The position numbers were made by a program, and so were the translations under genes. Shown here one piece after another: positions 1-64,000 of a DNA stretch of 64,000 nt. The notes below the pieces were generated by a model that did not search any database, had not been told where the DNA came from, and worked only from the letters and a program-made list of their open reading frames with translations. Location of the stretch: positions 6,282,489-6,346,488 of the forward strand of contig NC_049993.1 of NCBI RefSeq assembly GCF_000003815.2. The letters are read 5' to 3'. The first letter of the stretch is position 1. Every line of letters begins with the position of its first letter. The DNA is from Branchiostoma floridae (Eukaryota; Chordata; Leptocardii; Amphioxiformes; Branchiostomatidae).

Positions 1-1479
1 CTTAGCTTACCGCTACGTAACCCTTACGCGCGTATATACGCTCGAGTTTCGGCAATCTTCAAAGTTATTCCGAAGGGTCAAACTTGGTATCATTCCAAAG
101 GTCCCTTGGTAGGGAATTGTGAGCCACAAACCGCAAAATTATATTGTGCATTGTTGCCGAGATATTCTCGAGTATAGCTTTACCTTAGCTTACCGCTACG
201 TAACCCTTACGCGCGTATATACGCTCGAGTTTCGGCAATCTTCAAAGTTATTCCGGAGGGTCAAACTTGGTATCATTCCAAAGGTCCCTTGGTAGGGAAT
301 TGTAAGCCACAAACCGCAAAATTATATTGTGCATTGTTGCCGAGATATTCTCGAGTATAGCTTTACCTTAGCTTACCGCTACGTAACCCTTACGCGCGTA
401 TATACGCTCGAGTTTCGGCAATCTTCAAAGTTATTCCGGAGGGTCAAACTTGGTATCATTCCAAAGGTCCCTTGGTAGGGAATTGTAAGCCACAAACCGC
501 AAAATTATATTGTGCATTGTTGCCGAGATATTCTCGAGTATAGCTTTACCTTAGCTTACCGCTACGTAACCCTTACGCGCGTATATACGCTCGAGTTTCG
601 GCAATCTTCAAAGTTATTCCGGAGGGTCAAACTTGGTATCATTCCAAAGGTCCCTTGGTAGGGAATTGTAAGCCACAAACCGCAAAATTATATTGTGCAT
701 TGTTGCCGAGATATTCTCGAGTATAGCTTTACCTTAGCTTACCGCTACGTAACCCTTACGCGCGTATATACGCTCGAGTTTCGGCAATCTTCAAAGTTAT
801 TCCGGAGGGTCAAACTTGGTATCATTCCAAAGGTCCCTTGGTAGGGAATTGTAAGCCACAAACCGCAAAATTATATTGTGCATTGTTGCCGAGATATTCT
901 CGAGTATAGCTTTACCTTAGCTTACCGCTACGTAACCCTTACGCGCGTATATACGCTCGAGTTTCGGCAATCTTCAAAGTTATTCCGGAGGGTCAAACTT
1001 GGTATCATTCCAAAGGTCCCTTGGTAGGGAATTGTAAGCCACAAACCGCAAAATTATATTGTGCATTGTTGCCGAGATATTCTCGAGTATAGCTTTACCT
1101 TAGCTTACCGCTACGTAACCCTTACGCGCGTATATACTCTCGAGTTTCGGCAATCTTCAAAGTTATTCCGGAGGGTCAAACTTGGTATCATTCCAAAGGT
1201 CCCTTGGTAGGGAATTGTAAGCCACAAACCGCAAAATTATATTGTGCATTGTTGCCGAGATATTCTCGAGTATAGCTTTACCTTAGCTTACCGCTACGTA
1301 ACCCTTACGCGCGTATATACGCTCGAGTTTCGGCAATCTTCAAAGTTATTCCGAAGGGTCAAACTTGGTATCATTCCAAAGGTCCCTTGGTAGGGAATTG
1401 TGAGCCACAAACCGCAAAATTATATTGTGCATTGTTGCCGAGATATTCTCGAGTATAGCTTTACCTTAGCTTACCGCTA

Positions 1480-1640
1480 NNNNNNNNNNNNNNNNNNNNN
1501 NNNNNNNNNNNNNNNNNNNNNNNNNNNNNNNNNNNNNNNNNNNNNNNNNNNNNNNNNNNNNNNNNNNNNNNNNNNNNNNNNNNNNNNNNNNNNNNNNNNN
1601 NNNNNNNNNNNNNNNNNNNNNNNNNNNNNNNNNNNNNNNN
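1480..1640. other. assembly gap (161 N) inside the satellite
   Basis: A run of N flanked by satellite on both sides. The true number of missing units is unknown. Confidence 0.99.
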
Positions 1641-2748
1641 GCTTTACCTTAGCTTACCGCTACGTAATCCTTACGCGCGTATATACGCTCGAGTTTCGGC
1701 AATCTTCAAAGTTGTTCCGGAGGGTCAAACTTGGTATCACTCGAAAAGTCCCTTGGTAGGGAATTGTAAGCCACAAACCGCAAAATTATATTGTGCATTG
1801 TTGCCGAGATATTCTCGAGTATAGCTTTACCTTAGCTTACCGCTACGTAACCCTTACGCGCGTATATACGCTCGAGTTTCGGCAATCTTCAAAGTTATTC
1901 CGGAGGGTCAAACTTGGTATCATTCCAAAGGTCCCTTGGTAGGGAATTGTAAGCCACAAACCGCAAAATTATATTGTGCATTGTTGCCGAGATATTCTCG
2001 AGTATAGCTTTACCTTAGCTTACCGCTACGTAACCCTTACGCGCGTATATACGCTCGAGTTTCGGCAATCTTCAAAGTTATTCCGGAGGGTCAAACTTGG
2101 TATCATTCCAAAGGTCCCTTGGTAGGGAATTGTAAGCCACAAACCGCAAAATTATATTGTGCATTGTTGCCGAGATATTCTCGAGTATAGCTTTACCTTA
2201 GCTTACCGCTACGTAACCCTTACGCGCGTATATACGCTCGAGTTTCGGCAATCTTCAAAGTTATTCCGGAGGGTCAAACTTGGTATCATTCCAAAGGTCC
2301 CTTGGTAGGGAATTGTAAGCCACAAACCGCAAAATTATATTGTGCATTGTTGCCGAGATATTCTCGAGTATAGCTTTACCTTAGCTTACCGCTACGTAAC
2401 CCTTACGCGCGTATATACGCTCGAGTTTCGGCAATCTTCAAAGTTATTCCGGAGGGTCAAACTTGGTATCATTCCAAAGGTCCCTTGGTAGGGAATTGTA
2501 AGCCACAAACCGCAAAATTATATTGTGCATTGTTGCCGAGATATTCTCGAGTATAGCTTTACCCTTAGCTTACCGGCTACGTAACCCCTTACGCGCGTAT
2601 ATACGCTTAGAGTTTGGGCAATCTTCAAAGTTATTCCGGAGGGTCAAACTTGGTATCATTCCAAAGGTCCCTGGGTAGGGAATTGTAAGCCACAAACCGC
2701 AAAATTATATTGTGCATTGTCGCCGAGATATTCTCGAGTATAGCTTTA

Positions 2749-2901
2749 NNNNNNNNNNNNNNNNNNNNNNNNNNNNNNNNNNNNNNNNNNNNNNNNNNNN
2801 NNNNNNNNNNNNNNNNNNNNNNNNNNNNNNNNNNNNNNNNNNNNNNNNNNNNNNNNNNNNNNNNNNNNNNNNNNNNNNNNNNNNNNNNNNNNNNNNNNNN
2901 N
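2749..2901. other. assembly gap (153 N) inside the satellite
   Basis: A second run of N. Nearby units at 2560-3170 carry more small indels than the rest (for example GTCGCCGAG in place of GTTGCCGAG, and an extra CTAG before TATATACGC near 3148). This is consistent with either poor sequence next to the gap or a real subfamily. Confidence 0.99.
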
Positions 2902-5900
2902 GTCGCCGAGATATTCTCGAGTATAGCTTTACCTTAGCTTTCCGTTACGTAACCCTTACGCGCGTATATACGCTCGAGTTTGGGCAATCTCAAAAGGTAT
3001 TCCGGAGGGTCAAACTTGGTATCATTCCCAAGGTCCCTTGGTAGGGAATTGTAAGCCACAAACCGCAAAATTATATTGTGCATTGTCGCCGAGATATTCT
3101 CGAGTATAGCTTTACCTTAGCTTACCGCTACGTAACCCTTACGCGCGTACTAGTATATACGCTTGAGTTTCGGCAATCTTCAAAGTTATTCCGGAGGGTC
3201 AAACTTGGTATCATTCCAAAGGTCCCTTGGTAGGGAATTGTAAGCCACAAACCGCAAAATTATATTGTGCATTGTTGCCGAGATATTCTCGAGTATAGCT
3301 TTACCTTAGCTTACCGCTACGTAACCCTTACGCGCGTATATACGCTCGAGTTTCGGCAATCTTCCAAGTTATTCCGGAGGGTCAAACTTGGCATCATTCC
3401 AAAGGTCCCTTGGTAGGGAATTGTAAGCCACAAACCGCAAAATTATATTGTGCATTGTTGCAGAGATATTCTCGAGTATAGCTTTACCTTAGCTTACCGC
3501 TACGCAACCCTTACGCGCGTATATACGCTCGAGTTTCGGCAATCTTCAAAGTTATTCCGGAGGGTCAAACTTGGTATCATTCCAAATGTCCCTTGGTAGG
3601 GAATTGTAAGCCACAAACCGCAAAATTATATTGTGCATTGTTGCCGAGATATTCTCGAGTATAGTTTTACCTTAGATTACCGCTACGTAACCCTTACGCG
3701 CGTATATACGCTCGAGTTTCGTCAATCTTCAAAGTTATTCCGGAGGGTCAAACTGGTATCATCGAAAGGTCCCTTGGTAGGGAATTGTAAGCCACAAACC
3801 GCAAAATTATATTGTGCATTGTTGCCGAGATATTCTCGAGTATAGCTTTACCTTAGCTTACCGCTACGTAACCCTTACGCGCGTATATACGCTCGAGTTT
3901 CGGCAATCTTCAAAGTTATTCCGGAGGGTCAAACTTGGTATCATTCCAAAGGTCCCTTGGTAGGGAATTGTAAGCCACAAACCGCAAAATTATATTGTGC
4001 ATTGTTGCCGAGATATTCTCGAGTATAGCTTTACCTTAGCTTACCGCTACGTAACCCTTACGCGCGTATATACGCTCGAGTTTCGGCAATCTTCAAAGTT
4101 ATTCCGGAGGGTCAAACTTGGTATCATTCCAAAGGTCCCTTGGTAGGGAATTGTAAGCCACAAACCGCAAAATTATATTGTGCATCGTTGCCGAGATATT
4201 CTCGAGTATAGCTTTACCTTAGCTTACCGCTACGTAACCCTTACGCGCGTATATACGCTCGAGTTTCGGCAATCTTCAAAGTTATTCCGGAGGGTCAAAC
4301 TTGGTATCATTCCAAAGGTCCCTTGGTAGGGAATTGTAAGCCACAAACCGCAAAATTATATTGTGCATTGTTGCCGAGATATTCTCGAGTATAGCTTTAC
4401 CTTAGCTTACCGCTACGTAACCCTTACGCGCGTATATACGCTCGAGTTTCGGCAATCTTCAAAGTTATTCCGGAGGGTCAAACTTGGTATCATTCCAAAG
4501 GTCCCTTGGTAGGGAATTGTAAGCCACAAACCGCAAAATTATATTGTGCATTGTTGCCGAGATATTCTCGAGTATAGCTTTACCTTAGCTTACCGCTACG
4601 TAACCCTTACGCGCGTATATACGCTCGAGTTTCGGCAATCTTCAAAGTTATTCCGGAGGGTCAAACTTGGTATCATTCCAAAGGTCCCTTGGTAGGGAAT
4701 TGTAAGCCACAAACCGCAAAATTATATTGTGCATTGTTGCCGAGATATTCTCGAGTATAGCTTTACCTTAGCTTACCGCTACGTAACCCTTACGCGCGTA
4801 TATACGCTCGAGTTTCGGCAATCTTCAAAGTTATTCCGGAGGGTCAAACTTGGTATCATTCCAAAGGTCCCTTGGTAGGGAATTGTAAGCCACAAACCGC
4901 AAAATTATATTGTGCATCGTTGCCGAGATATTCTCGAGTATAGCTTTACCTTAGCTTACCGCTACGTAACCCTTACGCGCGTATATACGCTCGAGTTTCG
5001 GCAATCTTCAAAGTTATTCCGGAGGGTCAAACTTGGTATCATTCCAAAGGTCCCTTGGTAGGGAATTGTAAGCCACAAACCGCAAAATTATATTGTGCAT
5101 TGTTGCCGAGATATTCTCGAGTATAGCTTTACCTTAGCTTACCGCTACGTAACCCTTACGCGCGTATATACGCTCGAGTTTCGGCAATCTTCAAAGTTAT
5201 TCCGGAGGGTCAAACTTGGTATCATTCCAAAGGTCCCTTGGTAGGGAATTGTAAGCCACAAACCGCAAAATTATATTGTGCATTGTTGCCGAGATATTCT
5301 CGAGTATAGCTTTACCTTAGCTTACCGCTACGTAACCCTTACGCGCGTATATACGCTCGAGTTTCGGCAATCTTCAAAGTTATTCCGGAGGGTCAAACTT
5401 GGTATCATTCCAAAGGTCCCTTGGTAGGAAGTTGTAAGCCACAAACCGCAAAATTATATTGTGCATTGTTGCCGAGATATTCTCGAGTATAGCTTTACCT
5501 TAGCTTACCGCTACGTAACCCTTACGCGCGTATATACGCTCGAGTTTCGGCAATCTTCAAAGTTATTCCGGAGGGTCAAACTTGGTATCATTCCAAAGGT
5601 CCCTTGGTAGGGAATTGTAAGCCACAAACCGCAAAATTATATTGTGCATTGTTGCCGAGATATTCTCGAGTATAGCTTTACCTTAGCTTACCGCTACGTA
5701 ACCCTTACGCGCGTATATACGCTCGAGTTTCGGCAATCTTCAAAGTTATTCCGGAGGGTCAAACTTGGTATCATTCCAAAGGTCCCTTGGTAGGGAATTG
5801 TAAGCCACAAACCGCAAAATTATATTGTGCATTGTTGCCGAGATATTCTCGAGTATAGCTTTACCTTAGCTTACCGCTACGTAACCCTTACGCGCGTATA

Positions 5901-8900
5901 TACGCTCGAGTTTCGGCAATCTTCAAAGTTATTCCGGAGGGTCAAACTTGGTATCATTCCAAAGGTCCCTTGGTAGGGAATTGTAAGCCACAAACCGCAA
6001 AATTATATTGTGCATTGTTGCCGAGATATTCTCGAGTATAGCTTTACCTTAGCTTACCGCTACGTAACCCTTACGCGCGTATATACGCTCGAGTTTCGGC
6101 AATCTTCAAAGTTATTCCGGAGGGTCAAACTTGGTATCATTCCAAAGGTCCCTTGGTAGGGAATTGTAAGCCACAAACCGCAAAATTATATTGTGCATTG
6201 TTGCCGAGATATTCTCGAGTATAGCTTTACCTTAGCTTACCGCTACGTAACCCTTACGCGCGTATATACGCTCGAGTTTCGGCAATCTTCAAAGTTATTC
6301 CGGAGGGTCAAACCTGGTATCATTCCAAAGGTCCCTTGGTAGGGAATTGTAAGCCACAAACCGCAAAATTATATTGTGCATTGTTGCCGAGATATTCTCG
6401 AGTATAGCTTTACCTTAGCTTACCGCTACGTAACCCTTACGCGCGTATATACGCTCGAGTTTCGGCAATCTTCAAAGTTATTCCGGACGGTCAAACTTGG
6501 TATCATTCCAAAGGTCCCTTGGTAGGGAATTGTAAGCCACAAACCGCAAAATTATATTGTGCATTGTTGCCGAGATATTCTCGAGTATAGCTTTACCTTA
6601 GCTTACCGCTACGTAACCCTTACGCGCGTATATACGCTCGAGTTTCGGCAATCTTCCAAGTTATTCCGGAGGGTCAAACTTGGCATCATTCCAAAGGTCC
6701 CTTGGTAGGGAATTGTAAGCCACAAACCGCAAAATTATATTGTGCATTGTTGCCGAGATATTCTCGAGTATAGCTTTACCTTAGCTTACCGCTACGCAAC
6801 CCTTACGCGCGTATATACGCTCGAGTTTCGGCAATCTTCAAAGTTATTCCGGAGGGTCAAACTTGGTATCATTCCAAATGTCCCTTGGTAGGGAATTGTA
6901 AGCCACAAACCGCAAAATTATATTGTGCATTGTTGCCGAGATATTCTCGAGTATAGCTTTACCTTAGATTACCGCTACGTAACCCTTACGCGCGTATATA
7001 CGCTCGAGTTTCGGCAATCTTCAAAGTTATTCCGGAGGGTCAAACTTGGTATCATTCCAAAGGTCCCTTGGTAGGGAATTGTAAGCCACAAACCGCAAAA
7101 TTATATTGTGCATTGTTGCCGAGATATTCTCGAGTATAGCTTTACCTTAGCTTACCGCTACGTAACCCTTACGCGCGTATATACGCTCGAGTTTCGGCAA
7201 TCTTCAAAGTTATTCCGGAGGGTCAAACTTGGTATCATTCCAAAGGTCCCTTGGTAGGGAATTGTAAGCCACAAACCGCAAAATTATATTGTGCATTGTT
7301 GCCGAGATATTCTCGAGTATAGCTTTACCTTAGCTTACCGCTACGTAACCCTTACGCGCGTATATACGCTCGAGTTTCGGCAATCTTCAAAGTTATTCCG
7401 GAGGGTCAAACTTGGTATCATTCCAAAGGTCCCTTGGTAGGGAATTGTAAGCCACAAACCGCAAAATTATATTGTGCATTGTTGCCGAGATATTCTCGAG
7501 TATAGCTTTACCTTAGCTTACCGCTACGTAACCCTTACGCGCGTATATACGCTCGAGTTTCGGCAATCTTCAAAGTTATTCCGGAGGGTCAAACTTGGTA
7601 TCATTCCAAAGGTCCCTTGGTAGGGAATTGTAAGCCACAAACCGCAAAATTATATTGTGCATTGTTGCCGAGATATTCTCGAGTATAGCTTTACCTTAGC
7701 TTACCGCTACGCTACCCTTACGCGCGTATATACGCTCGAGTTTCGGCAATCTTCAAAGTTATTCCGGAGGATCAAACTTGGTATCATTCCAAAGGTCCCT
7801 TGGTAGGGAATTGTAAGCCACAAACCGCAAAATTATATTATGCATTGTTTGCCGAGATATTCTCGAGTATAGCTTTACCTTAGCTCACCGCTACGTAACC
7901 CTTACGCGCGTTTATACTCTCGAGTTTCGGCAATCTTCAAAGTTATTCCGGAGGGTCAAACTTGGTATCATTCCAAAGGTCCCTTGGTAGGGAATTGTAA
8001 GCCACAAACCGCAAAATTATATTGTGCATTGTTGCCGAGATATTCTCGAGTATAGCTTTACCTTATCTTACCGCTACGTAACCCTTACGCGCGTATATAC
8101 GCTCGAGTTTCGGCAATCTTCAAAGTTATTCCGGAGGGTCAAACTTGGTATCATTCCAAAGGTCCCTTGGTAGGGAATTGTAAGCCACAAACCGCAAAAT
8201 TATATTGTGCATTGTTGCCGAGATATTCTCGAGTATAGCTTTACCTTAGCTTACCGCTACGTAACCCTTACGCGCGTATATACGCTCGAGTTTCGGCAAT
8301 CTTCAAAGTTATTCCGGAGGGTCAAACTTGGTATCATTCCAAAGGTCCCTTGGTAGGGAATTGTAAGCCACAAACCGCAAAATTATATTGTGCATTGTTG
8401 CCGAGATATTCTCGAGTATATCTTTACCTTAGCTTACCGCTACGTAACCCTTACGCGCGTATATACGCTCGAGTTTCGGCAATCTTCAAAGTTATTCCGG
8501 AGGGTCAAACTTGGTATCATTCCAAAGGTCCCTTGGTAGGGAATTGTAAGCCACAAACCGCAAAATTATATTGTGCATTGTTGCCGAGATATTCTCGAGT
8601 ATAGCTTTACCTTAGCTTACCGCTACGTAACCCTTACGCGCGTATATACGCTCGAGTTTCGGCAATCTTCAAAGTTGTTCCGGAGGGTCAAACTTGGTAT
8701 CATTCCAAAGGTCCCTTGGTAGGGAATTGTAAGCCACAAACCGCAAAATTATATTGTGCATTGTTGCCGAGATATTCTCGAGTATAGCTTTACCTTAGCC
8801 TACCGCTACGTAACCCTTACGCGCGTATATACGCTCGAGTTTCGGCAATCTTCAAAGTTATTCCGGAGGGTCAAACTTGGTATCATTCCAAAGGTCCCTT

Positions 8901-11900
8901 GGTAGGGAATTGTAAGCCACAAACCGCAAAATTATATTGTGCATTGTTGCCGAGATATTCTCGAGTATAGCTTTACCTTAGCTTACCGCTACGTAACCCT
9001 TACGCGCGTATATACGCTCGAGTTTCGGCAATCTTCAAAGTTATTCCGGAGGGTCAAACTTGGTATCATTCCAAAGGTCCCTTGGTAGGGAATTGTAAGC
9101 CACAAACCGCAAAATTATATTGTGCATTGTTGCCGAGATATTCTCGAGTATAGCTTTACCTTAGCTTACCGCTACGTAACCCTTACGCGCGTATATACGC
9201 TCGAGTTTCGGCAATCTTCAAAGTTATTCCGGAGGGTCAAACTTGGTATCATTCCAAAGGTCCCTTGGTAGGGAATTGTAAGCCACAAACCGCAAAATTA
9301 TATTGTGCATTGTTGCCGAGATATTCTCGAGTATAGCTTTACCTTAGCTTACCGCTACGTAACCCTTACGCGCGTATATACGCTCGAGTTTCGGCAATCT
9401 TCAAAGTTATTCCGGAGGGTCAAACTTGGTATCATTCCAAAGGTCCCTTGGTAGGGAATTGTAAGCCACAAACCGCAAAATTATATTGTGCATTGTTGCC
9501 GAGATATTCTCGAGTATAGCTTTACCTTAGCTTACCGCTACGTAACCCTTACGCGCGTATATACGCTCGAGTTTCGGCAATCTTCAAAGTTATTCCGGAG
9601 GGTCAAACTTGGTATCATTCCAAAGGTCCCTTGGTAGGGAATTGTAAGCCACAAACCGCAAAATTATATTGTGCATTGTTGCCGAGATATTCTCGAGTAT
9701 AGCTTTACCTTAGCTTACCGCTACGTAACCCTTACGCGCGTATATACGCTCGAGTTTCGGCAATCTTCAAAGTTATTCCGGAGGGTCAAACTTGGTATCA
9801 TTCCAAAGGTCCCTTGGTAGGGAATTGTAAGCCACAAACCGCAAAATTATATTGTGCATTGTTGCCGAGATATTCTCGAGTATAGCTTTACCTTAGCTTA
9901 CCGCTACGTAACCCTTACGCGCGTATATACGCTAGAGTTTCGGCAATCTTCAATGTTATTCCGGAGGGTCAAACTTGGTATCAGTCCAAAGGTCCCTTGG
10001 TAGGGAATTGTAAGCCACAAACCGCAAAATTATATTGTGCATTGTTGCCGAGATATTCTCGAGTATAGCTTTACCTTAGCTTACCGCTACGTAACCCTTA
10101 CGCGCGTATATACGCTCGAGTTTCGGCAATCTTCAAAGTTATTCCGGAGGGTCAAACTTGGTATCATTCCAAAGGTCCCTTGGTAGGGAATTGTAAGCCA
10201 CAAACCGCAAAATTATATTGTGCATTGTTGCCGAGATATTCTCGAGTATAGCTTTACCTTAGCTTACCGCTACGTAACCCTTACGCGCGTATATACGCTC
10301 GAGTTTCGGCAATCTTCAAAGTTATTCCGGAGGGTCAAACTTGGTATCATTCCAAAGGTCCCTTGGTAGGGAATTGTAAGCCACAAACCGCAAAATTATA
10401 TTGTGCATTGTTGCCGAGATATTCTCGAGTATAGCTTTACCTTAGCTTACCGCTACGTAACCCTTACGCGCGTATATACGCTCGAGTTTCGGCAATCTTC
10501 AAAGTTATTCCGGAGGGTCAAACTTGGTATCATTCCAAAGGTCCCTTGGTAGGGAATTGTAAGCCACAAACCGCAAAATTATATTGTGCATTGTTGCCGA
10601 GATATTCTCGAGTATAGCTTTACCTTAGCTTACCGCTACGTAACCCTTACGCGCGTATATACGCTAGAGTTTCGGCAATCTTCAATGTTATTCCGGAGGG
10701 TTCAAACTTGGTATCAGTCCAAAGGTCCCTTGGTAGGGAATTGTAAGCCACAAACCGCAAAAATATATTGTGCATTGTTGCCGAGATATTCTCGAGTATA
10801 GCTTTACCTTAGCTTACCGCTACGTAACCCTTACGCGCGTATATACGCTCGAGTTTCGGCAATCTTCAAAGTATTTCCGGAGGGTCAAACTTGGTATCAT
10901 TCCAAAGGTCCCTTGGTAGGGAATTGTAAGCCACAAACCGCAAAATTATATTGTGCATCGTTGCCGAGATATTCTCGAGTATAGCTTTACCTTAGCTTAC
11001 CGCTACGTAACCCTTACGCGCGTATATACGCTCGAGTTTCGGCAATCTTCAAAGTTATTCCGGAGGGTCAAACTTGGTATCATTCCAAAGGTCCCTTGGT
11101 AGGGAATTGTAAGCCACAAACCGCAAAATTATATTGTGCATTGTTGCCGAGATATTCTCGAGTATAGCTTTACCTTAGCTTACCGCTACGTAACCCTTAC
11201 GCGCGTATATACGCTCGAGTTTCGGCAATCTTCAAAGTTATTCCGGAGGGTCAAACTTGGTATCATTCCAAAGGTCCCTTGGTAGGGAATTGTAAGCCAC
11301 AAACCGCAAAATTATATTGTGCATTGTTGCCGAGATATTCTCGAGTATAGCTTTACCTTAGCTTACCGCTACGTAACCCTTACGCGCGTATATACGCTCG
11401 AGTTTCGGCAATCTTCAAAGTTATTCCGGAGGGTCAAACTTGGTATCATTCCAAAGGTCCCTTGGTAGGGAATTGTAAGCCACAAACCGCAAAATTATAT
11501 TGTGCATTGTTGCCGAGATATTCTCGAGTATAGCTTTACCTTAGCTTACCGCTACGTAACCCTTACGCGCGTATATACGCTCGAGTTTCGGCAATCTTCA
11601 AAGTTATTCCGGAGGGTCAAACTTGGTATCATTCCAAAGGTCCCTTGGTAGGGAATTGTAAGCCACAAACCGCAAAATTATATTGTGCATTGTTGCCGAG
11701 ATATTCTCGGGTATAGCTTTACCTTAGCTTACCGCTACGTAACCCTTACGCGCGTATATACGCTCGAGTTTCGGCAATCTTCAAAGTTATTCCGGAGGGT
11801 CAAACTTGGTATCATTCCAAAGGTCCCTTGGTAGGGAATTGTAAGCCACAAACCACAAAATTATATTGTGCATTGTTGCCGAGATATTCTCGAGTATAGC

Positions 11901-12323
11901 TTTACCTTAGCTTACCGCTACGTAACCCTTACGCGCGTATATACGCTCGAGTTTCGGCAATCTTCAAAGTTATTCCGGAGGGTCAAACTTGGTATCATTC
12001 CAAAGGTCCCTTGGTAGGGAATTGTAAGCCACAGACCGCAAAATTATATTGTGCATTGTTGCCGAGATATTCTCGAGTATAGCTTCTGATGTGTCATTTT
12101 TTCGTTGTGTCATTGTTTAGATGTCTGATGAAGGCCTGTATGAGTGTTACTACACAGGCAGGTACAGCGACAGCAAGCAAGGCATCATGAGGCTGGTCGT
12201 CAGAGGTGAGCTTTAATACCCTAGGTACCATCCGTGTAGTAGTTGGATCCTATGTTGGCTTCTGCTACCCGTCTGGAGAAATGCATGCGCATTCAAACCT
12301 TTTGGTGGTTATGTCGACAGTTA

Positions 12324-12446
12324 ATGAGCGAATTAAGGAATGGGTTCTAGAGCGCATGTTTGATGACTACAGGCCCTACCGCAAGCGGACGGAGGGCGTT
12401 CCGGGTGTTGGAACGAGCACCTGAACCCATTCCTTAATTCGCTCAT
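12324..12446. repeat. 24-bp perfect inverted repeat in an intron of the duplicate
   Basis: The arms at 12324-12347 and 12423-12446 are exact reverse complements (arm core GAGCGAATTAAGGAATGGG) separated by 75 bp. The matching intron of the intact gene (21897-22269) lacks it, so it sits in sequence inserted after the duplication. It may be the core of a small foldback element; outer ends and target duplication were not resolved. Confidence 0.85.
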
Positions 12447-13273
12447 GTGTAGGGACCAATCAGTGCCCTCGTCCAAAATTTGGACGATTCCAGACGTTAG
12501 AGATACCAAGGTTCCCAGACGGAATACAAAAAAAAACAAAACACGACTGTATATAGTGTATGGTAAAAGTCGTGGCGAACTACTATCCGGATGGACAGTA
12601 CATGTATATTAGATCAGAAACATCTTCGAAAGTTATTTTCGGTAGATTTGTTACTTAATGAGACCGGACCGAAATAGTGTTAACATCTGAGAATAGATAG
12701 AATTCATCTTTACTCATGCCTTTCGCCTATAGAGTGTCCTGAAGGGAAGTGGGGTCCTTCAAACTGCACCTCCTCGTGTGAAGAGTGTTACAACGGAGTG
12801 TGTGATGACGAGACGGGGCAGTGTATCTGTGTACCTGGCTTCGGCGGCTTGCACTGCGATCTAGGTAAGAAAACGTCACCGTGCCTTTCAATCAACGTTT
12901 CCTTATCACTACAATAAGATATGATCGTAAGGAAAGCTTACAAAACATGACTCAGACTACAAGACGTAAAAACTGTTCATTGCCACTTTTACTATTGGTT
13001 AATTTCTAACTAAATGTTACACAATCTGTTACTTTGTGTTTTACATTTCCTTCAACCAGTGACTATAAAAAACGACAATAAGTGTGTTACTAACCCAAGA
13101 AGCTGTACCTTGTTCCTGGAATATTGTGCAGTATACACATTTTGAATATAAGGAAATTTTCTACGTTTGTCTTGTTTGAAGGCTGCCCAACTGCTTACTT
13201 TGGAGACTCCTGTATCAGCCGCTGTGCTCAGGACACCTGCCAGAACAAGATCGTCTGCGGCCCGGACCCGTTA

Positions 13274-13463
13274 AGCCCCCTTTACAAATCAAGAATTTAG
13301 CTCGGCCGAGTTGACGGCGAGCTCTAAACTATGAGGAGAAATGTCCCTGATGCCCACGAACAAATGACAGATTTTCTTCGTCGGCATCAGGGTCATACCT
13401 CCTCGTAAATTAGAGCTCGCTGACAACTAGGCCGAGGTAAATTCTTGATTTGTAAAGGGGGCT
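13274..13463. mobile_element. 190-bp foldback MITE (PIF/Harbinger-like) in an exon
   Basis: The terminal inverted repeats are about 65 bp and start AGCCCCCTTTACAAATCAAG on both ends; nearly the whole element folds back on itself. It is flanked by TTA at 13271-13273 and 13464-13466. The intact paralogue at about 22827 has one TTA at the empty site, so the insertion and its 3-bp target duplication are proven by comparison. A 3-bp TWA duplication is typical of PIF/Harbinger elements, hence the class. It has no coding capacity. Confidence 0.9.
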
Positions 13464-14284
13464 TTAGGCTGCCGATGTATAGCGGTGTTCAGTGGCTCGT
13501 TCTGTGACACACGTAAGGCTACCTCAGCTGGTCTTCGAATCAACCAATAAATTTGATAATGATTCAATGATAAACTGGTGTGGTACCGCTACAATTTTAA
13601 GGATGACAAGAGAGGAGTCAATCGAGGTTAGAATAGCATACCAAGCTAACGCTATACCGGGTCTGCTAGATGGGGCCATATTTATTTGAATTTCCATTTG
13701 AATGACCAAGTAGACGTTTTCTCTACACCATAGACTGTTCGAACGGCACCTACGGCTCGGACTGCCTGCAGACGTGCCACTGCTGCGCCAGCGGGGACCA
13801 TGTGTGCAACATATACACCGGCGTGTGTAGCAGTGGTGGGTGTGTCGCAGGGTGGGAGGGCACGTCGTGCCAGAAACGTAGGTATAGTTGTACCTGGTCT
13901 TAGACCGGTCACTGACACTGTCCTCTTGTCACAACTAGTCATCGATCCGCATCATGTCAAGTCAGGCTTTACAATTCATTGACATTTCTTACTGCAATTT
14001 TTCAAAGAAAGTATCATCTAAATTTAGCGAATCACGATGTTGTTTCTCTTGCAAATATGCATAGATAGATACGTTGCCTCTGGTTTTCTAATCTCTACCT
14101 GAATCTCTTTACTCAGTAACGGATTTAGACGAGTGCTCCCTCGGTACAGACGACTGTGATCAGGTCTGTGAGAACGTCGTGGGAAGCTTCACCTGTTCCT
14201 GCTGGGATGGGTACGCAATGGACGGCGGCACATGTGTGGGTAAGTATCTAGACTCATTCCTCTCATACTATGTCCACTTTTTTG

Positions 14285-15335
14285 CATTTTGCCGCCTTAG
14301 CGGCAAAATGCTCTGAGGCCAGAATAGTGGCCGTTGTGATGTTGAGATGAACGGACCTGTTCAATTCATGCCAAACATTTCTATACCTGTTAAAACAGGC
14401 ATTTTTTCAACAAGTTCGCACTGGCGCAGTGGTTAAAGTTTACGCATTCTAAACCAATGCACCCGGTTCGAATCCGGGGAGGTAGCTTTTTTTTTTTTCT
14501 TTTTTACACCATTAAAATACTAATTTTTACATCCATTTGGCCACACCAATTTATTTCTTTGGTTAACGGATTCGCCGCTTCGTTTTTTTGCCGAATAGAA
14601 ATAAAAATAAAAAAAAAAACAACTTAAAAATGCCCCGCAACAGAGCTCACTCAAAAACAGGCAGTGTAGTGAAATTTGCTGCAGTTCACGCAAATTTTAA
14701 CAGGTGGCGTCTAGATCTAGATTCAGGCACATATGTGAATCTCTCCATGCGCCAATATCAGGTTTAGTTACTCTGTTCTATTTATATGACATTCTAATAA
14801 CTAGAAAAAGACGTTCACACACGCAAACATTGGCAAAATGCCAGCTTTTTTAAAAGCACTTGTTTAATGTTTAGTAAGACCACACTGACCTAATTTTATG
14901 GATGACATCGGCGCGCCTAATGATTTTCGTCACCTCCCTCATTAAAAAAAACATGGGGTTACATATTATCCCATATTAATCAGAATTTTATGCTTACCGG
15001 AGGACCTGCTCTCCAGGGTAGGGGGGGCCCATGGTCAAGGCTAGGGCCACAGCGTCCTTGTTCCCTCCTTAAACAAGAATGGCAATACAAACATGATTGA
15101 AATGGCGACGAGTGTCTCTTAAAGTCTTACTGCAGGTGAACATAGGACAAACCAAGCCGGGAAAGAATGGTCTGGATGTTTAGTCCTGTGGTATAGCAGA
15201 ACTTTTTAATTTTTGCTGGATTTTTTTTCTCTTTTTTTTTTTCGCCCGCGCGCTTTAGCTTTGGGGTCTTCAGAGGATGTCATTTATAAGATTAAGTCGG
15301 CGTGGCCTTAAGGTCACCAATAAACCAATCCACTC
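14285..15335. mobile_element. ~1-kb insertion with a tRNA-like SINE head
   Basis: The intron between the two Ca-binding EGF exons is about 1,255 bp here but 230 bp in the intact paralogue (23574-23803), so about 1 kb was inserted; ends are approximate. At 14419-14487 there is a tRNA-like stretch with an A box (TGGCGCAGTGG) and a B box (GGTTCGAATCC), followed by a T/A-rich run. It does not form a closed acceptor stem, so it is a SINE-type promoter and not a tRNA gene. A hairpin of GCATTTTGCCGC / GCGGCAAAATGC lies at 14284-14312. The part at 14800-14880 matches 54275-54355 in reverse, so this is a dispersed family. Confidence 0.75.
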
Positions 15336-16548
15336 GAGAGAGAGCTACTTACACTACTACACCTAAAAACTGGGTGAGATGAAAGAGTTGCTTTTTAAGT
15401 TTCTTAAGTAGTATGTGCTTTTCTATCAGAAGAAAGATTATCCCCATTGTAATATCACTAATGAGCATGCTGTGTTTTATTTCCTTTGAATACAGATGTG
15501 GATGAATGCAGTTTGGGCATTGATAACTGTGAGCACACGTGTCACAACCACGTGGGTAACTACACCTGCTCGTGTAATGAGGGCTACTTTCTGTCGAGCA
15601 ATGGCTGGAACTGCACAGGTACGTTACAGACGTTACCTTACAATGTCAAGTTACATTTATGCTTCATCGACCGCTAGGAATGGAGCATATTTTTCATAAA
15701 ACGTTTCAAGGTCCGCATACATTTCATTACATAGAAATCTTTATTGACACGACAAAAGTACAACGACTTTCGTAATGTCTATATGTATAACAGCTACTTA
15801 CAGTACAACTAAACAGACATATATGGATATCTAAAGGTATGAATAAGTCTAGCATATCATTTGCACTATTGGTTCTAAGGTATAAGCATTCGTGTAATAT
15901 ATATTTGCCTACTTGAACACAGCGAGGGTTATCGCTTTATACATTAGTACATTAGATACATTTGTATGTATGTAAAATCCATTATCTTTCACTGCTCTTT
16001 TCAGAACCCCTGACTTGCATCGTCATTTCTGCAACCCAGCAAGCGCCTGTAGAAACGTTTCTCTGTTCTGCTCATCAACGAGAGGAGCACTTCGCAAAAA
16101 ATCACGAAATCAGCCTTGCAGTGGAAGGGGTAACACTACGCAACCTCATTCCTATCAACGAGATAAATTGCCCATTGTCCTTTCTTCTTCTTGTCCTTAT
16201 CATCCTGTCGGACGATCAGTTGTCCATTGTCCACGAGTCTCTTAAAGTTACCAACGTCCCATTTCCTTTTATATGACATGTGATAAGTACCAAATGTCTA
16301 ATTTACAATGGAGTACCAAGTTTGGAAAACATACGTCTTCTTATATCCGTGACTTTTTCTATCGTGCATAACACTGCTTTATTCCATTGCAGGTAATTGG
16401 AGAGATTGAAACCATCAGCTGGACGGTAAATGGCATCAATGCAACGTCTTCCTTGAATCTAACAGAAGGTGTTTACACGGTCCAAGCAACAGCAGTTAAC
16501 GAGTTCTCTGAGCTCTCGACCAACATGACCCTCCGTGTTGTTGACTGA

Positions 16549-17275
16549 TGATGATGAATGGTTTGTTGTGCAACAGAGAATTTCTCGCAGCCCGTAGGCT
16601 GAATTCAATAAAATGGGGTCAGTCAGTAGTTTTTATTATCAATATGATTAAAAACATTACAATTTTATAGATATAGTTTAAAACATTTAGATAGTGATCT
16701 GACTCTAGCATTTTGTCATTCGAAATGATAAATCCATATAGCATTAAGAACATTACCTAGACGCTAAACTTTTAGTCCACATTCAATTAGATAAAATACA
16801 ACAGAAGTCCTTAGAAAAAATCCTTTAAAAGGCGCACAATGTAGGCCATAGGGGAATTCTCCAGCATTGCTGGAAAGTGCGTTTCTACGTGAAATCCGAA
16901 CTTCAGGCATACTTCACGCCTTTGGACTGAGAGGAGAGGGAGGTTCAAATCTTTCCTTGCTCGTACATAGCTACTGAAGCTTCTTCCCAGAATTGTCCGA
17001 AACGCTCTCCTTTGTACCGTTTCCAGTTTGTCAGATTGTGCACATGTTAATTCCGGGTGCCATACCGGTGCGCAATATTCCATTACTGGTCGCACGAATA
17101 AGATGTATATAGTGACAAGGTCTTCTGTAGGAAGTGCATAAGTTTCCGTAAGAAAAAGAGTCTTTCATTCGCCTTCCGTATCATTCTGTTTACTTGTGTC
17201 TCCCATTTTAGGTCCCTCTGAAGCCATACTCCCCAAATGCATGATTTTGTGTACCTAATTGGCACAACCTTCAGT
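16549..17275 (-). mobile_element. 3' fragment of a CR1/L2-type non-LTR retrotransposon
   Basis: On the minus strand, two overlapping frames (17265-17083 and 17095-16811) read through the C-terminal part of a LINE ORF2, with the characteristic stretches LGVWLQRDLKW-like and EYCAPVWHPELT. A frameshift separates them. Downstream on the element strand is about 260 bp of 3' tail ending near 16549 in short CAT repeats, as LINE 3' ends often do. The element is truncated at its 5' end and defective. Its 3' end lies exactly where the gene duplicate loses homology. Confidence 0.8.
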
Positions 17276-17649
17276 AAACAGCTGAGAACTTTTATCTATA
17301 GGTAAAATGGAAGTAATGAGGCATGAGTAAGGTGATGGTTCAGTGACAGGAAAATAGTTGTATCTGTGGTCTTTTACACTTCCTGAATTTTGTGCCTTCT
17401 TTCAAAATAAATGTTTCATGTATTTGATGAGCATTTTTTAACCAAATAAATTATAAATATATATGTAGCAATTGTTTTGCATTTTATTTCACTCTGTGTC
17501 GATGATATTGCGCATGTAATTTCAGTATCAAGTCATCAGTAACATATCTTTCACTGTTATATTCATGATGCTATGGTACATAGCTATGTCAACACTCACA
17601 GGAATATGTTCACAGAATTGATGTACCCCTTGTTCTGAAAACTATTCAC
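17276..17649. other. AT-rich spacer, nothing recognised
   Basis: No open frame, repeat boundary or RNA signature was found in this stretch. Confidence 0.6.
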
Positions 17650-18098
17650 ACACAATTAAACACACCTGTCTGATGTTTAAAACCACACACACACACAATC
17701 ACACCTGTCCCTGGTTCTCAACGCCATCCACACAGCCAAATACACCTGGCCCTGGTGCTGAACGCCATCCATACAGCCACCTACACCCACCAAAGCATGT
17801 CTGTCCTTGGTGCTGAACACCACGCACCATCCACAAACAAACACACTTGTCTCTGGTGTTGAACGCCATCCACATCCACCCAAGCATGCCTGTCCTTGGT
17901 GCTAAACACCATCCACACGCAAACACACACATTCAGACCTACCTGTCCTTGGTACTGAACATCATCCACACACAAACACACAAGTCCCTGGTGCAGAACG
18001 CCATCCACATGACCCAGACACAGCCAGACATACCTATAGATCCTTGGTGCTGGATAATTTAACCATCCACACACATGCCTGTCCCTGGTGCTGAACCT
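17650..18098. repeat. degenerate minisatellite, unit about 40-55 bp
   Basis: About nine copies of a core CCTGGTGCTGAACGCCATCC joined by CACACA-rich linkers of varying length. All open frames here are repeat translations, best seen on the minus strand. It lies between the LINE fragment and the 5' end of the large gene. Confidence 0.85.
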
Positions 18099-18522
18099 GT
18101 GTTCGAACGGTGGAACCCAGCCGGTAAGTATACGTTCCATTTTTCGTGCCGCGGGGGTCAGGCGAGGTCAGGCCTAATGTTGCAAGTTGAACGAACCAGC
18201 GTTTGGAAAAGTGAATAAAACTAACAGCTCAAGCTTTGCCGTCGCAAATAGATTTCCTGAATCCCACCAAAATAAAACTGACATTATCCAGAAGCAAGAA
18301 TAAGATTCATGTGCAAGCATACTTGTCTCAGTTTTTGTGATGTTAAATATAGAATAGCGCGGGCGAACGCCGTTCGAAGTTCGCCTGTTCGAATTGTCGA
18401 ACACTGCACTACTGCACGTAACAACAAATAATGGTGGAACGAGACTGTTGTGACGTTCGGTCAGGACAATAAAGACATCTATCCCTGCCTAGAAACCGTA
18501 ACCATTTATCCCTTCATACAAG
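18099..18522 (+). promoter_or_regulatory. presumed promoter and 5'UTR of the Tie-like/polycystin gene
   Basis: Unique sequence between the minisatellite and the start codon at 18523. No TATA box is obvious. It contains several TTCGAA/GTTCGAAC-like short palindromes around 18360-18405. The assignment rests only on position. Confidence 0.35.
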
Positions 18523-21500
18523 ATGGCTTCTCCACGTAAAGATGCCTTACAAGGTGCACTACTAGTGGTGATTCTTACGGTGCTGTTCCTCCACGTCGCA
18601 GTTTCAGGTAAATGATTCATGTGTCAAAGTCAAATTAAAGAGACTTCCAAGTTTTGTTTAGTTTTCTGCCGTATCTCTTTCCTCGTGAATGTTCTAGACG
18701 GTGTTGTTTTTATTGACCTTGTGTTCTGAACGGTGTTTTCGTTGTCATTATTTGCTGTACGAAAACGCTGTAACACAGACCACCTGTCTCTGTAACGTTA
18801 CAACAGATGATGACGAGTGTGCGGAAGGGAGTGACAACTGCGCCCAGTTGTGCACGAACACGGTGGGCGGTTTTACCTGCTCCTGTTGGGAGGGGTACAC
18901 ACTGCACGCTAACGGCTGGTTCTGTCATGGTAAGTCGGCTCCTCAACTTAGCCAGAAACTAGGGACGTCCTAACATGATAAAACACTAAAGAAGACTGGC
19001 AAATACTTAAGACAATAAATATCTATGGTGTGTATCCATGTAAAACGGCACTAGTAGTAGTACATATAGTGTGCGCTTGAAATGCAAGAAGATCAATGGC
19101 ATTGGTTGCGAATTGCTAGCACTATTATCATCGTTCCTTTTGTACAGACCTTGTATGTTCTTCAACCGTGATATTTATTTCTCACTTTCATGTACGTTTA
19201 GTTACGATCTTTCTTGTTTTCACAGGCCCAAAGGTGGATCTGTATGTGGAAATGCAGTATCCCAGAGTTGACGTGACAAGTACTGGTAACACTGAGGTCC
19301 TTTGTCGGCCTACCCTGGGGGACCTGACTTTGATCAATGGCTACCACGTCGGTATCAAGTTGGACACAGGTCAGCACAAATGTCCACTCCACAATCCATC
19401 ATAGTACGGTTGTTTCGCTGTAAATGAATTTGATTTTGAAGCCAGGAGTTGAGAGTTTGGCCATGGGTCCCGGAGGTTGTAGCTCACCCGACTTGCACGC
19501 TACTGGTAAGGGCAATGCAGTTCTCTTGTATAAACCGTATTTTTAGAAGACAGGTAGCCGATATTCCTTGAAGCATTGAGGCCATAAATATGTCTTGTCA
19601 CAGCCATACATTACTAAGTACTAAGCTCTTCTAGGTCAACATTACTCTCCAGGCAGAGGTTCGACTCCGGCTGTTTTTTTAAACGTATTATGCGTTTTCA
19701 TCGGGCTTTCTACTTTGTACAGTGTTCTTTATGTCTCGCGGACGCCTATAAAAACGTTAACAAACAGCCGGAGCCGTACCTCTGCTTGGAGAGTAGACCA
19801 AGATCTGATTGGAAGTATTTTTCAGGTTACGGCACCAACATTAACTACCTGACGTACGGAGATGACTACACTAGTATAATATTAGGTTCCACGGGTAGCA
19901 GCTACGGGCTCAGGCTATTTGACGACGCCGGGAACTTCCGAGTCAACGCCTTCTCCTGCCAGACGACTCGGAATGGATTAACACGTGAAGTTATCGGCTT
20001 TACCATTCTCACTACGGGTGAGGCGCCCATAAAGATTGACAGATAGGTTTGCTACTGGAAATTGAGGTCATTCTTGCGACTGTCGTGCAGGTGTCGTATA
20101 GCTGTCTTGAGACATAAATGGTTGTGTAGCCTTTCGCCGGTCGGTTCTGATGTAGCCTAGTGGGGAGCCCAAAATCTAGTGGGGTCGTGTGGGAAAAGGG
20201 TAGAGTGTTGTCGCTTAGAAACAAGTGTTCCCGGATTCAAGTCCTGCCATGTCACCGATCTTGTGCCCTTGGGAAAGGTGTTGAAATGGGCACCTGACTT
20301 CGGTAGGGGAGGTAAAAGGCGGTGGAATCAGTAGATTGGGCTCCGCCTTCCAATAACATACCAGAGACACAATGGATAGCACCCCATTGTCCTTTAGCTT
20401 GTAGCGACTTAAAGACCATGGAACGACCTTTTGTCTGTCCTTTGTATGTTGCACTGATGAAAAACGTTGATAGTTTGAGTGCATTGCCCCAGTTTGCAAA
20501 TAAAAAAAAATAAAAAAAAAACATCCAGCGACATAAACGTACGGCGACCTTCCAATTGAAAAACAATGTTCTCTCTCCCATTGCAGCTTACTTCCACCCA
20601 CAGTCGTTCACTGTCACGGTCAACATCAACGAAACCGCGACGCTTTCCATGTTTGAGTACAACCCGGCCCCTGGCGGCCACAACGGTACTACAGAGTGGA
20701 GGAAGGACGGTTCTGTGCTGCCTGGGAGCTACACGGATTGCATCCTGGTTATTGATAACGTTCAGGTTAGCCGTTGTTAGGACAAGAACACTCAGCTACA
20801 ATACTACATGGGAAAGGTAGCAAGTTTGTGGATTTCACTTTTGTACTATTGACTATCCCGCAAAATTACTGTAAACGTTAAAAAAACAGGCGTGGATGTC
20901 ACCTTTTAAAGATAATCAAATCAAGACATTGTATTTTCCTCCATTTACGCGTTTACTTACACGTTACTATTTCAAATTCTAATTGATACTGACTGCCAAT
21001 GAAAGACTTTACCAGAATTTGTACGTGATATATATAAGCATCCTTTATATTTACTTCGATCAATCAATACAATACAGTGGAAGCCGCTTAATTGCACACC
21101 CAATTTGCCAGCGAATTCCGTGCAATTATCCGGCGTGTGCGATAATGCGGAGTTGGTCATTTAGACCGCATCACCACGGTCGGAGGGGCCGAGAGGTGGT
21201 ATGGAAGGTAGTACAACGCACAATTTATGTACGTGTTACAGTAGTGCTGTACCTGTTGTGCTCCGGACGTCATATACATCTGTATCTGTATCTGTATCTA
21301 TATAGCCGGTATAACCGCCGTTCGGCGTAACACACCAGCTTCGCAGGCACGCGGCGCGGCAGCAGCTGGTTATATTACACCGAACGACTCGTTACCCAGA
21401 ACAGAACAACTTTTGCACATCTATCTGCAAGCGTTCTTTAAAACTACCGAGAGAAGATGCCCCTACTGTACTTGGTGATAACAAGTTCCACTCTACGATA

Positions 21501-24500
21501 GTTCTGGGAAAGTACGAATTTTTGAACACATCAATCCTAGGTTGGTAACTCTGGTATTTGAAGGCATGACTGTTTCTTGTTCTTTTTTGAGCTGGTATTA
21601 GATACTTATCCGTTGGTACGTCCACCAGTTTATTGGTCATTTTGTACATCATGTCATTGGTCATTTTGTACATCATGTCTTTGTACATCATGTCTTCACG
21701 AAACATCGTACTAACCCATCAAATAGTCATTTTGATGTACTGAAGGATACTACGATGAGAATTTTAATTTTCTTGTCCCCTAAGTGTCATTTCTTTATCT
21801 TGTTTTAAAAGATGTCTGATGAAGGCCTGTATGAGTGTTACTACACGGGAAGGTACAGTGACAACAAGCAAGGCATCATGAGGCTGATCGTCAGAGGTGA
21901 GCTCTTATGGACAACATATTAGATCAGCGACTTTTTCCTTCAATTACAGACCGAAATAGTGTTAATATCTGAGAATAGATCGACTTCACCTTTACCTATT
22001 TACGCTTGTGACCGCATTGTAAATACATTTTTGTATAATCAAATTAAGTAGTCTCTACATTGTAAATACGTTACGTCTGTGATCGCATCTGTACTGTGAA
22101 CAGCGACACATGTGCTGCATTACAATGTGAACCAATTAGAATTGCCATGAAGAAGGGGACAGACGGTCACCTAAACGTTGCTAGTGAATGAAACAATGGG
22201 TGTGTAAAAATCTTTAACAATGGTTGTGTAAAAATCATTCTTACCCATGCCTTTCTCCCATGATATTAGAGTGTCCTGAAGGGAAGTGGGGTCCTCCAAA
22301 CTGCACCTCCTCGTGTGAAGAGTGTTACAATGGCGGCGTGTGTGATGACGAAACGGGGCAGTGTATCTGTGCACCTGGATTCGGCGGCTTGCACTGCGAT
22401 CTAGGTAAGATAACGTCACCGTGCCGTCAATGTTTTCTTATCACTACAATAAGATATGGTCGTAAGGAAAGCTTACAAAACATGACTCAGAATTCAAGAC
22501 GTAAAACTGTTCATTGCCACTGTTTCTATTGTTTGGGCAAGGACAAAACAACCAGCAGAACTAACGTTACACAATCGGTCACTTTGTGTTTTACATTTCC
22601 CTCCACCAGAGACTATGAAAAACGGCAATAGTGCGTTACTAACCCAAGTAATTATACTTTGTTCATGGAATGATGTTCTGTATATACTAGTACATTGTAA
22701 CTAGACAAAATATCATGTACGTTTGTGTTGTTTGAAGGCTGCTCAGTTGGTTACTTTGGAGACTCCTGTATCAGCCGCTGTGCTCACGGCAACTGTCAGA
22801 ACAAGATCGTCTGCGGCCCGGACCCCTTAGGCTGCCGATGTATAGCGGGGTTCCATGGATCTTTCTGCAACACATGTAAGGCTACCTCTGGTCTTTGAAT
22901 CAATTGTTCCCTTTTATACTGATACAATCCTATCCTGCTATCTATCCCCTTCTAAGGATAAGAATAGAGGAGTCATTCGAAGTTAGAATAAGGTGCGTAC
23001 CGAGTTAACGGGTCTGCTGAATAATGCCGTATTTGGTTTCCATTTGAATTACCAATTGCAAGCAGACGTTTTCTCCACACCATAGACTGTTCGTACGGCA
23101 CCTACGGCTCAGACTGCCTACAGACGTGCCACTGCGCCACCGGGGACCATGTGTGCAACATATACACCGGCGTGTGTAGCAGTGGTGGGTGTGCCGTAGG
23201 GTGGGAGGGCACGTCGTGCCACAAAGGTAGGTATAGTTGTACCTGGTCCTATACCTGTCACTGACACTGCCAACTAGTCCTTATATCCAGTTAGGGTTTC
23301 CAATTCATAGACATTTGTTACTGCGATCTTTCAAAGGAAGTATCATTTAACTTTAGCGAACCACGATGTTGTTTCTCTTACAAATATGCATGAATACATT
23401 TTATGTAGACACGTTGCCTGTAGTTTACCAATTTCCACCTGAATCTCCATACTCAGATGTAGACGAGTGCTCCCTCGGTACAGACGACTGTGACCAGATC
23501 TGTGAGAACGTCCCGGGAAGCTTCACCTGTTCCTGCTGGGATGGCTACATCATGGACGGCGGCACTTGTGTGGGCAAGTATCTAGACCCATATGTCCTCT
23601 TTTCTTAAGTTTAAAAATGGCCACCGCTAAACAAGGCTCATAATCGACTCCAGATCAAGAGCTACTAAGACATAAAAACCGGGTGAGTTGAATGAGTTGC
23701 GTTTTAAGTTGTATGTTAACGTTCTTTTCTATCAGAAGAAAGATTGACTCCGCTGCAATATCACTTTAATGATGATGTTTTCTTTTCCAACTCTTACATG
23801 CAGATGTGGATGAATGCACTTTGGACACTGATAACTGTGAGCACACGTGTCACAACCACGTGGGTAACTACACCTGCTCGTGTAATGAGGGCTACTTTCT
23901 GTCGAGCAATGGCTGGAACTGCACAGGTACGTTACAGACGTTTCTTTTCAATGTTATATTTATGATTTATGAAACGCTAGGGCTGGAGCATATTCTTCAT
24001 GAACCGTTTCAAGGTCCACATACATTTGATCAAGCTAGTATTTAGCGTCGGTGTAGGTACATTTGTGTATGTGTGGCATCGAAGAATAGCCCAATCATTG
24101 CCTTTCACTGCTCCTTTCAGAACCCCTGACTTCCCTCGTCATTTCTGCAACCCAGCAAGCACATATAGAAGCGTACCTGTCCTCTAATGACCAACAAGAG
24201 GTGTACTTTGCAACAAATCATGAAATAAGCCTTGCGGTGGCACAGGTAACACTACGCAACCTCATTCATATCAACGAGATGAATTGTCCATGTGAGACGA
24301 GTCTCATAAAATTACCTACGTCGCATGCCCTTTTTATGACATAGGAGTGTCTGAATTACAATGGAGTAGCATGTTGGGACAACATTTGTCTTATCCGTGA
24401 CTTTTGCTACCGTGCATAACCCTGTGCTTTATTCCATCGCAGGTAATGGGAGAGCTTGAAACTATCAACTGGACAGTAAATGGCGTCACGGCAACGTCTT

Positions 24501-27500
24501 CCTTGAATCTAACTGAAGGTGTTTACACGGTCCTAGCAACAGCAGTTAACGAGTTCTCTGAGATTTCGGCTAACATGACCCTCCGTGTTGTTGAATGTAT
24601 CCACGAAGTACGCGTATTTCACGTTGGAACCGACGACCCTACTCCGGTAGAGGTTTCCCCGCCTATAGGCTACGCTGCATGTCAGTACCCGGCTAGATTC
24701 CTTGTCTTGGTCAGACAGGTGGGTTACAACGCCAGCTATGTCGCCAGCGTTAACGGCGGTGGTCATTTTGAAATCCCAACTCCCGTGGACTCCACCCAAG
24801 CCGGCAATTTGATGTCATACCAAGGCGTCATACCCCACGACCTTTCGGAATACTACCTGGCTACATTCACGCTCACGTTTCAGGACCAAGGGCAGTACCA
24901 AGTTGTCGTCAACGGGTCAAATATCCTGTCTGAGACCGTGGCAGATGTGTCTGTAACGGCAGAGTGGCCGGTAACAAGCGTTCTTGTGACCGACAACAGT
25001 CCTGCCCAAGCCCCGGACCCCGTCGTCTTCACCATATGGCTCTTGGACTCAACTCCACCCACAGACTTGTTCTTCGATGCGTCCTATGGCGACGGCTTTG
25101 ATGGTAACGTATTGATATTTCTTATATTCAAATAAGATTGCCATAGTTAATATCATACTGAAACACATGGGTATTGGAATAGACAAATATAAAACATAAT
25201 AGCAAATAGAAAACTGCTGCAACACACATGTGATGAAGTGGATTCCAAGACAATTCTGCACCTAGACACTTTGGCCCTTTGACGACCAAGATGATTCGGC
25301 ATTAGTCCCAGGAGGGTTAACCCTAAACCCAGACTCTAACCCCTGCCACCACCCTGATGGGAACTGTTCTGATTGGCTAAGGGCCAAACTGCCAAGGTGC
25401 CGAAACGTTCTGATACCAATGATGTGGTCTCTCGCTACATAATGGAGAAGTTAGGGATTTCCTCTTTTTTCATTCTCTCCCCTGCCAGACGTCGCTTTTT
25501 ACGTTGGAGATCAGTACACCGCCATGCAGCCGGAATTCTCCATCGGGTACCTGTACTTGCCTGGATCGTATTCATTTTTCATCCGAGTGTATAACCAGGT
25601 AAGACTAAGGGCCCGGTCACATTGTCACAGTCTCGTGCGATTTTTGTGTGATCGCAAACTGAGCGCATTGTTGTGTCGGTCGTACAAGTGCCGTGCAAGA
25701 TTAAGCTGTCTTGTTCCGAAAAAGCTGTATTAGATCAGCTGTTTGCTTCTGTCACAGCTTACAAAAAATCACAATCGTTCGACGGTCCACGACGAATGTG
25801 ACCGTTCTATAATATTCTAGTCCGATAGTTGTGCCTTTAATTTGTGCAGTATTATAAACGTGCGGCACAATGAAGTAATGCAAATATTCAGGTAATATTC
25901 CTTGCTTCTCACATGTCTATGCTCAGACTCTATCTTGTAAAATGTTCATCAGGTTAGCGAGGCGTATGGGTCCATTTACGCAACCCAGGACTACCAGCTA
26001 TATGGCTTGAACCTCACGATTTCCTCTGCGTTCTCGGGAATCCACAACGGAAAGGTATTGTACGAAGGTAAGGAAAATTTACATTTATCCTCGTGGTGCT
26101 TTTTTTGTGTTTGTACAAGTCAGGGAATACTAACACCAAAACTTTCTCTTCATATTTTTTTCGTAGGTGTGAATATGACTGGACAGGGCCCAGGTGAAAG
26201 CGTCTTCGCCGGTCCCCCACTTCTCATGCCCGTGAACTTCGAGTACGAGGTCTCTCAGGGAACACAGGATGACGTGCACACGAGTTGGTAAATTCACATT
26301 ACTTTATGTATTGAATATATTGAATAGAAAGGCAAACCATAGACCAGCCTTGCCAAAGGAATAGTCACTTTTCTATGAAGAATACATTTGAATCTGACTG
26401 TATAATGTCCATGCATATGCACTGAGTAGTTAAGTACAGGTGTATTGATGACACTGTCACTTTTGTTATGAGTCAATTTCTTGATATATATTTAACCTAT
26501 CAAAGGCCCAATATGTCCTTCTGAACTCGAGTGACTATCACTTCCTAAATAAAGGTATGCACTGCAGTATATAACATATATGGCGGTTCGGTCAAAGGCC
26601 ATGCCCTTGGTGCTGAAATATGGGGGGGGGGGGGGGTCCTAAACCATGTCATGCGGGCTACATGCCGTCTCGATGGAGAGTGCGTGTGTTGGACCATTCA
26701 AAAGCAAAGGAATGAATCATAGCAATGTCCCGAGATGGTTTGGCAATTTCGGATCAACTCTGATATTATAACTCACACGGCCAAACTATTACATTTGTCC
26801 ATTATTTTGTTTTACTGGCTATGGCAAATAAATAGAACAGTGAAAGTCAGTTTTGTTCTCTAATTTGGCATTTCACCGTCTCGATTTCCTCCGCTTCAGG
26901 TGGTTTATCGGTGATGAAGTCGCCGGAGAGGAGTTGAAGCTGTCCGTCACATTTCAGGAGGTTGGGACCTACACTGTCACCGCAATAGCCTTCAACCAAC
27001 TGGCCGAGATGAGCGGTGAATCCCAGGTAAAGCAATGGCTATTTGAATAAAATTTGAAATCCAATCCATGTGAAATCTTCTACCTTATCATATATGACCT
27101 CTTTCAGTATTGATGATCAATCAGTTTGGACACGTGACTCTCGTATAAGGTCAAAGATGTCCGGAAGTCTGCACCGCCCCTCAGCTCAGTTGGGTGAGAT
27201 CTGAAATCAGTAGGCTCAAATAGTGGTCCATGAGTACAAGGAGGTTAAGTGGTTCCAAATGGCTCCTCCGTTGTAGTGACCCTTTGCAACACGAGAATTG
27301 TTGTTGATCTGATATTCTCCAGCGCGAGTGCCGTGATATGTATTTGTGATTATTTTTTACAGGTGGATATTTACGAAACTATCACTAATGTGTACGTGGC
27401 CAGCAATGATCCGGTCTTACTCGGCGAGACGATGACATTTGCTGTCTTCGCCACTTCTCCCGGAACAAGCAGTACCTTTCTGTTACAGGTAATATAATAT

Positions 27501-30500
27501 ACAGACAACTGTGTATTGAAAGACTACTAGTAATAAGGGCACTAAGGCCTGCAGTGACAATGCCTAAACATCGACATCTTGTGGGAATTAGGCAGAAGTA
27601 AAATGTTGTATGCCAAATATTACCAAAGCATGGTGACAAGATTCAAAGCAATATGCTGACGTTGATATGCTGACCCGAGACATTGATATTGTAAAGCTTA
27701 CATTGCTGGTTATCTATTACAACATACATGTAATATCAATTGTTTCATGACCTTTTATACATATCAAAAGCTGTTACGACCGTTGTCTTATGTTTTGGGA
27801 TAATAAATTCTGTTGCATTTGCCTTTCACAGTTATCTGAGGAAGACCAGAATCTGATCACCCTTACTCCGCCGTCCAAGGACAGCAACTCAGTTGCCATA
27901 GTTGAATCAACCTTTCAAGGCAGGAACTTTCCCTTTAAACTGTCGGACGTGTACGTCACCTTCTACTCCCATGTGTATCCCTCCGCCGGCACATACCGGG
28001 TACAAGTGAATGCAACGAATGCTATATCTACGGCCAACGCAGAGACAGTGGTCACCGTGCATGAAATCCCATGCTTCAGACCGCGCGTTGACATCAAAGA
28101 CGACGGGACTAGCACGGTTGTCAACCCTACAGCATACAGAAGAGACCAGGACATAGCTCTAGCCGCAACTGTGCAACTAAACTGTACTGCTGCGAATAGT
28201 AGGACATTCAAGTGGAAAGCCTATACCATGGCGGGATTGCAGTCAATTCCGTATTCGTCAAATGAGGCAACAATCAATAATGTACTCAACGGAACTACTG
28301 AAATCACCATTCCAAAGCACACGTTAGGATACGGGCGCTACATCTTGGAGTTTTCCGTAACGGAAGTTCACGGGGTGAACGGTACAGATGTGACGATCAG
28401 CAACTCAGACTACACGTGGTTCGAGATTGTTGAAAGTGCCCTGGTCACGAGAATTTCTGGAGGGTCCTTGATATCTATAGGTAGGTTTTCTCTCGAAAAA
28501 ATGTTGCTAAAGATATAGGGCAGCCAGTAGATTTTCCCCCCAAATATACCTGTTTCTGGCAATAGATCTATCACTTTGCAGGAACAAATAACAACATAAA
28601 ACAAAACAGGTGATGAACAAAGGCCTGCACGGATACATGTCGTTTCTCCACAGTTTAAGTATGGTATTATCTTTCGCATTTTCTTTTGAATCCACTCAAA
28701 ATCAAGCATGCTGTGTGACGCTAGAATGCCTGTTTTAAAGCCCCCTTCACACGAGAGCACGAATGAGCCGGAATGCCGTCCGAATGAAATTTTTTTTTCT
28801 ATTCGTGGCAATTCCTCGCAATTCGTACTGTATTCTAAACATTCTTACTGCATTCGAGATATTCGTCCCCGTTCTTTTGGCTGGCTCGAAAGTTTTTGAC
28901 ATGTTCAAAACTGTCGAAGTGCATTCGAAGTGGAGAAATATCGAATGGCATTCGTAATGGATTCTTAGTGTATTCTAACTATTCTGACTGCAGTCTGACC
29001 GCATTCTACGGCATTCTAACATTATTCGAAACATTCTTATCTCATTCGATGGAGAACCGAAACGGCAAGCCACCTCGAATCCTGACAGAATGTGGCCGAA
29101 AGAATATTTCGAATGCCGTAAGAATGTCTAGAATGCACCACGAATTCACAGGAATAGACAAGAATTTTCATTCTGACGGCATTCCGGCTCATTCCGTCTC
29201 GTGTGAAGGGGATTTAAGGCCCATTTGGAATTCCCACCCGAATGGCCCCGAATGTGGCACAAATTTTGCAAATACTTCATTCCGACTGGTTCGGCTTGAT
29301 TCCTGCTAATTCGATTTCCGTGTGAAGGCCCTATTATGGATGTTCCTTGCGACCGTGTTTGTGACCATGTTCTCCCCACGAGTAGGGCGGAATTCCACCG
29401 TCAGAATTGATGCCTCCACATCGTACGACCCGGACGTACCTGAGTCTGAGTCCACCTCAGGATTGACGTACACCTGGTCGTGTCGAATGGACAATGAGAC
29501 CTTCACCAACGACGAGAGTTCAGCCGAGTGGATGGAAGGTATGTACGAAATGAACATCCACCACTTTGTCATCGCCGTTTTACTGTACATTTATGTTTTG
29601 TGAAATGAGCACACTCGTTACCAGTTACACAGTTATCAGTTTAAAATCTATTCACTCTAGTCACATAAAAGGCCCTTTAAATTAATACAACGCTGACAAC
29701 CGGTTTGAAGAAGTTGGCCTAAACGTCAAGGCAATGGTTGATTAATGTCAATTTCAGTATTCCTTGTTCATCATCGTTCAAAACTGAAGGAATAACATAA
29801 TGTCCTCCAGCAAAGCTCACGTTATAACATATCTTCCGTTTTATTCAGGGGGCTGTTTAGGAGGCGGTAAGAGCTGGCCTGTGACGAACAACACGAATCC
29901 TTTACTAGTCATTCCAGGAGGGACACTAGATGGTGAGATAGACAAGGAGCACCCTGTCAATGATGGTATTAAGTAATTATCCCTGCGGTGTTGTGGAGAA
30001 CGACCAACAAAACGTTCAATATATATGTAGAGATATGTTTTCATGGCTGGACCAGAGTCGAACTGTAATTTCCAACACACACACAAAATAAATTACCCAA
30101 AGTTTAGACTGATCAATTACTGTCTTTGTCAGGGAATTAGCAATCAACCGCTTCTGTGACGTATATCAACACAGATGAACTTTCAGGTTACAATATGACT
30201 TCTTATATCTCTGTACAGTTGAACACAGTTGCGCTTATCTATCTCGGTCAACACACCTCTGTTTCAGGGGGAAAAACGTACGTCTTTCGGGTGACAGTGT
30301 CCAAGCCTGGTCGACAAGCCGGTGGCCACGCAGAAAAGATTGTTGTCATCGTGGAAGGCACGCCTCCGGCCCTGGAAGGGATCTCGTAAGCACAATGGAC
30401 TCAAAATCTACTAACGTTTATCATTGACTTAAGATACAGAATCACCAGATTTCTTACCGAACTCACAACGACTGACGAAAACTAGCGGATGCTAGTTGAA

Positions 30501-33500
30501 ACGTCTGACCGTTTCCAAAACCATATCTAGTTGCTTGAGTAACTGCTTTTTGGCGTATCTTATTACTTGGATGTCTAACCTTCATCGACGTAACTTACAA
30601 CCTTTTTCACGAAAAATGACTATACTTGGGCTGAATGGACACATGTCTTAGACAGTGTGTCAAAACATTGATATTGAAAGTTTGAAAAACATTTTTCACA
30701 CATCTCATCATTTCAGGTGTGTGCGGAATTGTGGACAGTACCTGAATCCTTCGGAACGTCTAGTTCTGAAGGCCAAGTGTACCGACTGCACTTCCGGAAA
30801 TCGTCTTCAGTATTACTGGAGTTTAGTGAGCAACTCTGTAAACAGTAAACAAGAGATAGACTGGGACACAGACGCACTCACGGGCAGACAGAAGAAATAC
30901 CTGTCTATTCGAAAAGGCACGTTTGCGAGTGGCGCCGTTGCGGAAACCTACACCATACGAATTGACGGTAGGTGGAACAATTATGACAGAAATCATAAAA
31001 AGGCTTTATGGAAACCATGAAATAGTATACTCAAATCCGTTGGGATGCGCACCTTGAACATATGTTCTGTGATGTGCTTATGAATTTTTCCCTGATCTTG
31101 TTTTTGAGCTGACGTTGTCCTCAGGGGAAAACGTCTTCATGATTTTAATGACGTGATAAACATACGTATTATACATGCATCATCTTACCTCTCTTTAACA
31201 ACTACCACTACCTCGTGGTTAAAGAAAATACGATGTTTGCGCCATTTTGCTTTGTCTCTGTCTATTGAGGACTTGAAATATATAATCATAAGTTTGTATT
31301 CCATTAACAGCATCCGATGAAAGCGGAGAGTCTACGTATGCACTGTACAGCTTCACGACCAATGTCCCGCCAACTCTGGGAACGTGCACGGTCGTGCCAG
31401 ACACTGGGACTGTGATGGAGACCTTGTTTCAGGTCACGTGTTCAGGATTTTTGGACGTGAACCTGCCTCTTATATACAGGTTTGCAGCCATCTCTGGTGT
31501 TGCTACCTCAACAAAGGCCTGGAAACAAGGTAAAGCAACCTTTAGTTTGCGACAAACTTACTACGTCTTGTGTTGTGATCACCTTTTCTTGACACTGCTG
31601 ACCTGTTGCGTGCCATTGCAACACTAGATCTTTACTATCTTTTATCGTCGAATATCTGTGATAGGTACAATGGTCTACTACGGCACAGACAGTACCTCTT
31701 CACCCTTGTATCTGCCTATTGGAGACGAGGACAACGATTACTTGATCACCATCGCTATCCGTGTCACAGACTCTTTTGGAGCGACTACGGAGACAACAAC
31801 AACCGCAACGGTGATGCAATAATCTTTTATCGGTTCTAAGATCGGCACCAAATATGTTTTGTTTTACAACAGATAGTCATTGTTGAAAAAAGAACTGTTC
31901 TGAAATGGTTGCCATATCATAACAGAAAAGCATTAAAGGATATGATGATTGTAGCATGGTTAGTGAAACCAAGCCAAAAGAATCTAACTAGTTTGTCAGT
32001 GTCCACCTAACATAAACTAGTAAAACGTACATTTCTCATGACATAACATAGGCAAATCATCTGAACTAACTCAGGTATGTCTTTAGGTTTTAGAGAGAGA
32101 AACGAAGGAAAATGTATCCACCGTTATCACCAACACGGAAACAACGGTTGATGCGTTACTGGAGGCTGGTAACAGTCAGGCGGCTTTGCAGTTGCTTACC
32201 TCCGTCAGCTCTACCATGAACATCGATACAACCACAGGCCAGGAGGAAAAAACTCAGGTACCAATACATAAGATATGGCCATCTAGTATCACACACAACG
32301 TTACGTGTATGAGAGACGCACATGTGTCATCATTTACTGTAAGGTCTCATCACACCATTGATTCTAAGGGCGTCTCTGTACATGTCTTGCACCACATTGG
32401 AGAGGTACTTTTCCTAACTGAGAAGATCTGAAGTCTTCGCGGACAGTATTCAGTAAAAATAGTTTAGTTCTAGAATGTCAATATGTTCCGCGAACGTTGT
32501 TTGCTAAATATCAAACTTTAAGGATAAATGCCAGACATATATGTCCTGCACAAATCCAACTTCTCATCACTTCCTATGCTTGCAGAATATATCAAATGAC
32601 TCTGTCTACAGATATTAAGTGTTTTTCGCTCTTATTCGCATATAACATCAGCTGCGGAAAGGTGCCATTACCAGTTTGAACAGGATCCCGATTAAAACTC
32701 TTGACAGTCTTCAACAAACTGCTACGACCATGGCTCAGCTTACCGAAGAGGAAACCGAGCTCTCAGGGGACGCGCAGGTTTGTAGGTTGCATAAACAGAC
32801 TTACAATGTAGACATTGATGAAACTGGGAATTGTAATTGCAACCATCAATATATCACTTTTACGTGCAGTTCTGGGATGATACTTTGTCCATTCATGGTT
32901 TGACTAGACATGGTTTAAATACACATGTATCAGTTTAACCATATGGTCTTGAAAACACTACTGTACCTACTTTTCAATAGACACGTTTATTCTATTTCTG
33001 ATCAAATTTTCAAAATTTGTTCAATTTCCCGATTTATCAGGGTCTGGCCGTATCGAAACTCGCAGAAATGACGACATTTCTGAAGGCGAAAACCGAGGAT
33101 GGAACCGCCAGCGGCCAGGCGGTGGAGGCTGCCGCACAGGCCCTGATATCCGGCCTGGCTAATGTTGTCAAAGCAGCTGCTAGGAGAACATCAACAGTTC
33201 ATGACCACTTCACGGTGGGTACAAAACTTGCAAGAATTGTAACTATGGATGTTTCTGATGAGCTACGTATCTAAGCTAGTATCTAATATACATTGAGTAG
33301 AACTGATGGTCGTTGTCAATAGTCTCTACAAAATGACAATCTATTTGATTTTCTATTTTCAAAGTTATCAGGAGTAAATTGGGCAAGCTCAAAAGTTGCG
33401 CTTAAGTTGTTAATGGTTAAGAGTAAATTCCTTAATGGCATAGCCGCCATAGTCAGAATTGCAGTCACAATATCAAAAAGTCAAATATGTTTTGCCTCAT

Positions 33501-36500
33501 TTCAGCCAAAAGTATACCCGTGGTCCTCTGCTATCTTACACCAGTCGCTGCAGACGATATCTACCGTCAAACAAGCCGTTCTGTCCACGAAAGTCCCTGG
33601 GGAGGAGCCCAAGGTACTGACCACCCCCAGCCTCGCTATCATGCTACAGCGGGACGAAAGTCAGAATTTCCGCGCAGGCGCGTACGTGCAGGAGGACTTC
33701 GGCAGTTTGTTCTCAGTACCGAGTGGGGAGGACTTGTTCAGGAACGCCACCATTCAACCCGACCAGATCATCGACATGCATGTAAGCTTCTTCCTCTACT
33801 TCCTTCACTATCGTCCGACTTTTTGCCTTGAAGTATACCATCGTTTAAAGCGATAAAAAGATTTATTTTTTCGTACACTGACAAGTTTCTTCCAGTCTTA
33901 AAGGGAGAAATGCATACCTTTGCCAGCTCGTAAATTCTGCAAAGTCAGTATTATGTCAAAGAAGCAGTTAGTTTTGTTGTCGTATCTTATTACCTGGATG
34001 TCTAACCTTCATCGACGTAAAACAATAATACCATTTTGACATAAAAACTAGCCCGTACATACAGCGCTCTTTTCCGTATCATGATACTTTGATGTCACGT
34101 CTTCTTGTTAGATGACGCACTTCAGCAACAACCCATATCAGTGGGCTACTAACAGAAGTCTGGAGGATACCGTTGTGTCACTGGAGTTCACGTCTGAAGG
34201 CCAGGACATCCCTGTACGGAACCTAACGAAATCAGTTGACATAATCATCCCTCGGGACGATAGTTCCGAGTCCTGGAGCACCGTTCGGATATCAGGAGGT
34301 GTTACAGACGTGCAGGATGTTACTGCTTTCAACACCACCGACGTCCATGTGGGTGTAAACTTCATTTTCATATTTAATCTTGATCGTTCGTGCGAATTAG
34401 ATATCCAGTATCACTCTTTTGTGGCGTCGTGTGTGGCGCAACTGTTAGAATGTTGGGCTAAGAATCTAGAGGCCCCGGGTTAGATACGGCCATGACCCCG
34501 AGGTAATGCCCTTGGGAAAGGCACTTTGCACGACTTTTCCTGACGGTGGAGTCACGTCCACCGAGCTTTATTGGCTAATCTGTCAATAATGTGCAAAAAA
34601 ATACACACGCGTATTTGGTGTGCCAATGTCCACATGTCCATTTCCCACCATAACTTTGTCATCATTCTTTTGGTTACTTTATGGTATTCTTCCTTTCAGG
34701 AAAATCAAACCTTCTACGTCTTCCTGCGATCCTCCAATCCGGCATCAGAACTAACTCTGTACCTAGGAGAAGACCAGTATCCAACATCTCTCAGCTACAC
34801 AAGCAAACAGAACCTACCTTTTGCGACTACCTATACACTTGAAGTTGCTGAAGATGGAAACATCACGGCCGACCCTTTCTTGTGGCAGCTCGGCATATTG
34901 AACACCTCTTCTGCGTATTATCTGGGTATCTCCTATAGCAACAAAGGTTAGGAGGCCCTGCAACGTTCTTTGGTTACTACCTATTTGTGTGTATCCTTGT
35001 GAAGACAAATCACAGTTTGTCTTTAGTATCTCCATTTCTTTCATTGTAACTTAGAACCACTTCTTCTCTTTCCTTACACGTACTTGCAGATTACCTGGAC
35101 CTGGAGTTATTGGTGTTCACCAGCACCTGTATCTACTATGACGAGACCACATCTACGTGGCAACGCGATGGCTGTCAGGTATGTTTATCTCGTCATGATG
35201 TTCCATGTGACCATCTTTTCGCCGAACTTTTATGGTGGAATCATTAGGTATGTTACAACGTTTTTCTAACAAATTGATGAACTCATGGATCCATAACATC
35301 CGTTATTACAGTTGTATGATTTTCACATGGATCTTATCCAACCTATATTGTTTGATAGGCTGAAGAACGGTCTAGTCCATAGAGTCAGTTGATAACAGAT
35401 GACCAGAGGGGCAATTGAAAATCGCACCAAACCATTATTTCTCACCTTACAGCTCGGACCACTGACCACACCTAGCCGCACACACTGCATTTGTGACCAT
35501 CTGACGTCGTTCGGCTCCACTTTCTTTTCCCTGGCCAACGACGTTGCCGTCCAGACTCAGACAGATGATAATATCCCCATTATCCCCATTGTCGTGGCCT
35601 CAGTGTTTGCGGTATATCTGATAGTGGCGAGTTGGGCGTACCTGAAGGACAAAGAAGATAAAGTTATGGTATGTACGTAAGAGCATCACGTTCACTTCAT
35701 ATTTGTGTATCAATTATATCAATGATCACTCATTTATATACTTGTAGTCATCATTCATTGATAAAGGTCAATCAGTGCTTTCATGCTGTTGACGTTATGA
35801 GTCACAAAAAAACTACAATAGCGAGAGATTCACACAGACATGCCATCGTGACATAGACACATGCAAAACATCACTATTGTCTTATGGGGTTCCCACAGTC
35901 AGTCTCTCTACTTTTCTCATGATCAGGTTGAAATGATGGCGGTAAAAGATCGGAACCCCAGGCACCATTATCAATATGAAGTCACGGTCGTTACGGGATA
36001 TAGAAGGAAGGCTGGAACCACGGCCAATGTCAAAATCCGGTTGATCGGAAACTATGGTGAGTGATTTCGCAGTTTTGGACTATCGTTTTTTGTCAAATAT
36101 GACACTAACTTTACATTGTTAAGAGCATGTTTGTCCAAAGTCGACCAGTCTTCATTGATTCTTGATATCATTTTGTTTATTCAAAACTTTAGGAAAAAGT
36201 AAATTCCATACCATATCGGATCCACTGGCCAATAGGAAGGTTTTACAGCGCGGAAGCTTTGACTCCTTCCTCATTGCTACTCGTCACTGGTTGGGGGACA
36301 TCAAAGACATAGTGATCCGGATGAACAGCGACGGGAAGAGCCAGTCTTGGTATGTGACTGATACGTTAGAAATAAAGTACAACAGTTATACTTGTTACAG
36401 TGTTTTGAAAAGCTGCAATTCGTGGCAAGTATAAAAGATTTATGAGCAGTTGGATCTCGTGTGAAATATACTTTGAATCAAATATTATCATTAATTCGTG

Positions 36501-38167
36501 AGTCATTTCTAGTAACACCCCCGGCATGGTCGGACTGTTATGATGCTCGTGACAGTCATTTCTAGTAAACCCCCAGAATATATATTTAGACCACTGTTTG
36601 TAACACTGAATAGGTATTTGAGCCGTGTCATGGTACGGGACTTGCGGACTGGCCAGCGGAGGCACTTCATTTGCAACAGGTGGCTAACTACAGATCAAGA
36701 AGGACGAGAGGTACAGTGTATTGGTGCAAAGCAAGTGCTGCCATTGTTTACGGCTAAAGCTCTCTTCGGTCTTCGGGACGAGCACCTCTGGCTCTCCATC
36801 ATTACACGACCTCCAAGAAGCAGGTATGGCTATTCTAGGCAAGATCCCAGACGTAGTGCATTATTGCAGGCACTAGGTAGACGCAAAATTATTGCAAATG
36901 ATTCAGAAGCTTTTTAGAATCTATATTGGTAAGAGGAAAACATTTCTACCGTATAACACAGACGTTGACGCTCCTTTCGAATCATACGTTCTAGCTTTAC
37001 AAGAGTTCAGCGGGTGACGTGCTGTCTCATCACTCTGCTGTGTCAGATGGGCGCCGCCATCATTTTCCACGGCACATCTGGAGATTCCATTCTTGGTGAA
37101 TTTCGGTTGGGATGGGAGCAGCTTATCATTGGCGTGGAGTCGGGCCTTGCAGCTTTTGCTATAAGCAGCATACTCACCGCTCTCATCAAGTCCGCTGCGA
37201 AGGAAAGCAGTAAAGAACGTCATTGTTGTGGTGGAAATGATGACATAAAAAGCACAACAAGAGAGGTGGAGATTGAAGTCTGGCTCCGTGACGACTGGCA
37301 AAAAAGGAGTGTGAAAACGAAAGTTAGGACTTGTTGCCGACGCTTTTGCAGGTGAGTCGTCGTGAAGTCGTGTTTCAAAAACTTTCTATCGCCGCGTCAA
37401 TTTTTACATTGTCGTATCGGTTCCAAATATGGTGTGCTGCACTGAAGGTTGAGTTATAAGTTCAATGTAAATGTTGGGATTATTCGTCAGTCCAAAAAAG
37501 AAGGGACTGTTCATCAGCACCCAAGATCCTCACCTAAGGATAACATTGATATTCTGTCTAGATTCTTCAATTCCCTGCCCGAACAGAATATTGCTTTTTC
37601 TCTCATCGTTTTATCCATTCAAACACCAGTAAACTCCCTTCACGGAGTTGTGGACATCTGGTATGGGTCCTGGCTTTTGTCATGTGCAGTGCAGCGGCAT
37701 CTTTCGACATTTATTATGGGATAGGCTTCGAAAAACAAGAGGCTCTCAACTGGCTGGTATACATTGGAGTCGCCTTTCTACAGGTAAGTTATGATTGGAA
37801 CTGAACGATCAAACCCATACCTAACGCCCTGGGCAGAAGCATTACTAATACATTATAAACTGCTTTTGTTACATAATGCTGATTTATCTGGCATCAAACT
37901 GAAAATCTACATCATACTTATGCCCTTAGCTTCCCTTATATTGCCCTGTCTTTAAATGTGACTGTTTTTTATTTGATGTTGATTTTTTTGCTGTATATTC
38001 ACGTAACATTCACCATATAAAACAAATCGTTGCCTCCTTAGGACCTTTTGATCCTGCAGTTCATCAAGGTTATCATAATTGCTGTCGTCAACTCCCTGTG
38101 TTGCAAAAAGTACGATGAAGAAAGCTGGGTCCCTGTTTTACCATCTGAACATCCTGCAGGTAAGTGA
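18523..38167 (+). CDS. Tie-like Ig/EGF ectodomain fused to a polycystin-1-type REJ-GPS-PLAT membrane protein
   Basis: A 39-exon gene, about 2,437 aa. Exons: 18523-18607, 18807-18929, 19226-19369, 19742-20017, 20587-20765, 21812-21896, 22270-22404, 22738-22875, 23086-23226, 23457-23573, 23804-23926, 24121-24245, 24443-25103, 25489-25598, 25953-26067, 26167-26287, 26900-27026, 27363-27488, 27832-28480, 29386-29538, 29849-29932, 30175-30385, 30717-30967, 31311-31529, 31665-31810, 32087-32257, 32652-32777, 33041-33214, 33506-33781, 34112-34348, 34700-34946, 35090-35178, 35453-35668, 35927-36056, 36193-36349, 36614-36823, 36995-37351, 37630-37783, 38042-38167. All phases join. Order: signal peptide (1-28), EGF, Tie-like Ig1-Ig2-EGF3 (70-435), two EGF-CA, PKD-like region, REJ (about 977-1548), GAIN/GPS with HLT site near residue 2004, TM1, PLAT (2061-2226), TM2-TM5. 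Exon 4 lacks an AG acceptor and exon 10 has a GC donor. The last exon reads through its donor-like site to TGA at 38165; the family's TM6-TM11 half is absent. A surface or ciliary receptor role is inferred. Confidence 0.85.
20145..20521 (+). mobile_element. tRNA-headed SINE in intron 4
   Basis: A tRNA-like head with B box GGATTCAAGTCC near 20232, then the phrase TGCCCTTGGGAAAGG shared with 34505-34520, a unique body, and a 3' A-rich tail (AATAAAAAAAAATAAAAAAAA) at about 20501-20521. It is therefore a retroposed SINE on the plus strand. Confidence 0.7.
21075..21280 (+). mobile_element. possible pogo/Tigger-like DNA transposon end
   Basis: It starts CAGTGGAAGCCGCTTAATTG after a TA, which resembles pogo-type termini, followed by AATTGCAC/GTGCAATTATC motifs. 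The other end is missing, apparently cut by the LINE fragment next to it. Judged on terminal sequence only. Confidence 0.35.
21281..21715 (-). mobile_element. CR1/L2-type LINE 3' fragment in intron 5
   Basis: The minus-strand frame 21706-21392 ends in the usual LINE ORF2 C-terminus ([26 protein letters not shown]). It is followed by a 3' tail ending in TACAGA repeats at 21276-21300. An 18-bp tandem duplication (about 21640-21690) near the 5' end repeats MMYKMTN. Confidence 0.8.
23457..23926 (+). other. two calcium-binding EGF repeats (exons 10-11)
   Basis: Both start with DVDEC and carry the six-cysteine EGF pattern with a Tyr/Phe-containing core ([23 protein letters not shown]). Exon 2 near the N-terminus holds a third repeat of this kind ([12 protein letters not shown]), so the Tie-like module sits between Ca-binding EGFs. 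Confidence 0.88.
26622..26636 (+). repeat. 15-bp poly-G run
   Basis: Fifteen G residues in intron 16. The run length is likely unreliable in sequence data. Confidence 0.9.
28739..29333. mobile_element. composite foldback DNA element(s), ATTC/GAATG-rich, intron 19
   Basis: The left arm CCCCTTCACACGAGAGCACG at 28742 reappears inverted near 29175-29212 (CTCATTCCGTCTCGTGTGAAG), giving a 470-bp element near TTAA at both ends. Directly after it, 29216-29333 ends GTGTGAAGGCCCT, the end of a related second element. The interior is full of GAATG/CATTC words. It lies just 50 bp before the exon 20 acceptor. The family is not assigned. Confidence 0.65.
30465..30595 (+). repeat. dispersed repeat copy 1, with hammerhead-like core
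   Basis: The segment ends in TTGAGTAACTGCTTTTTGGC followed by a GGATGTCTAACCTTCATCGACG word that recurs at 33975-34025 (+), 47665-47765 (-) and in diverged form at 51215-51315 (-). Before it lie CTGACGA (30472-30478), a 7-bp hairpin AACTAGC-GGAT-GCTAGTT and GAAAC (from 30498), the order of a hammerhead ribozyme core. Confidence 0.6.
33975..34025 (+). repeat. dispersed repeat copy 2 (short)
   Basis: Shares about 45 bp (cgtatcttattacctggatg and the following word) with 30555-30595. It lacks the hammerhead-like part. Intron 29. Confidence 0.7.
34430..34610 (+). mobile_element. tRNA-headed SINE in intron 30
   Basis: The A-box-like GTGGCGCAACTG is followed by a degenerate B box (GGGTTAGATACGG), then the phrase TGCCCTTGGGAAAGGCACTT that is also in the SINE at 20270. 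It is a shorter and more decayed copy of the same kind of element. Confidence 0.6.
35927..36823 (+). other. PLAT (LH2) domain (exons 34-36)
   Basis: The stretch reads [19 protein letters not shown], then [30 protein letters not shown], and ends FICNRWL and [16 protein letters not shown]. This is the polycystin PLAT pattern including the exit sequence RPPRSR-FTRVQR. It lies on the cytoplasmic side between TM1 and TM2. Exon 36 runs without an intron through the internal GTACAG. Confidence 0.9.
36995..38167 (+). other. polycystin TM2-TM5 and premature C-terminus (exons 37-39)
   Basis: Hydrophobic segments include [51 protein letters not shown] and [20 protein letters not shown], with the conserved [11 protein letters not shown] entry. 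After [16 protein letters not shown] the frame reaches TGA at 38165 through an apparent donor (GCAG-GTAAGT). If that donor is used, an AG at 38293-38294 offers an exon that also stops within seven codons. No TM6-TM11 coding sequence is visible before the next gene. Confidence 0.75.
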
Positions 38168-39560
38168 AACTAGCAAATCTTACTTTTCCTTTAAATTGGT
38201 TTTTGAAATTATCCTTTAGAAAACCTGAATGATTGGCAACAAATTCAACCAGTCAGTCAGATATCTATGTCACAAGTACACCTAAGTTTCTTTAGATGTC
38301 ACTAACATATATTGACCATCCTCACAATGTTGCAGCTGTGGAATCGTCTCACAATGTTGCGGCCGTGGAATTGTCTCAAAATGTTGCGGCTGTGGAATCG
38401 TCTCACAATGTTGCGGCTGTGGAATCGTCTCATAATGCTGCAGCTGTGGAATTGTCTCAAAATGTTGCGGCTGTGGAATCGTCTCACAATGCTCTGGAAT
38501 TGTGGACACTGTAATATCAGCTCTCTGACCTGCCAAGACTACACAGATGTGCAACAAACTCTGCTGTCAGATGGTATCAACATCTCAGCTGAACAACAAA
38601 TACTCCAGTACTTTTGGTGCACATTTTGCCATACATATGGTGTGACAAAATTCTTGATAACAGATGTTCTCTTTGACAGAGAACTATATTCTCTTTGACA
38701 GAGAATCCAATAGATTAACTTTATGTTTCTCAATGTGCACATTTCTGATGATCTAGCAATGGAGACGTTTTAGTCTTTTTGAAAGTTTCAAGATGTTTGC
38801 ATAAATAAGAAGGCATTTTCTTGATGACTGTTTTTCTTTAGGGCGAAAATCAACGACATAGAACAGTCTCATACTGAACCTGTTATACAATTTCCTATTG
38901 TTTGTTGTTCGTCTTTCTTTGAATTCTGATTCATTTCAATTATTCAATCAACACAGTTGTAGTAAAGAGTTGTAATGTAGAGGTAACTTTGACATTTCCT
39001 TGATTCTTCAAGATCAACATGTACCAATAAGGTTTGACAAATAGTACTAGTATTTCAAAGCTACATGCATCAGAAATAAGACTTGTAGGCTGTACAAGGT
39101 ATTCAATATATCTACAAAATGTTTGCACTTATAAAGTGCAAAAGGACCTTGTGTAAAATCCTAGCAGCTTGGATGCTACTGTAAAACCCATGTTGGTTCA
39201 TAGCAAACAGCATTTATTCTAGGAGGCAAATTTGGGGTGCACAAAAATCCAAATACAAGCTACCAATGAAAGTGTACATGTAAATTTGATTTTCTCGCTT
39301 AGTGACACTTAATTTACACCATTAACCTCCATCTTCAATTAGGGATGTCCACTCAGCATCAGATGGCCCTTTTTTTTAGAGGAGCCACATCTTGATCATG
39401 CTAAAAGAACCTTTCACCCTTATTGATAAGAGTAGGGGTCCTTTTTGGGGTGAGTGTGTTATGCCTTATAAAGGCATAACACACTGACCCAGTTATGTGA
39501 ACAAACAAAAGTTAAACTAAAAGGTTTTAAAATAGACAGCATGTCCTAACATGCACTCCA
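38168..39560. other. intergenic stretch between the polycystin-like gene and ATPAF1
   Basis: It holds the 27-bp minisatellite at 38320-38505, a short direct repeat (TTCTCTTTGACAGAGAA) at about 38670-38704, and otherwise AT-rich sequence that should include the 3'UTRs of both convergent genes. No further polycystin exon was found on the plus strand. Confidence 0.7.
38320..38505 (+). repeat. 27-bp minisatellite, about 7 copies
   Basis: The unit is like CACAATGTTGCGGCTGTGGA plus 7 bp. Copies 2-4 and 5-7 repeat the same variant order, so an 81-bp trimer has been duplicated. Because 27 is divisible by 3, a frame stays open across it (VESSHNVAA repeats), but it is not joined in phase to the last exon upstream. 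Confidence 0.9.
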
Positions 39561-42500
39561 TCAGTCAGTCTTGTCTGGTGTCGACTGTCCCCCCAATGCT
39601 TCCAGTTCCTTGATCAAGACCATGTGGTCAAACTCTGTGGGCTTTACGGTGAAGTTGCGGACGATGCTGAACCGCTGGTCACTCCTGGCCGTATAGTACA
39701 TGGTCATCTGGTCAACAAGAAACTTAGCCTCTAGTGTGGTCTGGGAAATGAACAAAGAGCAATGCTTTATTTCAAATTTGTAAAGACACTCAAAAAATTT
39801 TAAGTCAGCTACGTTTTGACGGCAAAGCAAGAATTTAAAATAAAGAAGAGTAATGCCACACAATCAGACAATGAACTGATATCTCTAACTAAGCAAAAAC
39901 AGGAAAAATAAAAATACTTACCAGCACTTTCGTGTCCACCTCTGCCTTCATTAGTACAATGCCTGGAATGGAAAAAAGTGATATGATGTTTAACTTGTGA
40001 CTGAGTGCAAGCTGACATTATTACATTCTGGAGGAATTGATATGACAACAATGAAAGAGATCTATCTATTCAGCATATTGACATTTTCCATCATTATTAT
40101 AATAATCTTACCTTTCTCCTCTGCAAGGTCAGGGTAGTGCACCAACTGGATACAGCTGGGGGCATTCTCTTTGTGAGTCTGTCAGATTCAGAAAAGTCAA
40201 AGAAATTTAAAGATAGGCTTTATTTCTGTCCTTATTGTTGAAATCCAAGTTGCTGTCTTTGATTGGTGTCTTTGATTATCATCATCATCATCAGTTGGCT
40301 GCAGCGCAGGGGACTGCAAGCTTCTTCCAGTTCAGTCTATCGGCAGTGAGATAACAAGACATTTAATATGTAATGCATCTAATCATTAGGGTTGAAATCT
40401 AAGTTACTTTATATCTATTTATTGAGTCACTCTGCTTACCTGGAAGTTGATGAGGGGAGTGAAGTGGCACTCTTGGCCTGAGAACTGTAGCAGGAAGAAC
40501 TCATATCCCTGCTCCCTTGGCATGGGCAGCAGAAACTGGGGAAGGAAATGGGCAGTCAGATGACAAAAACAGAATAAAAAATACAACATATGAAGTAATT
40601 TTTGTAACAAAGGACATCCAAAGAAAATGTAGCTGCATTTGCTGATCTCTATTCATTTGTATGTGAGGCAGAGATGACATAAAAATCTGGAATTGGGGAG
40701 AACCCCATGTGAGCCTCTTGCCTTCTTCACTTACCGTTGGGCACATGTTTGTCCTGGCATTCAGCACAGCATACGTGTCTTTCTGCAAAATAGGTCAATT
40801 CAAAGAGTTAATGGTGAACAAAATTAACTGTGCAAATTGATAGGATATATATAAAAGAATCATTTCTCTCCTGTACCAAAAAGTTATTTAAAAGGCCCAC
40901 TTGAATTTTGCTCTTTCCCTTTGCTGTGGGCTCAACTCTATATCAAACATTACATCAGTTAATGCAGGGATCACCAGGGTAAGGGTTATGATAACTTACG
41001 GGGATGACAGCACACAGAGCATCCTTCTGGGCATGGTAGTCTGTCCAGATCTGCAGGGGAAGAAATAGTTGAGTCTTGGCCTCTTCAAGATCATCACTTC
41101 TCTGTACACATTTCACAACTGTTACAGTATTTGTGAGCATTATGGTTACTGTGTTGGATTCTATCTTTATCTTGTACTTGTGCTGCAGTCTACAGTCCAT
41201 AGGCCATCCCAATTTATTTCCTTTGTTCTTATACATTTCAAAGTAAAAAAAAAACCTCTCAATTTATGTCAAGACAAATACAAAATGCTTCCTGACCTTG
41301 GCTATCTCCTCTGCTGTCTTGTCCTGGATTAGATCAGTTCTTAGCACAGCGTCCAGCTTCTGTATAGATAAGACAGATGATAAGACAGATGATATCATAA
41401 ATTGACAGACAGATATAACAATCATTCCATATATTTAGCCAACAAAATTAGCATGCCTAATATTACTAATAAATTTATAATATGCATCAAATCATGTCAT
41501 AAGTTGAGTATTAGTATGTTGAGATGACAGACTTAAGGATGTAAGGCTGGGGAAATCAGGTGGTTTTACAGGTGGTTCTACAGGTGTTCTTTACGGGTGG
41601 TTTTACAGGTGGTTTTACAGGTGTACCTTGGCACCTGCCATGGAGAAGCTGCCACGAGATGATCCTGTATCCTGCTGTGCATTCTGGGAAAACCGTGGAT
41701 TGCTGCCCATCCAGTTCATCTACAGGGAAGAAGCAAAAATGATAATGTAATGCTTGATTGTTATGTTTTCTTAAACATATCTAAATTCAGGTCCTAGTCA
41801 CTTGTGGCATACAATAATGTACACATGGACCATCTGATCAGTATTTTGGTAAAATTGTAATTGATATCAGCCCTACAGCTTTCACTATGGCCCCCTTGCT
41901 ATGTCTAAACAGTCAGTCCTATATGAGTCACATATGGCACATCTGTAACAGTATAAGATGACTAAGGTTTATTGCATAGTTTCTTTCTCTGGATCTGCTT
42001 TTTTTGCATCAGTGCCATAATGCATTTTACTAATTAATATGACTGTGATAAAAACAATTGAATTAATTCAGAAGATTCCCGTACCTGCTCCTTGATGGCT
42101 TCCTTGTTGGCTGCAGAATCTGCACGCTTCTTCTGTTGTCTGTCCCTTTTCTCTTGCACAAATGCCTCATACTCCCCTGGGTTTTCTCTACAAAATACAA
42201 TATGAGATGAAGGTATCTACTAGTTCAATGATTGTATATGTATTATTTACTAATTGTGCATGACAAGTGCATAGCAGCTTCAGTCAACATACTTCAAATG
42301 AATACACAACACTCATCATTTTGAACTGGAAAGTCATTTCTAGAATAATCATATTATCAGCCTCAACACAAACTAACATGACTACCAGTTTCACAGTATT
42401 CATGAATATTGGCATTTACCTGGGCATGTCCAAATTATTTACTGTACAGTGAACTCTTGGTGGTAAAGTGAAGAAGAGCATACTAGTACATGTATATAGC

Positions 42501-45500
42501 TACTGTAATCTTGTGTCTTAACTTCTGAGATGTTGCGTTGACACAGCAAGACGAATCTACTTCACTCGTAGAAAAGATCTGAAGACACATTTTTCAACAC
42601 AACAAATTGAACAATGGACACTGCTCGAAAATGCAGATTTCCGCTGTGCAAATCCGTGTACACATGCAAGTAAATCCAGAGTTTCCACGGGTTTCAACGG
42701 GTGCCCACTGTGCGAACGTGACGTGCCCCTACATGGGGCACCTGTGCAAATCCGAGTAAACGGACCACTCGCGTGTGCATAACGTGCCCTCTATGAGGAA
42801 ACCTGTGTGCGCGAACCGTGCAATCTTAGTACACGTGTGCGTACGTGTGGAAACTAGCGACGTTTGCTTTTGTGTGAGAATGACGGATGCATAAATTAGC
42901 GGTTAATTATCACCTAATTATCTCCCCGGGCCTCGACTGCGCCACAATTACCCTTTGTTATTGATAGCAGCGTCATTTTCACTGCCCCGGCCCTTCCCAG
43001 CCCAAAAATTACCCTCCCAGCTTCCCCCTTCCCCTGTATATAAATTATAGTGTGTTTGTTTTATTCTTTCTAGATGTGAATTAACTTTCGTTGTTTTTGC
43101 AGTTTTAAGTATTATTTGAGAGTTGACTGCTCCTGATGCGTTCCTCCATATGTACTGGCTGTCGATCCTTTGGCTCCCATAGGTTGGTCGGTCCGACACC
43201 AGTACTTTTGGGTTTTATTCGCAGTCTCAACATTTTGAGTTCACTCTACTGTGCTGGTTGATGACATAAAACTCCCGTAGGTCTCTGGATTTCAGCATTC
43301 CTGCTCTCATCCGTACACCTCCAGCTCCTCCACACAAAAAGTTGCTAGTCCAGAGCCTATACATTTACACAGCCGCAGCAGATTTTCTAAGCGTGAACAT
43401 GCAAGTTCGTAACGGTGGTATCCGATCCATCGTGAGACGTGTAGAGACGGAGACGAAGGAGCTCCAAATCACCTAATCGGCAGCTACGACGAAGAGCTAA
43501 CAGGGTGCGTCAGCCGACCCGGCCCGGGCGGCGAGAAACATCGCACCGACAAAGGGCCAACCCGACCCTCGGTGGTCGGGAGGCCAGATGTTGCTCTATA
43601 AAGCAGAATTTGGTCCCGAGGCGTCGGCAGTAAAATTCAATTCCATGGCGAGATAGTGTCCAGTCTTGACGTAGAATCATTTGCAAGCTTTCATAAAGTT
43701 CACCGCGCTGTCAGTCGTGCGATCAAATACTTCAAGCTATCGGGGTCGGAGCAGCGTGAAACCACTCTGAATGAAATGAGTCAAGATCTGAAATGACAAC
43801 TGTGAGTTTTGAAAATGGAGACACGTGTGCTGATTGGTCCTCATTCCCAAACACCCATCTCGTGTGTGAAATGCGATTGGCTGCATCGGATGGGTATTTT
43901 GAATACAGACACAATAAGTCGTTGTATATACTATTTGTGTGTATACGGCAAACTCCTTCCAAAGCAAATTTCCTCACCCGGCAAACCTAAGTCAACGTTG
44001 AGAATCGCGATGGAGGCTATAGGACACGCGCGTCGGAATACCGTGTTTTCAAGCTTAGACAAAACACTGACATGTGTATTGGGGGAGGGGAGCTTGTGGC
44101 AGTCCAGTAGTTAACTTTCGTGCTTTTTAACTTGCTTATTTACCTCTAACGGACCGTATTTCACATTAGTAACAGAAATTTGATTAGCTCATGCAACTTA
44201 GAGCTTCTGTACAATTGCTATGAAATATCTGAGCATCTGAGAAATGTTACTAGCACACGTATTCGCGATCGGCTCAATATTCGACAAAACTCAAGCCAGG
44301 CAGACAATCTCCCTATCGATATCAAACAAAAACTACACTGTTTGTAAAAGTGAAATATGCGAAGATTGAAGTTCTCCATAACATTATTAGCTTTGTAATA
44401 TTTTGAATCGATTTTTACGACAAACAAGGAGTCAATGTAATGCAAATCCAACATGGCGCCGGAATTATGCAGCGTTCTTATAAACAAAGCCGCGCCGACC
44501 GACCAAAGAACAACACTTCCAATCTATGTATTGATAGGCGTCGAGTTTAAAGCCTCCTTCCAAGTTGGCTGGGGAACATATACATTGCCATTGATCATTT
44601 GTTATAAAGCTTTGTCCGTTCTATTTATGCTGTTTCTTCGAATACACGAATCACATACATTTGAGATCAGTAGTCTTTGTCCCGCGTTCCCGCTTGACTG
44701 ACAAATTACTGCAACCTATAAATCACTGTATTTGTTAGCCCAAAACAAATAAAACAAGTTCTTTCTGTGATTATTTGCGACCTCTATGTTAGTCTTGTAC
44801 ATATTCTGTAACAGTGGTGTTCAAGGACTGCTAAACCGAAGACGCCTAACGGCTTAAGCCTTTATGGCCGAACGGTTTGCACGTTCGATTTGTGATCCGG
44901 CTGCCCGGGTTCGGCGCGGGTTCGAATCCCGGGAGTCGGGGTGTTGTTTCTTTCTGTTCTTACTCGCCCCTCTGGTTGTTTCATTGGTTCCCACGCCGGC
45001 CCTGTGATTAACAGGCTAGTATGTGCCACACAGGGATGTCGATCTCGGAGATTCGAGGACGAATCTTGAAAAGAAAAGGGGGAGTAGTGTAACAGTGGTG
45101 TTCAAGGACTGCTAAACCGAAGACGCCTAACGGCTTAAGCCTTTATGGCCGAACGGTTTGCACGTTCGATTTGTGATCCGGCTGCCCGGGTTCGGCGCGG
45201 GTTCGAATCCCGGGAGTCGGGGTGTTGTTTCTTTCTGTTCTTACTCGCCCTCTGGTTGTTTCAATTCCACGAATTAATACGTAGAAAGAAAAACATCTCT
45301 TCTTAGGTTTGAGCTTTTACGTAGATGACAACTAACTCAATACACATATACATTTAATGTCGCATAGAAAACATTTCATATGAAGTAAAAGACATTGGGC
45401 ACACTCCGTTGAAATCTAATTTTTTTGCTTCTATAGTGTAACTCTTACATGCAATCTGTATATCTAGGTAACGTAGTTGGTTGAGTTTCGTATATACGGC

Positions 45501-46231
45501 ACGATTTTGGTCACTATAGGGGGATTGCAATGCGTTGCCCGCCCTAACCCGGGAGCCTCAGCTCCCCCCCCTACTTTTGCCCCTCGCGGGGTCATTTGGG
45601 GGTATCCTATGCAGATGCAGATGCGTACTGTTGGCGTCGGTTTCATTATTGACTTTCCCGCAAGTACAGACCGAAATGTGGCAAGGGTTTAAGGGATTTT
45701 TAATTGACAATTCACCAAACTGAATTATCAGAAATTTCTCAGCTCTCCATTGTTAACGATAATTGTGAAACACGGGAAGTGTACAACAGTGGGGCGCGTT
45801 GACTCTTCGCGTGCCCTATCGTGCGCACAGGTTTTCATTGTAGGGGCACGCGGGAACAGGCAGTCCGTGGAAACCCGTGCCCACGGTGAGAACACGTCAG
45901 GTTCCACCATCGTGCACAATGTTGGGAACTCGTGGAAATCTGCTTTTTCATGCAGTGGGAATTTGGGTCAAAGTCAAATTGCGTGGCGACTTGGGGCTGA
46001 GCCATGCCATGCCCCCCTCCCCAACTGAGGTACCTACTTTCTGAACTCGTCGATCTTGTTTTTGTACTTTGAGAAGAAAGGATTTTCTTGTAAATCAGCC
46101 TCCCTCTCTCCGCTGCAAGCACATGAGCAGGTCTGCAAGGCTCGGAACGGGGTGCCGCCCGTAGCAAAGGCCTGAAGCGGCAAAAATGTTCGCCGCCAAG
46201 TCAGACGACAAAATCGCATGGGCGCCGCCAT
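39561..46231 (-). CDS. ATPAF1: ATP synthase mitochondrial F1 complex assembly factor 1
   Basis: Assembly chaperone that binds free F1 beta subunit in the mitochondrial matrix (family knowledge; yeast Atp11). Ten exons on the minus strand: 46231-46038, 42187-42085, 41719-41627, 41359-41297, 41050-41000, 40782-40735, 40535-40440, 40178-40112, 39962-39922, 39740-39561, total 311 aa, close to the human 328. Recognisable blocks: [20 protein letters not shown] at the end of exon 1, [56 protein letters not shown] and [13 protein letters not shown]. The start is the Met after AAGAGCAAG; its first 40 residues are Arg/Leu/Phe-rich with no acid, as expected for a mitochondrial presequence. The 3.85-kb intron 1 is mostly a CACTA-like transposon. 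Head-to-head with SLC35A3. Confidence 0.93.
42619..45957. mobile_element. CACTA/EnSpm-like DNA transposon in ATPAF1 intron 1
   Basis: The ends are CACTGCTCGAAAATGCAGAT on the left and the reverse of CACTGCATGAAAAAGCAGAT on the right. They are flanked by GGA at 42616-42618 and 45958-45960. Beyond the first 25 bp the arms stay similar for about 150 bp with repeated words such as CGTGCCCCTAC and GTGCGAACGTG, like CACTA subterminal repeats. CACT ends and 3-bp duplications define that superfamily. About 3.3 kb inside holds no transposase frame that I can recognise, so it is probably non-autonomous. It contains the LTR element at 44807-45263. Confidence 0.6.
44807..45263 (+). mobile_element. TRIM-like miniature LTR retrotransposon with tRNA-like LTRs
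   Basis: Two direct repeats, 44807-44983 and 45088-45263, differ by one base in a C run. Each begins TGTAACA and ends TGTTTCA. A 4-bp ATTC lies on both sides (44803-44806, 45264-45267). The internal part is only 104 bp: it starts TTGGTTCCCACG, where a primer-binding site would be, and ends with a purine tract (GAAAAGAAAAGGGGGAG) directly before the 3' LTR. Each LTR contains an A box (TGGCCGAACGG), a variable-arm-like GCCCGGGTTCGGC and a B box (GGGTTCGAATCCCGG), like a class II tRNA without an acceptor stem. No coding sequence; it would need help from a full-length relative. Confidence 0.78.
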
Positions 46232-47864
46232 CTTGCTCTTATCAAATGCGGCGGGTGTCTCCAGCACAATTTTTATTTTGCCTGATAGAAAATAACACAA
46301 AATGTTTCATATATCCACATGAATGTGTACTATTTTAGCAAAACAGTAAGTACAAATGTAGTTGTGATTACTACTGTCTAGTATTACGTACTATAGCTCA
46401 TGGTGTAAAGTATATTTTTGATTTTAATATGACAATTTTATAGGCACTGTTTACTACTCCAGAAGGAACCCTCCGGAAGATATTCCCAAGAGATCTAAAG
46501 CTCTCAAAAGAGCATCATTCCACGGTCAGTTCCTTTGCTCCGTGCCCTGTTTTCTCGTCGGAAAAACATAGACAAGGAAGATATGCCGCTGCATAGAGGT
46601 GTACAGGATGCAGGAGTTCAAGGTTAACCATACACAGGAAGCGAACTTGGCGTTGGATGTGCCATCTCTTGCCCTGGAGCTAGCCAGTGGTACCGGAAAG
46701 ATTCCTGTTGCAACTCTCGATCGATTCAGAACGTTTTTAGGTCCGTTAGTCGTAGCCGAGAGAGCGACACGTTGGCATCGGGACCCGGACCGCATCTGAA
46801 AACTCCCCACAGATATCCTGGAGTCGTCTGCGGTGTTGGATTCTTCAGAAAACAGACAACAGATTGATCGTCACGCCCGAGGTATAAAAGGTAACGTGTG
46901 AATCGATCTCGCTACGTGCTACATGTATACTGTGATGACCAGGAAAACCATGTAAAACAAAACTCACATTTTCCTACATATTCACCTGCAACATTACAAG
47001 AAGCAAGAAGAGGGTAAGATTATACTTTAGCTTATATATAGTGTAGTCCATGTGTTCGATGTATAACATGTTTTTGTTTGAAAGATCATAGTCTGCAGAT
47101 AAGAGTGACCAAAGGTACAACAAAGGCCTTTCACTCATTCACAATGGTGTTTATATTTTCTTGAAGTGGGCCACGATTGTTTAAAACTCGTGTGCAGAGT
47201 CATTGCAAACACTTGATCTTGTTTATACAGGCTCCTGATATTGATTGAGCTAGCTGTACTGTGAATATTGTACTGTACTGTCATTACCTTGAATTATAAT
47301 GGAATTTTACATTATATTGAATGAATGAATGAATATTGGCTGATTGGTAAGTTGGCTGAAGACAATGGGGATTTTGTTCAGTGATCAAGTTAGTTAGTGG
47401 TGAAGAGGAAGACCATGAAAACCACAAACGTAAAATCACATTGAATATTTCCCCTTTTACAAATTACAGTATGTTTTGAGCACTCCCGGATCCAAGCCTA
47501 GACTATTCACATGTTTTGATTAGGATGGTGATTAGCAAAGGGCCACCAGCCCCAAATAGTGAGGATTTCAATGAGCAAAAGCTCATATCAGTATTTACAG
47601 TTAAGTGTATACTGTATCATTTAAAATTAAAATAACCTTTTGTTGTGAAAATGTCATTTTTGACATTACGTCAAGAAGGATAGACATCCAGGTAATAAGA
47701 TACGCCAAAAAGCAGTTACTCAAGGAGTAACTTGGTATGATTTTGGAAATTGTCAGACATTTCAGACAACCATCCAGTGTCATTGATACTGCCATTACTG
47801 AAGAGATCTTTTGGAGAGAGTTTATTTTGTCATGGATTAAACCTGAACAAATTTGTTTCAATAG
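46232..47864. promoter_or_regulatory. bidirectional interval between ATPAF1 and SLC35A3
   Basis: It lies between the ATPAF1 start codon and the first coding exon of SLC35A3. The stretch at 46440-46890 is relatively GC-rich and could be a non-coding first exon of SLC35A3 (a possible donor AAAAG-GTAACG near 46889), matching the acceptor at 47861-47864 that precedes the start codon by 9 bp. A plus-strand frame at 46599-46799 has no recognisable family. The rest is AT-rich, with GAAT repeats at 47320-47334. Confidence 0.4.
47665..47765 (-). repeat. dispersed repeat copy 3
   Basis: The reverse complement matches 30535-30590, including TTGAGTAACTGCTTTTTGGC and the ATCTTATTACCTGGATGTCT word. It is just upstream of the first coding exon of SLC35A3. 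Confidence 0.75.
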
Positions 47865-47873
47865 GAGCACAGA

Positions 47874-50800
47874 ATGGTGTCGCTGAAGCACCTCTCCCTT
47901 GGGGTGCTGATTCTCCAGACAACATCGCTGGTCCTCACGATGCGGTACTCCAGGACCGCCGAGACGAGGGGACCACGGTACCTGTCGTCCACTGCCGTGG
48001 TGGTGGCTGAAGTCATGAAGATAGCTGCCTGCATAGTGCTGGTCTTCTTCGAACAGGGTATCATTTTTCAGTTGTTTGTTGTATTTCCATCAGTACCCAG
48101 TATTGATACCTCCATGAAAATGGAGATAGATTGTATTATTTTTGGTGTGTCTGTTTATGTGTCTGGATAAGGATTTTGTAATTAGCATAACTCAAGAGCC
48201 TCTGTATGGATTACGATGATTATTGGTATGTAGGTAGGGGCTGGGAAGACAAAGGTCAATGTCGATTTTGGCCCCCCTGGTATGTGATCTTGGTACTGCA
48301 GCAGAACTTCAATTTTTTGTATCTTTTGATGTTTTTGTCAAAATCTCCCAAGTGGCATAACAGAGCATAAGAATGATGGATTTTCATGATAGATATCTTT
48401 GGCAGAGATGTACATAACAAAGTGCAAATTATGCAAATTTGGACTTAATCTGCATACTTACTGAGGAAAATATGCTGGTTGGTACTGCCGGATGATACTG
48501 CCGGATGATACTGCCAGACGGTATTGCCGTAGCAAGGAATTTTACTTTTATGCAGATTTTTTTTTTTTCCAGAACAAGAAATACTGCAGTAAGTTGCCAG
48601 TGGATATTTTCTGAACCACTAATGTATGACATTTTGTTAACTGCAGGTATGAGTATGTCTCGACTGGGGTCTACTTTACGTCAGGAGCTGGTAGGAAAAC
48701 CCTTTGAGACGCTGAAACTGGCTGTGCCCTCCATCTTGTACACACTGCAGAATAACCTGCTGTATGTGGCACTGTCTAACCTAGATGCTGCAACCTATCA
48801 AGTTAGTGTCTTTATTAAATTATTTGCTTGTTTTTAGTTAGGGACACTCACTGTATGAGTGTATTCTACCTTCTGACCGTTCATGTTTGCCTCATTTGAA
48901 AAAATCTTAGTTGGGGAGCCTGTTTCTTCTCCGCTATGTATTATGCATCTACAAATTAAATATGGCTTATGTTACCTGAATTGAATGGGACTGGGAAGAA
49001 TTACAGTCCATTGAATGGGTCATTTAGACATTGAACTTGTCAACTTGAAGATTCAAAAAGAGCTAGGGAAGTTTTCCCCTATATCATTAAGACTGTACCA
49101 AACATCTGTCCTCCTTGTCTAGATATATAGAAATAAATGTCAGTGACCTTAAAGTTTACACTAAATTACAGTCTGATTTTCAGAGAGGCTATACTGAAGT
49201 GACACACATTTCTGACTTTCCATTTACTTTTCATAACAGGTGACGTATCAGCTGAAGATCCTGACCACAGCACTGTTCAGTGTGGCCATGTTGGGTAGAA
49301 GACTGGAGATGTCTAAGTGGGTGGCACTGGTGTTACTCATGACAGGTGTAGCACTAGTACAGGTCAGTAAAATGCAAGAATGTCTTTAAACTATCAACAA
49401 TGGAAAAAAAGTACCCTGGTACTCTGCTCTCAGAATTAGATTAAAACTAGATCAGATCTTGAGATAATAGGGGGGAATTTACCTGAACCGCAGAGACTCC
49501 GTGGTTTGTCTCTGCAGTCAGGAGCTGGAAGGCTGGTAGCCCACTGCCGCTCCTCCGGCGATCTCGGCCTCTATGTATCTGTCCATCTTATTCTTGAAAC
49601 CGTTCACTGTGGTCTGGGTAACTACCTCAGACGGAAGTTTATTCCAGGCTTTTACTACTCTTACAGCGAATGATCTTCTCCGGATTTCAATGATCTTCTC
49701 CGGATTTCAATGATCTTCTCCGGATTTCAATGATCTTCTCCGGATTTCAATGATCTTCTCCAGATTTCAATGATCTTCTCCGGATTTCAAATTTCCGAAT
49801 TGGAATGCAGGATCAAATTACTTGATAAGAGGCCTCGAACTCTACCCTCACGCGACTCAGACCAGAAGCCTCAACTTGGGAGTGAGGCATGCTGTGTCCC
49901 TCAAGTACCATACTTTATCAGCAAACTCTTACTGTAGCTCAATGTATCTGTTCCACGGTGTTTCTGGGCACAAAGTTTATCAAGAACCTTTCAAGCAGGC
50001 GAAGATTCGTTGTATCACTATTGCGCGCTTGAGGATTTTGAAAATTGGAAATTGACATGAAACTCAAACTCAACTTCCCCCTAGATGCCAGCAGAAGCCA
50101 AACCAGAAGGAACTAAGACCCACTCGCTGGGCAGCCAGGTGGTGGGCCTGCTGTCGGTGCTGACTGCCTGCTGCACAAGTGCTTTTGCAGGCGTCTACTT
50201 TGAAAAGATCCTCAAGGGTTCCAGGCCATCTCTTTGGGTCAGGAATATACAGTTAGGTGAGTGGGGTTAATACAAGTGGAAAGACAGTTAGAATATGGGA
50301 GATCCTACAAATTTTATAAGTGTTTACTGTCTGTATAGCAGCAAGATAATTATCGATAATGTCTCTTGCTGATAACATGTTAACTGTAAGTCAAGAGTTC
50401 GAGAAGTAAAATGTTTTGAAATTTGGACAAGAAACATTGTTAAGTGATTGTTATGGCTTATACTGTATACAAGTCCTTGATTTTGTTGGACTAGATTTTG
50501 ACAATTGTGCAGTGACTAGCAACTTAGATGGGCTTGATTTTTTTTATGTGAAACAGATTTTTCTACAACCCTGATCCCCACAAAAAATCTCTTGAAACAG
50601 AATTCTCAACTTGTGTTTTACGTGAGGCTTTGATTGCTGATATTTTTGTGTTAAAACTAGGGGTGGGTATCGGTACAGCGTACCGGTACAAAACCGGTTT
50701 TTCTTATTGGACCGGTCCAGAAAAACCGGACCTGAAAAAATTAAAAAGTTGGAAGAAAATAACAGGAGTGAAGTAGAGTAGAGTTTATAGTAATTGCTAC

Positions 50801-52613
50801 CAAGTTTTACAGCCAATCGTACAGGTGCAGTTAGCGTTGTAGGATTTCAAAACGCCAGTGTAAGTCTAATACTCCACCAAACAGATTTCTTTGTAATGAA
50901 ATGGACCAATGGTATGAGTTATACTACATCAGGTACAGGTTCAGGTCCGGACCTGGACCTGGACCTGATCATCTGGACCAGAACCGGACCTGGACCTGAA
51001 ATTTCTGTACCGGTACCCAACCCTAGTTAAAACCTGTTTGTCCTGTTTCAGGTCTGTTTGGTGCCATATTTGGGTTGTTTGCGGTAGTGATGTCTGATTA
51101 TGAGCTGGTGGTGGAACTTGGCTTTCTGCAGGGGTACAACAGTATAACATGGACAGTTGTGTCATTACAGGTGTGATTATTCATTTTATTGGTTTGACTG
51201 ACTACTTAAGTGTACAGCGTTCAAAGGTTTGACATCCAGGCAGTAAATACAGAAAATAACAGTTCCTCAAGCAGCTTGATTTGTAAACGGTCAGATGATT
51301 CAGACAGCATTTTCTGTCTTTTGTCAGTCACTGACGGTTGCTGTCCTATCCACTTGTCCTATCGGGCAAGCACATAATAAATGTACTTGCCCGAACCAAT
51401 TTTTCACTTGCCCAAAATTCAAATGTCACTGTTACTAGTATATGCATTTTCACTTCCAGCAATGGAATTCTCTGTAGACAATTACTTGATGTCATGACTG
51501 TAAAAAGTAACAAGTATATCAAAATTACACTAAAATCAATGGAAAAATCTTACTTGCCCGATCGGACAAGTGGGGTAGGACATGCACTTGCCCGAACAGC
51601 ACTTTCACTTGCCCTGGACAATAGGGCTAGTGGACTTGTTTATTCCTGCCATTTACAAATTTAGCCATTTGATTGACTAACTTTTATTTTTCATATTTGT
51701 CTGAATCTGCTGACAGATATATGCATGTACAAACGTTTACAAATTGACTGTTCGTTGTTTTGCTTTTCAACAGGTGGCAATATGAGCTTTTTTGCCATCT
51801 TTGTAATTAAAAAAAAAAGAATTGCAGTACCTGCTCTGTATCAACTTATTTGCTTCATATTTTCTTATGAACAAATCATCATGCAATTTAAAACCAAAAG
51901 AAACAGAATCAAATCATGCAGCAGCACTCACTAGTATGTTTTTTGTACCATTTTTGTTATACGTGTAAAATATGTGCATAGTCAAATGAGGACTTTTTAT
52001 TGTAAACTGTACCTCTGCTATATATTTTGTTTGACCCTTACCTCTTCCCTCATGACTTCAATGATAAGTGGCCTGCGAGCTGATTTAAGCTTTCATGAAT
52101 AAACAAAGGTTCAAACAAACTATTCCCTGTTCCAGGCTTTTGGAGGACTGGTAATAGCAGCTGTGATTAAATATGCTGACAACATCCTTAAAGGGTTCGC
52201 CACGTCGCTGTCCATCATCCTGTCAACTGTCATGTCATACTACATACTGGACGACTTCAGGCCATCTAGGTAGGTCGAAGATGAAAGGTCAGAAGGCAAA
52301 GTTCGGGCTACCCGCGCATTGACCTATAGATTATTCTGAATGGTAGCTTTGAGGGGAAAAGTGGTTCTTTAATCTGATACATATACCTGGAAGTGATTTG
52401 GTTATACATTGTATTGTATTGTGATTAACACGATATCTTGAGCTTACTGTTGCATTACAACTGCCATATATGCTTCATGTATTTTGTTTTGTCTTCAGTC
52501 ACTTCTTCATCGGAGCTTCAATAGTGATTTGTGCGACCTTCCTGTACAGCAGAGAGGTCAAGGTCAACATCGCCCCTATCATACCCCTGATAGCAAAGGA
52601 GTCTCAGCAGTAA
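47874..52613 (+). CDS. SLC35A3: UDP-N-acetylglucosamine transporter (Golgi nucleotide-sugar antiporter)
   Basis: Moves UDP-GlcNAc into the Golgi lumen in exchange for UMP (family knowledge). Seven coding exons: 47874-48057, 48647-48801, 49240-49362, 50085-50256, 51052-51170, 52136-52269, 52499-52613, giving 333 aa (human 325). Strong identity with the vertebrate protein: [97 protein letters not shown]. About ten hydrophobic segments as in the drug/metabolite transporter fold. The start matches the family start; the 5' acceptor 9 bp upstream implies a non-coding leader exon. Introns hold a LINE fragment, a hAT MITE and other repeats. SLC35A3 is preferred over A1/A2 from these blocks; that is family knowledge. 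Confidence 0.94.
48180..48480 (+). repeat. dispersed repeat in SLC35A3 intron 1
   Basis: Words such as AACTCAAGAGCCTC and GATGATTATTGGTATGTAGG recur in reverse orientation at about 55485-55550. The end near 48478-48520 has a short GGATGATACTGCC tandem repeat. Family unknown. Confidence 0.55.
49490..49830 (-). mobile_element. LINE ORF2 C-terminal fragment in SLC35A3 intron 3
   Basis: The minus strand reads [20 protein letters not shown] and then a helix ending MDRYIEAE, the conserved C-terminus of CR1/L2-like ORF2. The upstream part of the reading frame is disrupted by the 20-bp tandem array at 49671-49790. Confidence 0.75.
49671..49790. repeat. 20-bp tandem repeat, six copies
   Basis: The unit TGATCTTCTCCGGATTTCAA is repeated six times with one G-to-A change. 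It lies inside LINE coding sequence and the period is not a multiple of three, so it arose after the element died. Confidence 0.95.
50658..51025. mobile_element. 368-bp hAT-like non-autonomous element in SLC35A3 intron 4
   Basis: The terminal inverted repeats TAGGGGTGGGTATCGGTAC and TAGGGTTGGGTACCGGTAC are flanked by a perfect 8-bp direct repeat GTTAAAAC at 50650-50657 and 51026-51033. An 8-bp duplication and TAGGG ends are typical of hAT. The interior repeats GGTCC/GGACC words. The right end is only 26 bp from the exon 5 acceptor. Confidence 0.88.
51215..51315 (-). repeat. dispersed repeat copy 4 (diverged)
   Basis: The reverse complement keeps the order GTCTGA, CTGACCGTTTAC, GCTTGAGGAACTGTTATTTT, CTGGATGTC of the copy at 30500-30590. 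Confidence 0.55.
51343..51581. mobile_element. probable MITE with 28-bp inverted repeats
   Basis: 51343-51370 (core CCACTTGTCCTATCGGGCAA) is matched in reverse by 51553-51581. CACTTGCCC words recur inside and up to 51640. Target duplication and class not resolved. Confidence 0.55.
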
Positions 52614-52690
52614 CACCTGGAGATGGAGTGTGCAGCAATGGGTTCAGGAATGAAAATTTGTATGTACAGTGGTAGAAGTTGGGAGACATA

Positions 52691-52890
52691 CTGTAAATGC
52701 AGGAAATTTTGCGGTGGTATAATGTTCGCGGTTTTTGCGGTGGCAGCTTCACCGCGAACTTAAAACCACCACGAACATTTTTCCATGGCACTAATTATAC
52801 AAGACTACAGTGCATGGTGCTACCGCGAACTTAAAACCACCGCGAAAAGTCCTTTTTCCCACTACCCCGCAAACTTAAATGCATTTACAG
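52691..52890. mobile_element. 200-bp MITE just after the SLC35A3 stop codon
   Basis: The ends CTGTAAATGCA and TGCATTTACAG are exact inverses flanked by TA (52689-52690, 52891-52892). The interior has GCGGTGG/CCACCGC words in both directions (ACCGCGAACTTAAAACCACC). It lies 77 bp past the stop codon, so it is likely transcribed within the 3'UTR. Confidence 0.8.
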
Positions 52891-53446
52891 TAATTCTTCC
52901 TTTCTGCTCTCACATTATGTGTGTCAAGTCATGGTCATCTATGCAAGGTAGATGACAGGACTTTCGACTAGAGTTTTTACTCGTCAGATTGAGGTAGAGT
53001 ATATTAACATCTCTGACTTATGCATATTAGAGAAGATGTTGCTGCCAACATTGCCTATAACTTCTCAGTTTGTTTATTTCAGTTCATTTCCATACACCCT
53101 TAATTAAATTCCTTAGATGACAGTAACTGTGAATAAGGTAGCAAGATTATAGATATTTTTGGAATAGAATGAACTCCCATAGCAGAGTTATGGAGAGAAA
53201 ATATATAGTTGACTTATACCACATCATTCTTTGGTCTGATATTTATTCAAGTCTGTAACATACATGTAGCTATGTGCAGTTGTTCATTACAGTTGTCAGT
53301 AACGATGTTTGCTTGACATGTAAGCATTAAATTTTTACATATTTTATCTTTTGCACAAGCAGAAAACAGCAGACAGTGCAATATATTTGAAAATGCTAGT
53401 TTTTTTTTTTTACAGTTTGGTTCAGAAAAAAGAGGAAATCATTGCA

Positions 53447-53452
53447 AATAAA
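53447..53452 (+). terminator. candidate poly(A) signal of SLC35A3
   Basis: An AATAAA in the context GCAAATAAAGATTTC, about 835 bp after the stop codon. Other A/T-rich variants lie nearby, so the true site is uncertain. Confidence 0.35.
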
Positions 53453-54149
53453 GATTTCATGATGGAGTAAATCAGCAAGATGCCCAGGCTTTTTAAAACA
53501 CCTTTGGTCAATTGCATTATCACGTTTTTTTAAAGGCAAAATGGATAAAAGGCTATTTGGAGATGGCAGAGAAATTCATGTTGTTGCCAATGTCAATTCT
53601 GAAAATGTGGTAAAAGCAAGTAAGCAAATAAGTTTATATAATAGTGCTGGAAAGTTTTTTAGATTTATTTGATGTCATTTTTGCTGTTAAGCATTATCTT
53701 TTACATAGAAGGAGCTGACATTACTAAAATTGCTTTGAAACTTCTTGCCAAGTTCTATTTTAAAGGATTATTGTTTTTTTGTCCATATTAGATAAATGTG
53801 ATGTGTTTGTATATTTGGAGCTGTGAACATTACCTACCAACAATGTTGATGTTTTAACATGATACTAAACTGTGCAGATGTTATAAATAGTATTGTTGTC
53901 TATGATATTTTTATAGATGTATTTATTGTTGTCAGTAGTAGTAGCCAAGACATGTAACTGTACAGAATTGAAGTCTGTGTTGAGTCAAAGTAAAAGCAAT
54001 GTTGTAGAAGATGGTCAAAGCATCTAGCTATTTTCAAAGGGCTGAATAGCAGACTTCTTTTGGAAAACCTGGGTGCTATCGTATTTAGTTTACTGGGGCT
54101 CCCATACTACTCACTCCCATGATATATCTGCAAGGGTGCATATATGGAT

Positions 54150-54690
54150 CTACATCTACATCTATTCAATACCGGGCAAAGCCCCTCGTGGGACATTACG
54201 CCCAGAAAGTGAGGTGCCCTAGCATGACTAGTGATTTCAAACAAAATGGTGTAGTGAAAATGAAATCATTATAAACAAGTGCTTTAAAAAAGCTGGCATT
54301 TTGCCAAGGTTTGCGTGTGTACACGTTTTTTTTCTAGTTATTGGAATGTGCTGAAACTATTGTTTATATTAAATGGATGTAAAAAGGAAACAAGAACAAT
54401 TTAAAATCACCCTCCCCTGGACTCGATCCCGGACCGTAGCTCTGCAAATCAGGCTGACGTCAGAGGTATTTGTGTAGTGACCCCTGAACCCGGAAGTCAC
54501 TTCTCTGCATCATAGCGCACTTTTCAGAAAATGATATCTCAGCAATCGTATACCCCTGCTTTAACATTTTTACATTGTCACGGTCTCCATAGTACATACT
54601 ACAAATCTGGTAAGTTAGAAGGTCCAGTTCTTTTTCGATAATACAGGGCGATCAATGAAAAATCGTGGCAATTTCCATTTTCGCACTGGA
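54150..54690 (-). mobile_element. dispersed repeat with a decayed tRNA-like head
   Basis: 54275-54355 matches the reverse of 14800-14880 (GCTGGCATTTTGCCAAGGTT). At 54405-54480 the minus strand carries a tRNA-like stretch with a B-box-like GGGATCGAGTCC, the counterpart of the SINE head at 14419-14487. 54448-54680 is shared with 56608-56845. Confidence 0.6.
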
Positions 54691-55379
54691 AATCCTACTG
54701 ATGTCATAGGGTTTCCAGTCGAAATTGTTTTGTACCCAGGGGAATCAGAACATTTGTGTTCCCTAATAGAGGGTGTTGATTTATGAAAAATAAAAGTTAC
54801 AGAACAAAAATCGGACCTTCCGTTCCAGAGATATGGCCCTTTAAAGTTGCTGGGCCATGGGCGGTGTCCGCAGGTGTGGCGCCAGGTGTGAAAATCGCAT
54901 TTCTAATTAGCAATAATTAAGAAAGTAAAAACATTGTGCCACTCAAAAGTTCTTTTCTGCACAGTCCAAGTAGTATTTTGTAGCAATCAAGTAAAGATAA
55001 GATGTTTATTTGCCTTTTTCTTTCACTACAGGTGAGGTCAACCTGCTGAAAATTAAGTTTTTTCAGCATGGCACATGCACAGCTGGAAAAGTGGCCAATT
55101 ATTTCCAGATGACCCCTTTTTGAAGAGCGATAATCAATAAACTGTTCATCCTATAACTAAGATATTTCAGATATTGGAAATATGTAGTAGATTCTCTTAA
55201 CACAGTTTATTGCAGACATTCTAGAGACATGGTTACGAGATTATGTGTAATCAAAAATACTAATTTGTAACATATCTCAAAAGGTCAAAGGTCATCGGCA
55301 CCTGTCACTTATTTAAGTCCACATAAAAAATTACCTATCAACATTCTTCTCTATCTCAGTGACAAGTATCACATGTTTA

Positions 55380-55560
55380 ATATAACAGAATAGAAATAGT
55401 TTAGATAATTTCCACATCAATTATGCAAATTAGCTTCTGATTTGCATAATTAATATTTAATTACATGAAGCATCACTTAATCTATCTACATACCAATAAT
55501 CATGATGATCCGTCAACCCCTTCTTGAGTTATTCCCTTTCACAGTCTGACCATAAGCATT
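55380..55560 (-). repeat. dispersed repeat related to 48180-48480
   Basis: The minus strand shares ATAACTCAAGA and ATGATTATTGGTATGTAG with the plus strand at about 48185-48235. It contains the palindrome at 55419-55451. Confidence 0.5.
55419..55451. repeat. 12-bp perfect inverted repeat carrying octamer motifs
   Basis: AATTATGCAAAT and ATTTGCATAATT with a 9-bp spacer. Both arms contain the POU octamer ATGCAAAT in opposite directions. Confidence 0.9.
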
Positions 55561-56594
55561 GAATATCAGCATACCTTACTACTAAAGGGTTTTGGCTAAT
55601 TCTAAATTTGCCATCAAAACTATCACATTTCACCAGGAAATACTACTTTTACGACATCTAATGACCAAAAGTATATAAAAATATTACCTATGAACCATGA
55701 CCACCTGACTTTGTAACTGGTTTATTCAAGTTTATTGAACAATTGATAATTCTTTGACATTACAACATATGTTTGAAAAGACTTGGTAGCTCCTCTTCTA
55801 AGCTGCACAGCTTTGAATGGTTGATACATTGTAATTCTCCCTCTGTGCCATCTCAATTTCTTCTATGATGTTCCAGGTGCTATTCCCAATGCAGCATCTT
55901 GCAAATCTGAAAACTTTTAACATTGGAAATATCAGCAAAAACCTCTATGCCCTTGATATCACATTCAACAACAAACACAACTTGCTATGTTATTGATTTT
56001 TTGGATCTTACAAGGTAAAAATTGAACTTCAGTGGTGATCATCTCAACGTAAATATGCTCACGTTGGACACATTTACAAATGATGTTTCCTTTCATGAAG
56101 TTGGTGACAAAGAAAACAAAAGTTTTGCGTCTCAAACCTGAAACAAACGTGTCCGAACATACAATGTATCTACACTTATAAAGGCTATCTGTATACAATT
56201 AATGAATATCAATACGCTAATTATTTACATGGAAACGAGAATATTTTGATAATTATGGACCCGCCTAACTAAATTTATATGCAGGGTCCTACGGCCGTAA
56301 CTCACGGCCCGGACTCGGCACACCACACGGAGCGAGTAGCACATGTTGAACATTCACATCGCTAACTCACAACAAACCTACACATGTTATACATCATTTT
56401 AAAGCTTAGAAACCGCTTGTTACACACATGGATGCAACTTTTTGAAAAAATAAGACATCAATGGTGAAAAATGCCATCTAAATTTGCAAACTGGAGGTAA
56501 ACCACCTTAAAATTGCGGTACAAGAAAGTTTCACGTACCAAATTGTAGCTTGTTTTCTTGTCTATCCAATCCTACCATATATGGGTTGCTTCCA

Positions 56595-56845
56595 AATAAG
56601 GCTGAGATGCAAATCAGGCTGACGCAACGCCATGCCCGCAGAGCGCTCGAACAGGTAAACGCGGAAGTGACTTTCCCGTCTCGCGAGGCATTTTCCCGAA
56701 GGCCATATCTCAACAATCTTTTATCCCCTGCTTAAAATTTTTACATTGCCAGGGCCTCCATACTACATAGTACAATTCTGGTAAGTTTGAAGTTCTAGGC
56801 CTTTCTCAATTTTACACGGCGATCAATCGAAAATCGCTACACGCA
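56595..56845 (-). mobile_element. second copy of the 54-kb dispersed repeat
   Basis: Shares AAATCAGGCTGACG, GGAAGTGACTT, TTTTTACATTG, AATTCTGGTAAGTT-like and CGGCGATCAAT-like words in order with 54448-54660. The ends are unclear. Confidence 0.6.
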
Positions 56846-57582
56846 CGGAAAACACCACCGCCGCACGCATGAATATTAACTAAGTCGCAAAGGAATCTGG
56901 GACAGGCTATATGTAACTGTTATATATATATACACGATTTATTTGGAAAACATTTCATCTTTATGAATTGGTAATACAACGTTAAAATGTAAGAGCAATA
57001 ATTTGATTATATGCTGCATCAATCTTAGGAATATCATACTTCATTCATTTAATCTAATCAAATATCAGGCCCCATTACGGACCACAGACAATGACTCACG
57101 ACAGAGCTTTTAAGTTGTATACAAATACATTGCAGATTTTGAACAGGTCCGTTCATCTCAACATCACAACATCACTCCATCACTCCATCACAACGGCAAC
57201 TATTCTGGTCTCAAAAAAGGAGTGCAGTGCTATAGATCAAGGCTTTCAAGGGCATAGCGTTGGTCCTACAGCTGGGCAGAGCTGGGGTAGCCATAGTGCT
57301 TGGCTACGCCAGCGTTGAATTGCTCTACGGAAGTATCATGTATCACAAGGTGTTTGGGCAGAACTTCCATTGCATGTAAACTAGATAGTATGGCACCCAG
57401 GCCAGCATGTATAATGTCTCATCTTACAATGTACTAGCTATAGTATGAATGGACTAATAGACCTGATCCCACGAGAACATATCATGTTTGTTGTTGACAC
57501 TTCCTTAGATTCATTCTGTCAGAGTTTTTGATCATAAGAAAATAAAGGCAATTGAAAGTAGATGTTTCATAAAAGAATACAT

Positions 57583-57588
57583 TTTATT
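57583..57588 (-). terminator. candidate poly(A) signal of the kelch gene
   Basis: AATAAA on the minus strand about 1.16 kb after the stop codon. Assigned by position only; the stretch 57589-58742 would then be 3'UTR. Confidence 0.35.
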
Positions 57589-58742
57589 CAGGATATCACA
57601 GCACACAGGAAAGAAGTTCACAGCAATGCCTGGACACCCTAAAGTGGTCTTAATGTACACAGATATATAATATGAATGCAACTGAAGTAGTACGTGTGTT
57701 CTAAAACCAATGTTAACCAAGTTGAGCCATAAATGCATATGACATCATCGATGTTATTACTCCGGCCAACCTGTTTGCAAGCCTACAATAGACCAGTCAA
57801 TACATAAGTTAGGAATGGTACTTTGACATACAAAAATAAAAAGTCCCCTCCATTCACAAGCTCTGTCATAAAATATACCAAACACTTAAGCATCTATTTG
57901 TTAATGCCATTGGATTTCAATGGACTCCAACATACACCAAAGGAATGACTTGCTAGAACCACAGAGGCACATTGTCAAGAGAATTTTTCAACACATTGTA
58001 GTACATCACACTCTATTGCATTGTTGGAAGCTATAATTTGGACCACGTTTTATTCCTAACTTGCAACATTTTTGTGTAAAAGTTTTCCATCAGTATGATA
58101 CCTACACGTACTGTATACTACTGGTACAAACACACATACACACAATTAGAGAAGCCACACAGCCTTACTCACACTTCTATATCAAACATGTTTGCATTAC
58201 TGGAGCTACTCACAGCAATTTCTAACAAGTCAATAGCTTCCCTTTGAATACATTCAATATCTATAAATTTTCAATATTACGATATGTATTTTTAACTTTT
58301 TAGTTTTATCTTTGGGATTGTCAAAGAAAATAGCTCTATACATGTAGCTGGGCACTTTACTGGCAGTTTTAAAAACAAGGTAATCTTATATATTATGCAA
58401 CATTCAGTATGTTTGGAATATCAGTATTCTGATTTACTGGAACATCACAGTTTCCACACAAAACTTCCAGGGATACTTTTTCCGGCTGTCCAATCTCTTA
58501 AATCTTTGCAAAAATGGTAAGTACCAACCTGCAGACCAGCCTGTGGAAGTTCTAAAAAAAATTTTCTAACATGAGAAAATGACTAATGCTATGACACTTA
58601 GCTAAAAGTAATTCAGTGCATCTGAATGATAACGTATAGTGCAAGAAAAATAAATAGTTTAACAACTCTCTACGATGAGGTTCTACATCATCAGAGACAG
58701 AGTTTTTATGACAATAAAAGTTGCGGCAATATTCCAGCTGAT

Positions 58743-61700
58743 TCACACAGCTTTGAACTGCTGCATCACTGACACCAGCTTCCTGGACTTGTCCGACAGG
58801 CTGTCCTGTTCAGCCAGGATCCGTGCCCGTTCCTCCGCCAGCTGGGCCTAGAAAGGGGAAAAGAATATTGAGATTGTCAGACTTTGAAGAAAAATGTTGA
58901 AACTTATTATCATTACGACCAGCTATAAGCACAAATACCCCCACTAAAGTCCAAAAATAAGGCTTAACATTTAATATAGGGAAATCTGGCCTGCCAACCA
59001 CCTGGCAAAGCTACACCACCTCCATTTACAAGTCACATTAAGCAGTCCTGTCCAATTGTACAATGTACATAGTTAAGACCCTCTTGTCTGGAGCTACCAC
59101 CTCCAGTCCCCAGCCATTTTCCATCAGCCCCTTGAGTGGTTGTTGAGACTGAGGTTGACAGTACCTTGATATGATAACCACTGCTCTACTACAAAGGGTG
59201 TTAAAAAGTTTTGCACAGGCAAGAGATGCTGACAGGCCTCCAACATACAGCCATCACCATGTTCCATTTGAGAAATTGTGTGAACCACCAATAGTTCCAT
59301 CACCAAAGCAAGCACAAGAAAGTGCAGGTAGCTCACAAAAATGTAACACTCAAATAGCTGAGGCCTCTGCGTCTTCAGATACAGCTGGGTGCATGGTGGT
59401 ATCCTGTGATGTGTGTGGTGTGCATCACAAGATGTTGGGATTTAAGGACTGGTATTTCATGGTAGAATCAAGACAGTGACACAACATTAAAAAAGGATTA
59501 TGACATTTATGTGATCAGAGATTATTGTGCACCAATATTGATGACTTTCCATCAAAGCAAATAAAGTGATTCAAAACATCATTCCAAAATGATACGTGTC
59601 AAGGAAGATTCTTTATCAAGTTTTGGACCCTGAAACCCATAGAAATCAGACAATAGATCTCTGAAGTCACCTTCTCTTTAGCGATGGTTTTCCTGTCTGC
59701 ATCGTTTTCCTGCTTCCTCTGGCGGAGCCACTCCTCGTTCTGAGACTTGTGGTTTTCCAGCATGTCGCGAAGCTCCTGTAGAGAGAGAAAAAAAGATTTA
59801 TGTTTAATTTCAACCATCTACATGTAGGTGTCAATACATATTATAATCAAATAGTAATTTGCATGTAACATTTAATTCAGGAATGCAGGGAAGATTCAAA
59901 TTTGTTAGCACTTTAAGTACAATGTCAGAATCGGTGTATTATTCTATCAGAAGAAGGCTGGAGTGGTGACTCAGAGTCAAATTTAGTGAGTCATAGTTCA
60001 CACACTGTGATGACAAGGTGTTAGTTTTCTTTAAACTCATATAATAGGATGGATAAATGTTCCAGTTTGTACTCTTACCTTTTGCTGGCGGCTGTAGGTT
60101 GTCTTGTACTCCTCCTTCTCCTTGGCAAATGCCTGACGGGCTGTGCTCAGGGCCGCTCTCTCCCTGGAGTCATAGAGATGTTAGGAACAGACGTAAACTT
60201 TCATACATGTAACTCTACTAAGATTGGACTGCAAAAATGATTTTAAAAAAAGCCACAGCCACACAACGTAAGATAGTGTGAGCTCCTTTAAACTGGAAAA
60301 CTCTTTTGCTATGCAAAGTCACAAAATGACCCTTCCTGTACTGCAGGTCAGTTTAGTACACTATATACGCTGTCCTTTCATTCACAAAATGGTAAACTCC
60401 TCGGCTTTCTGGTTACAAGTACATTGACAGCAATGTTTTCCAATGAAAAGGAGCATTTTTATGCTAAAAACTACTTCTAAATGTTCTCTACATGAGTTGC
60501 TCTTACACTTCCAGCTGCTTGAACTTGTCCTCTAGAATGCTGAAGGCATCCTGTATAAGTTTGATGGCCGATGCTCTTGCCTCACCAAAGTCTGGAGTTT
60601 CATGGCTCTGAAAATGGAGAAACTGACAGATGAGTATCTCCATAGCATTAGTCATTTTATTAGATTTCTGTATTCTTTATGAACGCCATTATGAACACAC
60701 AAAAAAATGCTATTTGATAACCTGTTTGCTGCATTTACCTCAAGATCGTAGTCCTTACAATTGCTGTGTCTTGTAGTTTATTAAATCTTCAAAATTGAAA
60801 GATGTCAAGTTTTGATGCCTTATGTTACATGCAAAGTGAAAGCTGAAAATCTAATATGAAAAGAAAACTTCATCTGTATCAAAATATGTCTTTATCATGG
60901 TTCCTGACAAAGTAACATATCTGTATGTAACTCTAAAATAGTTATGGTTTACATTGCAAATATGTGCAATTGTTGGAAGAGTCATTTGCATTTCCAACAG
61001 AAACTCACGGGCAGACTGTGCGGCAGCCTGGAGCGAGGAGAGGTGACAGCAGGAGGGTCCGACAGCTCGTATCGAGGCTGGGGCGTCCGCGTGGGGGTGT
61101 AGCTATTGAAAGGAAATTTTGATAGAACTTTTAAAACTACACATCACATATTCTACTGACCTCTGGGAAGTACGAATTTTAAAGCAAAAAATACTGTAGT
61201 TAGCAAAGTTCTTACCCGACGTTTTCATTGTGAACTCCGAAATCCTCCAGAACTGACTTCATCACTGTAAGAGAAACAAACATCAACTTTTGATATTGAG
61301 ATAATTTCACTACCATAAGAGACAATTGAAATGTATATTGTATTTGTCAAGGGCGGTACTGTTCAATTGAGACTTACACACTAGAAAGGCCGACATTTGC
61401 TTGGGAGCAAATACAGCATATTGCAATCCATCTTCATACAATAAAGGACTCTTCCAGAACACCCCAATCTATGCAAAATGGACCAGTCTATGTGGCCCAT
61501 TTCCCATTTATAGTGCTAAAGCTACCCCAACACCAAATTCCAGATCAGTTGGCTTTCTCATGACACAGGAAGCAAAAATGTATATTTTTGGTCAAAAATG
61601 GCAAAAAATCCAAAATTTCACAATATACACTTGTCAAATTCTCAGGTAGTATCTCATGATCAAATAAAGACTTACTGAAGTACAGGTTTGAACTTTGTCA

Positions 61701-64000
61701 CATACCCAGTCTTCTACAAACCATTTGTTATTGTAGCAACAGTTATGATAGCAACAGGCATTCTAGAATGTATGCCAGGAAACTTGTCTGATCAACATAA
61801 TTGATTGTGTCATATAGACAAAGAACATTGAAGAACATGAATCAAAGATAGTAATTCTAGAATGCATGCTAGAAAACGTGATTGTGTCATACAGACAGTA
61901 CATGAATAAAAGATACTAAGCTTATGTTACAGGTAAAAGGTGTTCTTGTATTGCTCACCTGGCTGCCTGTCTGATGGGTTGATGAGTTTCAGGATGTGGA
62001 CATCGTTAAACTCCCGCTGCTCGTTAATCCCACCAATCACGTACATCTGTAGGGAACATTGCGTGCCATGGTTGGTTGAATACAGACTCTGACAGAATAA
62101 CAAACCTGTTAATCATCAAATCATGGTCCATTTTGTAAGTTTCTTAGCCAACTAACGCTAGTTCACCTATATCCGTCGTTTTAAACATACACTGTTTAGT
62201 CAAATATAGGTAAATTTTCTTCTTGCCAAGGAAAGTACAAAAAACGCCAGTATTGCAGAGTGGCCCCAACATAGCAAAGAAATCAGTGTTGCTTAGCCAT
62301 GTATTAAGACCTAATGGTAATGCAGATAGGCTGTGCTACATACATGACTGTGGAGGATGAAGGTTGTGTGACTGTATCTCCGCTCAGGAGGAATGCCACT
62401 GTACAGGGGGTGTTTCCACTTCAACCTTCCTGTAAGGACGGAAACAAAGAAACAAGAGTCAGAATCTTTTGTCACGTCTCAATCACAATTTTTTTTGCAT
62501 CTATTTGTTTAATCATTACTTTTTATGTTTGATGGAAGTTAAGCAGAAGTCAAGTTGTCTTTTCTTACATTATGTGAAAAAAAGCTTATCAATCAAACAA
62601 TCAAGAAGTTTAGAACATACCTAGGCTGAGTTTGTAAAGGTCGTTAAACGACATGTTTTCAATGTTGGAGTCATTGGATCCACCAAACACATAGATGTCC
62701 TGAAAAAAAGCCAATACAGACTTAGATATAAATGACCAATCTGGACATAGCAAACATTTTGTACATCTAATTATGCTTATAAAATGTAAAGAAAATGTCA
62801 AATTGTCTCTCCTGGAGATTGTTCTTGTAATGTAATACAAAAATAGAGCATATAATTTCCAGCACAGAGATCAGCACCAGGGACAGGTCTAATGGAATTT
62901 GCAGAATCATCTTCAATTTACTGTCAGTCTGACAGAGCATGACACATATCTCCAGCATTGCTGGTGACTAATGCTTTCATTGTAGGTATCTATAGTGGAT
63001 GAAGGACTGGTCTACACCTCAATGTACATATCAGTACTGACCTTATCATGGTGTGAGACAAACGTGTGACAGCCACGAGCCGGGGGTGCGTCGCCTTTCA
63101 CCATGGGGGAGGTCCATGTCAGGGTGGCTACAGGAATAGGGGAAAAGCTTCGATTATGACAGATATCCATCATAGAGTTATATTCATTTTCTACATCCAT
63201 AAATCTTGTCTGAATTTATCAGCACAGAGATCAGCACCAGGGACAGGTCTAATGAAATCTGCAGAATCACTTTCCAGTTTTGTTTTTTCAGTCTCCAGAG
63301 TCTATGGACAGATATTACAGCATCATGTGAATGGATCATTGATTGAGAATATACTAGTTTATGGCAATACACACCATTATGGCAGCCCACCCACCTGTAT
63401 CAAAGATATGCAGGTCATTGAGCCACACGTTGTCCCCTGCACAGCCTCCAAACACATAGATCTTGTCTCCTACAGCACAGCTGGAGTGGTCACATCTACA
63501 AGGAGCAGTAACAAAGGTTCTTCAGTCATTAACTTTGTCTAGTAGTTCATTCATTCATTGATCCATCCTGCCATTCATTCATTCATCCATTCATTCATTA
63601 ATAGCTACCAATTACCTTTTTTTCCCTTTACTGTACCACTAGAACACTTTTCACAATCAGCTCTGCAACCAGACTCTTAATAAAGCAGAATGCAACATGT
63701 CTATTTTTTGACATATTTCTACAGCAATTACACAATTTCTTTATCTTTTGCAATTTCTGTCCTGCCATGTCCCTATATGAATATTCAATCATTAAACGAA
63801 TGTTGAAAAGTGTGCCTATAACTTCTTAAAGTGATGATAAACTTTAAAAAAAGGACAGGAATGTATGTTTTCTGATCTTACTGTACTAAAGTTCATACAT
63901 CATCTACATAAACATCATCAAGTTCTAAGTTGAATGTCAGGAATAAATTATGCAGACCCTCACCTTGGGGAAGGTTTCCCTCCAGACGTTCGCAGGGGCG
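58743..64000 (-). CDS. kelch-repeat protein with a C-terminal coiled coil (3' part)
   Basis: Twelve exons on the minus strand, the first cut by the window edge: 64000-63964, 63495-63395, 63127-63042, 62699-62621, 62429-62344, 62046-61959, 61264-61216, 61102-61009, 60607-60507, 60163-60079, 59775-59671, 58847-58743 (TGA 58745-58743). All phases join. The first exons give at least three kelch blades, each with Gly-Gly after a hydrophobic strand: VGDKIYVFGG, DIYVFGGSND and MYVIGGINEQ, with intervening WTS/W-K strands and RGCHTF, RRYSHTTF. A Pro/Ser/Arg linker follows (TPTRTPQPRYELSDPPAVTS), then about 130 residues rich in Glu, Lys, Gln, Arg and Ala that look like a long coiled coil (ERAALSTARQAFAKEKEEYK, NEEWLRQRKQENDADRKTIA). 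This resembles tea1-like or Rab9-effector-like kelch proteins in layout, but I cannot name the orthologue. Confidence 0.82.
63543..63602 (+). repeat. ATTC microsatellite
   Basis: Irregular run of CATT/ATTC tetramers in an intron of the kelch gene. Confidence 0.9.

Follow-up and report, generated by a model that had tools for sequence, protein, structure and literature searches.

The closest described relatives of the gene reported here are polycystin-1, PKDREJ and the sea urchin REJ proteins, with which its predicted protein has PKD repeats, a full REJ domain, a GPS before the first transmembrane segment (TM1) and a PLAT domain after TM1 in common. Sea urchin REJs have between 0 and 11 predicted TM segments, and the TM6-11 region is not universal in the family, being missing from several SpREJs (PMC1934368). 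The available portion of that account names one EGF domain in SpREJ1, as well as C-type lectin, SUEL and WSC domains, and no Tie-type block (PMC1934368). In human polycystin-1, the stalk freed at the GPS is thought to act via the TOP domain and the pore loop (PMC9672506). A second set of relatives is the receptor kinases Tie1 and Tie2 (TEK); the second half of Ig1, Ig2 and EGF1-3 of Tie2 can be aligned to a block of the lancelet protein with near-identical cysteine spacing. Angiopoietins bind Ig2 of Tie2, where the motif tested is Phe161-Glu169 (PMC8294587, PMC3829167). Adhesion GPCRs have the GPS self-cleavage motif before TM1 in common with the protein. Mis-joined lancelet gene models have been documented, including a chordin wrongly fused to PKD_channel (PMC6071037), and several novel lancelet domain combinations proved to be gene-prediction errors (PMC4967905).

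In a 64,000-nucleotide window of the Branchiostoma floridae genome (C15:6282489-6346488), we describe what is probably one polycystin-1 (PKD1/REJ) gene with a Tie-type tip, Ig1-Ig2-EGF1-3, placed between calcium-binding EGFs, that would encode a channel-less, self-cleaving receptor. Judged from sequence, we put the probability of this reading at roughly 60%. The predicted protein differs from the polycystin-1/REJ family in its Tie-type Ig/EGF tip and in ending after TM5. It differs from Tie1 and Tie2 in having neither kinase nor FN3, in not conserving Phe161-Glu169 and in continuing into EGF_CA, PKD and REJ, and from adhesion GPCRs in having PLAT and, in place of seven TMs, a TM set of polycystin type.

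Exons were read by hand and gave a model with compatible phases throughout (Table 1). Of its 39 introns (99-1,046 bp), 38 are GT-AG and one is GC-AG; there are no stops inside the frame and no broken splice sites, and the only N runs in the window (1480-1640 and 2749-2901) lie outside the gene. The preliminary description had placed Ig, Ig and three EGFs in exons 3-9, followed by PKD, REJ, GPS (HLT), TM, PLAT and more TMs in one phase-compatible exon set. The model agrees on both counts: Ig1 is exons 3 and 4, Ig2 is exons 5 and 6, EGF1-3 are exons 7, 8 and 9, and the Ig/EGF phrases that had been quoted (42 protein letters) are found there. The 1-1 symmetry that it had invoked for the exons holds only for the block of exons 3-9 as a whole; within it, exon 5 is phase 1-0 and exon 6 is 0-1. 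The gene end, earlier put at 38167, had to be moved to 38514, or to the stop two codons past 38159. The acceptor of exon 40 is poor by eye, and the 3' end is uncertain.

Table 1. Positions of the features described, in coordinates of the window
Feature	Position	Strand	Remarks
Whole gene model	18523..38514	+	40 exons, 2,435 aa; C4 paralogue with same order
Exon 1: start and signal peptide	18523..18607	+	residues 9-27 hydrophobic
Exon 2: calcium-binding EGF	18807..18929	+	Pfam EGF_CA
Exons 3-4: domain at Ig1 position	19226..20017	+	no Pfam match alone; family profile aligns from Tie2 chain residue 71; conserved on C4
Exons 5-6: Ig2	20587..21896	+	Pfam V-set; within Tie2 alignment
Exons 7-9: Tie-type EGF1-3	22270..23226	+	best PDB match Tie2, 1.1e-23 alone
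Exons 10-11: two calcium-binding EGFs	23457..23926	+	Pfam EGF_CA, three stretches over entire protein
Exons 12-18: PKD-type repeats	24121..27488	+	Pfam PKD 1.2e-7, two stretches
Exons 19-25: final PKD part and most of REJ domain	27832..31810	+	Pfam REJ 1.2e-98
Exons 26-31: REJ end and pre-GPS stretch, GAIN-like by position	32087..34946	+	position; exons 28-33 49% identical to C4 paralogue
Exons 32-33: GPS motif (HL/T) and TM1	35090..35668	+	Pfam GPS 1.4e-7; TM scan
Exons 34-36: PLAT domain and linker	35927..36823	+	Pfam PLAT 7.8e-20; human polycystin-1 (PDB) 9.3e-38
Exons 37-39: TM2-TM5	36995..38159	+	TM scan; weak second polycystin-1 stretch at TM4-TM5
Exon 40: minisatellite-coded tail, 27-bp unit, stop	38336..38514	+	without splice to exon 40, stop two codons past exon 39
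Decayed partial copy of exons 6-13	12119..16547	+	inverted-repeat insertion in exon 8, stop in exon 13
ATP11 frame	40958-41263	-	profile 111-132, E 0.027
ATP11 frame	40422-40652	-	profile 139-186, E 2.3e-7
ATP11 frame, ends at 39561	39564-39863	-	profile 224-271 of 271, E 0.025

The predicted protein runs in the order EGF_CA, Ig1, Ig2, EGF1-3, two EGF_CA, PKD-type repeats, REJ, GPS, TM1, PLAT and TM2-5, and Pfam recovers EGF_CA, V-set (Ig2), PKD, REJ, GPS and PLAT from it. The REJ match covers positions 1-450 of the 452 in the profile. From the sequence motif, the GPS cut is predicted between residues 1946 and 1947. In the hydropathy scan the protein starts with a hydrophobic stretch, the only one before TM1, and has five TM segments after the GPS; with these five and the polycystin-1 match, the protein has no seven-TM bundle of the Adhesion GPCR type. 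No third Ig and no FN3 were found by Pfam after EGF3 in either half of the protein (E up to 1), and no tyrosine kinase domain in the protein or in the 144 downstream plus-strand frames scanned.

The preliminary description had proposed comparing the Ig/EGF block with Tie1/Tie2 and with other Ig/EGF proteins; against PDB, its best match is Tie2 and not a multiple-EGF protein. Searched as a single sequence, the block matches Tie2 at 4.2e-34, and proteins other than Tie follow from 5.7e-6 on; with EGF1-3 alone the next protein after Tie2 is SCARF1 at 1e-5. A profile of five members of the Tie-type block, all from the B. floridae genome, reaches Tie2 at E 2.3e-55, as expected of the Ig-Ig-EGF3 ectodomain of Tie receptors, and the first non-Tie protein at 4.7e-11. 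The profile aligns in one continuous stretch to residues 71-318 of the Tie2 chain; the stretch takes in the second half of Ig1, Ig2 and EGF1-3, and the first half of Ig1 lies outside it. Cysteine spacing nearly matches that of Tie2. The block scores 353 in the alignment to Tie2, compared with a maximum of 244 for 1,000 shuffles that left Cys and Gly where they were, and the EGF-only score is 318 against 254. Chance or generic EGF similarity is ruled out by the search margins and the shuffle test, and on these alignments the Ig/EGF block is specifically Tie-like. Ig1 alone has no Pfam match, and Ig1-Ig2 alone does not bring up Tie2 among the best 60 of 88 matches, so that only the family profile, from the second half of Ig1 onward, gives Ig1 its Tie identity.

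It had also been suggested that the fusion could bind a Tie-type ligand. For the known angiopoietin mode, the comparison speaks against this: in the profile alignment the Phe161-Glu169 motif is not conserved, with a six-residue insertion at this place that only Tie2 has. Between the same two landmarks there are 25 residues in Tie2 and 20 in the window protein, a loop five residues shorter (20 in the C4 paralogue described below, 22 in each of two further loci, L031 and L032, and 19 in a Tie-type kinase). Binding of angiopoietin in the known way is thus unlikely from the sequence. This head may have a different ligand, even one common to the Tie-type kinase.

We searched the genome (513,431,437 bases in 431 contigs) with several parts of the protein; these searches scored part of the candidates, and all counts refer to the matches listed. 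The GPS-TM part and the EGF triplet, used as separate queries, each pointed to contig C4 at 9.85-9.88 Mb, where the window protein aligns exon by exon and in the same order to a paralogue (C4:9854857-9876767) whose modelled exons are open and have splice sites. The exon model of C4 was first built with equal phases forced; in a rerun over 35 exons, with phase left free within 45 bases of that model, both intron phases were kept in 33. This rerun omits exon 27, which was not found, and exon 36, which is split in C4, and exons 1, 10 and 40 are unmodelled. The two genes were compared in eight blocks, some before and some after the join between EGF and PKD parts, which leave out exons 1, 10, 26, 27, 36 and 40; protein identity is 46-68% by block (PLAT 53%, the five TM segments 46%). 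Non-synonymous change is 0.21-0.33 per site against 0.70-0.89 for synonymous change, and third codon positions change most in all eight; in four of them saturation of the synonymous sites makes dN/dS incomputable. The intron at the join, from exon 11 to the next exon, is 194 bp in the window and 164 bp by model in C4, and neither AATAAA nor ATTAAA occurs at 23900-24450 of the window. A query spanning the join gave strong PKD matches only in C4 and in the window, with a decayed copy far behind (98 matches; 95 of 1,350 candidates scored). The two genes differ in that one EGF_CA was found after EGF3 in C4 and two in the window. A further relative at C17:1.66-1.69 Mb has a polycystin body of lower identity (the 40 kb examined barely pass the REJ part), and no Tie-type EGF lies near it among the matches listed. 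Because the C4 paralogue has the same layout, the join of Tie-type and polycystin parts looks real, and the earlier claim that a Tie-type Ig-Ig-EGF3 block and a polycystin-1/REJ body belong to one gene model is borne out.

The paralogue and the window gene part at the channel. The C4 gene (C4:9854857-9880818 in all) goes on to a large frame, 9879193-9880818, that matches Polycystin_dom (7e-25) as well as PKD_channel (1.2e-32), and a PKD_channel profile search of the genome hit it at C4:9879802-9880464, with none inside the window among the matches listed (150 of 400 candidates scored). Pfam detected no polycystin channel in the window protein. Downstream there are 187 plus-strand frames that are 38 aa or longer; the 144 of them that were scanned gave no channel either, and 42 of the remaining 43 lie beyond 57.2 kb. 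The minus-strand Pfam scan covered 67 of 169 frames. When the C4 channel frames were compared with the window by tblastn, nothing better than E 0.2 appeared. Channel exons further downstream were thus found by none of the three routes (Pfam on frames, genome profile search, tblastn), and the window gene has no TM6-11 channel-like region in these searches.

Between 38100 and 39560 there is no AATAAA or ATTAAA. The 3' side of the gene is closed by convergent minus-strand frames of ATP11 (ATPAF1 type) over 39561-41263, perhaps further; as the three frames are collinear in the profile, the ATP11 reading is likely, though two are weak alone. Five other minus-strand frames nearby, four from beyond 41.5 kb up to 46.3 kb and one in between, had no match. 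Beyond the ATP11 gene, two plus-strand frames at 47865-48834 match Nuc_sug_transp (7e-16 and 6.5e-19), and six frames of this family occur between 38.2 and 57.4 kb.

Upstream of the gene lies the decayed partial copy, with 75-95% DNA identity to exons 6-13. An inverted repeat with 92-nt arms, resembling a small mobile element, is inserted at 13273-13464 and splits exon 8 of the copy; in exon 13 of the copy the frame meets a stop. Between the main gene and this copy dN/dS is 0.42 over seven exons (exon 8 omitted, exon 13 start only). A 183-bp satellite of about 66 copies fills positions 1-12085 and ends directly before the truncated exon 6 of the copy. On the minus strand at 16811-17164, a frame resembles by eye the end of a non-LTR retrotransposon reverse transcriptase; Pfam gave no match for it at E up to 0.1.

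Tie-type exons are many in the genome, with at least 156 EGF-triplet matches (150 of 423 candidates scored). Among 24 loci inspected, several have Ig2 and EGF1-3 in order, and L031 and L032 also have Ig1. On C15 itself, at about 7.948-7.968 Mb, Ig and EGF1-3 exons like those in the window are followed in the same direction by FN3 and tyrosine-kinase pieces, unlike in the window gene. One of two FN3 pieces and four of six kinase pieces passed the Pfam cut-off, a TM-like stretch lies between them by eye, and the gene looks like a Tie-type receptor kinase. Between its TM-like and kinase exons there is a 915-aa open repeat frame (C15:7960448-7963192, L063:448-3192) with a sub-threshold Pfam match only, which we take to be reminiscent of AHNAK. 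An intronless receptor-kinase frame at C18:18503320-18506643 (L040), with cadherin-like, EGF and Ig parts by eye, was not accepted as Tie. Among the matches listed are many frames on C1, C7, C8 and C12, each about 950 aa long, with similarity to the EGF query as well as to the kinase family.

A tree of the EGF part was built from 12 rows, nine of them hand-picked from 30 loci, and 137 columns, and has one starred branch; the Tie-type blocks of the window and C4 genes pair in it at 98/96. The window branch is short (0.027) and the C4 branch long (0.87), human Tie2 is a long branch, and the other relations are weak. The pairing fits a single joining event before the two genes duplicated. Exon shuffling, which the preliminary description gave as the origin of the fusion, is plausible since the block is 1-1 as a whole and Tie-type exons abound.

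On our preferred reading, the full body was most likely present in an ancestral polycystin with a Tie-type head and is retained by the C4 paralogue, and the window copy would have lost everything beyond TM5. We infer this direction, C4 ancestral and loss on C15, without an outgroup, and it is the window gene and not C4 that has the short branch in the EGF tree. The Tie-type tip and the PKD repeats would engage a partner on a surface or in the matrix, self-cutting at the GPS would leave two parts held non-covalently, and pulling or binding could then alter the stalk and the TM1-PLAT-TM5 part. Neither a TOP domain nor a pore loop was found in the window gene, so the protein probably cannot by itself be a channel, and a regulatory, competing or adhesive role is the best guess: it may be a regulator or competitor of another polycystin, such as the full-length C4 protein, or it may act as an adhesion receptor. 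The route from stalk to TOP domain described for human polycystin-1 (PMC9672506) would be impossible in cis here, and the mechanism is only loosely borrowed from it. Expression, cleavage, partner and signalling of the window protein are likewise things that we infer.

Among the alternatives, the one that survives best, although we consider it unlikely, is that the window copy no longer functions and is what is left of a decaying C4-type gene. The missing channel, the clearly decayed partial copy next to it and a last exon made of a minisatellite would all suit a remnant, against which stand an intact 40-exon model, a short EGF-tree branch (in one block of 137 columns) and, with mild force, the dN/dS against the decayed copy. 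Less probable again is a secreted or shed adhesion protein, in which cleavage at the GPS sets free the Tie-PKD-REJ part, with the TM part as no more than an anchor. The GPS with HL/T is present, and channel-less sea urchin REJ proteins with 0, 1, 2 or 6 predicted TM segments exist (PMC1934368), but PLAT and five TM segments have been retained here at appreciable identity to C4. More doubtful still is a scheme of two genes, in which a partner of the Tie-type head would gate the polycystin channel encoded on C4, the window protein, with that head but no pore, would serve as its co-receptor or decoy, and one ligand might be common to both heads and to the Tie-type kinase on C15. That the model is mis-joined, or that a Tie-like EGF protein and a polycystin are encoded by separate neighbouring genes, has precedent in the documented lancelet prediction errors (PMC6071037, PMC4967905) but is highly improbable given the short intron and lack of AATAAA/ATTAAA at the join, the single hydrophobic stretch before TM1, and the C4 order and the constraint on both sides of the join, the last two of which appear to answer the danger of a mis-joined model.

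Loss of the channel is not in itself new, since sea urchin has REJ proteins without one (PMC1934368), but a Tie-type head on a polycystin/REJ body appears to be. The combination was absent from the titles and abstract openings of the literature covered; subscription journals and animal protein databases lay outside this scope, and a predicted protein may well have been deposited there. The finding adds a novel lancelet-type domain combination that is internally supported and does not resemble an annotation error. It indicates that the Tie ectodomain, which in vessel biology is a kinase head, has also been placed on a polycystin, a sensor protein of the kidney-disease type, and that this combination is old enough to have duplicated and been kept under constraint on two contigs. 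The paralogues with and without the channel are a natural experiment that allows a direct test of the TM1-PLAT-TM5 half alone. If the doubtful shared-ligand scheme were true, a single ligand class would address both a kinase and a channel.
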